The notes below the pieces were generated by a model. That model had not been told where the DNA came from and searched no databases. It saw only the letters and a list, made by a program, of their open reading frames with translations. Below are positions 1 through 64,000 of a stretch of DNA of 64,000 nt, piece by piece. The translations under genes and the position numbers were made by a program. Numbering within the stretch: position 1 is the stretch's first letter; the number at the start of each line of letters is the position of its first letter. The DNA is from Branchiostoma floridae. Taxonomy: Eukaryota; Chordata; Leptocardii; Amphioxiformes; Branchiostomatidae. Where the stretch lies: NCBI RefSeq assembly GCF_000003815.2, contig NC_049988.1, positions 19,109,598-19,173,597 of the forward strand. Direction: 5' to 3'.

Positions 1-420
1 TTGACCAATTGCTGATGTCACTTGCAATTTGCAAGGCTGGTGCACATGTTGATTAGATCACGTGTCTGAAACTCTTGCCAGTTTACGGTGATTGATCATC
101 AGCATTATATTGATCCTGACGGTTACTTTGAACAACAAAGCTGCATCTGCTGGAGCCGCCTCACACGTTGCATACAGTTGCCCCTGTGAGACTTAGTGCT
201 CCAGTAGACGAGAGGGTGGAGAAGGAATTGCACACCCCTCCTTCACCATAAAAAGTCATGTGCAGGTCAGACAAACAGGCAAATAGCCTGTCTGCCTCCT
301 CATCTGTCCAATCGACAGGAGAAACAAAAAAAAAAAAGATTGATCCTGAAGAGGGAGACAGTGGTGGTTGAAAATTTGATCTGTGTACACCTTTGTGTTG
401 GAAGAAAGGCTAGCATTGTA
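1..420. other. Intronic/upstream sequence of the ORMDL gene
   Basis: No coding exon could be recognised. The missing ORMDL N-terminal segment (about 57 residues in the family) is not encoded here in any frame I could read, so the upstream exon(s) lie before the window. An A-run follows position 327. Confidence 0.5.
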
Positions 421-750
421 TAGGGTACCGGTACAGAAAATTCAGGTCCAGGTCCGGTCCAAGTTTGGACCTGATTCAGTATGTGAGAACCAGTAAATGG
501 ATGATTCTCAAAACAATGGTCCATTTCGCAACAAAGAAATCTGTTTTGTGGAGTATTCGACTTCCACTGGCGTTTTAAAATCCTAGAAGGCCAACTGTCT
601 TGGTACTGTTGACTGTAAAACTTGGTAGAAACGTCTATAGACTCAATAGAAATTTGTGAATGCCTGATCATATAATATGTTCATTTTCCACTAGCTTCAA
701 CATCTGGTCCATCTAATTTTTTCAGGTTCGGTTTTTCGTTACCGGTCCAC
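421..750 (+). mobile_element. Truncated copy of the CCGGTACAG-type hAT MITE
   Basis: It shares the body of the full-length elements at 23458, 27090 and 33112: a TAGGGTACCGGTACAG-like start, an AT-rich middle, and the 'ccatctaattttttcaggt' stretch near the end. The right terminal inverted repeat is missing; sequence passes directly into an ATTC microsatellite at about 751. Confidence 0.8.
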
Positions 751-843
751 TTCATTCATTCATTCATTCATTCATTCATTCATTCATTCATTCATTCATT
801 CATTCATTCATTCATTCATTCATTCATTCATTCTTTCACTCAC

Positions 844-877
<34 letters not shown>

Positions 878-906
878 CATCAATCAATCAATCAATCAAT
901 CAATCA
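751..906. repeat. (ATTC)n and (AATC)n microsatellite
   Basis: About 80 bp of ATTC units, then a short CACT stretch, then about 60 bp of AATC units. It ends only about 12 bp before the acceptor of the ORMDL exon at 918, so it takes the place of a normal polypyrimidine tract. Confidence 0.95.
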
Positions 907-917
907 CTGTTTTCCAG

Positions 918-2410
918 GGTAACTACATATTCCTGCACATGCTGAAGGGGACTCCCTGGGAGACCAACTGGGACCAGGGCAAGTCCCGCCTCCTCACGCA
1001 CTGGGAACAGATCGACTTCGGCGAGCAGTTCACAACTACCCGCAAGTTCCTGTTCCTGGCGCCTGTTATCTTGTAAGTAACTCATGTAAGAGTAAGCCTG
1101 GAAAGTTTTAGCTAGGATACACCGTTATAAAAATAATACGGGGCACACTAGACGCACTTATACTGGGAACGGATCGACTTTGGCGAGCAGTTCACAACTA
1201 CACACAAGTTCCTGTTCCTTGCGCCTGTTATCTTGTAAGTAACTCATGTAAGAGTAAGGCTATAGGGCACAACCCACCATATGTGCAATTTGTCCGTCGT
1301 TTTTTGGAGGCCACGTCCGCCACATATTTCTGAAACGTTCAGGCTGTACAGAGCAGGCGCGTTGCCTGTACTGGCACGTACAGGGGGCAAATCCGCAGCC
1401 CGATAGCACACAAAGTTTTGCCTGCACGTAAATTTCTACGGCCTGTTTGCGTGCTTCAAAATCCATCGGGTTCCCTATGAGTTTGTTCGGAGGCGGTACT
1501 TACCACTTACGGATCCCAAAAGATTGCCCACGTTTTGGCACGTAGACAGCACGTATTTGCACGTACGGCGGGTTGTGCCCTTAGCTTTAGCCTGGCAGAC
1601 TTTTAGCCAGGCAAGCGTCCAGGCGTCATTTGGATGCTCTGTTGTAAAAATGATAAGGGGCAGACTAGATGCCTGTACACTGGGAATAGATTGAATCGGA
1701 TCGACTTCGGACAGCAGTTCACAACCACCCACAAGTTCCTGTTCCTGGCGCCTGTAAGGGCTAGCCTGGGTACCATCCAAGTATTTGTTCACTCTGATGT
1801 TCTTATGTGTATGTTAGTTCTATTTTACTTGAATAACACTATCATACAGACTTAAGGTGTTTTGTTCATTAGTTTTCACACCTTTTCCTTCCTCCACAGA
1901 TTCATCCTTGTGAGTTTTTACATCAAGTACGATTCAAAATAGTATCAGTACTCCAACATTACAAGAACAAACCCAAAAAATATTTCAAGAAATCAAATTT
2001 TTTCAGTGAAATTTTTCAAGAAAAGATTTTTTTGACAAGTGTGGTCATAATTGTCTGCACATTTTCACACTTTTTTTCCTCCCCCTTCACAGATACATCC
2101 TTGCGAGTTTTTATACCAAGTACGATCCGATATCTTTTGATGGTACTTGAATGTTCAATAACAGGAGAAGGGTGTATATTTGGTGCAAATGTATACATGA
2201 TTGTATGTTAATTGAATAATACTATCATGCTTGTGGATTATACTTTGGTTTCACACCTTTTCCTTCCTCCACAGATTCATCCTTGCGAGTTTTTACACCA
2301 AGTACGACCCGCTGCACTTCATCATCAACCTGAGCACCATGCTCCTGGTGTTGATCCCAAAACTCCCTCAGCTTCACGGGGTCAGGATTTTTGGCATCAA
2401 CAAGTACTGA
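918..2410 (+). CDS. ORMDL: ORMDL protein, last two coding exons (5' partial)
   Basis: ORMDL (Orm) proteins are small ER multi-pass membrane proteins that bind and restrain serine palmitoyltransferase, the first enzyme of sphingolipid synthesis. Exons are 918-1072 and 2275-2410. The first follows TTTCCAG and ends at TT|GTAAGT; the second follows CTCCACAG and ends in TGA. The junction splits a Leu codon (two bases plus one), giving [14 protein letters not shown], collinear with the family. Hallmarks are KGTPWET near the start, [11 protein letters not shown], the SFYTKYD segment and the C-terminus [10 protein letters not shown], which is nearly invariant in animals. The visible part encodes 96 residues of an expected ~153; the N-terminal ~57 are upstream. 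The window therefore holds the last two transmembrane segments. The intron is crowded with partial copies of both flanking exon ends (see separate entries). Family identity is very secure; the orthologue number does not apply outside vertebrates. Confidence 0.96.
1145..1260 (+). pseudogene. Duplicated 3' end of ORMDL exon plus donor site
   Basis: The stretch from 'ctgggaac' through 'cctgttatcttgtaagtaac' repeats the last ~80 bp of the 918-1072 exon, its GTAAGT donor and ~20 bp of intron with few changes. No acceptor-bearing 5' half is present, so it is a fragment and not a full alternative exon. Confidence 0.85.
1261..1583. mobile_element. MITE with TAGGGCACAACCC terminal inverted repeats
   Basis: The left end TAGGGCACAACCCACC and the right end GGCGGGTTGTGCCCTTA are inverted copies. 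The ~320-bp interior has no transposase. The element sits inside the tandem of ORMDL exon-end copies and separates the second from the third. A target duplication is not clear. Confidence 0.7.
1600..1762 (+). pseudogene. Third copy of ORMDL exon end, decayed
   Basis: From about 1676 it matches the same exon end (GGATCGACTTCGG through TTCCTGGCGCCTGTAAG). It has an internal duplication ('gattgaatcggatcgac') and has lost the bases before the donor, giving CCTGTAAGG. The preceding ~70 bp resemble intron sequence at 1090-1145, so the repeat unit includes intron. Confidence 0.8.
1888..1945 (+). pseudogene. Copy of ORMDL terminal-exon 5' end with acceptor
   Basis: 'ccttttccttcctccacag' followed by ATTCATCCTTGTGAG repeats the acceptor and first ~40 bp of the 2275 exon, then decays after TACGATTC. 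Confidence 0.85.
2068..2145 (+). pseudogene. Second copy of ORMDL terminal-exon 5' end with acceptor
   Basis: A CCCCTTCACAG acceptor is followed by ATACATCCTTGCGAG and a TACCAAGTACGATCC stretch, then diverges. The functional copy follows at 2275. Confidence 0.85.
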
Positions 2411-3150
2411 GGGCCGTCAGGGAACGATGGGGGTGAACTGAGGACAAGCCTTGAAGAAGTGCTTCTGGAAAAGTTTCTTAAAAACTTTAATTTCCAACCC
2501 AAACATTGGCCTTGCCCAAATTTTCGAGTGATCAGCTCCAGTCTTTGTCAATGAATGAACAATCCACTGCTGTCGTGACGTCACATTATGCAGATAGAAC
2601 ACGTGACTTGGTGATCATAAGTTGCAGGAAGTCTGTGGTGGCCACCCTCTCTATTTAGGGATGGTTGTAAAGCTCTTGAATGTTCATTCCTTGACAAAGA
2701 CTGGAGCTGACCAGTCAAAAATGTAGGCAAGTCCAATCTTTTGTTGGAAATTACAGTTCAACTCCTTCCAGAATGACTTCTACAAACACAGATGAACTTT
2801 CAAGTTAAGTTGAAGAAGTGTTGATCACTTCAAAGATATCTTAAGGGTCTTAAGAGACATTGTTAAGACATGTACTGAGATCCAGAGAAGAAGTCTTATT
2901 ATGCACAACATGATATAAACCTTGTCACTAAATGCTTTGTTTGTGATGGACTCCATATTGCATATTATGCATTTCTGTTTATTCTGCTATTGAAAATATA
3001 CAATTTACAATCATAGTATGCATTGATAATTTGATACATTATAATGTACATGTGAGTATTGATAAGGTTATGAAATTCCATGGTTTCTTTTGTGTATGAG
3101 TATTATATAAGAAACAGAGAGAACAGTATTTAACTGGTTTATTAAAAAAA
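2411..3150 (+). other. Probable ORMDL 3' UTR
   Basis: No ORF of note follows the TGA. A possible polyadenylation signal ATTAAA is at 3141-3146. The exact transcript end cannot be seen. Confidence 0.4.
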
Positions 3151-4289
3151 GGATGCTATAGGATGACTATAATTTACCATACTAGGTTGGGGTGGTATGA
3201 TATAACATGGTATGCTATAAAATCTAGATTCACTTTCATTTCAACTATATGTATTCCATAATATATATATCCATATATGTGTGAGTGCAGGAGGCATAGT
3301 TTGTAAAAGTGGAAGTGTGATTTGACACCTTTGAGGCATAAAAAAAATTTCCGCGACGATTTTTCCACTGTCGTGCTAGCCTCACTCATACAGCCACATT
3401 CACTTTCTGTGTTATATTTCAAGTCTTTTTCTAGGAAGAGAAATACATGTTTTCTTGTGTCTCTTCTTCTTCTCCTGCCATTCGATCAAAATGATTCAAA
3501 GCATCCTTTCTTTCTTGTATCATTTGAGGACAAAGAAAACAAGACGATAATGATTGCATTTTTACGGTTTTCAGTTGGTGCTTATAATGGCAAACGCAAG
3601 TATTATTTCTTTGTGATATTGTTTTGAATGCATGATTTTGAGGAACACTGTATCTGGTGGCAGTCAACTTGATCCAAGGGGTAACTTTACATACAAACCC
3701 CTCCTTGATACATGTACATTGATTGTTTTTAAAGAGGGTGTTTGGGGATATCAAATCGTGGAAGATGGTTTCAGACTACAATATTTTAAAAATCATCATC
3801 ATTTGAAAATATGTTAAATTACGGTATTTACTGTCATTGACAGTGGTTTCAAACTGTAATATTCTGAAAATATTGCCATCTTAAACCATTGTCAATGACT
3901 TGATACCTGTTAAATACAAATGTCATCAGTACAAGAGATATCAATTAGGTTACCCCACGGATATAGGTGCACTAGCATTACACATTATTATCAGTGCTAT
4001 CATGGTATTTTGCATTTTAGTCAAGCCACAGGTTTTGAAGCACTGCTGTCAATTTGAATTCTCGTCACCCTTGTACACATTATCAATTATATTTTCTGAA
4101 AAGGATGTAATAATAATGCTTTGATTAGTATAGGGTGAAAGAAAACTGTATATAGAGAAGACTTGGCCATTCATAGGTTGTGGTTGACTAGTAACTTTTG
4201 GGCAGAGTGTCCATGATTCTTGTATGGTGTATTCACAACTCATAATGCGAGCTGCCTCCGAAAATAATTTCATCGGCTCGGTAGAACTT
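3151..4289. other. Intergenic AT-rich sequence with dispersed-repeat traces
   Basis: No gene recognised. The part from about 3640 to 3975 resembles the inverted-repeat element at 49269-49517 (shared phrases around 'gggtgtttggggatatc', 'ggtttca' and a 'ggtgcactagc' end) and is probably an old copy. Confidence 0.4.
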
Positions 4290-4485
4290 TGGAGTTTTCT
4301 TGTATACTTCCAGTAATGTCTCGCTTACGTTTTGATGTCTGTCAGACATCTTCCTCAGAGCTTCTGACTGGACTTCTGCTTCTCGTTGCTATAACGTTAC
4401 ATGTATGAAGACAATGTAGGTGGCCCTTTGCGGTGAGAAGCAGAACTCCAGCCGGAAGGTGTCTAATAGACTGGTGGGACATTAC
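4290..4485. repeat. Dispersed repeat ('gcttctgactgga' family)
   Basis: The blocks 'gcttctgactgga', 'gcttctcg' and 'gatgtaggtggc'-like recur at about 13218-13290. It carries the short palindromic run GATGTCTGTCAGACATC. Function unknown. Confidence 0.5.
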
Positions 4486-4500
4486 TTGTAGTTGTACTGG

Positions 4501-4819
4501 CAGGGTTGGACAAGTCCACTAGCCCTATTGTCCCGGGCAAGTGAAAATGCTGATCGGGCAAGTGCATGCCCTACCCCACTTGCCCGATCGGGCAAGTTAG
4601 AGTTTTTCCATAGAGTGAGATTTTCATATACTTGCTACATTTCAGTCATGGTCAACACAGAAAATAGAGCCAATAACAATGATTCCATCAACGGAAGTGA
4701 AAATACATAGAAAAATGTCATTTAAATTTCGGGCAAGTGAAAAATTGGTTTGGGCAAGTAGATTTTTTGTGTACTTGCCCGATAGGACAAGTGAACTTTA
4801 GAAAACTTGTCTAAGCCTG
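4501..4819. mobile_element. MITE with CAGGGTTGGACAAGT ends
   Basis: The left end CAGGGTTGGACAAGT and the right end ACTTGTCTAAGCCTG are imperfect inverted repeats. Several GGGCAAGT/ACTTGCCC motifs lie inside, also inverted. The outermost flanks share only ACTGG, so an 8-bp target duplication is not proven. A right-end fragment of the same family is at 10053-10172. Confidence 0.75.
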
Positions 4820-5296
4820 ACTGGTTGTGCGAAAGAAAAATCCAATATCCTCTACGAGTTGCCATTTGTAAAGGGGTATCTCCAGGAAATTTGCTAGTTG
4901 GACAGAAAAAAATTCACCCTGTCCGTCCGAATTGTCTTAACTTTATAACATACAATTGAGGGAAGTGTATTTTCAAAAGTTTTAGATGGCACATTAACAA
5001 GAAATTTAACAACATGGGCTCCAAACAAATGAGTTGAACGGAAAAAAAAGCTGGAGACAGCCCTTTGTTAAACTCATTTTGGGTACTCTTCCCTCTCAAT
5101 AATGAGAAGGAAGTAATGATTAGTAAAAGCAATGCATTACCAATGCAAATGTATATCCTTGTGGTAGATTTCCGCTTTTTTGTAGGGCATTCAAATGTAC
5201 ATTGAAGAAATAAGTATGTTACATGTATGATACTGGAGCGTAATAAAGACGATTGTCGGGAATTGGTCACTTTCATAAGGCTTTCCTTTCTTCTTC
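4820..5296. other. Intergenic, nothing recognised
   Basis: AT-rich sequence. A phrase 'aacatgggctccaaacaa...gagctggagacagccct' recurs in GTPBP10 intron 2 near 7640-7705, so part is a dispersed repeat. Confidence 0.4.
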
Positions 5297-5490
5297 TTCT
5301 TTCATTTTGAGGCTACCAACTTCAACTTGATGAAGACCTATGTAGCCTATATTACAAATTTTTCACTTGAGTGAAGTGAGGAAAGTCGTGTAAAGAGGGC
5401 ACAACATCGGTGACACGGCGGGGTTCGAACTCAGGACCTAATGGACCTGAGTCAAACGTGCTGCCGATTGCACCACGTGGTCCCACACTT
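5297..5490 (-). mobile_element. tRNA-derived SINE
   Basis: On the minus strand a tRNA-like head carries an A-box-like TGGTGCAATCGG and a B-box GAGTTCGAACCCC, followed by a body with 'gactttcctcacttcactc'. The same body occurs at 31285, 32940 and 60400. It does not fold as a complete tRNA gene. Confidence 0.7.
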
Positions 5491-6024
5491 CTTAGACCAT
5501 GATAAGACTTTTTCTTTCATAGGCCATGTTGATTTGATTATAATATATGGATGACATCCTCAGGAAATCTAAAAAACTGATGTGAGCGTGCAAATAAAAG
5601 AAAAGTTGCCTCCATTATGAAATCAAGAGTATAGTACATTTGTATACTGAACGATAGATTCTTCATTTTTGATCTTTCACGTCATCTTTGTCTTTGCATG
5701 CAATGCCCTATGACATTAGTAACACTTTTTCGTTTTCTGATATTTTAGTTTTGCTATCCATGGCATACATTTGTTTGTTTTTTTAAGCAGCTTTTTACGA
5801 TATAGAGTATGGTTGAAAAATCTTTTTTTTAATCTTTGAAACAGGCGAAAATGGATGTTTCATCATTACAAAGTACATATAGTTGACTTGCATTGGCCCA
5901 CAGCCGCTAAGGTTTCTGGGTAACCAAGATGGCGGCGTCCATGTGATAGAAATTCGACGTCTGGTTATTTTTGCGGGATTTCTACAGTTTTTACGGACAG
6001 AAAGCAGGCGATGCAGTAACAGTC
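5491..6024 (+). promoter_or_regulatory. Upstream region / 5' UTR of GTPBP10
   Basis: No TATA box at a convincing position. 'aagatggcggcgtcc' at about 5928 matches the YY1-type AAGATGGCGGC motif often seen at housekeeping promoters, roughly 95 bp before the start codon; this suits a mitochondrial housekeeping gene. The reading frame is open upstream of 6025 but has no earlier ATG. Confidence 0.4.
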
Positions 6025-9000
6025 ATGGTGTTCCTGACGAGGATACTCTTTCGCGCCCCCACAGCACGGGTAGGTATCGGGTCTGTGTTCTCGTGTGGAT
6101 GGGGGAGGGGGGCGTTAAATTTAGCAAATTTTGTTTGTAAAATATTTCTTTTTTCCTTCCTTTTAGTGCCCTCAATCATGGGTATGATTTTTATGGCACA
6201 TATTTTCCAAACTACATGTATGTTTCATCATGTTACAGTTAATCTTGATGACGCTATCTTGAGCTCATCCACTAAACTATGAGAAAACACAATATATATA
6301 TATATTTCTTAGTGAAAGTCTTAACTCTAATACTAGTACTAGTTATTTCAGCACAAAAAATGGGAAAGAACGTGTAAAAACTAGTTTATGTCGCGACTTA
6401 TACCTTTATATAAGCACAAAATCATGTATAGGCCGTTCAAAGAACGGCCGCTCACGAGCAAATAATGCAGCATATTAATTTCACTCCATCCCTCTCCATA
6501 CAATAGAGAGGTGTTGCACAGGCAAAAATACAAAAGTAACAGTCTCCTTTCTCAGCACTGGAACACCAGACTGAGTGCTGAAGTGGTCGTCCGCACTGGA
6601 AGTACTGTTAAGTCCAGTGCTTACCTCGCTATTTTTACATATTTGCATTGCACGGGGATTTAGCCTGGCATTATACAATAACATGTAGCTCCCATGTCCC
6701 TTCAGTATGGTAGAGTATGTGCTTATTATATGGCTGTGCAGGCAGCCCTCAAAATTTAAACAAAAAGCTGCAAGACACATTGTCTAGCCAGGAATTGAAC
6801 ACTTTCAAGACCTCTCGATCTCATGTCCACTAGCCTATTTACTCAGCCATTCTGACACAATACATGTATGCACATCTGAAAAGTTTTTAAAAAAATTTTC
6901 TCTCCCATCACAGAAGCGCGGCTTCGTCGACAAGCTGCGCGTGTATGTCCGAGGGGGCAGCGGTGGAATGGGGCTTCCCAAGTACAATGGCAGGGGCGGC
7001 GACGGAGGTCATGTGATCTTCGTTGCCAAGGAGGATATGACCTTGAAACAGGTCATAGATTCGACCCCCAACAAGAGGTTCATCGCTGGTATTGGCGCCA
7101 ATGCTTCGTAAGTGTACAATTACTATTAGTATGTTATGCTAATTTATGTAATGACATGATAGTGCTATTCTGGCAGGGTTGTAGCCAGCACCCGCCCGTC
7201 CTTGTAATTTTGCAGCTGGGTACGGAAAATTACCCATTCCGTTCTCTGTGATGGACAAAATCAATATGTAAAACTGTTTCCCTTGTGAAATTCACCCAAA
7301 CAGATGCCATCGAACGGCTTAGTTTACCAGCAAAATTTATCCGTCAAAATGCAGGAAATAGCATTTTAGAGGGTCTATATTTCAAATTTCTTGGGGGAGC
7401 ATGCCCCCTGATCCCTCTAGGAACGTCGCGCATTTGGTGTGATGTCTTGCGCCTTGGGTACTCAATTAGATTCAAAATGGAGAGGACAGAAAATGATTTC
7501 AGGCTGGCTACAACCCTGTATTCTGGTAAAGGCTGTCTTCAGGACCGTCCCTTACCCCAGGACGGAAATTTGCTTTCAAAAAGTCTTATTGATGAATTTG
7601 TTGTAGGCTTGTAGTGACAGATTCAACAAGGAAAATTTACAACATGGGCTACCAAACAATTATTTAGTGGAACGGAAAAAAATGAGAGCTGGAGACAGCC
7701 CTGATGCAACTAAGTATATATGAAATTATACTACATTCTCCTACTTTAGTTTACAAGTCGCTGATACAAATCTAAGCAAGAATATGGATATGGAAATTAA
7801 TGATTGTTTATTTGGACTTGTGGTAAAAACAATGCACCAGTGCTATCAATGAAATTTTTTGTGTAACAGATTTTTCTTGTTTTGTAGGAGACGAGCCATT
7901 CAGGGGGACAAGGGGCACAACCTGACAGTGGAGGTTCCGACTGGTATTACTCTACTCACCGACACAAAACAGGTTATCGGTAAGGGTTATAGTTCCATAT
8001 TTTCTTCATGTTGTTGTATTGAAGTTCTTTTAGGGGATATAACCTCTGTAACGTTTGGTAGAGGCCGGTAAATTGGAAATAAAAAGAATACTGGAAATCG
8101 GATACTGATGAGGTAGAATACCAGTCTAAATTCAAAAGAAAAAGATGTTAAAGAACAAAAATAAAGACTTTTTTGCCTGGTATACTGTCCTCTGTTTACC
8201 ATCATACCATAATTTGTTCAACTTCAGCCTTTCTGTCTACTTTTAGGCTTTACAATCAAGGCAACTGTTTCCCTCAACTTTTTTTCTTCTTCACACACTC
8301 GCCTAGACGATACCATCCATACAAACATCCATACATTCATTAATCAAATCAATAAACCACCTAGTCTGCATAACACAAACTCTGCTGTTGGGGGCTGTAA
8401 CTGGCCCCTCCCTGCAGTAGGCCATTGGATGTTTGGCGGGCTGCTATAAGCGAGATTTAATCAGGCTATAAACCACCTAATTAAAAAGATTCCTGTATGT
8501 CCCCAGCTACCCTGAACCAGCCGGGTGACCAGGCGACGGTTGCTAAGGGCGGGGCGGGCGGGGCTCACTGGTCCGACTTCCACCCCAAGAAGGGACAGAT
8601 CCGCAGTGTCACCCTGGAGCTCAAACTCATCTCTGACATAGGACTGGTGGGGTGAGTATTTATTAAATATAATTTACTGTAAATGCAGAAATGTTCGCGG
8701 TGGTTTCATGTTCACCGTTTTTGCGATGGCTGCTTCACTGCGAATACAATTCTCTTGCACAATGTTTACATGCTAACCATCAATGCTGACCCTTGTACCG
8801 ATCATTGTGCTGAGTCTGCCGACCATTGTTTTTTTTATTTATTTATTAATCTTTCAGGGTAGTCCCTACAGTTTTGATAAAACTGATTTCCAAGGGAGCC
8901 CAAATGAACATAATGGACATAAACATAAAGATAACGATAATCATATAACATAAAACGTGACTAAATCAAAATATGGATAATAACTTAAATGCGATTAGCC

Positions 9001-12000
9001 CAAATAATAACAACTCAAAGTCGTTAATTACTAAACTCATCACAACAATAATCATATGAATAGAACATAACAGTACATAAATAAACGAAATCAAGCTAAT
9101 TTTCAAACCAGATTCGAGGTCGTTGGTCAGAGGTCAGATTGTAAAGCTCGCTTGAATGAATTCAGAGTGGTTTGTGAAGTTGTTGTTGGATTAAGGGAAT
9201 TGTAGATAGAAACCGCTCTGAAAGCAAACGTTCGTTGGCCTGTTCGAGATGTGTACTTTGGTCTGTGTAACTGTTGAGCCTGTCTGGTGTTATAACTGTG
9301 TATTTGATTGTGCTAACCATCAGTGCTGGCATTGTATCGACCATTGCGCCAACCATTGTGCCCACCATTGTGCCCACCATTGTGCCAACCATTGTGCCAA
9401 CCAGTACTGACCGTTGCGCCAACCATTGTGCTGACCAGTAATGACCATTGTGCCAACCATTGTGCCAACCATTGCGCCGACCATTGCAGACCATTGTGCC
9501 AACCATTGTGCCGACCAGTAATGACCATTGTACCAACCATTGCACTGACCATTGCAGACCATTGTGCCAACCATTGCGCTGACCATTGCACCAACCATTG
9601 TGCCGACCATTGCGCCGACCATTGTACCAACCATTGCACCGACCATTGCGCCGACCATTGCGCCAACCATTGCGCTGACCATTGCGCCGACCATTGTGCC
9701 GACCATTGCGCCAACCATTGTGCCGACCATTGCGCCGACCATTGTGCCGACCATTGCGCCAACCATTGTGCCGACCATTGCGCCGACCATTGCGCCGACC
9801 ATTGTGCCGACCATTGAATCGACCATTGCGCCGACCATTGCGCCGACCATTGCGCCGACCATTGCGCCAACCATTGTGCCAACCATTGCGCCGACCATTG
9901 TGCCAACCGGTGCAGACCATTGCGCCGACCATTGCGCCGACCATTGCGCCGACCATTGCGCCGACCGGTGCAGACCATTGCGCCGACCATTGCGCCAACC
10001 ATCAGTGCTAGCGTTGTGCTGACCATTGCGCCAACCATTGTGGTGGAAGTGAATAGGCATATAAAAGTGACATTTGAATTCTGGGCAAGTAAAAAATTCA
10101 TTCGGGCAAGTAAAATTTTTTATGCGCTTGCCCGAAAGGACAAGTGAATTTTAGAAAACTTGTTCAACCCTGTTTTCAGTTTCTTTTGTGTTTCCAGGTT
10201 CCCCAATGCTGGCAAGTCCACCCTGCTGAAGGCAGTTTCCTCAGCAGACCCTAAGATAGCAGACTACCCTTGTAAGTGTTCTGGTCTGGTTCTGGTGTTC
10301 TTACAGCTACATGTATAAGTCTTTTTTTGGCGGATGATGTACAGTAGAAGCTGCTTAATTGCATGACTTAATTGCATGTCTTATCATGGCAAGAAATTTT
10401 TTTGAGCCTGCCTTTTGAAAAATGCATTGTATTGTCTTTTTCCATAACTTGACATTGTTGACTTCCTGCAGTCACCACCATGAGGCCACAGATCGGTATC
10501 ATTCAGTACCAGGATCTGAGAAGGGTGAGAATATATCTTTGCTGTGTATATAATATTATTAATAGTACTGTTGACTCATTCCTCAGCTAACCGACATCTT
10601 TTGTGACACTGTCATCCCTCAGTTAGTCATCTGGAGCTGCATAATCATTGAAAGTGCGTAAAACTCATTCGGCATGGACAAAAAGACAAATTCTACACAG
10701 TAAAGGGTTTGAAGTGAAGAAATTTTTGGTGATTGGCAAGATTTTGACGCTTATGGCATAATGAGTAATTCGAGGAGGTGGAAGTCCCTTATGTTGTCAA
10801 TCCAACGTGAAGGTAGATTTTGTCCTTCCATGGTTTCTTCAATTCTTTCTTTCCCACTTCAATGATAAAATACATTGATGCTACATTTTGAAATTCCTTC
10901 CCAGGTGTCCCTTGCAGATCTGCCAGGGCTGATAGAGGGCGCTCATCACAATGCAGGGATGGGGCACCACTTCCTCAGGCACGTGGAGAGAACCAAGCTG
11001 CTGCTGTTCATGGTAGGGAATTATAGCAGTTACACAGTACATAAGCCAGTTTAAGCAAGGAGCTTTCATTGCTACGAACATACATGTACTGTAGGAACAA
11101 AGGAAAGTAATTTGTTCTCTCTCCTTCAATTGAAAGCTCCTTGCTTAAAAGCTGCTGCTGTTCATGGTACGGATCATAGGGGGCGCCGCTGCAAAGCACT
11201 GTAGATACGCCGGTTTAAGCAAGAAGCTTTCATCGCTATTGTTATTGGGTGGGTGGTAGAGCTGATGAGGAGCTTACAATACCTGGGCTGAATTACAAGG
11301 GTCTGGAGCAACTGCCATTCGGCGCTAACTCTGGTTACCTCAGTACGACTGTCGCAAGGGTCTGGAGCGGTTGCTATTTGGCGCTGACTCAGGCGACTAG
11401 AGCTAGTGGAATTTCCCTGATACATTGAACCTGCAAAAACTGTACATAGCGCCTGTCACCTTCTTTCTATTTCTTTTAAGGGCAAAGCTTGAGGGATTTG
11501 CATGAACCTTTACATACCAACTCAACCACCCTAACCACAAACCTCTGTACCACCTCTCAGGTTGACGTCCATGGGTTTATCCTGTCCATGAAGCACCCTC
11601 ACAGGACAGCATTCGAAACTGTGGCTCTGCTCATGAAGGTAATGCAAATCAGGGTTCTAACGAGTGCATTTTAGCATAATGTGCCACCCCTCTATAATTT
11701 GCAAAAACCTTGCAAAGCAAGGACAATTTGCGCTAATTTTCATTTTTTAATGGTTATCTTACTGTGAAAATGCTTCTTTTAACATGCTGAAACACACATT
11801 TTTACTTTCGAAAGTAGTGTTATAATGCCCAGTTTCCAATCAACCGTTAATTATGCACCAAAGGGTTGTTTTCCACTAACAACAGTTTAATTGCTCATTG
11901 CTGTTTTGTTTTTTCCCACAGGAGTTGGAATTGTACAAGACCGACCTTGTCGACAAGCCTGCCGTGTTGGCAATCAACAAGATGGACATCGAAGGTGCAG

Positions 12001-12862
12001 GGGACAAGGCGGAGGAGCTGTTAGACAAACTTGACAACTTTGAAGGTCTGTTGTAATTAAGATCTTATCTATCTCTTATTAAAGTGTTGGGGTCCCACAG
12101 AATGAATGGATGGATGGATTGATGGATCAATGGATGGATGAATGAATGAATGAATGAATGAATGAATGAATTTACTGTGGTTAGGAGGTCTTCATATGGA
12201 CCAATATTTTGCTTGACTCGATATTGTACTTCGGTGTTAGAGATGCCATTTCTTATTGTGGTCCCTAGAATCTTTCGGAAGCATTTCATGTATGTGGTCT
12301 CTTCTTTTCTGCAGTTTTGTTGCTATGGTCCTGTTTTGTTGTTAGACACTATGTTCATGGGAAAGGCACTTAACATCACTTTACTCACCCCACCAAGGTG
12401 TGAAAATGGGTAGTCCGACTTCAGTTTTGGGAGGTAAAGGCAGGGAAGGAGGGGGATGGGCTTGCCTTACAATACTGTGCCCTAGACGCATGTACAGTGG
12501 ACAACAACCCACTGCACCTAGTCTCAAAGAGGCGATGGGACTATGACCTTTTTGTTTGTATTTTTTTTTACATTAACTAATATTCATGACAAAACACATT
12601 CTGATTTCCCTCTTCATCTCCAGATGCAGTGAGGGAGCTTCCCAAAGACATGAGGCCAAGAAGACAAGTACAATTCGACGACATCTTCCAGATTTCTGCC
12701 AAAGAGAAACAAGGACTGGACGAAATGAAGGGAAAAATCAGAGAAATACTGGATGAAAAGTTGGAAGAAGAACAGAAAGAAGAGAAACAGCAGAGGATAC
12801 GAAGACTACAGAAGGAGGCATCGTTCGGGAGAACTGTAGAAAAGACAGCGGATATTGTCTAA
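6025..12862 (+). CDS. GTPBP10: GTP-binding protein 10 (mitochondrial Obg-family GTPase), complete
   Basis: GTPBP10/ObgH2 acts in the matrix on mitochondrial large-subunit ribosome assembly. Ten exons: 6025-6069, 6914-7107, 7888-7979, 8507-8651, 10198-10271, 10472-10524, 10905-11012, 11561-11638, 11922-12045, 12624-12862. All introns are GT-AG and all phases join in frame, giving 383 aa against ~387 in human. Exon 1 encodes a short basic Arg-rich start ([15 protein letters not shown]), a plausible import signal. Residues ~16-158 are the Gly-rich Obg fold ([15 protein letters not shown]). The G domain has G1 GFPNAGKST (159-167), TT at 185-186, G3 DLPG (206-209), G4 NKMD (282-285) and G5 SAK (329-331). 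The C-terminus is a charged helix. The start is chosen because it is the first in-frame ATG and the next exon opens at the conserved core. Donors are all GTAAG/GTGAG-like except exon 9 (GTCTGT). Introns hold a minisatellite, MITEs and a copy of exon 7's end. Confidence 0.96.
6778..6862 (-). mobile_element. tRNA-like SINE head in GTPBP10 intron 1
   Basis: The minus strand reads A-box-like ATGGCTGAGTAAATAGG and B-box-like GTTCAATTCCTGGC about 45 bp apart. The stems are degenerate, so this is a SINE remnant and not a tRNA gene. Confidence 0.5.
8674..8756. repeat. Fragment of the 'TACTGTAAATGCAGAAA' dispersed repeat
   Basis: Begins TACTGTAAATGCAGAAATG followed by TTCGCGGTGGTTT, as in the fuller copies at 13640-14075. 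Confidence 0.7.
8757..8835. repeat. Outlying degenerate units of the 12-bp minisatellite
   Basis: 'tgctaaccatcaatgctgac' and 'gccgaccattg' match the start of the main array at 9311, which implies the 8836-9305 segment was inserted into an older, longer array. Confidence 0.6.
8836..9305 (-). mobile_element. Insertion splitting the minisatellite, probable non-LTR retroelement 3' end
   Basis: On the minus strand the segment ends in a TAAATAAATAAA-type tail (8836-8855 on plus), as retroposons with simple-repeat tails do. No reverse transcriptase is visible, so the class is inferred only from the tail and its insertion into the array. Confidence 0.4.
9306..10050. repeat. 12-bp minisatellite (GCGCCGACCATT)n in GTPBP10 intron 4
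   Basis: About 60 tandem units of a 12-bp motif, variants GCG/GTG CC(G/A) ACCATT, with higher-order variants such as CCGGTGCAGACC and CCAGTAATGACC. Because the unit is a multiple of three and lacks stops in most frames, long artificial ORFs arise on both strands (for example repeats reading APTI, or GAMV on minus). It lies wholly between exons 4 and 5. Confidence 0.97.
10053..10172. mobile_element. Right-end fragment of the CAGGGTTGGACAAGT MITE
   Basis: Matches the right part of the 4501-4819 element and ends TTGTTCAACCCTG. It stops 25 bp before GTPBP10 exon 5, so only the final pyrimidine tract and acceptor separate it from coding sequence. Confidence 0.75.
11149..11245 (+). pseudogene. Duplicated end of GTPBP10 exon 7 with donor
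   Basis: 21 bp at 11149-11169 (AAGCTGCTGCTGTTCATGGTA) are identical to 10994-11014, the end of exon 7 and its GT donor. The following intron phrase 'gtttaagcaag(g/a)agctttcat' is also repeated (11050 and 11213). A ~40-bp inverted copy of that phrase lies between them. Confidence 0.8.
11653..11900. mobile_element. Copy of the CAGGRTTCTA-ended repeat
   Basis: Starts CAGGGTTCTAACGAG followed by TGCATTTTAGC, as at 51682. The right end is not clear. Confidence 0.5.
12098..12174. repeat. GGAT/GAAT microsatellite
   Basis: Tandem GGAT then GAAT units in the last intron of GTPBP10. Confidence 0.9.
12355..12555 (+). mobile_element. SINE body (headless) in GTPBP10 intron 9
   Basis: Shares with 12965-13165 the blocks 'ggaaaggcactta', 'ccaggtgtgaaaatgg'-like, 'gtaaaggcag...gggatgggct' and 'gcgatgggactatgac'. 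The tRNA-like head is missing or degraded. Confidence 0.65.
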
Positions 12863-12884
12863 GACATGGAGAAAGGAAGTCGAA

Positions 12885-13165
12885 GTGTGGCGTAACTACA
12901 GGGTGCTTGGCCCAGAAGCCAGAGGTCCTGGGTTCAAACCCTGTCATGCTAACAACCATGTGCTCTTGGGAAAGGTACTTAAGAGGACTTTCCTCATTCC
13001 ACCCAGGTGTAAAAATGGATACCTGACTTTGGTTGGGGAAGTAAAAGGCAGTGGAAGGAAAGGGATGGGCTCCGCCTTCCAATACTATGCCCTATAAACA
13101 AAGGGCAAAACAGCCTACCATGCATGCCCCTACGGCTTTGAAATGGCTATGGGACTACGACATAA
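12885..13165 (+). mobile_element. tRNA-derived SINE after GTPBP10
   Basis: Head with B-box GGGTTCAAACCCTG preceded by a GTGGCGTAACTACAGGGT A-box-like segment, then the same body as at 12355. It starts only ~23 bp after the GTPBP10 stop, so it probably lies in the 3' UTR. Confidence 0.75.
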
Positions 13166-13460
13166 GAGTTTTTTTTACACAACAAGTTTTTCTCACCTAC
13201 TGACATTTCGATGAAATGAAGCTTCTGACTGGAGTTTTGCTTCTCGCCGCTACATGTAGCCGATGTAGGTGGCGCTTTTGCAGCGATAACACTACGTTTG
13301 GGATAGTGCAGAAAACTTAAATGCATTTACAGTAGTCAGGCACCATTTAATTTTCCACCAGACGGCCGTCACTGACGGACCAAAACTGGATTTGTGTGAT
13401 ATGATTGGACTATGATTCATGATGCTTAAATATGATGTAAAAGAAATACACAAAACACAA

Positions 13461-13466
13461 AATAAA
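13461..13466 (+). terminator. Candidate polyadenylation signal of GTPBP10
   Basis: AATAAA ~600 bp after the stop codon and beyond the SINE. Cleavage site not verifiable. Confidence 0.35.
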
Positions 13467-13637
13467 ACTTACAATTCATTCTTTGTCAATGTCAGTCGAC
13501 ATTAAGCGATCTTTCGGTACTTGGTCTCAACAGCACTTGCATTATCTAATGAGATGGAGTAACCTCTACCAGGCTGCACATGTCACTGGAAAGTACAGTT
13601 GAAGACTTGTAGGTACAGTAGTCGACATGTGTTACCA

Positions 13638-14075
13638 ACTATTGTAAATGCAGAAAAGTTTGCGGTGGTTCTGTTTTTGCGGTGGCAACTTCACCGCAAA
13701 CTTAAAACCACTGCGAACATTTCCGCATTTCCATGGCAGTAAGAGACTACCTTGCATAGTGCTACCGCGAACAATCCTTTTCCCGCTACTGCGAAATTAG
13801 ATCCCTGCGAACTTAAATGCATTTAAAGTAAACTTTTTGCTAGCTTACTCCTCTGGGAATACTGTAAATGCTGAAACGTTTGCGGTGGTTTTATATTCGT
13901 GGCTTTTGCGGTGACCAATTCACCGCAAACTTAAAATCACCATGAACATTTTTCCATTACAGTATGTGGCTACAGTCTATCGTGCTACCACGAAATTGAA
14001 GTCACTGCAAACACTCCATTTTCCCGCTAACGCGAAAGTAAATCCCCGCGAACTTAAATGCATTTAGGGTATTAT
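13638..14075. repeat. Two tandem copies of the 'TTTGCGGTGGTT' inverted-repeat element
   Basis: Copies at about 13640-13832 and 13858-14070. Each begins 'tgtaaatgc(a/t)gaaa', has CGGTGGTT...AACCACCGC-type inverted segments, and ends 'cgaacttaaatgcattta'. Related fragments are at 8674, 57784 and 61073. The symmetrical ends suggest a MITE. Confidence 0.8.
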
Positions 14076-14842
14076 CTGTTTATTTTGGGCAATTTCTGCT
14101 GTTTTGCCATTAAAAGAATGGAGCCTGATAGAGGCTAGAAAGGGGGTATAAGCCACATCATTGCATACCACACCAGGTTTATCTAATATTTAAGTGCAAC
14201 TTGCAGAAGAGTGGAATAATATATGATTAAGTCACAGTCATTTCGATGCGGGGGGGGGGGGGTTATGACGGCTGTCACTTGAAACGTCCGGAAGTAAATA
14301 TCTGAATCTTTTCCAATTGTAGAGACCGAATTGTTTGTAAGTATTGATAAACTGAGTAGCCTCCATAAAACTTTATTTTCCGCAAGTGTCCATTTCTGAT
14401 CCAGGTGCAGATGAAATTAGTATTTTTTTTCAATCTACCAGTCAAAAAATGGAGCAGCTGTGAGCAAACAAAAACTTCAAAGAAAGAAACATTTCTCCAG
14501 TTGGTAATTAGGACAGGGACAGTAATTTTGCTCTGTCGGAAAAAATGCAGAAACAGATCAAAGGTTTGACGACAAAATGCTGAATATTATAAGCTAATTC
14601 CACTCAGGCTGGATAAACACATTCTCCTGTACAAATGACCACATTCTCAGGCCTGCCAGAGTTGGCGCTAACGTCTGGCCCGAGCGGACATCACTGTGGT
14701 ACAGGTACTGTGGTATAGTCTGTACAGGATTGAGGATATTTGTTGGTCTTTAGAGTTTGGGTGATAGTCGTTCTGGTGGTGGCTATTGAGGAACAGATTT
14801 CGTGAATACCATCGGACCATTTGAGAATCGAGTATTTTCACT
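14076..14842 (+). promoter_or_regulatory. Upstream region of the LRR receptor gene
   Basis: No coding sequence. A G-run lies at about 14250-14262. No confident TATA box; the 5' UTR boundary cannot be seen. Confidence 0.3.
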
Positions 14843-17800
14843 ATGGCTGTAAAATGGGTGGCGAGGTTCTATCTAGTGTTGGTTGTAGTACGTTTGGTAG
14901 TGCCGTGTGTAGAGGCAGGGGACTGGCAACACTGTCAGAATGTATCACCGCTGAGATGTAGTGTTGGGGACAGCCGTAATGGTGGATCAAAGTACCGGTA
15001 TGACATTGCCGGCTATGAGTCCAGGTGGAACAGAGACCAGTATGTTTATGGTTACGGAGGGCCTTTTAAGTACAACCGCATGTACCCATCCTTCAAGTCC
15101 TGTTACGACTGTGCAAATAACGGAAGTGTGTCAGGTAGCTCTGTCACTGGTGAAGTCCAGAGCGTCACTTTAAGTCCCTCCCAACAGGACGTCACCTTAC
15201 TTGTCATAGCCGATAACAACGTTGACACAATGACTACAGATGACGCCACTGCTATCTCAAAGATGCCATGCGGTAGAGACTGTAGTCTATGGCTGGTAAA
15301 CTGTAACATAACGACCATAGAGGCAGGGGCTCTTGCTAAGCTTCCACAGGTGGAGACCCTGGTCATCTGGCAGAGCAACCTTCAGACCCTGAGAAGCGGC
15401 ACGTTTGAGGGGATGGAGGGCCTCAAGACCCTGCTGCTGTTGGGCAACAACATAACCTGTCTGGAGGTAAGATTTTAGCACGAACCTAATGCGTAAAAGA
15501 TCTTCTTGGATCTCGAGCTACAGTATACTGATAAAGTATCTTTACTTTTTGTTTGTAGTATGTATATTTTGCATGTTTATAGTCCTTTGGTCTTATGCTG
15601 CATGTATATAAACTGCAATGTAATCTATCTAATTAATTATTATATTTCAGCCATACCATATATGGTATGGTGAAATATATTGTATTTGTAATGTTTCTTT
15701 CTCCTGTCAAATCTTCAAATCGATTCATCTCCGTCGTTCCGGGACCGAATGACCTGAAATTTGGCACAAGGGTAGAGTAGGTCAATACCGAGGTGCTTTT
15801 TCTCATTTTTTACATATCTGCCTCTAAAATGATTTTATTGAAGTTTAAAGGTCACGTTTTGACCAAAACGGTATATTTTGGCCCCCTGTACCCTTGAATT
15901 ACAATGGAATGACCTGAAATTTGGTGTAGATAGGCATTATATAGTTGGTAAAATGATCCAAGTAAAATTTTTGGCATAAAACAATCTCAAATTGTTAATT
16001 TCTGCACTTTTCTGAGGGTAAATTGGTTTTCTTTCGGCCTTCTCCCGTGAACTCCCGTGACCCCAGAGCCCACACGTGCCAGGTGCCAGCGGTCTGGGGA
16101 GAGTGAGAGTTAATTACTTTATGGACGCCAGCCAATCAGCGACGAGAAAGGCGAATGCTAGTTAATATTCATAAGCGGGGCCTTGCAATCCAGTATATAC
16201 ACAAACAGATGCATATTACAGCCTTACAGGGCCACACAGTGGCCATATGTTACCCTGTGCCCGGTTTGAAATTGTAGTTTGCGAGGATTTGGAGTTCAGA
16301 CAGGGTCATTTGAGCGGCAGCGGACGGTACGCGTGCATTGAACGTTAGAATACAAGTCTGTGTTGATGAATTTACCAACATTTCGCATGGCACTATCAAT
16401 CATTTTCGCCAGATTTGACTTTGGAGGTTAGTTGAGACAATCGAGAAAATGTTACTTGGCAGAAAACAGTTTGCGTTTAGTTCTGATCTATGATGACACG
16501 TAAGTTTGACAGTGGCGAGAATGCATGTATTTTTTCCCGAACAAATGTAGGTACTTCTAGTGTTGTTGTTCTTTTTTTACGTAAACTTTGTACATTCAAA
16601 TTGTAAGTAACTTTAAACTGCCAGAGTTTGAGCCCAATAAAAGACTCTTAGTACCAGAGTATCACCACTGACCTCCGAAAAGAAACCCCCGAACAAGGTA
16701 GAAACTCCTATCCTCCAGGTCTCGCACGCTACGAGCAGGAAATTATAACACTCAGACAAGATTACGTCCGATGGCTGATTGCATACAAAGTAAAACAATT
16801 TAACAGTGGTATGCAGGGCATATACTTAACAAAGAATTCGAAGGAAAAAGAAATATATAGATAAAGCCAAATCAACTTGTTGGTCCTGAGATTTTTCAGA
16901 AAAGAAATGAAGCGACAGGGTGGTAAAATTCTTGGAAAAATTCGAGACGTCTCCGTTTATGTAATGGCTCATACAAAACAAGAAGAAGATTGAAGTTTTT
17001 AGCTTGAAAAAAACAACACTCCTACTACACAGTACCTGTACCTGCTTGTCAATTATTAAAACGTATGCCCTACTTGATTAAAAAAAGTTCACTGCAATAA
17101 TAAATGTACCTACATCACAAAGAGATTATGGCGGTACTTAGACCTAGTTATCGAAGTGGAAATTGTTGAATGGCGTCATGTAATTTCATGATGAAAATAT
17201 TCTGAATGGAAGATGCGCTTTTTTTCACTCTCGGAAAAATAGGAGCTGCCGCAATTCTAAAAACCAATCAGTTATGCATAGGCGCTCCTGTGGAATATTA
17301 TATTCTTCCATATGGGCCCGGGGCATATTGGGCAAGCTCTGTTTTGACCTGGAATCAATTCACAACATTAGTTCTCTTTTGGGGATAACTTACAGTTAAT
17401 TTTTGCGCAGGGGTGACTTGGAACAGTCCAATGTTGCGTGGGAATGGGTATGGCTGAAATATGCTGTATTTGCACCCAAGCAAATGTCGGCCTTTCTAGT
17501 TATAATAGCATTCCACATCCGCATATTGTCTAGCTTGTCAAAGGCCGAGTGTTCTCAGTCTATCAACAGTCGGGTTTTCTCCAACATAGTTCTCTCATAA
17601 ATAGTCTAAAACTCGACATTTACATTATAGGCAGGTGCCTTTGACGGCTTACCGCTGCTGCTGTCCCTCTATCTCGTGGACAACCAGATCCTGACGATGG
17701 CACCCGGCATGCTGCGTGGACTACAGCTGGACTGGCTGGACGTAAGTGCAAATTCTATCTGGTACATAGCGCCTGGGGTACTGCAGGGAACGCGGTCTGT

Positions 17801-19604
17801 ACGAAATGTCTATATCGTTAAGAACAAGCTTCAGTCAGTCAGCGTTGACATGTTTGCTGAGCTTGCAAACATGCAAAGCTTGTCCTTGCAGTACAATGAA
17901 ATCTCTTGGATTGCAGATGGCGCGTTCCACTCGAACAAGCGACTGGGTGTTCTAGACTTGGCGTGCAACAAGCTTACTTTTCTGTCAGGGCTTTGGTTCA
18001 AATCAGCAGATATATTCAAACTGAATCTGAAGGGAAATGCTATAGCCGCTGCGTATCCGGGGAGGGGAGAGTTGAGGTGGGATGTTCTATTGCTGGACAA
18101 TCCCCTGCGCTGTACGTGTGCGAACATTGGGCTGTATGAACAGTTGTGGAAGCGCTGGAAAGCGTCAAGGAGGCGTCCTAGGCACTCAGAAATATCCTTA
18201 CCAACAGTGTGTCCCGCTTCGTCCCTGATGGAATGGCCTCCTGTACAGGTGAATGTCAGCTCCCTTCCCTGCCCGGCACCGTTTGTGGAGATTGTAAGCG
18301 TAGAGCAAAATCACGAGTCCCGAGAATACAAAGTTGTTGGTAACGTGTACTGGGAGGACCTGCCCCAAGTGTCCTGGGTCTTTGCCAATGGGTCAGAACA
18401 CTCGATGGACATAATGTACAACACAAACACGACGACACACGCTAGTCTGGCAATAGGCAACCTAACTGTGAGAGTGGGGACCTACATAAGGGCTAAGGGG
18501 TGGGTGAAATGTAGGAAAGAAAGAAACCCGAGCGAAAATCGGGGGTCCAGGAAACAAGAAAAATGTTCTAACTACATGGGGAAGTCAAGCTTCTCTCTTT
18601 GGCTCAGCACCGCCAGTAACTTCTCTTTCTGGAACCTCAGCTGTTCGGCGATCTCAGGAGCCGGTTCTTATACTGCACACTTCGACGGGGGGGAGGGCTT
18701 ACACTTCTCACAACCTTTCACTACACTACAGTTACTGACACAACCCGCAAACCACACACGACCAGCAACAGCCGACACACAGCCTCTGTCTACACCCATG
18801 TCCTACATTGTCTTGCTTCCGGGCAACCATAGCCAAACGTACGTTTCCGAGTCTACATGGCTGATTGTGCTGGCTTCTTTGGCCGCTGTTTTGATGATAC
18901 TCACGAGGGTAGCATGGGAGTATACCACTGGGGTCAAATGGGCAGCAGGGCTAGAGAACAAGTCAGCAGCAGAACAGGCAATAGAGCCCCGAGAAGGCGT
19001 GGCACGATTGCCTTCTGGGTCGAGCGCGATCGTCCCTTATGCCGTAGTCTACGACAATGCAGGTGCAAACAGTGGCGACCCAGATGACCAGATTGCCCCG
19101 TACGCCATAACGTACGATGTCGAAGACGATGAGATCACACCGTACGCTGAAGGTCACCTCCGCGATCACGACAGCTTGTGCGAGTCAGACGCTTCTGACT
19201 CTTCGGAAGCTGTCCCGTACGGTGTGAGTAAGCTGTGCGACAAGTATGTCAGTGGTGACCGTACAGAAACCCGAGATAGCACGCCTGGTACCTATAGAAG
19301 CGACAACGCGGCTAGTGGGGGCCCCGTTTCCAAAATGTATGGCAAAGATGAACTGAAGGAAACTATTCTAGATGATTCCGTGTCGGTTAGGGTCCTCACT
19401 GATCAGGGAAGCCCTTTCCCTCTGCCAAACTCCGACCGTAGCGAAGCGACTTGCTCCGCGGCCTCTTCGCTACCAGAGGCCGCCGCGGATGGTCCTCACG
19501 CCACTACCCCGAAAGGGACCGAAACACCCGGGCCCGAGGAGTCCGTTATGGACGACTCAGGAAGCAAGCAGGGCGGTTCTGTATCTGTATCTGTATCTAT
19601 ATAG
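14843..19604 (+). CDS. Leucine-rich-repeat type I membrane protein, complete
   Basis: Two exons, 14843-15466 and 17631-19604, joined at phase 0 (CTGGAG|GTAAGA ... TTATAG|GCAGGT), give 865 aa. Residues 1-25 are a signal peptide ending ...CVEA. A Cys-bearing N-terminal region (26-100) leads into LRRs of the xxLxxLxLxxN type (roughly 105-360), capped by an LRRCT module beginning DNPLRCTC (~365). A second extracellular region with many N-glycosylation sites follows, then one membrane span (~616-638, WLIVLASLAAVLMILTRVAW). The ~225-residue tail repeats acidic PYA-type motifs: VPYAVVYD, APYAITYD, TPYAEG, VPYGVS (~676-736). Such LRR-TM proteins with repeated PYA tyrosine motifs form a large family in amphioxus; the role is presumably recognition or adhesion with tail-based signalling, but no ligand can be inferred. 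No TIR, Ig or kinase domain is present. The intron splits the LRR array. The last codons fall in a dispersed repeat. Confidence 0.9.
15641..15679. repeat. Short palindrome in the LRR gene intron
   Basis: TATATTTCAGCCATACCATA is followed by its near-perfect reverse complement ending TGGTATGGTGAAATATA. It opens a stretch (15690-16060) with two copies of GAATGACCTGAAATTTGG that looks like an old dispersed repeat. Confidence 0.7.
16061..17630 (+). other. Rest of LRR gene intron
   Basis: No exon recognised. At 16131-16210 there is a CCAATCAGCG box, a GC-rich patch and AGTATATACA about 60 bp later, which could be a promoter-like cluster, but nothing downstream is clearly a first exon. Confidence 0.3.
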
Positions 19605-19646
19605 CCGGTATAACCGCCATTCGGCGTAACACACGGCGTAACACAC
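19575..19646 (-). repeat. Dispersed repeat covering the end of the LRR ORF
   Basis: TCTGTA hexamers followed by a TATATAGCCGGTATAACCGCC segment and GGCGTAACACACC. The reverse complement of the same sequence is at 35936-35985. The TAG stop of the LRR gene (19602-19604) lies in the TATATAG of this repeat. Confidence 0.8.
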
Positions 19647-20249
19647 CAGGTTCGGTTGTTACCGCGGTTAACGGGGATGAACGAAGGAAGTCTGTTTCCG
19701 ACGAAATGGTTTCTGTGGCCGAATAGTCGCAGCCGCTGTTTTGCGCCAGAATTCTTCAATACTTTGTGTAATGTATCGTTATTACGGTAGCGATTGTAGC
19801 AGTTTTACTTCAAGTTCATGTGGTAAACTGTGGCAATATTTAGCACGTGGTAGTTTTTTTCTTTACGTGTACGTAGGTTCTATTATAGAAATGGTAGTAG
19901 CTTTTATTTCAAGTTGTTAAGTGTTGTAGCAATGATAGTGGTAGTTCACTTCTTGCAATATCTATTGGCAGTTGCAGTATTGAAGTCTTTAAAACTCTTC
20001 TTTCTGACATATTTTGATCCTTGCCATAAAAGGCACCCAAAAAGTGCCGCTACCAAAACCGAAACATGAATAGATACCCTTTCGTTATCAGAGAAGAAGT
20101 AAATTATTCCTGGAAATCTTTCCAAGCTTTTCACACTAAACGACCAACAAAAACATCTTCGTATATATATATACTTGAGTCGTCCAATCTGTTTATCTAC
20201 GAAAATGTTGGACAATTCATCTCCCATTGCATACGGAAAGTCAAACCCC
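19647..20249. other. LRR gene 3' flank
   Basis: Probable 3' UTR and flank; no AATAAA was seen near the stop and no further gene. Confidence 0.3.
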
Positions 20250-20352
20250 TCGTTCGTTCATTGATTCATTGATTCATTCGTTCATCGATTCATTGATTCA
20301 TTCATTCATTCACTCACTCACTTGCTCACTCACTCATTCATTCATTCATTCA
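20250..20352. repeat. (ATTC)n-type microsatellite
   Basis: Interrupted TTCATTGA, TTCATTCA and CACTCACT units. Confidence 0.9.
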
Positions 20353-21160
20353 AATTGTTTAAGCAGAAATAGGTTTCTTTTTTAACTTATCTATTTCATT
20401 TTCATTCTTTGTTTGTTTAAGTATTCAATTCTGCATATCACTGTTTTACTTTGCAACTAGCCTTCGGGCGTGATCTTTCAGTGAAGTTATTATCACAGCG
20501 TATGGGTACAATGCCTCTGCAGGATGACAACTTTGACAATTTGCCACCAGTTTGCTACATCATACATGTACAACTTTCGATAATTGACGAAACTTGTTTA
20601 GGTACCTTGTCCGCACCTGTACCTAAACCACTTGTACCTGTGTGCAAAAAGTCTTTAAAAAGGTACGCAGCCATATGCCGCACTGATAAAATTCACCCTT
20701 ACCACTCGAAGTTTTCATTTTCCGTAAAAGAAACAACTTCCTTTTTTTCAAAACTATATGTTAGAAGCCCGGTCTAGCAATCAAAAGATGAAAGGCGAGC
20801 AAAACCGGTATGTAGATGTCTCCATTTCGCAATGTTTACAAATGAGCTTTTTCTCTTCAGTTGGATGATTTTTGGATATCAATGAAATCGCCGCGTTGTT
20901 TTGGTATTACCATGGTGATTAAGAATGTTGCCCTGCGTCATCAGCGATAGGAATTTATTTACAAATTACAGCGGTTCTCGTATCTCAGTTCTCTTCCGTT
21001 TTTTTTTTTTTTTTTGTAATGCTCTTTTTTTTTTGGATCCTACTGGGACTTTCAGGTTCGAACAACAATGCATTCAACCCTGATGTACCTGTGAATCCGA
21101 TTTGTATTAAACTATAGCTGGCATTAGTATCAATATAAGCACACAACTAGCAGCGATTCC
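20353..21160. other. Intergenic, nothing recognised
   Basis: A 108-codon open frame at 20451-20777 lacks recognisable domains and splice context. A T-run is at about 20999-21016. Confidence 0.3.
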
Positions 21161-21164
21161 CAAA

Positions 21165-22215
21165 TGATCATTCTTTCAAAATCACACAACTTAGGGGTTT
21201 CAAGGAAAAACATTATGCTGTTCCTAACAAATCCTTCAAAGTTTATTGCAGAAAAATCCATAATCCAGCATACCAGTGCAAAGAAAAGTTATATGTCAAT
21301 GATAAAGTGACCTAAGGGCTTTCTTGTTTTGGCAGAGGAAAAAAGCAATGAAAATTCAGGGATCTTGAATATTCATGAAGAAATGCAGTAAAGAAAGGGG
21401 ACTTGTCTAAACCACCGTGTTACTTTAACATAAAGACATTTGGGGGTGTTCTGAAATTATTAGATTAGTCTTATATCGGAATAATCGAAACTTATGACAA
21501 GCTTATTTAACGATTACAGCCAAAAAAAATGAAAGCTTGTCATTTCAACATGTTTTATGAAAAATTGATGCTTTGCCGATAAAATCCATCGGAATTCACA
21601 GTAGAAAAAGTTTGCGAAATCAAATAGGCGAGTACCGTGAATAAAATATGACATATTTACAGCATTTAACTGATAAAGATAGCCTAGGGGGTTTCTTACA
21701 ATAACATGTCTTGGCAGATCGAGGAAAGAAATCAATGAAAATTCATAGGTCTAAAATTCATAGCCTTGAATATTCATGATGAAATACAGTAAAGAAAATG
21801 GGCTTGTGTAAACCACTATTTGCTGTCCTTTAAAGTAAACAAAAATTGAGGGAATGTGCTAAAATGTTTAGGTTAGTCTGACATCTTTTGACATTAGCTA
21901 ATTCAATGTATACAATGTACTACCAAAATATGAAAGGTTGTCATTTCCAAATCGAACAACTTGGAGATTTTTAGGAAAAATTGATACTAGTTCTGAACGA
22001 ACACAAAAAGTTTGCACAATAAAGCAATCAATTCCAATGAAATATGGCACATGCACTACATTTAACTGATAAAAATGGTTCAGGGCTTTCTTGAATAAAA
22101 TGGCTTCGTGGAGGGAAAACAATGAAAATTCATAGGGCTTGAATACACATTATGAAATACAACTGTTAAGAAACAGGAGGAGGTAAAGTGTATACCATTG
22201 ATTCTTTACCACAGG
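21165..22215. repeat. Three diverged tandem copies of a ~400-bp unit
   Basis: Copies run about 21165-21525, 21528-21925 and 21928-22215. Each has, in order, 'tgtcattt(c)'-like start, 'gatat/gacatat' block, 'atttaactgataaa', 'ggctttctt', 'caatgaaaattca', 'cttgaatattcat', 'gaaatacagtaaag' and a 'gttagtct' end. Divergence is considerable, so the triplication is old. Confidence 0.8.
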
Positions 22216-23449
22216 AATAAAACAAAAACAAGCAATATTATCAGTACTTATGAAAAACACCCAAATTGCATAGCATTTGACTTTAAAATTTGACTTTTAG
22301 ACATATAGATTTATAAGACTCATTAGGAATTTAACTGATTTAAACTGTATCTTTGTTATATATAATACTTGACCTCAATGAAAAGCTGTCTGCAGGCCGA
22401 TTGGAACTCTCATGAACAAACAAAGGTTCAAACAAACAGATGCTCACTTCTACACGAATTGCATATGGCATTGATATCTCCATCATTCACTTGACTTGTG
22501 ACTAGTCCAGCCTTTCTATATTAGCAAAATGCATCTGAATTCATTATCTACTTGTTTAGAAGTATTGTATTATTTGGTGTTACAAATATCAAAAGTTCTA
22601 TATTAGGAACCTATTATGAAAATTTAAAAATCTGCATAATTTATGTCTGATGATATTTACTTTAATGATTCTAATCTACATGTAGCATTCTAGCACTAGT
22701 ATGAATATACCAGTAACTTATCGCACAATCGCATCCGTATTCGTGCCAAATTAGGCCATGGTATGCATTATTTACATCCATTTAATATGTTCCTCTCGAA
22801 ACGTTACCAAAAAAGTATGTAACGAACTTACATTTAAAGACAGGAAAATTCAATCATCTCTTCCGGACTTATCCTAGTTTAAAGTCTACAACTAAAACGC
22901 CCCTGCAGTTCAGAAGGATGGTGATAGAGGGTCCAAACTTATGTCACTTTTTCCCATGCAAAAGAACCATCTAGCGTTACATTTACAATGCAATAATCAT
23001 CACATTTCGATATGCACATAGATTCGAACCTTTGATCCATTTAAGAAATTTATTCGATAGAATATGACAGACATGTATATAGTGCATTGCATATATCATG
23101 ATATTTGGACACATGCCATTAAACTGATTGGTGTGCCAATGTACCAACAACATTTAAGTTATAACGTTATTTGCCACCAAGAACAGTCACACAAATGCCG
23201 GTTCAAAGGCAATACAAATACCATAAACATGCATGGCAGACAGTATTCTCTCAGAATATGTCATAGCACAATGAGAAAGAAAAGAAACAACTCAGAAAGG
23301 CAAGGTGTCCTCTTTAATTAACCTGAACATCAATGTGATTTTCTGTGTCCTCTTCACGTGTTTGTATCACTTGTGGGACGAGATTGTTTTCTTTTTAGAA
23401 CTCGAACCTCGTCCGACCATGTTCGATCTGACGTAATTCGAACAGAACG
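22216..23449. other. Intergenic, nothing recognised
   Basis: AT-rich; no supported exon, RNA gene or element. Confidence 0.4.
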
Positions 23450-23457
23450 TGTGTTCT

Positions 23458-23909
23458 TAGGGGTGGGTACCGGTACAGAAAATTCAGGTCCAGGTCCGGT
23501 TCAGGTCCAGAGGATCAGGTCCAGGTCCGGACCTGAACCTGGACCTGATTCAGTATGTGAAAACTTATGAATGGACGATACTCAAAACAATGGTTCATTT
23601 TGCTACAAAGAAATCTGTTTTGTGGAGTATTCAACTCCCACTGGCATTTTAAAGTTCTACAAGGCTAACTGCCTCTGTACGATTTACTGTAAAACTTGGT
23701 AGAAATGACTATAGACTCTATTCTGCTTCGCCCTTGTTATTTTCGTCGACCCAAAACGTGTGAATACCTAATCATATAAGCTGTTTATTGTCCAATAGGT
23801 CCAACATCCGGTCCATCTAATTTTTTCAGGTCCGGTTTTTCCGGACCGGTCCAATAAGAAAAACCGGTTTTGTACCGGTACACCGTAACGTTACCGATAC
23901 CCAGCCCTA
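23458..23909 (+). mobile_element. Full-length hAT-type MITE, 452 bp
   Basis: Ends TAGGGGTGGGTACCGGTACA and ...GTTACCGATACCCAGCCCTA. It is flanked by a perfect 8-bp target duplication TGTGTTCT (23450-23457 and 23910-23917), the hAT signature. No coding capacity. Inside are nested GGTCCAGGTCCGG runs near both ends. Confidence 0.95.
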
Positions 23910-23917
23910 TGTGTTCT

Positions 23918-25367
23918 ACTTTAAAGGTCGCCTGCGGTCATTGGTCATAGGTCCTGTTATATATATGAAGTTCTGGCCAAACGTTTGTAATATTGTGCTA
24001 ATGTCGACAAATATTATGTAACTGATCAATGGTGGAATGGTGTGGACATTATCAAGACGAATTGCCCTCAATTGCACAGAATTCTAACCATTGCTACTGT
24101 TGAATTGTTATGAATCATTTGAGGGATCTTTAAATGGAAACCTGTTTCATTGAAATGACATTGAAAAACTTCAGCAACACAACTGGTACACTTTACATTG
24201 ATATGTACAGTTCTGCCTCTTGATGTATTTTTGTCACTTCTAAGACAAAGCACGGGAAACCTGTGTGTAACGTTAACATTAGCGGTAACGGTGGAATGTT
24301 ATGAACAACAGCAAGAAGAGGCATAACGTTTAACGTTAGAGAAGAACTCATATCTACAGACTTTTTGAACCATTGCTACGGCTTGGCTCTTGTGATCAAC
24401 GTGGAATAGTGGAAAGGAAGACTTGCTCACATAGAGATGGTTATCTATTGAAATGTACTGTGAGACAGTACACTTCCAAGGCTATTTCAAGAACTTGGCA
24501 AAATGTAACGTTAACGTTAGTCTGAAAAGATCGCGCCCCCTAGCGGCCGTCTCGCCTAATGGCACCCACCGGGAAGCAAGGCGTGTTTATACCACATACA
24601 GGCTACAACGAGAACACGGTGACTACAAGCTGGAAGAAGAACCAACACTGGAATCTATGACATTGGACTTATCTCACTGGAAGCAAGCTATAAACGTGGC
24701 ATCACGGCGATATGTTTTAAAAGACTACGTCATCCATCTTTGGATTGACAAGTTTGTAGAGAAGTAAAAAGAACAATTAGTGTCTGATATAGGGTCTCCG
24801 TCGGCCAATATGGACCATACATATAGTAAAATTTTAATTCGCAACAGCCCTACAGCGCCGGCTGTGGCTAAACATTTTTGAGAATGACAGTCTCTGCCAC
24901 ATAGGGTACATCTGTAAGCTGACTCAGTTTTATTGCAATGTTACAATAATTATGGCTATGCACTATATAATCTATACTTTGTATGCAAGTATGTACAGTA
25001 TGTTCCCTCCAATATCAATTAATCATGCTCTAGTTTTAGTACAATTTTATGCATTATGAATTCAAAGTACTGCGATGTGTACGGAAAGTAGAGCGAGGTC
25101 GACTGAAATGTTTCATTTGTGAATTGTGCTATGAAAGGAGAGGTTAGAATGTTTCTACTGTTTCTTTGCTGAATTTTGAATATAGTTGTGAAAGTGCAGA
25201 TACCCGTGCGTGTCGTCATCTTTGACTTGTGACTGCTCAATCATTAGGATTCATAATAGGAATACATTGTTACTGCCCATCCCGAAATCAGCATATTTAC
25301 ATAATAGAATATAATACACAAGCATTCCGCATCACAGTCGCAGACTTCGAGCGGGACTGGCTTTTAT
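23918..25367. other. Intergenic with one unassigned open frame (24453-24767)
   Basis: The 104-codon plus-strand frame ends ...DKFVEK. Its middle part ('cgccccctagcggccg') resembles repeat sequence at 30717-30735, so its coding status is doubtful. No family recognised. Confidence 0.2.
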
Positions 25368-25500
25368 TGAATGAATGAATGAATGAAGACCTTTATTGTA
25401 CATTCATACCCACTGGGTTCAGTACAGGTCACAGTAAATGATACAACATGATATAATGATACAATGAATCTACACTACTCAAGAATCGTATTCTACTGCG
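25368..25500 (-). mobile_element. 3' end of a non-LTR retroelement (minus strand)
   Basis: On the minus strand '...gtacaataaaggtcttcattcattcatt' gives an AATAAAGG-like signal directly followed by an (ATTC)n tail, as in CR1-like elements that end in short tandem repeats. No reverse transcriptase is visible before the gap. Confidence 0.5.
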
Positions 25501-25611
25501 TACATTCGGCTTCTTCTCGTTTCTTTGTGATATTGAAAATGTAAGAACAGATATGCTTTATAAGTAAAGGTTTGTCTAGATTCATAAGGAATATACATTT
25601 GTCTATATTAC

Positions 25612-25711
25612 NNNNNNNNNNNNNNNNNNNNNNNNNNNNNNNNNNNNNNNNNNNNNNNNNNNNNNNNNNNNNNNNNNNNNNNNNNNNNNNNNNNNNNNNN
25701 NNNNNNNNNNN
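25612..25711. other. Assembly gap (100 N)
   Basis: Exactly 100 N, the usual placeholder for a gap of unknown size. Confidence 1.
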
Positions 25712-27081
25712 TGTATTTTTTTAGCCATCTTCGTTTCTATATATATTAGCCCTTAGCCAAAGAGTTATGCAAACACTACAACAGAGGCGAGTATACTGGT
25801 ATCGCTTTAGGTAAATAGCAATAATCAAAACAGGAAGGTAATAAAAGAAATGATACAAGAGCAAGGATTATCTCACCATATACACCTCGGGCCGGGGCAG
25901 TAACCCTTTATTCATTGATACCTACTAAATAACGCATTTAAAGGCACTTCATGCAATAGATTACAGCCTTATGCAGCAGACCCCTCCCAATGTTTATCTC
26001 AAAGAGTACAAAATGTATTTATAAAGCCACTACATACAGCAGCGCCTCCTTACATGAAAGTAGATATTGCAGTATTGGCTCACAACATGAACGCTAATGA
26101 ATTGTTAAGATAACATTAAAACATAAGTCGCCTATGGAATGTAGTGGATTCTACCTGAAACATCTAGTCCTTTTTCTAAAATCGATCTAGGTGCTTCAGT
26201 AACTGTTTCTTGCAAACATCAATTTGTTTGTCCTGAAATATGCCTCCGAAGATACAGCTGAACTGCGTCTTTAAAGAATACCCCTGTGGGCATTTGAGTT
26301 ATGTTCGATAATAATGGCTCGATAAAGGTTGTCCGTCAGCTCTTCCAAATTCTCATTATTTGATTTGGGAAAACGATGATATCATTGGCAAAAAACTGTG
26401 TGTAACCGTTGTCACGTCGTTTCACAAGTAACAGTCTGAGTGTGTTAACGTTGTTTGGATTTTACCTCTCACCCCAAGGGTCAAACTGCCAAACATAAAC
26501 ATTACGAAGCTGTCAGATCTTTGCCGGAGGCGTAAAACTTCTCTGTTGTTGAACAAACAGGTAAAAGGTCAGCGATAAAGAGCCGAGACAAGGTCTGGTC
26601 TTCAACGTACTTCTTACCAAATTTTCAACATTCTAAATCCCCAAATGAGAAGACTTTCAAACAGCCATGTTCGGTGACTTGCTTGGAAGAAACTACGGAG
26701 CAACCTTAGTTGTTGTAAGTACGGCTAAAAGAGAAGAGAAGACGCAAATGAGGACGTGGGACGAAAAAAAATGGCGGATCGTCCACGCAAGTCTTTCAAA
26801 CTATGGACGAGTCCTGGTGTCTGTGAAGTTCAAGTTGTGCTTATCCTATTTCCTCAGGCATGTGAAAGAAATTGACAAAGTTGTGACCAGAGTCGTTCCC
26901 ATGTATGCCTCACAGCGTCATTGTGTATGTTCAAACGACTCCTGTCCTTCCAGCGACATAGAAAAACTGACCTTTAGTTGACTCTTTTTGTAATCTGGGA
27001 GACTTTGGCGAGTTAGAAGACTTCAACAAGGTGAATCAACGTGACGAAATGATGAGAGACGACCAGGCTTCTATTTGTAAC
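25712..27081. other. Intergenic with possible single exon at 26667
   Basis: An open frame from ATG 26667 reads MFGDLLGRNYGATLVV and meets a good donor (GTT|GTAAGT at 26715); read through, it runs to 26981. No family, second exon or promoter could be identified, so this is only a candidate. Confidence 0.2.
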
Positions 27082-27089
27082 TTCCTGGT

Positions 27090-27524
27090 TAGGGCTGGGT
27101 ATCGGTACAGTGTACCGGTACAAAACCGGTTTTTCTTATTGGACCGGTCCAGAAAAACCGGACCTGAAAAAATTAGGTGGACCGGATGTTGGACCGATTA
27201 GAAAATTAACAGATTATTTTATCAAGAATTCACACGTTTTGGCGCTTGCAGGTGGAAGAAAATAACAAGTGTGACGTAGAGTAGAGTTTATAGTCATTTC
27301 TACCAAGTTTTACGGCCAATCGTACAGGTGCAGTTAGCGTTGTAGGATTTTAAAACGCCAGCTATAAGTCTAAATACTCCAACAAACAGATGTATTTGTA
27401 GTGAAATGGATCATTGGTATGAGTCATATTGAATCAGGTCCAGGTTCAGGTCCGGACCTGGACCTGATCCTCTGAACCTGAACCGGACCTGGACCTGAAT
27501 TTTCTGTACCGGTACCCACCCCTA
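27090..27524 (-). mobile_element. Full-length hAT-type MITE, 435 bp, reversed
   Basis: Same family as 23458-23909 in opposite orientation. Perfect 8-bp target duplication TTCCTGGT at 27082-27089 and 27525-27532. Starts TAGGGCTGGGTATCGGTACA, ends GTACCGGTACCCACCCCTA. Confidence 0.95.
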
Positions 27525-27532
27525 TTCCTGGT

Positions 27533-28799
27533 GATCACAACTGTGGATCCAGAGAGATGAGAAATGGACAGAAAAACAACTAGTTCAGAGCTGCATGTTG
27601 TTAACACACCACACGTTGGATATTTCTGGTCAAGAGAAACAGCCTGTTACAAATCCACAATGATGCTTACCAGTGGCAGGGTGACATGGGAGAGGAATGC
27701 AGCTCACCTGAGGTGAGGAAGCAAAATTTAATATTTATCAATACGTTTCGTTGCAGTAGTATGAAATATAACGTTGTCTCATTATTTGAACCTGGTGTGT
27801 CATGCCGAAGACCTGATATACTATACAGATACAGAACAGTTACAGGTCTCTGTCAATCTTATTTCCCTGAAATGACCAGGGATTAGTATAGAAGTATAAT
27901 ATTTTGTAGTTAACCTAAAGACTGGTGGACAATACTGTTGGTTGCATCAGTATAAGTACAAGGATGATACTTTAATATCAATAAACACACCCTATATCAA
28001 CAGGGGAGGGCGAAAAGCAGCTTTGCCTTTTATATTTCTTTCGCTTCAAGCCCCGAAGCTTTAGAGAAGGATAGGAGTGTTATGACTGATACTAAAGCAA
28101 CAGTATTACCAATACTAGCATGTAATCTTCAGTAGTTGCGTTTGGGGTCAGGTTGAATAAATGTACTGCTTCCTTCAGATTGGTTCGGCAGATTTGTTTC
28201 TGTACACATATCTTCCACTACGGTTGAGGTCAGGCATTAGAGATAAATGATTACAGCACTAATCTGTTCCGTTTTTTTTCTCACTTTTATGCCAGACAAA
28301 AGAGAAGGTACGCAAAATACATTCAAATTTCCGAACCTTAATATCTTTCTCGCTGTGGTGCCACCTAGCGGATCAAAGCGATATGGCAACCACACGGCTG
28401 ATAACTGAAGTCTAGACACTTTTTCGCAAGCCAAATATCTTTCTCGATGCCTTTAGGTGCCAGTCTAGATTGTTTTACGAGCACCGCTGGCCACGCTTGC
28501 CCGGTTTGTCAGACTACTTCGTTCCCACGATGAAACGGCGGTGGCAATGTTCAGTGACATTTCCACAACACGTAGGCGAGAACGGTACATTGTACATGCA
28601 TTAGTCACCCTGTTATTTGGAAACGCCTTTTACATCTAAACACGCTTGTATAATCTGTGCAAATTCAGTGATTTCATTTTAGTGATGAAGTAGCACTGAC
28701 AGCCATCCATACAATATCCACATGTGGTACGTGAGATCACCATGCTGCTATAATATAAATAGTCACATAATATCAAATTTATACCAATTTTCGGAGAAA
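27533..28799. other. Intergenic, nothing recognised
   Basis: No supported gene. The phrase 'ccacaacacgtaggcgagaacggt' at 28564 recurs at 32176, a trace of the duplicated block that follows. Confidence 0.35.
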
Positions 28800-28817
28800 C
28801 ACCCTAGTGTATCCTAC

Positions 28818-29165
28818 AAATTCTCCTCCTCTTCCTTAACATGAACATCATCGTCATCATCGTCATCATCATGATTCTCATCCTCCTCCTCCTTATCAAC
28901 ATCCTGAAGATCGCCTTCATCCCCTTTCTCTTATCTTTTCTTCTCTTGTCTTCTCTTCTCCTCCTCTTCCTCCTCTTCATCATCATGAACATCATCGCCA
29001 TCATCATGCTTCTTGTCCTCCTTCTCATCACTTCAACACCTGACCTGAACATCGACTTCATCCCCCTTCTATTTTCTTCTTCTCCTCCTCCTCTTTCTCC
29101 TCCTCTTCATCATTATGAACATCATCGTCATCATCATGATTCTCCTCCTCCTCCTTATCACCATC
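28818..29165. repeat. Pyrimidine-rich TCC/CAT repeat with ~140-bp higher-order period
   Basis: Three higher-order units start 'gaacatcatcg' at about 28842, 28986 and 29118. Open frames here are compositional artefacts. Confidence 0.8.
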
Positions 29166-29174
29166 CTGAACATC

Positions 29175-29750
29175 GCCTGACATATGTCATAAGATTGATT
29201 ATTACTCGTACTGTGACAACATGGGCGTGAGTACAAAGGCGACCCTGTTAGCAGCTAATGTTACAGCGCTCCCGCCCACTTTTGGGTTCAAAGGCCCCTT
29301 GCAACAAGCTACCAAAATGTCAGGAACATTATGTCAACCGTCCTTGTTTCAAAATAGGCGACTGTCCGAGTGTGATAGCTTTTTCATGATTCCCTTTGAA
29401 TGAGCGCTACCCCTCCAAATCACATATGACTCCGACTTCATGTAACCTCCGCATTGACAAAGCAGACGGCATTTAGTCGAATTCGTTGGGAATAAAGCAT
29501 ATAACGGTAGTAATTTGACAGACCTTTTTGTTTGTATATTGCATACCCTGTAAACCACCTCATGGCGTAGCACATTAGGTTTGTACTTAAAAGTAGAATG
29601 CATATCTGAATAGATTTAATTGATCCACATCGGGAAGTGCCTTTTCTCTTTATGATAAGGGTGGTGGGTTCCTTTACGTGGTTGAGGCGTGGCTTTCCTT
29701 TAACAAGGGACCTCTAAGAATACCCCCCCCCCCCCCCACCCCCCCCTCAA
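29175..29750. repeat. Segment C, copy 1 of 3
   Basis: 'gtcataagattgattattactcgtactgtgacaacatgggcg...' recurs at 32353-32925 and 34880-35110. Its distal part (29560-29720) is the SINE-like body 'acaccaggtttgtactgaa...ttaattgatccac'. A poly-C run is at 29724-29748. Confidence 0.85.
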
Positions 29751-29784
29751 GCAAAATCCCGGCTACATGCATGCGAGGGACGGT

Positions 29785-30960
29785 GACCTGTGTGGTTGGC
29801 TTCACATTGGTTTGGAGAGTGACCTGTATATTTGGGGTTGGCCTTACCGTGGTTTGGACGGTGACCTCTGTGGTAGGCTTTACCGTGGTTATGAGGGAGA
29901 CCTGTATATTCGGGGTCGGTTTTACTGTGGTTTGGAGGGTGACCTGTACATGTAGGGTTGGCTTTTCCGTGGTTTAGAGGGTGACCTGTACGTGTGGGTT
30001 TGGCTTAGGGTGACCTGTACATGTGGGGTTGGCTTTACCGTGATTTAGAGGGTGACCTGTACATGTGGGGTTGGCTTTTCCGTGGTTTAGAGGGTGACCT
30101 GTACGTGTGGGTTTGGCTTAGGGTGACCTGTACATGTGGGGTTGGCTTTACCGTGGTTTAGAGGGTGACCTGTACATGTGGGGTTGGCTTTTCCGTGGTT
30201 TAGAGGGTGACCTGTATATGTGGGGTTGGCTTAGGGTGACCTGTACACGTGGGGTTGGCTTTACCGTGGTTTAGAGGGTGACCTGTACAAGTGGGGTTGG
30301 CTTTTCCGTGGTTTAGAGGGTGACCTGTACGTGTGGGTTTGGCTTAGGGTGACCTGTACATGTGGGGTTGGCTTTACCGTGGTTTAGAGGGTGACCTGTA
30401 CATGTGGGGTTGGCTTTACCGTGGTTTAGAGGGTGACCTGTACATGTGGGGTTGGCTTTACCGTGGTTTAGAGGGTGACCTGTACATGCGGGGTTGGCTG
30501 TTCCGTGGTTTAGAGGGTGACCTGTACATGTGGGGCTGGCTTTACCGTGGTTTGGAGGGTGACCTGTGTGTGGTTTTACCGTGGTTTGGAAGGTGATCTG
30601 TACATGTGGGGTTGGCTTTACCATGGTTTGGAGGGTGACCTGTGTGGCTGGCTTTACCGTGGTTTAGAGGGTGACCTGTACATGTGGGGTTGGCTTTTCC
30701 TAGCCTGACTAAAATCAAGCCCCTAGCGGCCGGCCCGACAATTGCCGCCACCCGGGGGGAGGGGGTCATTAAGCCCAGCCGGCGAGAGCTTGTGTAAACA
30801 CAGGCTAGGCTTTTCCGTGGTTTAGAGGGTGACCTGTACATGTGGGGTTGGCTTTACCGTGGTTTAGAAGGTGACCTGTACATGTGGGGCTGGCTTTACC
30901 GTGGTTTAGAAGGTGACCTGTACATGTGGGGTTGACTTTACCGTGGTTTGGAGTGTCTGT
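29785..30960. repeat. 42-bp minisatellite array
   Basis: Unit GGGGTTGGCTTTACCGTGG + TTTAGAGGGTGACCTGTACATGT, about 25 copies, some shortened. 42 is a multiple of three and the unit is stop-free in several frames, so repeats read as 14-residue peptides on both strands (for example WGWLYRGLEGDLYM). It is interrupted by a MITE at 30701-30807. Confidence 0.95.
30701..30807. mobile_element. 107-bp MITE inserted in the minisatellite
   Basis: TAGCCTG...CAGGCTA ends, GC-rich middle, flanked by a perfect 9-bp duplication GGCTTTTCC (30692-30700 and 30808-30816) taken from one minisatellite unit. Confidence 0.9.
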
Positions 30961-31365
30961 CTTTACTGTGTGAGCTGTCTGAGATGGTCTGCCAAGTGTA
31001 GAGAACACCTGTTGACACGGAGGACAAGTTTCATCTCCCATTTGCCAGGAAAATGTTTGTTTCCCGTAACCCAGTAATCCGTCTTACGGTGTAACACACC
31101 AGGTTTGTACTGAACAATTGAAGCTGCATATCCGGACATTCGTAATTGATCCGCAGACACAGGGATGGACCTCTACTCTTTTCGATAAGTGTGATGGGTT
31201 CTTTATCATGCTCGAGGTGTGGCTCTCCTCAAACATGGGACCTCCATTTAACATCCTATACGAGAGACGGCCCCAACCGAAGCTAGATACTCATTTTCAC
31301 CTGAGTGAAGTGACGAAAGTTGGGTCAAGTGCCCTTCCTAAGTGCACAGCATGCATAGCATAAGT
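30961..31365. repeat. Segment D, copy 1 (with SINE body)
   Basis: 'gtctgagatgg...tgtagagaacacctgttgacacggaggac' and the following 'ttacggtgtaacacaccaggtttgtactgaac' match 34295-34530. From about 31085 it is the SINE family body ending 'cacctgagtgaagtgacgaaag'. Confidence 0.85.
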
Positions 31366-31962
31366 TGTAACTTTGATACACCTATCTTTTGATAGGCTTT
31401 TATTACAAACTTGGTGTCTCATTCTATCCAGTTTGCACAGAAATCGACTTGGAAAATAAACCTCAAATCAGTATAACGCCTTTTAAACATTAGCAGATGA
31501 CACTATGGTACCAAATAAAGTATGAAATTAGGGTGCGACTAAATTTTGAAGGAAGGTTTTTTTAACAAAAGCCATTTCCTTTACTTCCGAAGCACAACAC
31601 GAGGATGAAGATATAACACCTTCACATTTTCCAGTAGCGGTCACGTTTAGAACCTTTGTATTTCTGTAATATCTCTGCAAAATGACGTCATTTATTTGCA
31701 TTGAATCATAACTAGGAGATTGCAGAGAAATGATGAATACGATCAAGAAGTTTTTTTATACATCTCTAAATTTCATCCGTGTCTTTTGCAAACAGGAATC
31801 TGTAGTTTGTGGTTCCATAGTACATTTTTTATAACATATGGTCAAACTTATCACAATTACCGCTTTATTAATGTAGTTTTGAATCTTTAATCGTATTGTG
31901 TTTGTTTTTATTGGCAACGGGCCTGATGCAAATACTTGTAACTAAATAAATTGAAGCAGGTG
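31366..31962. other. Sequence present only in the first duplicate; no gene
   Basis: No counterpart between segments D2 and E2 near 34530, so either inserted in copy 1 or deleted from copy 2. Confidence 0.5.
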
Positions 31963-32352
31963 TAAATTTGTCGCCCTATTGTGGTACCATATATATACAG
32001 CATAATGCGGTATTCTTCGGATAGTCATGCATGTGTCGAATAATATTCAGTTGTCTTGTTATGGAGAATCCTTCCTCTATCCTGGCTCACTTCAAAATTT
32101 CACCACATAAATATCCGAAGGTATGCCTGTCTGTCACCAATGTGACCTTGAGAAGACCTGACGGTGAATCGTGCTCCACAACACGTAGGCGAGAACGGTG
32201 AAACGTGCTCAGCTTCTTCTCAGTGTATGTTGACAAAAACAAGATGGCCTTTCGATGGCGGAACTGCCATGTACAATTGCATAAAAACAATAGGCAGGCA
32301 TTACGGCCCAATAGGCAATAACCACCTGAGCAGCCTGGATATACATATTCTG
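31963..32352. repeat. Segment E, copy 1 of 2
   Basis: 'tcgccctattgtggtaccatat' through 'gccatgtacaattgcataaaaacaatag' matches 34529-34879 closely. Confidence 0.85.
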
Positions 32353-33095
32353 TCATATGTCATAAGATTGACTATTACTCGTACTGTGACAACATGGGCG
32401 TGAATACAAAGACGACCCTGTTAGCAGCTAATGTTACAGCGTTCCCGCCCACTTTGGGGTTCAATGGCCCCTTGCAACAAGCTACCAAAATGTCAGATAC
32501 GTTATGTTGACCGTCCCTGTTTCACAATAAGCGACTGTCAGGACTTGATTCCTTTTTGAAGTCAGGATATTCTCTGTGAATCAACGCTACCCCTCCAAAT
32601 CACATATAACCCCGACCACATGTATCCCCCGCCTCAACAAAGCAGACGGTATTTTGCCGAATTCTTTGGAAATAAAAGCACATATTTGACAGACATTTTT
32701 GTTTGTATCGCATTCCTTTTATACCGTCTCATGGCGCACCACACCAGGTTTGTACTGAAAAGTACAAGCTGCTTATCTGGACAGATTTAATTGATCCACT
32801 CACACCGGGAAGAACCCCTACTCTTTTCAATGAGTACGGTGGGTTCTTTTACGTGGTCGAAGTGTGGCTCTCCTCAAACACGGGACTTCCATCTTATGTC
32901 CTATCCGAGGGACGGCTCTAACTGAACCTAAGTATTCATTTACACCTGAGAGAAGCGATGAGTCGTGTAAATAGTCTTTCCCAAGGGCACAAGGCTGTCG
33001 GCATATCAACGGAATAGAACCCAGGACGTCTAGATCTGGTCTACGGAACAAACACCCTGTCCTTACGACACACGACCCCACGCCTGCAGCACAGT
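32353..33095. repeat. Segment C, copy 2, running into a minus-strand SINE
   Basis: Matches 29187-29740. The right part (32730-33095) is the fullest SINE copy: body 'ccaggtttgtactgaaaagta', 'ctcctcaaacacgggac', 'cctgagagaagcgatgagtcg' and 'ctttcccaagggcaca', with a degraded tRNA-like head at the right end (minus strand). Confidence 0.75.
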
Positions 33096-33111
33096 CCACA
33101 ATTCCACTGCT

Positions 33112-33544
33112 TAGGGCTGGGTACCGGTACAGAAAATTCAGGTCCAGGTTCGGTTCAGGTCCAGAGGATCAGGTCCAGGTCCGGACCTGAACCTGGACCT
33201 GATGGAGTATGACTCATACTAATGGTCCATTTCACTACAAAGAAATCTGTTTGGTGGAGTATTAGACTTACACTGGCGTTTTAAAATCCTACAACGCTAT
33301 TTGCACCTGTGCGATTGGCTGTAAAACTTAGTAGAAATTACTATAAACTCTACTCTACTTCACTCTTGTTATTTTCTTCCACCTGCAAGCGCCAAAATGT
33401 GTGAATGCCTGATAAAATAATCTGTTAATTTTCTAATCGGTCCAACATCCGGTCCACCTAGTTTTTTCAGGTCCGGTTTTTCTGGACCGGTCCAATAAGA
33501 AAAACCGGTTTTGTACCGGTACACTGTACCGATACCCAGCCCTA
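33112..33544 (+). mobile_element. Full-length hAT-type MITE, 433 bp
   Basis: TAGGGCTGGGTACCGGTACA ... GTACCGATACCCAGCCCTA with a perfect 8-bp target duplication CCACTGCT (33104-33111 and 33545-33552). Confidence 0.95.
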
Positions 33545-33604
33545 CCACTGCTCTTTATTACCCGAATTTAAGCTGACGGCAGTTAATGGAGAACTGTTAT
33601 GAAG

Positions 33605-34245
33605 TGGGTGACCTGTAGATGTGTGGTTGGCTTTACCGTGGTTTAGAGGGTGACCTGTACATGTGGGGTTGGCTTTTCCGTGGTTTGGATGGTGACCTGT
33701 ACATGTGGGGTTGGCTTTACCGTGGTTTGGAGGGTGACCTGTACATGTAGGGTTGGCTTTACCGTGGTTTAGAGGGTGACCTGTACATGTAGGGTTGGCT
33801 TTACCGTGGTTTGGAGGGTGACCTGTGTGGTTGGCTTTACCGTGGTTTTGAGGGTCACCCGTGTGGTTGGCTTTACAGTAGTTTGGAGGGTGACCTGTGT
33901 GGTTGGCTTTACCGTGGTTTGGAGGGTCACCTGTGTGGTTGGCTTTACAGTAGTTTGGAGGGTGACCTTTGGGGTTGGCTTTACAGTAGTTTGGAGGGTG
34001 ACCTGTGTGGTTGGCTTTACAGTAGTTTGGAGGGTGACCTGTGTGGTTGGCTTTACCGTGGTTTGGAGGGTCACCTGTGTGGTTGGCTTTACAGTAGTTT
34101 GGAGGGTGACCTTTGGGGTTGGCTTTACCGCGGTTAGGAGGGTCACCTGTGTGGTTGGCTTTACCGTATGGTTTGGAGGGTGACCTTTGGGGTTGGCTTT
34201 ACCGCGGTTAGGAGGGTCACCCGTGTGGTTGGCTTTATCGTGGCC
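33605..34245. repeat. Second minisatellite array, 42-bp changing to 36-bp unit
   Basis: It starts with 42-bp units like the first array, then from about 33820 uses a 36-bp version (GGTTGGCTTTACCGTGG + TTTGGAGGGTGACCTGTGT) that lacks the TACATG part. Both lengths keep frames open (12-residue repeat such as VGFTVVWRVTCV); no start, signal or domain context supports a gene. Confidence 0.95.
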
Positions 34246-34249
34246 GTTG

Positions 34250-35110
34250 GAGTGTTTGTCTTTACTGTGATTGAAACAGGAGAAATTTGTTTGACATGTC
34301 TGAGATGGACTCTCAAATGTAGAGAACATTTGTTGACACGGAGGACAGGTCCCATTTCCCATTTTCCTGGATTGTTTCCATAACCGGTAATCCTCTTACG
34401 GCGTAACACACCAGGTTTGTGCTGAACAAAACAAGCTGCAAGTCCGGACAGATGTAACTAAACCACAGACACAGGGACACCACTCTTCTCTATAAGGGTG
34501 GTGGTTTCTTTAGGTGTGGCCCTCCTCCTTGTCGCCCTATTGTGGTACCATATCGGATCGCATGATGAGGTATTCTTCGGATAGACATGCATGTGTCGAA
34601 AAATATTCAGGTGTTTTGTTATGGAAAATCCTTCCTCTATCCTAGCACACTTCAAAATTTCACCACATAAACATCCGAAGGTACGCATCTCTATCACCAA
34701 TGTGACCTTGAGAAGACCTGATAGTGAAACGTGCTCAGCTTCGTCCATGTATGTTGAGAAAAACAAGATGGCCTTTCAATGGCGAATTGCCATGTACATT
34801 TGCATCAAAACAATACACAGACATTACGGCCCAAGAAGCAATAACCACCTGTGCAGCCTGGATATGCATATTCTGTCATGTGTCATCAGATTGATTATTA
34901 CTCGTACTGTGTTAAATGCGTCTGAATACAAAGGCGACCCTGTTAGCAACTAATGTTACAGCGTTCCCGCCCACTTCTGGGTTTTATGTCCCTACCAAAA
35001 TGTCAGGAACCTTATGTCAACCGTCCTTGTATTAAAATGGGTTGCTATCAGAACATGATACCATTTCAGGATATTCTCTTTGAATGAGCGCTACAGAGAA
35101 CGCACTGTGT
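34250..35110. repeat. Segments D, E and C, second set
   Basis: D2 34250-34528, E2 34529-34879, C3 34880-35110, in the same order as the first set and contiguous with the second minisatellite, so the whole block was duplicated in tandem. Confidence 0.8.
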
Positions 35111-35475
35111 CGGCAAGTTGCTACATGTTATCGCTTATACCTTCTGTCCACTAGGACTGTGCTCTCGCCGTGGCTCTCTCTCCAACCTTAAATTTGACAG
35201 ATCGATCAACCAAGGTATAGAAAAAAAACGAATCATTTTACACTCTGACTCTTTTATTGTGTTTTCAGCCACACTTTTACATTTTGTATGACAAACCCTG
35301 TATGAAGTCGAAGGTCACACACATTCGCCTTAGGTCACAGTGAGAACGCAGCGCGATCACCGTCAATAGCAAGGGCCCGGATCGATCGCGCGAATAGTGT
35401 CATGGGCTCCTCTAGACCGTGCTCGGACTCAGAAGAGGTTCATGTCATGCACAAAATTTGATTTCTACTGACCAC
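35111..35475. other. Intergenic, nothing recognised
   Basis: No supported feature. A GATC-rich stretch 'cccggatcgatcgcgcg' is at 35377-35393. Confidence 0.3.
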
Positions 35476-35477
35476 CC

Positions 35478-36195
35478 CAGCATCACGCCACTCTTATCCA
35501 AATGTTGCATCATCCTCATCTTTGAAGAGCCCATCGACACATACGGATACCTTAGAATATTACAAAGAACAGTTGAATTACAGCCAAATACATCACAAGC
35601 GTCCATTGTTTTACCATCCACAATATCACATGATCGCGCCACTCCTGGCCCAATCTTGCCTCAGCCTCATTTTTTAAAGAACCCATCGGCACATACGGGC
35701 ACTGCAAGTACAAAGAATAGTTGTATCCTAACCAACTGCATCATGAATGTCGATTGTTTTACCACCCACAACATCACGTGGTCGCGCCACTCCTATCCTC
35801 ATCTTTGAAAAAAGCCATCGGCACATACGGGCACCTGCAAGTACATTGTCTAAAGAACAGTTGTATCTTAGCCAAATACATCATAAGTGTCTATTGTTTT
35901 ACCACCCACAATATCACATTTTGGTGCTGGTGCGTTACGCCGAACGGCGGTTATACCGGCTATATAGATACAGATACAGGTACAGATCACGTGGTCGCGC
36001 CAGTCCTATCCTCATCTTTGAAGAAGTCAGTGGCACATACGGGTACCTGCGGGTATAAAGAACAGTTGTATCTTAGCCAAATACATTATAAGCGTCTATT
36101 GTTTTACCACCCACAACATCACGTGGTCACGCCACTCCTATCCTCATCTTTGAAAAAGCCATCGGCACATACGGGCACCTGCGAGTGCATCGTTC
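35478..36195. repeat. ~145-bp tandem repeat, about five copies
   Basis: 'cgcgccactcctatcctcatctttgaa', 'cggcacatacgggca' and 'tgttttaccacccacaa(c/t)atcac' recur at 142-148 bp spacing. One copy contains an insertion at about 35925-35985, the same dispersed repeat as at the LRR gene's stop codon. Confidence 0.85.
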
Positions 36196-36283
36196 AAAAC
36201 AAAAGTTACGTTTAGCCAAAAGAATGATGCCTCAAGCCAAACGCTAGACTCCCACGCAAACAGTTGTAATATAAGTGACCGTA

Positions 36284-36300
36284 TTGGCGCCATTTCCCGC
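36284..36300 (+). promoter_or_regulatory. E2F-like site cluster
   Basis: TTGGCGCC directly followed by ATTTCCCGC; TTTCCCGC (36293-36300) is a classical E2F element. A donor-like CATCG|GTGAGA follows at about 36338. No gene body could be attached to it. Confidence 0.25.
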
Positions 36301-36945
36301 ACTTCTTCGGGAGACAACGTCAGACAACGAAGACATCGGTGAGAACATCCCAACTACCTTGTGCGGCGCAACACCCGAAACGACGTACCAACACTTGAGC
36401 CGAAAGCTTCCAACAGTGAGTTGGTTTGGGTATCTTGCTTACTCCTTCGTATCTCTGCTGTTCCTTCGATATCCTTCGATATAGTATGTGAGAGCTTGTT
36501 TTAAACCGGGATAGTATTTCAGTACACATGCTGAATAGCTGAATTAATTCTCTACCGCACAAGTCAGTTAGAAGATAATTTTTTAAGTTAACATGTGGGA
36601 GGTTTCGTTCGTTGTGGTTTATTGCAAGAACTTTTTTTGGAACGGTTTGGTACACAGACCGGTTTAGAGTGCTTCAAGTACCACAAATGGTCGCGCGCCT
36701 CACGTCAAATCCGAATAAAACTTTTTTTCAAGTCTCTCCTAGTCTTAGCTGTTTGCTGCTATGAATTTGTTTCTTTTCATTGCTTTAGTATACATAGATA
36801 TTTGATATGTCACATGTCACACAGCCAATTTCATCAATTCTCAAGTTCAAAATATGACTACATAAGTGAGGTTTGATACATAACGTACCAAGTTAACAGT
36901 GTGTTGTTGAGAAGTATTTGGGGTAGCTAAGTTGAGCGAAATGCG
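36301..36945. other. No supported gene
   Basis: Open frames are short and lack recognisable domains. The segment near 36700 ('aataaaactttttttcaagtctctcctagtctt') is repeated at 37108 and 37756, so it belongs to the following satellite. Confidence 0.35.
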
Positions 36946-39900
36946 GCGAATTTTGTTCTACCGAATCGTGAAAGAACTACAGAGCGCACACTCTCCACAA
37001 GCGACACTCGACTGAGCGCATAGCTCCGTATTTTGTTCTGCCGACCCGTAAAACTATCTTCATAAGTTTTGCACAAGAAATGATAGAGCACCTAGTGTCA
37101 GTTCCAATAAAATCAATTTCAAGTCTTTCCTTGTCTTCCTTTGCACCGCTTTTGCTGCAACGAAGTTGTTCCCGTTCATTGTTTTACATTAAAACTTTAT
37201 GTCAATAAAAACTTACTTTTGACTAAGTACATAGTTGGGTAGATTATCTTTTATGAAAGCTCAACTGAGTGCACCGCGCCGTATTTTGTTCTGCACACCA
37301 GCAAAAGAGCGCCAGTCGCCGCATTTTGTTCTGCCTACTCGTACAACAACAGACGCTTTACATTGGACGCCATATTTTGCTTTGTCAGAGACCGTACAAC
37401 AAGTATCGACTCCACGGTCTCAGCAACCAACGCTATAAAAGAGCTCCAAGCGGCGTATTTTGTTCTGCCGTGCCGTACAAAAAGTGACAACTCCGCGGTA
37501 TCAACGACGGGCGCTCCGACGGGTGCAGTACGGGCTCAGGAATCGACGCTTGACCTTGTCGTATTTCTGCCGAACCGTACAAGAACGGACGAATTTACGG
37601 TCTCATCGACGACTCCCAGATCTCAGCAACCGACGCTCATAATTTGTTCTGTCTACCGAAGAAGAAACGACAACCACGCGGTCTCCTGACGTTGAATTTC
37701 ACGCCCAGTGCCGCACCGTTTTTGTTCTAGAAATGATCGAGCGTCTGACGTCAAGTTCCAATAAAATTGTTTTCGAGATTCTTCTTGTCTTCATTTGCAA
37801 CTTTTAAAGTCCTGAGTATTCTTATTTTTTCATTGCTTTATATTAACGCTTGGATTTTATCATCGCGATGTTACAGATCCACTTACGGTGCTTTCAAATC
37901 CTGTTTATGAGGACATAAAGGCCCTACGAATCACTAACTAGTTGGGAAGACATTTGTCTTTGTGAAAGGTCGACTGAGCCCATGGTAGTATTTTGTTCTA
38001 GCGGCCTAAGCCGGACAAGTAGTTACGACTCCACGATACGGCTCACGCATAACTTAGCGAAGCGCCGTATCTTGTCCTGCGGATCGGCAAAGGAAGTGAA
38101 GATTCCACGAGCGCGAATTACCGTACTCTGTTCCCGAACCAGACACGATTGACTTCATGGTGTCAACAACAGACGCACGACTCAGTGCCCATCGATGTAT
38201 GTTTTTCTGTCAAACCGTAAAAGAACTAGGCGACTCCACGGTCTCAGCAGCCGACGTTCGACCTCGCGCACAGCGGCGTATTTTTTTCTGCCGACCCGTA
38301 CAAAGAGTGACGACTCCACGGTCTCAGCATGCAACCGACGCCACGATGAGCGCACCTTGTCGTATTTTGTTCTGCCGAACCGTACAAGAACAGACGAACT
38401 TACGGTCGACGTAATCCCAGATCTAAGAGCACATCGCCGTATTTTGTTCTGCCGACCGAACAAGAAATGACGACCCCACGGCCTCAGCAACCGACCCTTT
38501 TTGTTCTACTGGCCCGTTCCAGAGCGAATTGACGACTCCGCGTTCCTATTAACTGACGTTGAATTTGGCGCCCAGCGCCGCACTTTTTTGTAGGCCCCCG
38601 CGATCTCAGGTACAAACGCTTGACTTCGCATACCTTGCCGTATTATGTTTTGAATAACCGTACCAAAAGTAACGAATCCGCGGTCTCTACAATCGACAAG
38701 CCACTGAGCACCCAGCGCCGTATTTTTGCTCTGCCAACCGACGTTCGCCTGAGTACACCAGGGGCTTATTTTGTGTCGTTCCTTCGGGAAAGAACTGACG
38801 ACTCTAATTAGCTCCTCTCGCCGTATGTTGTTGTGCAGATCTGTACAAGAACAGATGACTCCAAGGTCAACCGACGCTCTACTGAGCACACGGTGCCGTA
38901 TTTTGGTCTGCTGACCCGCTAAGAATTGATCAACTCAAGCGTTACTAAGGAGCTTGTTATGTTTTGTCACCCCATACAAGAACACAAAAACCCACGGTGT
39001 CAATAACCGACATTAGACTAAACGTAGAGCCCTTCCATGAATTGATGACTTCACGATCTCAACAGCCGACGATATCCTAAGCGCACATCTTCGTAATTTG
39101 CTCTGTCGACTTGTAAAGAGAATAACGGCTCCCGTGTGCCACACAGCCACAACCACAGCTACAGACTGTTATGCTATGTTTAATGCTTTGCGAGCAATAG
39201 CGCGGAACCACCTGTCATAAGATTAATGGTTGAATCTTTCAGGTTGTGCCTAATGCGACTCCGGGGTGCGCTGGTTTGGAATTGGAGGTTTCCGCCCATT
39301 TTGAGGTTGAGATCTTGTTTACAACACGTAGGCAGATATCTTGTATATGACTTCCTACCTTTTAACGAAGCTCAACCTCTTTCCTTCAGGCCTTCTGTGC
39401 ACTAGCATGCTCGGCCCTGTCTGCATGTTCTTTGGAGACATGTCATGTGCACGGCCTTGTCATATTTCCCTAGTTAGTTCTTTCCATATTAGTTCTAATC
39501 TTTTATTTGTCTACCTCACGTCCTACTTTCCTGATTTTTATTTTTAAACTTTCCCGGTCGGTTGGTTTTGTATCCGTCGTCCAAACAAAGAACAAAGTAC
39601 GACATCAATCTGCATGTCCTTGATGTGCAAGACATCTACTGAAAACTCCAATAACGTCTCACAGGCATTGCCGTATTTTTTCCGATGCGTGGAAAACGTG
39701 ACATGACGCTTATGATAACCAAGGCTTGACCAGGGACACATTTGTATTATCAATCATGTTCTGCTGGCCCTTGCGATTTCGTTACGGTATCAATAGCCTT
39801 AAGCGCTGTTGAATAAAGGGTCTGCAGATATTTTATTTGGTGGGCCTAGTCCGACGTAGGCAAGCTATAGGGCCACACCGAATTTTGATCTGCCGGTCCT

Positions 39901-40470
39901 CAAAACAACCTACGATTTCACGATTTCAGCAACCGACGCGACGCTTGGCTGAGCGCCGTATGTTTTTTTACAGTCCCGTGCAAGAACAGAAGAATCGACG
40001 GTCTCAATGCCCGACTCTCGACTTCACGTATGATGTTCTTTAGACCCGACAAGAAGTGAAGACTCCACGATTTAGGCAACCGACGTTCATTTAAGCGCAC
40101 AGTGTAAGAACTGATGAGTTCACGGTCCGAACAAATGCACGGGAATTCGACTGAACGCACAGCGCCGCATTTTCTTCTACCGTCGCGTACAATAGCCCAA
40201 GGACAAATAAATCCACGGCCTCGTGACCTGCAACCGACTTTCAACAGAGTGCACCTTGCCGTATTTGGACCTGTCATCCCGTACAAAAACAGATGAACCC
40301 ATGGTCTCAGCAACCAATGTTCGACTAAGTGCACCTTGTCGCATTTTGTTCTGCCAAGTGGCACAGGACGTGGCGACTGCGCGATCTCAGACGCTCGACT
40401 TCGCGCACAGTACAGCATTTCGTTCTGCTGTCCATACGACAAACAAGAGCAGAGAAATCCACATTACGTT
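36946..40470. repeat. Degenerate ~80-bp satellite block
   Basis: The phrase 'cgccgtattttgttctgccgacc' followed by 'cgtacaagaa', 'tgacgactccacggtctcagcaa' and 'ccgacgctcgactgagcgcac' recurs across 3.5 kb at roughly 75-90 bp spacing, with much decay. A second element ('ccaataaaat...ttcaagtcttt') recurs at longer intervals, suggesting a higher-order unit. About 39150-39780 is mostly unrelated sequence inside the block. Confidence 0.85.
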
Positions 40471-41018
40471 GTCAACAAGCAACAATTGATGACTAACTGA
40501 AAAGCGTGGTATTTTTGTAGGTTCCTCCCACATAATCATGTTCTATTGGCCGGCAAATGACGGTCCTCCAGTCTGTGCCTATAGTTCTGTTTCCATTATT
40601 GTTTTAAACATTTTTTTCTCCAATACTCTTTAAGCCACACCAAGCAGGCTTTTGACAAAACTTTAGAACAAGCGATGACCTGTTTGTTGTAAGTGCACTA
40701 GTTAGCATATACATGAAGTGAGTAAAAACTCTCAAGTTAACGCTTGCTTTATAGATTTTAGCAAATCATTTGACTCTGCAGAAACGGCCTCTTGTTTCTA
40801 AAGGTATGTATTCTAAGACTATTACTGGAGGTTATCGTTTGTCTTTAGGCTTTGAAAATAATTAAAACACTGGCAAATGTCATATTTGTTAGTTTGCCAT
40901 GGACAATGATGACGATAGAAGCAGGCACTCTTGATCAAGAAAAGCCACATCAAACTAAAGCCAAAAATGCAAACCCGTTGTCAACAAATAACCTTATTCT
41001 GTTGATTGATTGTTTCAG
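40471..41018 (+). promoter_or_regulatory. Upstream region of the lectin gene
   Basis: No coding sequence. GATTGTTTCAG at 41008-41018 looks like an acceptor, so the first coding exon may be preceded by a non-coding exon. Confidence 0.35.
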
Positions 41019-41035
41019 AGAGAAGACAACCCACC

Positions 41036-44000
41036 ATGAGGGTTCTCCGCATCATCTTGCTTGGTTGTGCGGTACTCCTTTCTGCTTCCATGTCAGGTTC
41101 GGATAGAACGCTTCACTCATCCCCCATATTCATAAACCAAGAAATAAAGGGGAAATAATATTCCTGTTTCTGTTTTAAAAGATGTATAGAAATTGTTGTC
41201 GAGTTGAGAAACCATCGCCGTAGATTGCTTCCAATTAATAAAACAGCATTTAAAAATGATGTATGGGAATTTGTCAACTTGAAATAAATAGGAAACTGTG
41301 CTCATTTTTTTAAAAGTTACACATTGCGTGGCTTTGCAATCAAACATTGTGCAGCACTTAACAACTAGTAGTGCTTATTGGGAACAACAGAATGTCAATT
41401 TTGGCTGGTTTCAGTATCTAGAGCTTACCGGTTACTTAATATTTTCCAATAATATTTTAATTGCATCGATTTGAGTTTGGTAGACGTTTTGCTCATGCTA
41501 GAATTGACCTATATGATACATGCACATTCATATATAGAACTATAGCTTGAACATTCTTTGACAAATGTTTTACAGTAAATAGCACTGCCAGTATTATGAT
41601 TTGGAAAGCTTAAATCTGGAACTTAGAAAGCTACATATCATCAGCTCTGAATATGTTTAACTTATCAGTTGTTTTCCACTATATGTAATATAGCTGACAG
41701 CAGCAAGGAGCATGCAAGTGAGACTGAGAGTGTCGAGTACAGCCTTCTCGATATACTTGCAGGTAACTATCGATATCACGATCTTTGATGTACGTTTTGA
41801 CAGTGCTTGAATATGATTCAGTCAAAACCCAGATACGTTCTAATTGTGTTCAAATTGAAATTAAAGCGTTAAAGTTTTGTTTTTAGTATAAGAAGTAAAA
41901 TGGACTAGAATGAGTAAAGATATTGTGACCAAGAAACAATGCATCTTTTGTTGCAGGAGAAGAAAGTATTCGTGTCCGCAGGGCTGCTGATGACGCAAAG
42001 ACCGATGACGCAAAAAATGATGACAAAAAGAGTGAAGACCCAAAGACCGATGAGGCAAAGACCGATGAGGCAAAGACCGATGACGGGCTCATCAGAAAGA
42101 CAGGTTGTGAGGGCCACCAGGTACCTTCCAATGCCAAGATGACAGAAACAGTGATCCTTTCAGAAATTCAAACAATAAGTATCTTCACTATCACACAATA
42201 ATCATCATAAAGTCTGCTTTTAAGATTTATGTCATGTAAATATGATTAAGTTTGATTAATCAATAGGGCACTTTAAATGTCTTTGGTCTCAGTTGTTAGA
42301 TCTGTGTATGAAACCTTTTTTTCAAAATGAACTTAAAATCTCGGATTGGCATGATAAATTCGTGAAAACAAACAAAAAAGCCATTACCCGTAGTGCTGTT
42401 ACTTGCTCAGGCTGTTTTGCCATTTGTCAAGGCCTCCTCCACTGGATGACAACCTAGCTGCGTCCTAAATTTGATTTGTTTAACCATTGATTTCATAACC
42501 GGAATGTGATAGAGGATGCAAAAGTACGATTAAAAACCATTGAAAAAAGTTGTTCTTTATATACATAATTCGTTGAGCGCTCTTTTAAAATTCAGTTCAA
42601 CGCCCTATTTGAATGAGGATGAAAACCAACAAGGGCTGTCAGCCCTCATAGGATGGTCAAATGTCCGAAGTCGAGGACTCTTGTTTTTTTCCTGAGCAAA
42701 GGAATTGTCTTAACTCGAACATGTTGTATCTGTTAGCTGAAGGTATGTTACCTTACAGACAGGAGACCAGTGGGGTTCGTCTGATCATGACAACTGCATC
42801 TGCGGAGGATCTGACACGACCTGCTATCATGTTGACTGCCTTCCCGGTTCTAAAGTTGTCCGTGACTCCAATGGCCTGTGGAACTGTAAAGTTGATTCAT
42901 CCAAACAAGGCAAGGCAGTTGATAAACAGCGATATGGGATTTCTTTTCATAAACTGAGAGAGTCTCAGAGTACTCATACTTGGAATTGGCTAATTCTTTG
43001 TAAATTTAGCACAATCTTGAATTTTGAATCACAAACTTGCACAACCTCAAGGCTAGTCAAGTGACATTAATCCCATATAGAAACCACATGGTTTTGACTA
43101 CCTCATTTGGTCCAGCACTGAGTCTATTGCCTTTCACTGGATAAGTTGCATACTAGATTGCTATTTTTTTTGCTTAGCACGAATGTACAGTGGGGCAAGG
43201 AGACACAAGGACGCCAAGAGTAATCGTATCCTTGTGTTGTTTCAGGATCAATCCCAAAGGTGAAAGTGTACGGCAATGCAAAGGTAATTATTACCTATTT
43301 CATGTTACACAGAATCTCACAATTTGTATATTCTTATTCATTTACCTGTACTGATGAATATATCACATAATGATACTTTTTATATGATTTTTGAACTTCT
43401 ATTTGTTGTAGGGAGCGAAGATGAGTGGAGCCGACGCATTTGGTGTGTTCTCAGGGATTTTTGGCCTATTTGCATTCGCTGTTGACCGCTACGAGTCTCA
43501 ACAAACGACGGCGCAGCTTAATGAAATACAAGGTAACATTCGGGCAGTGGAGGAGAAGGTTGACGATTTGGCACGAAGCATCAGTGACCTAGGCGTGCAG
43601 ATGGATTACCTTTCCCAAATAACACGGTACGTCAGAGACATCCAAAAGCTGAAAAACGCACGGGACACCTGCCTGATAATACGAACCAACGACAATGGAC
43701 AGTATGACCTACCTGGCGGCGACGCTCAACAATGGGCAGACCGCATCGTGGATGACTTTGACGGCATGAGACTTGTATGTGTACATTTTATTGTACTTTA
43801 GTAGAGTAGATGCATTTTATGGGGGTCCATGGACCTTGGACTGCCAGTGACTGAAACATAAAATTATGATTGTTGTTCAGAACAAGCCCATTGTCTAAAG
43901 AACAACCCAATCCAAGCCACTTTATTGTATGTATCTAATCTCATACTGCCTCATTTAGATTGTGGCTAGATTAAACTACTCACACTTTGAATTCACTTGG

Positions 44001-46983
44001 ATGCGTATCATTATATATATGTACAAGCATTAAGGTGTTCCAGTTCACCTTGTCTTCCAAATAGCACCCGAAGATCGAAGATGTCTTGAAGGTTAATCCT
44101 TGTGGTGGTGGGAAATTTTCACTATACATTTTCCCAATGCTGGGCGTTTAAGACCCTTTGGAAAGTAGGGGTACTGTTTTCACTATGTTACATTTTTGAA
44201 AAATAGAAACCTTAAGCTTTGTAATGGTATATAATTTCATAGGATCATTTGGAAGGAAAGCCGCGAACAAAAACGTAGCATAGTGAATACAGTACCAACG
44301 TATGCTTCCCAACATATGTTGGGGGCAGCACAACAAGCTTAAGGGTAAGTCTTTCATATATGACCTTGGTATCTACTTTAATAAAAGATCGGGAACCATT
44401 GTAGAATGGTGGATTTGCTTGGAGCACATTGAGGACTTTTATTGTTTTCAACTTTCGTTAACGTTGATTTCGATCCATTTCAATTTTTGTTACAGATATT
44501 GAAAAATCTCGGAGATATGATAGACCCACAAGACAGAATTTTCAATGGAAAATCTCTGTTTCAAATATATACTGAAGAACTTGATAAGCTGAAAGATAAT
44601 GGGGATCTACAGGAGAACACTGCAGCTGAATGGGTATACATCCTCTATCTTTTTGCAATCTCTATTATGATTATAACTTTCTCATAACCCCGAGTTCCGA
44701 TGATTAGGTGCACGGCTAGAAGACTGGCAAAAATCAAATACACCAATTTTCCTACCGTTCGCCGTTCATTGAAAAATCTTACTTTCATTACTTTACCTTA
44801 CATTACTGAACCTCATTTATTGTCGGAATGAGATTTAGTTACTTGTATAATCGGGCAAAAATGCAGGGAAAAGCTTGACACGTTTACATGTACCTTCGCA
44901 TGCACTGACTATTTTACAATAATAATGCCCTCTGAGGGATATTCTGCACTTTTTGTGCTCTTGAGTTTGCCCAGAAGTCAGTTTGGAATACACAACAGTA
45001 CAAAGGACATTTTATCATATAGCCAATAGTTTAAAGCACCGAGTAAAGAACTGGCTTTAGCAGTTAGAGGTGCCCTGTAAACATGCCCTGACTTGTATTT
45101 TGCTTGTACATATTGAAACCAATGTTAATTTTCACATATAGATGCAACTAAAAACCCAGGAGGTCTTTGCCCTTTTGGGAACTGGATACGACATCTGGAT
45201 TGCAGCTCTGAAAATCAAAGGGCGTCTAGATGACATTCCAGTCATAACAAAAATGGGGATAACAGCGATCAACGAAGCGAATGAAATCCTGCAAGATCTT
45301 CTTACCTATGTCTCCGGTAAGTTTTCATGCTGACATTAATTTTATGTGACAAAAAATCCAAATCTTGGACTGGGATCTGGCATGCGTGTTTATACTGCAG
45401 AATTATCTCCCATAAAAACATGATATTGATCAATGATAATTTGACAGCAAGCTTGTATAATAAAACATGAAATGTTACAACATCTAACATGTAAATGTCC
45501 GTCCAGTTATAAACTGATCGAGGTATTACAGAGCATTCGGCATTAAATATACCATCTAAGCCATTACCTGGGACTAGCCAAAAGGCGACACCAACACTGT
45601 GAAACTGAAAACTGCTAACAGCAATTCAACTTTAACCCATCAAATGGGAGTGCAATTAAGCAATCCAATGGCAACACTGTTTTCAGCTGTTTATGTAATA
45701 CTATATTTGCTTTTTCATTACATCACAGTATACTGTCTTTCTGTTTCATAGCCCTAGACTCAGTCTGCCCTGATGGCTATTCTCTCCACAATGATGTCTG
45801 CTACAAGGTGTTTAAGGAAAGTAAGACGTATAGTGATGCATCCACATTTTGCTCACTTCAAGGTCCGTTTGGAAGGCTCGCCATGGCAAAAAATAGTGGC
45901 ATAAATCAATTGATTGCCCGGCTTAAGAACGATGCATGCGAAAACTGCTATATCTTTTTTGGCCTAAAACAACGTCGGAATGAGGGAAGCTGGACATGGG
46001 CAGACGGGTCTGAGCTAGGCTCCTTCAACGACTGGGCACCAGATGAACCCAACGATGGTGGTGGTTGGTGGTGGGGATATCGTCGAGGACTGCAGAACTG
46101 TGGAACGTTTCAGCCAGACAACGAATGGGATGACTATCAGTGCAGCAAGAGCCTGTACTTCGCTTGTGAGGTGGCCCCTTCTTCACGTAAGCTGTTAATT
46201 CTTTCTTGACCTTTAGATTACCCAGTGGTCATTTGATACAGAAATGGGTCTGGTACATGAATTGCTGTACATTAATCTCTCATCGTATCTCAATCATGAG
46301 TCTATTCCTGAATACAATGTAATATCATTAGTGTGAAGTACTTTTGCTGTTAAGCTCGCAAACTAAGCGAGCAGAGAGTATACTCTTTATGATATCATAG
46401 TAAGCAAGACATGCTTATTAACAAAAATGTTACAGAAAAAAGCAGCATCTATTACTTAGTCTGGTATAAAGTGTGAAATGTTGGAAGGATAATATGCAGC
46501 TCTTGCCCGAACACTTCTGACTGAATGTAGCTTGAATCCAGATCAGAGTTATACCATCTTCCTGCTTCAGTAGTACATAACTTCATTTGCTTAATTCATT
46601 ACATCTAAAGACGATGAACACAATATGAAAATGTATGACGATCTTTTTTATGCTCTTTTACAGAAATCGCATGTGAGGGTGAAACTTTGCAGCTACGTTG
46701 CTTACCGGGAAAAAAGATCCGTGTCGAGTCCGCAAGCTATGGCTGTTATCACAGTTATAACAGTTTGAACCCATGTAAACATGTCAGACATGATGGGAGC
46801 CACTTTTTTGGCGAACGTCCAACTTATTTTTCCTGTTCTTGTAAAGCAGATGACAGCGACCGCATTGTACAGGACAAGTGCGAGAATGAAAATCACTGTT
46901 TGGTGAGGGCAAGCAATCTAAACTTTGGTGATCCTTGTCCTCATAAAATCAAGTACTTGACGGCAGAGTATTCCTGTGTCTAA
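41036..46983 (+). CDS. Secreted multidomain lectin: CTLD plus SUEL/rhamnose-binding lectin, complete
   Basis: Ten exons: 41036-41096, 41694-41762, 41957-42120, 42759-42909, 43246-43283, 43412-43774, 44496-44633, 45142-45316, 45752-46186, 46664-46983; all phases join, giving 637 aa. Residues 1-20 are a signal peptide (MRVLRIILLGCAVLLSASMS). Residues ~60-92 are a charged repeat of KTDDAK/KTDEAK units. Residues ~93-145 hold six Cys (CIC, then C-x4-C) resembling a VWC or pacifastin-like module. Residues ~149-386 are a helical region: a Gly/Phe-rich hydrophobic stretch (GVFSGIFGLFAFAV), a coiled coil, then more helices; I cannot name it. Residues ~392-526 are a C-type lectin domain with an EPN motif and WDDYQC in place of the usual WND. 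Residues ~533-637 are a SUEL domain (IACEGETLQLRC ... DPC ... KYL). Both lectin domains bind carbohydrate in other animals, so an extracellular glycan-recognition role is inferred. The exon 4 donor is GC; exon 3/4 ends are ambiguous by a few bases. Confidence 0.85.
42910..43245 (+). other. GC-AG intron of the lectin gene
   Basis: The exon ends CAAG and the intron starts GCAAGG, the usual strong context for GC donors. Only this site leaves one base, as needed to join GA at 43246. The nearby GTTGAT (42888) is in the wrong phase. Confidence 0.7.
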
Positions 46984-47780
46984 GGCCTATGTACACGTAG
47001 CTTTCTAAGCAAAATGCGTTGATCAGTAGAAGTGTTTCAAAGAGTACTGATGGATATTTTACAACATCTTGTTTTACAACTTCATCCCATATATAGGAAC
47101 AGGATGGAAATGTCTTGTTTTTGCTGACTTTTCGTCTTCTACTTGAAACCCTGTGAACCATTTTTAACAGTTTCATTTGAAATGATCTGAACTTTGACAC
47201 GCAGGTAGAGTTAGCAAATTCCCCCACTTGTTTTTCATTTTCTGAAAGCCTAGGTTGATTTTCGATGGTTTTCTATTTTGTCATAATTTAGCTCTTTTGT
47301 TTAAGACAAAATGATCTGAAATTTTGGGTTGGGATTGGTCCATTTTGGTCTGATTTGAAATGAACAATCAAAGATCAATGTTACAGGAGAAAATTGTCAA
47401 AACATACAAAAAGTAGTTCATTACCAACAGTCAAAGAAATACCTTTTATTCTTACTTGTTACACTTTTTCCATATATCAATAGTTGTTTGATGTTTAAAA
47501 TATTAACCAGCCAAGTTTGCTAATGTTGTGGCCTTCTTTGCCAGCACTATGATGTGGGTGATCTATCACAAGATGTCTGTTTCCTTTCTATTTTCTTCCC
47601 TTCCCAACTCAATATTACACGAAAGCCTTTCATTACAAGAAAATCTAATGACACCAGTAAGAAATAATCCGTTACCCTTGAATGGTGGGTACATTTTCTG
47701 GGTCACCCTGTATGTAGGCTCGAAGCAGGTGTTTTCGAACCTTCTAAGGGAGTGGGGAGGCATGTAGGGAAAAGGTCACG
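46984..47780 (+). other. Lectin gene 3' flank
   Basis: Probable 3' UTR and intergenic DNA; no clear AATAAA was found. No further gene. Confidence 0.3.
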
Positions 47781-47815
47781 ATTTTCCTCCACCAACCTCT
47801 GCTTGGAGAGTAGTT
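47780..47815. mobile_element. Solo end of the AAGCAGAGGTT MITE family
   Basis: CCAACCTCTGCTTGGAGAGTA is the terminal repeat found at both ends of 50910-51086 and 53612-53724. The partner end is not clear. Confidence 0.55.
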
Positions 47816-48810
47816 CTATCTTAGAAGTAGACAAAATATGGTTACTTTGTGACTATGCTTTGTATTATCATATATCGTAGATACAGGCACACAATGTTCT
47901 TCTTTTGAGACAATCATACCAACTTTACTTGGTGAAAAATTGGCAACACTTGGATTGGGATTTCTTGAATCTGTGGAAGACAACATGTCTTAGGAAATGG
48001 TGGTTTTATCATAGAAGTAGACTCTGCGCCAATAGAATATATATATTTGTATTGCTTATTGTTACTTATGTAGATATAGGCACACTATGTCCTTCTTTTG
48101 ACAGAATCACACAAAATTGTTTGGCGAAAAATTGGCAACACTCGGATTGAGTTTTCTTGAATGTTCGGTAGACATCAATTGTCTAAGGAAATGGTAATTC
48201 TGTCTTAGAAGTAGACGCTGTGCCAGTAATTATATATACTTGATTATTGTTACCTAATATTTAGATACAGGCACACAATGTCCTTCTTTTGACAGAATCA
48301 TACTAATTTTTTTGGTGAAAAATTGGCAACACTCGGATTTACTTTTTTTAATGTATGGGAGACATCAATTGTTTAATAGGAAATATATTAATGGTGGTTC
48401 TGTCTTGGAAGTAGACGCTGTGCCAGTAGAATTTTATATACTTGCTTATTGTTACTTATTTAGATACAGGCACACAATGTCCTTCTTTTGACAGAATGAT
48501 ACAATATTTTGGGGGTAAAAAATTGGCAACACTCGGATTGAATCATGTCTTGGGAAAAATTGTCTAAGAAAATGGTGATTCTGTCTTAGTAGTAGACGCT
48601 GTGCCAATAGAATTATATATAATTGCTTATTGTTAGTTATACTTATTTAGATACAAGCACACAATGTCCTTCTTTTGACAGATTCATACCAAGTTTACTT
48701 GGTGAAAAATTGTCAGCACTTAGATTGAGTTTTCTTGAATGTTTGGTAGACAACATGTCTTAGGAAAATGTGGTTTTGTCAAAGAAGTAGACGCTATGCC
48801 AATTAAAAGT
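47816..48810. repeat. ~190-bp tandem repeat, about five copies
   Basis: 'acaatgtccttcttttgacagaatcata', 'gtgaaaaattggcaacactcggatt' and 'agaagtagacgctgtgcca' recur at about 47893, 48082, 48274, 48473 and 48662 (spacing 189-199 bp). Confidence 0.9.
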
Positions 48811-49268
48811 TTTTAACTTTGAAAGTGTTCGAGTTAGGGGCTGCTCAGTCAAGTCGTTGGATACTGCAATTGGACAAGAATTCTTTTAGCTCCCTTATAT
48901 GAAAATAATGACAAATTCCGTACTGATTGAAATAGCAACATTTTTAGAAACTTGACCACAACCTTTGGCAGTGAAATCTTTAACCAGAGACTTAAAATTG
49001 CAGTTGAAAACTGATTGGCTGTGCAACAGTGATGACATCACACCGATAACACCATGACGTTCCTCTTATGTCCTCTCCAAGCAGACGTATGGCTCTGCCT
49101 ATATTTTGCCTTTTTTTTGTATTCTCAAGATTTTCGAGCAGTGTGCTTTTATGGCTGTTTCTCTCACAAGGTGAAGGTAAACAGGAAAAATCCACACTGT
49201 TAGAAAGACCTCAAGAGAACACCTTACTTTAAAGGATAGGGCCAACTTTTCCCTACTTGGAAATTAAC
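48811..49268. other. Intergenic, nothing recognised
   Basis: No supported feature. Confidence 0.4.
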
Positions 49269-49517
49269 GCTAATTCACCTTTATCCATGGGGTAACCTAT
49301 ATCCATTGTATCTAAAAACAGGGTGTTTAGGGATATCCGATCGATGGCTGGTGGTTTCAAATTGCAGTATTTTGAAAAAACAACAACAAATCGAAACCAC
49401 TGTCAGTTGAAACAACAAATTGAAACCACTGTCCGTTGACCGAATATTCCTAGATACCTCGTTTTCAAATACATGTACAACGGATAAAGGTCACCCCGCG
49501 GATAAAGGTGAACTAGC
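49269..49517. mobile_element. MITE with ~36-bp terminal inverted repeats
   Basis: GCTAATTCACCTTTATCC at the left and GGATAAAGGTGAACTAGC at the right are inverted copies, and the next ~18 bp (GGGGTAACC.../...GGTCACCCC) also match. A solo right end is at 54649-54683 and an old copy at about 3640-3975. Confidence 0.85.
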
Positions 49518-50900
49518 CTTACCCTTTATAATGTTCTTCAGAAAGGTGATAAGAACGTGTGAAGTAATTGGCTCTGACAGAGGTACATGTATGTTAGATG
49601 TCAATATTGTTAGTAGTGAACAGTAACTGTTGTTGAATAACATGAGCAGCAGAAGACAGGAGCATAGATTTAAATAGATGTAGGGCAGAGTACACTGTAT
49701 GTCTGGCCATAATAGCCTTGAGACCAACGTTAACGTTACTTCTATTACAGAAGATAGGCTATCAATCCACCACATCTGTCTGAAAACATGTGTAAAACCA
49801 TCCATGCATGTGGAATGTGTTGATGTTCATCATTGAGACCCATGTTAGGATTTAATTTTTTTTTCTTTTACCATTTAATATATATCCATATATCCACAGG
49901 AAACGGTAAGTGAAAGTTAGACCCCATGTCTCCACAGTTGAAAGTCTTACCACTGTAGAAAGAAAGAGAAACCATCACTGCCTCAGAGTGAAAACCTATA
50001 TGGAACTCAAACTAACATCTCATGAAACATGTATAACATGTATGTGAATACAGTTCACAGAAACGAGGCTTTCCTATGTGAACGATTTTCAATTGTAATA
50101 ATACATCAAATATGTCAGCAGATCTGCAAGATCATGTTATCCTGAGATTAGATGTTTGATGGAGATGCTGAAGAACTATATATGACATGTTCAGAAATTG
50201 AGCTGTTCTTGTAACAAAGTTAAATCATGACCACATGGACTGTTATAGGCTTAAACAAGCAATGAACTGACTGGAAAAACACAGGAATTATATAATGGTA
50301 AAGATCATGTAAAGGAAACCAGCTAAAGAAACGCAATATTTATTGAACCACATGTACATGTAGTTTCTTCCAGTTTTGTAGAGACTAACATGGAAACCAT
50401 TGTAACAATCAGGACTGTAACGCTCAAGCAGTTTCATATCAACACTGCTTCATGTATATCTGCTGACAGTTGTTGAGACTGGCAATGTTAAGGATGCTTA
50501 AGATTTTGCGCTTTTGGTGACTATTTACAATAAAGGGAAATGAAGTTAATTGAGCATCTGTGGTTTTTAACAGTGTCAGTGTGACAGGATGGTTGGATGT
50601 GTTACATATACATGTAGTATACGATTCAATAGAGATTAGATCTGGCCCCGTGCGATAGAATATTCATGCTGAAAACAATTTACAGTTGCTGTCTACACAT
50701 AAAAGATACTATTTGCAACCCTGAATGAATAAATAATGTTATGAAGTAGAAAAGAAATCAAGGCAGGGAATAAACAATTGTAACACGTTCTATTATAAGT
50801 ACGAAGGAACACTAGCCAGATGGAGAGATGTCTGCGTCAATATCTGTGTGTGTGCATGTGTGCTGTAGGATGGCAAACATCAAGCAGATATGATGGGCTT
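49518..50900. other. Intergenic, nothing recognised
   Basis: AT-rich, without supported exons or RNA genes. Confidence 0.4.
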
Positions 50901-50909
50901 GCTCTGTGG

Positions 50910-51086
50910 TACTAAGCAGAGGTTAGGCGCCGGCTTTTTTAACGTTTTATTTCTATTCGTTTTTATCGGGCTTTCCATGTTGTATTGTTTCTTTTAACAT
51001 TTTTAGGTTTTGACAATAAAAGATACACTACAAAATAGAAAAACGACTAAAAAAACAGCCGGATCCTAACCTCTGCTTGGAGAGTA
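50910..51086. mobile_element. 177-bp MITE with 9-bp target duplication
   Basis: Ends TACT(....)AAGCAGAGGTTAGG and CCTAACCTCTGCTTGGAGAGTA; the left end lacks CTCC. Perfect 9-bp flank duplication GCTCTGTGG (50901-50909 and 51087-51095). A 9-bp duplication points to a Mutator-like origin. Confidence 0.85.
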
Positions 51087-51095
51087 GCTCTGTGG

Positions 51096-51675
51096 ATCCT
51101 TTGTGGTCTTTGCTGTCTGTCTATCTGAAGTCAACTTAGAGAGACATAGGGATGTAAAAAAATGCCACAAACACAGATTAAACCTGACTGAAACAAGTTC
51201 TGCTTGCTGGATGGAAATGAGTAAAATGGGTGGATGGCCAAGGGATGAGAGTAACAATGATTTGTCCCCTTAATCATGCTAAAAATAGCCTTAAGCAGGT
51301 CGACACCAACCTTAATAAGGTAAACACCAACTAAAAGCCTACAGAAAAATTAAGATAAAATGTATGTATCGAAGTAGCCCCATAAACTCTATGTCATTTT
51401 AAAGGCCTGTGTCGAAAATGAGAGAAGAACATGTCCCAAAATATTGTTTGTAAGTGCAGGACTATGCAAACAATTGTTAAAGGATATTGATTAAAATTCT
51501 AGTACAGTCGCAACGGCCTCTAGCATTTGCCCTAGGTACTGCAGTGGAAAATCATGACAAATTAATTCAGGAAAAGATGTTGAAAGGTCCTCTTCAAGCA
51601 GATGCTATGGGCAACTGCACATGTTCCTTTTGGGGTTTTGCTTTATCAATATCCAAGTTTTTAGCATAGCAGTAC
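51096..51675. other. Intergenic, nothing recognised
   Basis: No supported feature. Confidence 0.4.
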
Positions 51676-51681
51676 TAGTCA

Positions 51682-52032
51682 GGATTCTACCTAGTGCATT
51701 TTAGCGTAACGAGTCAGAATGCTATAATTTGTGACCACAATGCTAAAATGAGGACCACTATGCTAATATTTTCAATATTGAGAAATGTCAATCAAATATG
51801 GAAAATGATGATATTCCACTCCAAACTGAACACAAAATCCTTCAAATTACATGTGATGTTAACAGAGTTAAGAAACTTCACGGGTACTCTTATAATGCCA
51901 ACTTTTTACTCTACATTTTTCAAAATCTCACTGCAGAAGGGCCAAGAGCACCTTTCTACACCATCCCCATCCCAGATTGGTTGCTTTGCCCTTACCATTA
52001 CACTAAAAAAATCCTTGCTAGAACCCTGGCAG
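51682..52032. mobile_element. Repeat with CAGGATTCTA ... TAGAACCCTG ends
   Basis: Imperfect terminal inverted repeats and a TGCATTTTAGC motif shared with 11653-11690. The two open frames inside (51694-52070) lie within the repeat and have no recognisable domain. No target duplication seen. Confidence 0.55.
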
Positions 52033-52279
52033 AAGATGAACTGAAGTTTTCTTGTACAGAACTGTTGTAACAATAAAAAAAGTCAAAATCCTAATCCCAC
52101 GCCTGATGGCGCATAGGGCGGCGCCATCTCTGTTTCAGTAGCCCTGGGCCACACACAGTTGTGCAATAACTACAGCAGGGGGCTAGTCCACTGGTAGTGG
52201 TGTGTGTTCAACTTCCATACTCTTTCCCGAATGCTGAGTACTAAGCAGAGCAAGCAGCATGTATACCATTTTTAAAGTC

Positions 52280-52362
52280 TACGGTATGGCTCAGCCGGGG
52301 ATCGAACTCACAACCTGTCAATACAAGGCGAACACTCTACCCACTCGGCCATTGCGACGGCA
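52280..52362 (-). mobile_element. tRNA-like SINE head
   Basis: Minus strand has A-box TGGCCGAGTGGGTAGAG and B-box GAGTTCGATCCCC at tRNA spacing, but the acceptor ends do not pair, so a SINE is preferred over a tRNA gene. Confidence 0.6.
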
Positions 52363-53462
52363 AAAATCATCATGGGAAATCACCTTGGAGACATTTGGCT
52401 CTTTTATTTCCTTCTCTGAGGAACAACCATCAATTCTTAAAGAATCAAGAACATAATACAACAGAACAACAACCAATAAGGTTAACTCTGAATAATTAAC
52501 AACATTTTAAAACACATGAACAAAAATACATGAAAGCATATGAAATGAATCAACAGAGGTCTTCATAACAACAAAACATAGAAAAGAGCCTCTTAACAGA
52601 TAAAATTTGAAACAACAGACCAACAACTATTGTAACACATATTAGCATTCTTAGACTTTAGGTCACACCAATGTAATATGTTGGTTCTCGTAACTAATTA
52701 AAAAAAAAATAATGTCTGACAGTGTACAGTTTCTGTAAGCACGTACATTGTGCAACTTTTCCTTTTAGACTTCTGTTCTCAAGTAAGTGTGTCGCCATCT
52801 TGCTATATTTACTTATTTTGAAGATTAATGAATGAATGAAGATACACAATTACATGGTTGTATAGTGTATGCTTACTAAGGATGTACTAAAGAGTAAATT
52901 TGCATGAAGGAAATGTGTTACCTTCCATCACATGCTTGCACATACAATTTTTTTTGTCCTGATCATATACAATGAACCTCTAGACAACGCTATCAACAGT
53001 CAATCTTAAAACAATGATAAAATGTCATGATTTTTGCCCAATTCCTGAGTATATTGTAAGTACATCTGCCTTTAAGTTAATACATTGCTGTTTTGGTTTA
53101 ATCATACAAGAACTGTTCAACAAAATAGTTCTGATACATTGATTATACATATATATATATGGCACCAATACATACATTTGTACCTGATTTTAAAGTAAAA
53201 CCAACTTAAATATAGAGTGACTGTGGAGGGATAAAATCCATGCATAGATTCACCTATACTAACACTGTCTCATTTACATTGATGCCTGTCATTAGGCAAT
53301 GGATTTAAAAAGATAAACCTAAAAGCAAACAAAAGTCTCACTAGTGATCACATATCGATGACAACAGGAAGGTAGCATTAGAATTTTTTTGAAAAAGATA
53401 CATATGACACATTGCTAATAGACAAGTAAGTATGTAAATTGTCTGAGACATTAAGATTTGTG
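52363..53462. other. Intergenic, nothing recognised
   Basis: AT-rich sequence, including an AT microsatellite near 53148-53160. Confidence 0.4.
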
Positions 53463-53508
53463 GAGAGAGAGAGGGAGAGAAAGAGAGAGGGAGGGAGAGA
53501 TAGATAGC
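53463..53508. repeat. GAGA/GGGA purine tract
   Basis: ~45 bp of GA-rich sequence at the 3' side of the ABCG gene. Confidence 0.9.
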
Positions 53509-53537
53509 TTAGCATATAACGTTACAGCGCTAAAACT

Positions 53538-53543
53538 TTTATT
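53538..53543 (-). terminator. Candidate polyadenylation signal of the ABCG gene
   Basis: AATAAA on the minus strand, ~280 bp after the stop codon and beyond the duplicated exon fragment. Confidence 0.45.
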
Positions 53544-53577
53544 CAAAAGCAACAAAGTTACGTTTTCCTGCTCTATT

Positions 53578-53775
53578 CAGGTTTCCTAAAATACCTCAGC
53601 ACGAGGTAGCCAACTCTCCAAGCAGAGGTTGAATTGCGCAGATATAGTAGTAGTCGGAAGAGTGCCCGTGTTATTCTTCCGACTACTACTATATCTGCGC
53701 GATTCAACCTCTGCTTGGAGAGTAGAGGTAGTCCAGGTACATAAACCCAAACAAGATGCCCAACAGAACCACATT
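53578..53775 (-). pseudogene. Decayed copy of the ABCG terminal-exon end, split by a MITE
   Basis: The flanks 'ttcctaaaatacctcagcacgaggtag' and 'aggtacataaacccaaacaagatgcccaac' align with the true exon at 53829-53892. The copy lies just downstream of the real stop codon, within the likely 3' UTR. Confidence 0.85.
53612..53724. mobile_element. 113-bp near-perfect palindromic MITE
   Basis: Two 49-bp arms (ACTCTCCAAGCAGAGGTT ... TAGTCGGAAGA) differ by one base around a short GTGCCCGTGTTA-like loop. Flanks are GAGGTAGCC and GAGGTAGTC, a 9-bp target duplication with one mismatch. Same terminal repeat as 50910-51086. In RNA it would fold into a long hairpin in the ABCG 3' UTR. Confidence 0.92.
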
Positions 53776-53820
53776 TAAAACTGTGCACTGTTGCAAAAAA
53801 GATCTCATAAGTACCAAAAA

Positions 53821-56800
53821 TCATTCTGGCTTCCTAAAATACCTGAGTACCAGGTAACCTAAGTACCTGAACACAAACATGATGCCCAACATTACCACAA
53901 TATTCACCCACATCGGAAACGTCGCTCCTAACTGTTGCAGTACCTCCTCTGGAGGTATGTGTACTGTGGGCAACGAAGGTGGTACCATCGTGGCATTCGT
54001 GACCATGGTATTACTTAGAGAAGTTGTGGCTTGAGTCGTAGTGTTAAGGATCATTTGTGAGGTGGAGTTTATGGCTGAAGCTGAGCTAGTGAGGACAGAG
54101 CCGAGGGTAGTGGCGGCTGCAGTTCCGATGTTACCGACCGTTGCCTCTGTTGAAGTTGAGTTCATGGCATCGATACAAGTGTTGTACAAGGACTTGTCTG
54201 TGCTGCACCTGGAAACAGAAATAAAACACTATTGATTTAATTCTTAATAATTGATTATCTTAAATTAAGAGAGATAGGTTATCAAAAAGCAACCAAGTCA
54301 AATATATTTGTTTGTACAGCATTGTATAATGTATATACAGGGCGCCATCCTAACACTGTGTGGAGTTTAAATCCTTAAATTCTAAGTTGAAATGAGGAAT
54401 TCTGAGGCTTCTTGAAGGGCAAAATTACTGTCAGACAAGTCACAGTTGCAGACGATAGCCACATGTGAGCTAGTAGCATCCCTGGTCAATCTGAAATTTA
54501 TGCTTCTCAGAGGATCACTGACTGACTGACTGACAAACATTATTATTACAAATTGCAATTATGTTTAAAGTATTGCCGCTTGAAGAATCTGTCTGTCAAC
54601 TTGATATCATTATGATCTTGATAGCCTGTTTTCCAAAGCAACAGATATAGGTTACCCTGCGGATAAAGGTGAACTAACGTTACCTGTAGAGATGGTCAGG
54701 ATTGTAATTTCTTCTTCTTGTGCAAACGAACAAATAAACAGATCACCTACCTGTAGAGATGGTCGGGAGTGAAGTGCACACTGACTGACTGACTGACTGA
54801 CTGACTGACAAACAGATAACCTACCTGTAGAGGTGGTTGGGAGTGAAGTGCACATTGAGCTGAGCCTGGAAGGAGTAGTTGAGAAAGGCGAAGTACTGCA
54901 CCCAGTCCAGCCAGAAGGGGATGTCTGTGTTGTAGAACCCTCCGAGCAGCAGATTACTCAACATGAACACCGACACGGCGACTAGGCCCTCACGGAACTC
55001 GAAGAACACTGAACTCATAAAGAAGCCTATGGACTGGGGAGAGGAAAATACAAGGAGGTACATGTAAGAATTAATTCGTTCGTTTGTTCATTCCTCTCTT
55101 CCTTCCTTCCTTCATTCAACTCGTATCAAAGAACCCTCCCAACAGCAGATTACTCAACATGAACACAGACACAGCGACTAGGCCCTCACGGAACTCGAAG
55201 AACACTGAACTCATGAAGAATCCTATGGACTGGGGAGAGAAGAGCACAAGGAGGTAAAAATTCATTCGTTCGTTCGTTCATTTGTTCATTGACAGCCATT
55301 CAGCCAGACAGACAGACAGACAGAAAGAAGGGGATGTCTGTGTTGTAGAACCCTCCAAGCAGCAGGTTACTCAGCATGAACACAGACACAGCGACTAGGC
55401 CCTCACGGAACTCGAAGAACACTGAACTCATGAAGAACCCTATGGACTGGGAGAGATAATACAAGGAGGTAAAAATTTGTGCGTTCCTTCGTTCCTTCCT
55501 CCCTTCATTCATTCATTCAACTCGTGTTGTAGAACTCTCCCAACAGCAGATGATTCAACATGAACAGGGACACGGCGACTAGGCCCTCACGGAACTTGAA
55601 GAACACTGAACTCATCAAGAACCCTATGGACTGGGGAGAGAAAATACAAGAAGGTAAAAATTTGTGTGTTCCTTCTTTCATTCCTCCCTTCCTTCCTTCA
55701 TTCAACTCGTATTAAAGAACCCTCCCAACAGCAGGTTACTCAGCATGAACACAGACACGGCGACAAGGCCCTCACGGAACTCAAAAACACTGAACTCATG
55801 AAGAACCCTATGGACTGGGGAGGGGAGAGAAGAGTACAAGGAGGTAAAATTCAACTAATGTCAATCTGACTCATTCATTCATTCTTTCAGTCATTCATTC
55901 AATCACCCACTCAATAAACCATTCATTCATTCATTCCTTCACTTGCTCAATCACCTACCCACTCGCTCGCTCNNNNNNNNNNNNNNNNNNNNNNNNNNNN
56001 NNNNNNNNNNNNNNNNNNNNNNNNNNNNNNNNNNNNNNNNNNNNNNNNNNNNNNNNNNNNNNNNNNNNNNNNNNNNNNNNNNNNNNNNNNNNNNNNNNNN
56101 NNNNNNNNNNNNNNNNNNNNNNNNNNNNNNNNNNNNNNNNNNNNNNNNNNNNNNNNNNNNNNNNNNNNNNNNNNNNNNNNNNNNNNNNNNNNNNNNNNNN
56201 NNNNNNNNNNNNNNNNNNNNNNNNNNNNNNNNNNNNNNNNNNNNNNNNNNNNNNNNNNNNNNNNNNNNNNNNNNNNNNNNNNNNNNNNNNNNNNNNNNNN
56301 NNNNNNNNNNNNNNNNNNNNNNNNNNNNNNNNNNNNNNNNNNNNNNNNNNNNNNNNNNNNNNNNNNNNNNNNNNNNNNNNNNNNNNNNNNNNNNNNNNNN
56401 NNCATTCATCTATTCCCTCCTTCCGTCCAACCTCACCTGTGCAGTGAGTGCACTCAGCATGAGAAGAATCCATGTAGAGAAGAAACCAGCAGCATTGCCG
56501 AACCCACACATGGGATAACACACTGAGATCATCACAGTGGGGAGGAGCAGCATGAGGGGAGCCTCGCTCGTCACCTTAGCCAGGTAGTAGGATGACAGGC
56601 GGTAGGACCCAGCCAGCCGCTCTTTGTTCACCACAAGTCTCTCTGATGGAACTGTTAAAAGAATAAATGCAGAAATACCTTTATTTTCAACTTTCTTCAC
56701 GACAAGTGTCACGACAATTGTCAACTAAGGTCTGCCTGCACATTTCTAAACTATCTAAAGTAATGTTAATGTTATATGTAAATGTCTTTATGTTGTCCTT

Positions 56801-59800
56801 GTCTTTTCATATGGAGCCTGGGCCTGATACAGACAATAAATAATTATGGTGATGATTTTCTTACACTATTCCGTATCAACTTTACTTGACAGTTTACAAA
56901 AGTAATAAACATTGAAGTTAGCATGTTTGTTGAGTTGCCATTCTTCAAGTAATATTGATGGAAATCAGTAAAAGGAATATCATGTATTTACTTTCTTTCT
57001 GTGGTTTAAAAGAAATGACATTACTTACATGCTAACAGGGCATCAGCCATAGGCATGAACCCCCAGTAGGTGATCAAGAAGAAAATCTGAAAAACATACA
57101 AAATGAATAAATAACTTTTCCATGGAGTTTAGTTATCGTAAGTAGTACTACATATTATATCATAGTTTAAACTTGAAGAGCATGCATCACTGTACATAAC
57201 GTGTAGTTCTAACATAATTCAGAGGCACATTTCTTTGCAAGAGGAGTGAAGGAAGCTGTGTACATGATATCACTAAGCTGAGCCCACTGTCCAACACTGA
57301 ACAGAGACGGGGGGCGACATAGGTTATCTGCCACCTACAACCCGTTACTGCAGTCACATGGCTCAAACATAGCATCCTGGGAGCTGCAGTAGATCATAGA
57401 TGGGTCCATTCTGTGAACAAGACTGATCACAGAGTCAACCGAAAATTCAACTACCTTTATGTTGGTTACATAAAGTTAAGCTGTTTCATAACCCTACATC
57501 TCAGTCTATAAATCTCAAGAAACTTACGGCTCCGGAGACGTCTCGAATCTTCTCCTCAACGAGGGACGTCTGGAACCAGACCAGGGCGAGGATCAGGGTC
57601 ACCGCGATGTTCTGTATCCAGTTTAGGCGCGAGTACAGCCGAGGCTTGGCCTCTTTGAAGTTTCTCTGGGTCAAAACCTGACAAAAACAAAATAACAAAT
57701 GACTGCTTGCTCAACTGGCGACTAGTAGCATATTTGTTTTCACATGACCTCACATAATTTGCTTGTTGTACAGAACGCATATACTGTAAATGCATTTTCT
57801 GAAGTTTGTAGGGATTTAATTTTGCGGTAACGGGAACGTGGAGTGTTCGTGGTGGTTTCAAGTTCGCGGTAAGACTGGCTCGCGGAAACCACAAACATAA
57901 AACCAGCGCAAACATTTCTGCATTTACAGTAATTTGCTAGTTGCACAGAATTGAGTCAGTGAAGTCAAGCTTGCCTATTGAAGCTTGATGTTTCTGACTT
58001 AGGGACAGGAGATACTGCTACAGTTATTGCTATGGACCACTCTTCATTTTCAAAATTCATTTTCATCAAAAACTTGATTAAGAAAAACAAAACTTGATTA
58101 AGAAAAAAAAAATTGACAATCACCTTGTATTGTGTCAGGAATCCCGTTGGCCACTTTGCCTCCTTGTCACTCTCCCCCATGTCCACAGCTACTGCACCTG
58201 GTGGGAAATACAGTTTATGGGTAGAGATATCAAGACAGTAGAAGAAGAATGATTTTAGACATTTGTTGTGTGATTTGTCAGCATTTCTGACCTTGGAATT
58301 GTTTTTATCTGTGTAACATTGCTTGCGTATGTATGCATATACATGTACATGTATGTCAGCGGCACTGGGGGGCAGGGGTGGCGGTCCTCAATTAGTAAAA
58401 GCAAGTGTATTGTCAATAGAAATGCCAGTAATGTAGTCTGCTAGCAAAATTTGCCCCATACAGGAAATAGAGGATCAAGATTTCAAAATTTTCCTGAGGG
58501 AGCCTGCGGACAATCCCACGTGCTGAAGATTAGGTCAACAATAGTTCACTGGTACAAACTTTTTTAATGAAAACTACCATATCACAACCATACATGCATC
58601 TATATTCTATACTTGTACTCACCATTAGGAAGGTGGTTCAGATGAACATCTTTTGGATCCAGGCCGTTCCTGTGGTTCTGTCCACTGATGGTTCCGATGC
58701 CTCCGTTTTGTGTGCTGTTTTTTCTACTGGTTGAGAAGGTTTCACTGGAGTCTGTCAGGGGGGACAGGGGCGAAACTTTCCTGTAAGATGAGGAGACAGA
58801 AATAAATAAATTCTGTAAAAACACAAAATATCTACAAAACTTTAATAATAATATCTAAGAAATGGCATACAGAAATCAAATTTGTATTGAAATAAAGATT
58901 TTTCAATCTCATATGTAGTACATGGACTTAACAGTTGGAGTATGACTGTGTTATACAGCAATTAAAGGAGGTTTTTAAAGTGCAATCTGTACTACATTGT
59001 ACTACATTACTATTGAGGAGCTTCAGGTGTTAAACTTCTGCATGTAAAAGAACCTATTCATCAAGAAGCATAGGGTAGGAATAACCACAGTAAACTACAA
59101 CAGGTGTGCTTGGTTGAAAATGTGAGCCAGTCCTCATTACACTACTACATGTAGTTACAGGAAAAGCATCAGGCTTCACCTCAGTTCAGGATGACAAAAG
59201 AAGAGGACAATTATCATTTGTCTCACCTCATCTCGTTGGAGGCACTGATGATTTTCTTCTCCACTTCTTCACTTTCTTTCACTTTCTCCACTGGAATAAG
59301 GAAAAAAACATAGCGTTTGATTTGAAATATTGTAATTCACTTTGTCTTCTTGGTACAAAACTTTCACGGTCTGAGAAAATTTAAATTGTTCTCGGAACTG
59401 AATGTTCACGGTGGCAGCAGGTGCACATGAAAAAGTCTTTTATACTATTTATTATCGGTAATGATACGTTCACGTTAGTCATCACCATGAAAACCGTGGT
59501 AATACCATAAAGTAATGCAGATATGTATACATGTGTAGCTGTATTGGATGTACACGATTTCCTAATACAATCGTATACAAAGGAATTGACAAAGTAACAA
59601 CAAAGGTATGACAGACCAAAACAAAGTAAGCAGTAACTTTTTGAGTGAGGTTTATAAACTTACAGATGAAGTCAGCAGGGTTGTAGTTAGGCTTGGGCTG
59701 CATTCCCAGTCTGCTGAAGAACTCCAGGATGTTGTGGGCGTCTCCAAAATACGCAATCTGGGAAATACAGAAGCATGATTTAGTGCTAAAAGTTAAAGTC

Positions 59801-62052
59801 CTGTGAAACAACCAGAGGGGTGAGTAGAACAAAAAGAAACAACATGCCAACACCCAGGATCGAACCTGGGGCGGCAGATTACAAATCCAACATGCAAACC
59901 ACAACACCAAAAGCTCAGAGCTGTTGGCGTGGTCAGTTTGGCAGCGCTTGAACCCCACTGTTACACCTGCACCAAACACGTGTCATATCTGACTGGAAGA
60001 TTAGTTCGCAGATTAGTTATTGAATAGTGGTTATTGTTTGGCTCACCTCTCCATCCGCCATGAGTAGCAGCTTGTCAAACATGTGGTATATCTGACTGGA
60101 GGGTTGGTGGATGGTGGTGACCACAGTCTTGTTGTGCTGCTCTGTGTAGTGCTTTACTGTTGTCATCAGGCTGTAGGCTGTGCTGGAGTCCAGCCCGGAC
60201 GTCGGCTCCTGGAGACGGGAAAATAAACTTGTAAAATCGTGTGGCGCAATGGCCCATAACCCATAGGTTCTGGGTTCAAATCCGTTGATATGCCACTGCA
60301 ATTGCAATTCAGGCCTTAGGCTGCAACAGTTTTTTAATCTAATAAACCATTTCATTCAAACCTTTTCAATGACATTCATATTGACTGTCCTTGCACTGTA
60401 TAGGACTTTCCTCACTTCATTCAGGACAAAATGCAGGACGTTAAATGGAGGTCCCGTGTTTGAGAATATTCTACACGGGCGAGCACATATAAGAACCCAG
60501 CACAATTATTGAAATTTGTGGGGGTCCTTCATGNNNNNNNNNNNNNNNNNNNNNNNNNNNNNNNNNNNNNNNNNNNNNNNNNNNNNNNNNNNNNNNNNNN
60601 NNNNNNNNNNNNNNNNNNNNNNNNNNNNNNNNNNNNNNNNNNNNNNNNNNNNNNNNNNNNNNNNNNNNNNNNNNNNNNNNNNNNNNNNNNNNNNNNNNNN
60701 NNNNNNNNNNNNNNNNNNNNNNNNNNNNNNNNNNNNNNNNTACCAAGAAGTGGTCCATGTGGCCTTGCACTGACCCATCTTGTTAAAAAAAGGAAGGAGA
60801 TAGATGTACAGAGGATACAGGCTATAAGTACAGGGAATAGCAAAAGTCTGTGAGAGCTTTCAAAATATAAGTTTGACTCACATCCAGTAGCATGAGAGAA
60901 GGGTCTGTGAGCAGCTCACTGGCGATGTTCGCTCTCTTCTTCTCACCGCCAGACAATCCTCTTTTCAGATCTGTTCCTATCACTGAAAAATAGGCAAACA
61001 TGCAACATTAGCTATAAAAAACAGTCAACTTGATATTATCAATACAATTACTATTAGTATTGTTGTCATTGTACTGTAAATGCATTTAAGTCCGCAAGGG
61101 CTTCATTTTTTGGTCTCCAAGACAGAGACCTCTTGTCTGTCATGCGCGACAGAGTCATCTGGAGGGACTTCATAGCGTCACCAGATGGATGACTAAACTG
61201 AACTGAACTAATTTTGTGGTAGCAGGAAAATGGAGTGTGTGTGGTGTTTTTGCATTCACTGTAATGCCATATACTGTAGTCACATACTGTAGTGAAAATG
61301 TTTGTGGTGGTTCCGAGTTAGATTTTCGCATTTATAGAAGATTCACAGGGTTTGATTGACGCAAGCAATGGGCTGATAGGCTTAATAGGTATGTGCAGTG
61401 TGAGGTTCGTCCTTCTTCTCACGAAGCATATTTCAACAATCTATTATTCTATCATTGTCATCATGTATACATATGTGCCGTAAATACATGTAATACATAT
61501 TTTCTTGAATGTAGAAGATTACTCACATGTATCCAGACATTTCCTAATGTCCAGGGCATCCACGATTTCCTCAACTTTTTTCTCCTTCTGATGGTACGGC
61601 ATCTTCTCTGGCAGTCTCAGCATGGCTGTGAACTGGTAGTTGGGAAAATATGATAGCAAAATCAGCTCGGAAACTGTTCAATTATGATTGTGTCTACATT
61701 TGTATATCTGTCTATGGCAGTCGTAGCATAGCTGTGAACTGGGGAGTCAAACATAGCAAAATCAGCTCTGAAACTGTGGAGTAATATTGCCTCTACAACA
61801 TGTACCTGTCTCTGTCCGTCTCAGCATGGCTGTGGACTAGTGTGAACTAGACGTCCTACTATACCAAAGACTTGTTCCTCTGTTTCTAAGACATTATGTG
61901 TAAGAATAAGACTCACCATAACTGTCTCCCTGAGTGTAAGGTTCTCTAACAAGATGTCCTACTGTACCTAAGACTTCTTTCTCTGTTCCTAAGCGTTATG
62001 TGTAAGAATAAGACTCACCATAAGTGTCTCCCTGAGTGTGAAGTTCCCCAAA
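53821..62052 (-). CDS. ABC transporter subfamily G half-transporter (5' partial)
   Basis: Exons in reading order: 62019-62052+ (enters gap), 61527-61632, 60882-60982, 60047-60208, 59664-59757, 59227-59290, 58623-58780, 58124-58197, 57528-57677, 57029-57086, 56437-56651, 54825-55033, 53821-54208. All phases join; 592 residues follow the first junction. Order is NBD then membrane domain, as in the White/ABCG group: [10 protein letters not shown], signature LSGGEKKR, Walker B LMLLD joined to D-loop EPTSGLD, H-loop TTIHQPSS, a Ser/Asn-rich linker (58623-58780), six spans beginning [19 protein letters not shown], a Thr/Ser-rich glycosylatable last loop and a [11 protein letters not shown] end. Such proteins dimerise to export lipids or other hydrophobic substrates; substrate unknown. 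The [13 protein letters not shown] and [16 protein letters not shown] segments resemble ABCG14/22-like members. Walker A is not visible: it lies in the 62053-62502 gap or beyond the window. Several exon ends are tandemly duplicated in the introns. Confidence 0.93.
54649..54683. mobile_element. Solo end of the GGATAAAGGTGAACTA MITE
   Basis: TAGGTTACCCTGCGG followed by ATAAAGGTGAACTA matches the right end of 49269-49517; no left partner nearby. Confidence 0.6.
54776..54810. repeat. (ACTG)n microsatellite
   Basis: Seven or more ACTG units 15 bp from the donor of the 54825-55033 exon; a shorter run is at 54519-54534. The 'acctacctgtagagatggtcggga' phrase at 54747 repeats the end of that exon, another exon-end copy. 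Confidence 0.85.
55128..55245 (-). pseudogene. Truncated copy 2 of ABCG exon 54825-55033 with acceptor
   Basis: Minus strand: CTCCCCAG acceptor, then TCCATAGGATTCTTCATG through TTGAGTAATCTGCTG and GGAGGGTTC, after which the copy ends. About 110 of 209 exon bases are present and there is no donor. Confidence 0.9.
55318..55460 (-). pseudogene. Truncated copy 3 of the same ABCG exon
   Basis: Longest partial copy: it continues to 'tacaacacagacatccccttc' before ending. The acceptor reads TCTCCCAG (one C fewer). Confidence 0.9.
55522..55645 (-). pseudogene. Truncated copy 4 of the same ABCG exon
   Basis: Acceptor CTCCCCAG retained; coding changes include a loss of one AGT-type codon region (ATGTTGAATCATCTG). 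Confidence 0.9.
55708..55835 (-). pseudogene. Truncated copy 5 of the same ABCG exon
   Basis: Acceptor CCTCCCCAG retained; a 3-bp loss changes the GAGTTC region to 'tttgagttccg'-like. Further copies may be hidden in the gap that starts at 55973. Confidence 0.9.
55870..55972. repeat. (ATTC)n/(CACT)n microsatellite
   Basis: Simple repeat running into the assembly gap, the probable cause of the gap. Confidence 0.9.
55973..56402. other. Assembly gap (430 N)
   Basis: Estimated-size gap within the ABCG intron that holds the exon-copy array. Confidence 1.
57784..57931. repeat. Copy of the 'TACTGTAAATGC' inverted-repeat element
   Basis: Begins ACTGTAAATGCATTTTC and ends TTCTGCATTTACAGTA, inverted ends, with GTTCGTGGTGGTTT inside; in an ABCG intron. 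Confidence 0.85.
59846..59928 (-). mobile_element. tRNA-like SINE head in an ABCG intron
   Basis: Minus strand has a perfect T-arm CCCAGGTTCGATCCTGGG and an A-box-like TTGGTGTTGTGGTTTGC. No matching acceptor stem. Confidence 0.6.
60234..60533 (+). mobile_element. tRNA-derived SINE, plus orientation
   Basis: Head GTGGCGCAATGGCCCATA and B-box TTCTGGGTTCAAATCC, then body 'gactttcctcacttcattcag', 'ttaaatggaggtcccgtgtttgag', the reverse complement of the copies at 31200 and 32875. It runs into a gap. Confidence 0.75.
60534..60740. other. Assembly gap (207 N)
   Basis: Within an ABCG intron; the flanking exons (60882-60982 and 60047-60208) join in phase, so no exon needs to be missing here. Confidence 1.
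61073..61345. repeat. Split copy of the 'TACTGTAAATGC' element
   Basis: The ends match 13640-14075. An unrelated ~105-bp segment (about 61105-61210, 'ggtctccaagacagagacc') is inserted after the first 35 bp. Confidence 0.6.
61690..61855 (-). pseudogene. Two partial copies of the 5' end of ABCG exon 61527-61632
   Basis: 61700-61780 and 61805-61850 repeat 'ggcagtctcagcatggctgtgaact' plus adjoining intron ('agcaaaatcagctc(t/g)gaaactgt'). The first has lost the exact acceptor (GGGGAG in place of GGTAG on plus). Confidence 0.8.
61911..61960 (-). pseudogene. Duplicate of the 3' end of the ABCG '..LTLRETVM' exon, possible mini-exon
   Basis: 61917-61958 reads [14 protein letters not shown], followed by a GTGAGT donor and preceded by an acceptor-like TACAGTAG. 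It would splice at phase 0 to 61632 exactly like the exon at 62019. It could be an alternative or remnant exon. Confidence 0.6.
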
Positions 62053-62502
62053 NNNNNNNNNNNNNNNNNNNNNNNNNNNNNNNNNNNNNNNNNNNNNNNN
62101 NNNNNNNNNNNNNNNNNNNNNNNNNNNNNNNNNNNNNNNNNNNNNNNNNNNNNNNNNNNNNNNNNNNNNNNNNNNNNNNNNNNNNNNNNNNNNNNNNNNN
62201 NNNNNNNNNNNNNNNNNNNNNNNNNNNNNNNNNNNNNNNNNNNNNNNNNNNNNNNNNNNNNNNNNNNNNNNNNNNNNNNNNNNNNNNNNNNNNNNNNNNN
62301 NNNNNNNNNNNNNNNNNNNNNNNNNNNNNNNNNNNNNNNNNNNNNNNNNNNNNNNNNNNNNNNNNNNNNNNNNNNNNNNNNNNNNNNNNNNNNNNNNNNN
62401 NNNNNNNNNNNNNNNNNNNNNNNNNNNNNNNNNNNNNNNNNNNNNNNNNNNNNNNNNNNNNNNNNNNNNNNNNNNNNNNNNNNNNNNNNNNNNNNNNNNN
62501 NN
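62053..62502. other. Assembly gap (450 N)
   Basis: It cuts the ABCG exon that begins at 62019 (reading leftwards) and probably hides the start of that exon. Confidence 1.
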
Positions 62503-64000
62503 TAACGTTCGTCTGAGTGTGCTAAACACTGTCCAGGCAGCTAAAATCAGGAGAACAGAGACTAATGCACACATAGAAGAAAAGCAGATCCTGACAAAAG
62601 AACTCTGCAACAATCCTGGGTCAGCTTACAGATGTGTCCTATGTGGAAGAGACTGACATTCTCGTATAGGACTGTTTAAGTTAAACCATAGCCAAAGCTG
62701 TTACTAAGGGCTGATGTCAATAAGGATTTTATGGTACCAAGGAGGTTATATAACCTCCTTGGTGGTACGAAGGTCAATACTGACTGAAGGAGACCAGTTA
62801 TAGTAGCAGTATAGTAGTCATCTGTGTTAGAACTTTATGCTGATTGGTGACAGGGGTGAGACACATGAGGGGATCCATGTTTCCCACGTTGGCCTCTGGT
62901 GATGTGCTCTAGACTAAATCCAAGCAGATCTTAGGCTCCGGCTGGGTTTTGATTTCTTTTCGGGTGTTTTGTCAGAAACCTGTACCTTACAGTGTAAGCT
63001 GTCCTACAGCGACTGACATGGGACAGCAGGTTCACATTGAGGTCAACGTGTTGGTCATATTTGACCCAGTTTATATTTCAAGCCGGTATTCAGACTATAC
63101 ACGTCAAACCGCGGTCTGCTGCAAGTAAAGGGATCTAATAAAGTTAGCTATCGAGTATAAAACATCAAGAAAAATTTCAGGCATTTTGATATCACGACAA
63201 ATCAAGGTAAAATATATTAAAATAAGTTATAAATGTTACACAAACCTCATGATGACCTCAGCTCGGTTTTCCTTCGCAGCGCGCTGCCAAATTTCGGTCC
63301 AAATTTTACGCCTTTCAAGAACACTATTTCAGTTTAACTGTTGGAAAATTATACTCAAGCTGCTAGAAGTCTGTTAAATCCTGTCGGAGGACAAAAACAC
63401 GTAAATCCGGACCGCTATTCGCTTTCAAACACGGCAAAGTGCGGAACTGCTCGAAGACCGGTTAGACCGGACGTTGACCTGGCGTTGACCTGACTGGGAA
63501 CAACCACGTGACATTTGACACCGTCTACTTTTCTTTACATTACGTGTGGGACAAATTACCTTCTTCTAAAGAATTCATTTGATAAAAGATAATAATTGTT
63601 AGTTTAATTTAGATCCTGCTTTGCAAAAAAAACTTTACCCACTCACGGCATATGGACTAGAAATTTAGGACACCCTTCAGAATAAATGGTATAGTCCATA
63701 TCGTGACGCAAGCGGTGAAAGTTGCACAACCTTGTGTAAGCAAGCGTGATTTGACAAAATTTGTCCTTGTCATGAAACCCTTTTAGGGTGAGGCCTTCTA
63801 GCTTCTGTTACATAGTTGTATGGCAGATTGCATCATATTCCATCAGTTCAGATGGGATACTGTCACTTTGTAAATTAACGTTAGATATAATCTACGAGCA
63901 AGGAGTTTTGCTACGAGGGAATTCGCCTAATTTATCAAGCTAGGGCATTCCCTGATACCGCCCCCTCCTAAAATACGAAAGTGATTTGATACCTTATACC
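62503..64000. other. Upstream of the ABCG exons; no coding sequence recognised
   Basis: No Walker A (GxxGxGKS/T) or other ABCG sequence was found on the minus strand. 'cctcatgatgacctc...cgcagcgcgctgcc' at 63245-63300 has a donor-like ATGAG|GTTTGT on minus and GC-rich context, so an untranslated first exon is possible but unproven. A short inverted repeat 'ggaggttatataacctcc' is at 62740-62757. Confidence 0.3.

What the first reader, a model, noticed from the sequence alone, without database searches (positions are those of the whole stretch)
41036..46983. Unusual secreted protein combining a charged repeat, Cys module, helical domain, CTLD and SUEL lectin
Seen: ten exons join in phase into 637 aa with a signal peptide and five recognisable or distinct segments. 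CTLD and SUEL domains are each common in invertebrates, but I do not know this combination with the central ~240-residue helical region. That region has a Gly/Phe-rich hydrophobic stretch followed by a coiled coil, a layout that in other proteins may mediate oligomerisation or membrane insertion. An immune or mucosal glycan-binding effector is one hypothesis.
Basis: partly seen in the sequence, partly recalled or inferred. Interest (0 to 1): 0.75.

Follow-up and report, generated by a model that had tools for sequence, protein, structure and literature searches.

The report
Mix-and-match lectin family in amphioxus
This gene, probably from amphioxus, belongs to a family of predicted secreted proteins that share one unclassified helical core but seem to carry different sugar- or microbe-recognition domains at their ends, which suggests a modular innate-defence system that could be tested directly.

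Summary
Ten exons (41036-46983) join in phase into 637 aa: signal peptide, acidic repeat, six-Cys module, ~240-aa helical region, CTLD and SUEL. It is not a one-off. The helical region has only scattered coiled-coil matches in Pfam and PDB, but recurs at 12 further close loci and about six divergent ones in the window's own genome, mostly with the same Cys module upstream. The modules behind it differ: CTLD at five other loci (one followed by hevein-like and pentraxin exons), two pentraxins at one, hevein-like exons at two. Kringle (two loci) and PAN/tectonin/SUEL (one) lie further downstream; whether in the same gene is unproven. The window CTLD's five best genome matches (986 candidates, 150 scored) are those five CTLDs. 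Its SUEL is closest to an SP-CTLD-SUEL locus elsewhere. Module borders are compatible with phase-1 exon shuffling. Most likely this is a secreted, oligomeric recognition lectin; membrane activity of the core is inference only. No expression or other-species data were available, and nine literature searches listed no description of the family.

The parts
41036..41096 (+). Exon 1: start codon and signal peptide (MRVLRIILLGCAVLLSASMS)
   Evidence: strongest hydrophobic 19-mer of the chain; similar SP-like stretches in paralogue locus L043 (E 0.10) and in the C8 SP-CTLD-SUEL locus (E 0.021)
41694..41762 (+). Exon 2: start of the acidic pro-region
   Evidence: splice sites and phase 1-1
41957..42120 (+). 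Exon 3: RVRR furin-type site (aa 49-52), acidic 15-bp repeat (41989-42085), first Cys of the Cys module
42759..42909 (+). Exon 4: Cys module (six Cys with exon 3; weak TILa resemblance), GC donor
   Evidence: alignment A3; TILa E 0.032, below cut-off
43246..43283 (+). Exon 5: short linker into the helical region (GSIPKVKVYGNAK)
   Evidence: needed for frame; not looked for in paralogues
43412..43774 (+). Exon 6: helical core part 1: Gly/Phe-rich hydrophobic helix, about five 3-4 heptads (by eye), third helix, conserved W
   Evidence: (A1); AF2 single-sequence model mostly helical but low confidence
44496..44633 (+). Exon 7: helical core part 2 (DMIDPQDRIFNGKSLFQIY motif)
45142..45316 (+). Exon 8: helical core part 3 (LLGTGYDIWIAALKIKGR helix), ends phase 1
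   Evidence: (A2)
45752..46186 (+). Exon 9: C-type lectin-like domain, phase 1-1; EPN kept, WND changed to WDD
46664..46983 (+). Exon 10: SUEL/rhamnose-binding lectin domain and stop codon; YGR changed to YGC, DPC and KYL kept

Best explanation
The gene encodes a secreted multi-domain lectin belonging to an expanded family in this genome. Members share an N-terminal part (signal peptide and acidic stretch where seen, six-Cys module, a ~210-240-aa helical core). Different members carry different recognition modules behind it, apparently acquired through phase-1 exon shuffling. Proposed working: the coiled-coil core assembles chains into oligomers; the C-terminal modules (here CTLD plus SUEL) bind surface glycans of microbes or mucus with high avidity, agglutinating or opsonising them. 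The conserved hydrophobic helix lies in the core of the oligomer or contacts membrane. Shown here: gene model, paralogue family, shared core and Cys module, differing modules downstream. Supported but not proven: that each downstream module is spliced to the core, and the module phases. Inferred: secretion, oligomerisation, glycan binding, immune role. Speculative: membrane contact.
For: Gene model and domains. Helical core at 12 close loci besides the window (11 with exon-6-like sequence, one with only exon 8) plus about six divergent loci. Cys module upstream on the same strand: within 3.3 kb at 10 of 12 exon-6 loci, 7.5 and 18.7 kb upstream at the other two (three of the matches run over a stop, probably into an intron). 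Phases: exons 6 and 7 begin in phase 0 and exon 8 ends in phase 1 in the window and copy A; exon 8 also ends in phase 1 at E and J; CTLDs of A, F, G, H and M have phase-1 acceptor and donor. CTLDs of five family loci are the five best genome matches to the window CTLD, of 986 candidates with 150 scored. Pentraxin, hevein-like, kringle, PAN and tectonin modules at other loci. Purifying selection on exon 6 in four recent pairs, dN/dS 0.23-0.27. Solved CTLD relatives include collectin-11, SP-D and conglutinin, though LY75 ranks first and snake-venom lectins are mixed in.
Against: No RNA, protein or binding data. Window-copy sugar-site motifs are partly degenerate, so glycan binding by this copy may be weak or changed. 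The window copy has the longest branch among close members (1.14) and dN/dS of 0.45-0.97 to the eight copies printed, so it may be drifting or under changed selection; pairs C/K (0.79), E/K (0.74) and C/E (0.64) are high too. The phase scan was a home-made heuristic: several modules also show candidate sites in other phases (hevein-like and first pentraxin exon of A), and some exons show no scored site (B's second and K's second hevein-like exon at the first threshold). Two loci show decay: an in-frame TAG in exon 6 at C19:5.107, and no exon 6 or 7 found at C19:4.94. No RXRR site in the acidic ORFs at A and M.
Confidence: 0.6

Rival explanations
1. Lectin-targeted membrane-active effector: the helical core is an alpha-helical membrane-inserting module (layout like alpha-pore formers or apolipoprotein-L-like proteins, both recalled), and the C-terminal lectins direct it to microbial or other cell surfaces.
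For: Conserved Gly/Phe-rich hydrophobic helix with 19-residue Kyte-Doolittle maximum of 1.5 or more in 8 of 12 aligned copies, invariant GxGY and W in the exon-8 helix, heptads between them, probable secretion with an acidic pro-region, one core with varied C-terminal modules.
Against: No significant relative among pore-former families in Pfam or PDB: Bacillus HBL only at E 0.075, among many coiled-coil chance hits. Copy J's helix is amphipathic rather than hydrophobic (max 0.94), and divergent L047 shows none in the part read. No usable fold (pLDDT 50).
Confidence: 0.27
2. Non-immune extracellular-matrix, mucus or egg-coat lectin: the core is a structural multimerisation neck only.
For: SUEL and tectonin lectins occur in egg coats (recalled). 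Weak TILa similarity of the Cys module recalls gel-forming and matrix proteins.
Against: Variation of recognition modules among paralogues (hevein-like, pentraxin, CTLD, SUEL) fits recognition diversity better than one structural role; not tested.
Confidence: 0.2
3. Two adjacent genes or a mis-joined model: the helical part (exons 1-8) and the CTLD-SUEL part (exons 9-10) are separate transcripts.
For: No transcript evidence. CTLD-SUEL exists without the helical part at C8:5.866 Mb, with its own signal-peptide-like exon.
Against: No in-frame ATG between the preceding stop (45616) and exon 9, though a separate first exon further up is not excluded; phases match. Five other loci have helical exon 8 followed 0.4-0.8 kb later by the CTLDs most similar to this one.
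Confidence: 0.06

Closest known systems
Collectins (collectin-11, SP-D, conglutinin)
   Same: Secreted; oligomerising stalk followed by a CTLD (recalled); among the best-scoring solved CTLDs
   Different: No collagen Gly-X-Y stretch; a ~210-240-aa helical core and Cys module instead; extra SUEL domain
SUEL / rhamnose-binding lectins (CSL3 and others; latrophilin lectin domain)
   Same: C-terminal domain aligns over full length, DPC and KYL kept
   Different: YGR became YGC; longer, Cys-containing loop after it; a single SUEL domain on a CTLD/helical protein
SP-CTLD-SUEL locus at C8:5.866 Mb of the same genome (L060)
   Same: Same order of signal-peptide-like exon, CTLD, SUEL; its SUEL is the closest to the window's in this genome, 49%
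   Different: No Cys module or helical core found in the 2.6 kb read
Mollusc FREP/CREP/GREP and coiled-coil C1q or fibrinogen lectins (as described in PMC8878817, passages seen)
   Same: Same idea: a shared N-terminal part or coiled coil joined to different recognition domains
   Different: FREPs use Ig domains and the others a coiled coil of variable length; no relative of this helical core is mentioned in the passages seen
SE-cephalotoxin-like proteins (recalled lead only)
   Same: From memory: hydrophobic helix plus coiled-coil N-terminal region in secreted invertebrate proteins
   Different: No sequence was compared here; function of that toxin is unknown (PMC4986456, passages seen)

Membership tests
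C-type lectin-like domain proteins (PF00059) | Pfam Lectin_C over cut-off | tested here: met
   E 3.5e-11, 44.2 bits versus cut-off 22.6
C-type lectin-like domain proteins (PF00059) | Canonical Ca2+/mannose site: EPN, a Glu near the next Cys, WND (motif recalled) | tested here: inconclusive
   EPN kept; NEDC of the paralogues is LQNC here; WND became WDD. CTLDs of A, F, G, H and M have EPN, NEDC and WND
SUEL / rhamnose-binding lectin (PF02140) | Pfam SUEL_Lectin over cut-off, full length | tested here: met
   E 8.7e-12, profile 1-80 of 80; aligns with CSL3 and latrophilin
SUEL / rhamnose-binding lectin (PF02140) | YGR and DPC/KYL sugar-site motifs (recalled) | tested here: inconclusive
   DPC and KYL kept, YGR is YGC
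Collectin | Collagen-like Gly-X-Y region | tested here: not met
   Translation shows none
Alpha-helical pore-forming proteins | Sequence or fold match to a known alpha-PFT | tested here: inconclusive
   No significant Pfam or PDB match; fold prediction too poor to search
Alpha-helical pore-forming proteins | Membrane permeabilisation | not testable with these tools
   Needs protein
SE-cephalotoxin-like | Homology of the helical core | not testable with these tools
   No general eukaryotic protein collection; only PDB, profile libraries and prokaryote/phage/plasmid/viral sets available
New in-genome family (Cys module + helical core) | Same core with the Cys module upstream | tested here: met
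New in-genome family (Cys module + helical core) | Same exon phases | tested here: met
   Compared for copy A (exons 6-8, CTLD); exon 8 end also at E and J; CTLD also at F, G, H, M; other loci not compared

The most novel reading that the evidence does not exclude
A previously undescribed animal defence family in which one conserved, membrane-active helical core is naturally paired by exon shuffling with many different glycan-recognition modules (CTLD, SUEL, pentraxin, hevein-like, perhaps kringle, PAN and tectonin), giving a combinatorial set of targeted antimicrobial effectors in a chordate without adaptive immunity.
Probability: 0.2. Interest if true: 0.85.

Novelty: new variant of a known kind. 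Interest (0 to 1): 0.6.

Why it matters
Amphioxus is known for new domain combinations: PMC12373286 (passage seen) repeats that B. floridae has the highest number among eukaryotes. Here a single conserved, unclassified helical core organises a whole set of combinations, so its function can be asked once for a family of about 13 or more loci. If the core oligomerises or permeabilises membranes, this would be an invertebrate-chordate counterpart of collectins and pentraxins built by module exchange.

Tried and rejected
Prokaryotic or plasmid relatives of the core: none confirmed in the prokaryote collection by pattern scan (45 stretches matched a pattern, none confirmed by tblastn) or in plasmids by tblastn; viral contigs and phages were not searched. 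Known domain for the core: Pfam and PDB hits were scattered coiled-coil matches; the best were DivIC (best E 0.00016 among 12 copies), laminin gamma-1 (E 0.0043) and, with the window core alone, the protein ThreeFoil (E 0.0031), none taken as kin. Fold of the core: AF2 on exon 6 alone gave pLDDT 50, so no fold search was run. CTLD-SUEL pairing as the novelty: rejected, since CTLD and SUEL also lie side by side at C8:5.866 Mb. Furin processing as a conserved feature: not supported, since the three acidic ORFs seen at A and M lack RXRR; other loci not seen. A tree does not resolve the window copy (no starred set holds it). RNA families and tRNAs in the window: none at the thresholds used.

Literature: nine searches listed no paper whose title or abstract start describes this family; the amphioxus immune-repertoire paper I looked for by DOI is not held.
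Full report
What is there. The window lies at C10:19109598-19173597 of a 513.4-Mb assembly of 431 contigs. Ten exons between 41036 and 46983 join into a 637-aa open frame. Eight introns are GT-AG, intron 4 is GC-AG with a good GC donor, and the exon-1 donor looks weak. Phases at exon ends are 1,1,0,1,0,0,0,1,1. Segments: signal peptide; acidic region with a furin-type RVRR and a 15-bp repeat of 6.5 copies; six-Cys module; helical core (about 149-386); CTLD; SUEL. Pfam confirms only the last two. The Cys module shows a sub-threshold TILa match (E 0.032). There are no N-glycosylation sequons in the chain.

The core is a gene family. Using the helical core as query on the own genome gave 32 matches at E<=1, and the core of copy A gave 41. 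These resolve into 13 close loci: the window, A C10:2.636, J C10:1.915, F C19:5.107, H C19:5.071, M C19:4.942 (exon-8-like only), B C7:18.754, D C7:18.786, K C7:18.668 (start of exon 6 missing), C C7:19.520, I C7:19.558, G C16:14.028 and E C5:28.154 Mb. About six divergent loci follow: C5:22.093, C11:9.483, C11:9.503, C4:31.167, C146:0.015, and the weak C4:9.008 (E 0.015), which however has a Cys module 1.2 kb upstream. D and I have near-identical downstream sequence and may be a segmental duplication or unmerged haplotypes, so the gene number is uncertain. The tool states that counts of large families are lower bounds.

Shared N-terminal part. Alignment A1 (exon 6, 12 copies) has invariant L60, Y73, G96 and W108 (window exon numbering). 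A2 (exon 8, 11 copies) has 11 invariant residues, mostly in LxGxGYxxWxxALxIxxR. A3 (Cys module, 9 copies) has invariant Q, two W, N, Y, V and five Cys. The Cys module lies on the same strand within 3.3 kb upstream at 10 of 12 exon-6 loci, and 7.5 and 18.7 kb upstream at J and K; at B, D and E the match runs over a stop, probably into an intron. dN/dS of exon 6 (NG86; 11 copies compared in pairs, pairs with pS of 0.6 or more not printed) is 0.26 (D/C), 0.23 (H/F), 0.27 (B/D) and 0.23 (B/K), which points to purifying selection; but D/K is 0.47, C/E 0.64, E/K 0.74 and C/K 0.79 (K covers only about 82 codons). The eight printed pairs with the window range from 0.45 to 0.97, so the window copy evolves faster; it also has the longest branch among the close copies in the tree (1.14).

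Different C-terminal modules. Behind exon 8, which ends in phase 1 in the window, A, E and J (no donor was scored in B), follow: CTLD at the window, A, F, G, H and M; at A also a hevein-like exon and a two-exon pentraxin; at J two pentraxins; at B two and at K three hevein-like exons. Pentraxin matches are strong (best E 8.2e-28). The hevein-like matches are all below Pfam's cut-off: E 0.00022 (A), 0.0012 (B first), 0.0039 and 0.013 (K first and second), none for B's second, K's third not tested; so that name is tentative. CTLDs at A, F, G, H and M have phase-1 acceptors and donors. For the other modules my heuristic scan finds phase-1 acceptors for the pentraxin, PAN, tectonin, SUEL, kringle and some hevein-like exons, but also candidate sites in other phases (notably A's hevein-like and first pentraxin exon), and none for K's second hevein-like exon; so phase 1 is compatible, not proven. 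D has a kringle (E 6.1e-25) 4.5 kb after exon 8, and I a near-identical ORF 3.2 kb after. E has PAN (E 1.8e-6), tectonin repeats (best E 3.5e-23) and two SUEL domains with YGR over about 10 kb. Whether D, I and E carry these in the same gene is not shown. For C no module was found in the 4 kb read.

Why exons 8 and 9 belong together. Searching the genome with the window CTLD gave 986 candidates, 150 scored. After itself, its five best matches (42-48% identity, E 5.7e-36 to 1.4e-29) are the CTLDs at F, M, G, H and A, each lying 0.4-0.8 kb after a helical exon 8. Thus CTLD and core have most likely been inherited together. The SUEL exon has another history: its best relative (49%, E 3.4e-10; 102 candidates scored) is at C8:5.8656 Mb, right after a CTLD and a signal-peptide-like exon resembling the window's. 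So CTLD plus SUEL by itself is not unique to this protein.

Ligand sites. The window CTLD keeps EPN but has WDD for WND and LQNC where the five family copies have NEDC. The SUEL keeps DPC and KYL but has YGC for YGR. The motif meanings are recalled. So sugar binding is likely for the family and uncertain for this copy.

How it may work. A 3-4 heptad run in exon 6, judged by eye, is kept in the close copies, which argues for oligomerisation. The hydrophobic helix before it has a 19-residue Kyte-Doolittle maximum of 1.5 or more in 8 of 12 copies, including the window at 1.68. The other four are L041 (1.44), J (0.94), L047 (0.83, start possibly not read) and K (0.11, first part missing). This helix could be the core of a bundle or a membrane-contacting segment. 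Nothing here decides between them: only scattered coiled-coil matches in Pfam and PDB, and a poor single-sequence model (pLDDT 50.1). I favour an oligomeric secreted recognition lectin (0.6), with membrane activity of the core as a serious rival (0.27); the two are not exclusive.

Known context. PMC12373286 (passages seen) reports that the lectin C-type domain is over-represented among dispensable amphioxus genes, describes ApeC proteins with several carbohydrate-recognition domains, and says B. [quoted passage not shown] PMC2575513 (passages seen) reports extensive new domain combinations in amphioxus innate receptors; the words lectin and CTLD do not occur in its main text. PMC8878817 (passages seen) reports rotifer lectin architectures and cites mollusc FREPs, GREPs and CREPs; its secreted SUEL lectins lacked accessory domains. 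Nine literature searches listed nothing describing a core of this kind. The library is limited and the absence is weak evidence.

Limits. No transcript, no other animal genome and no general eukaryotic protein collection could be searched, so taxonomic spread, expression and relation to cephalotoxin-like or other invertebrate helical proteins are open. 

Noticed in passing
L060 (C8:5864801-5867400, minus strand): Separate signal peptide-CTLD-SUEL locus without the helical core in the 2.6 kb read, with a signal-peptide-like exon resembling that of the window gene; a further Cys-containing ORF follows.
   Followed up: partly
window 14840-19601 (+): LRR protein gene (LRR_8 in both ORFs read) with a long tail after the repeats.
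   Followed up: partly
window 23456-23909, 27086-27524, 33112-33547: Three copies of a ~440-bp dispersed repeat, 82-94% identical, the middle one inverted; probably a transposable element.
   Followed up: no
window 9307-10040, 29778-30953, 33603-34243, 54913-55853: Large tandem-repeat arrays, several open in many frames; likely minisatellites.
   Followed up: no
window 47873-48803; L050 6331-6973; L039/L040 11709-12135: A ~190-bp tandem element (translated TGTQCPS...) lies downstream of the window gene, and similar translations appear downstream of two paralogues: a repeat family near these loci.
   Followed up: no
window 60017-60355 (-): ORF resembling an ABCG-type transporter segment (recalled), no Pfam match at E<=0.01.
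   Followed up: no
L053 2992-3345 (C19:5.107 Mb): In-frame TAG inside helical exon 6 of this paralogue: possible pseudogene, polymorphism or assembly error.
   Followed up: no
C19:5074933, C19:5100991, C10:2630044, C16:14030389: Additional, more divergent Cys modules 1-5 kb upstream of family loci on the same strand; locus M also has two acidic exon-3-like ORFs. Some members may have two Cys modules.
   Followed up: no
L057 and L059 (C7:18.79 and C7:19.55 Mb): Near-identical sequence incl. kringle ORF at two C7 loci: segmental duplication or unmerged haplotypes.
   Followed up: no
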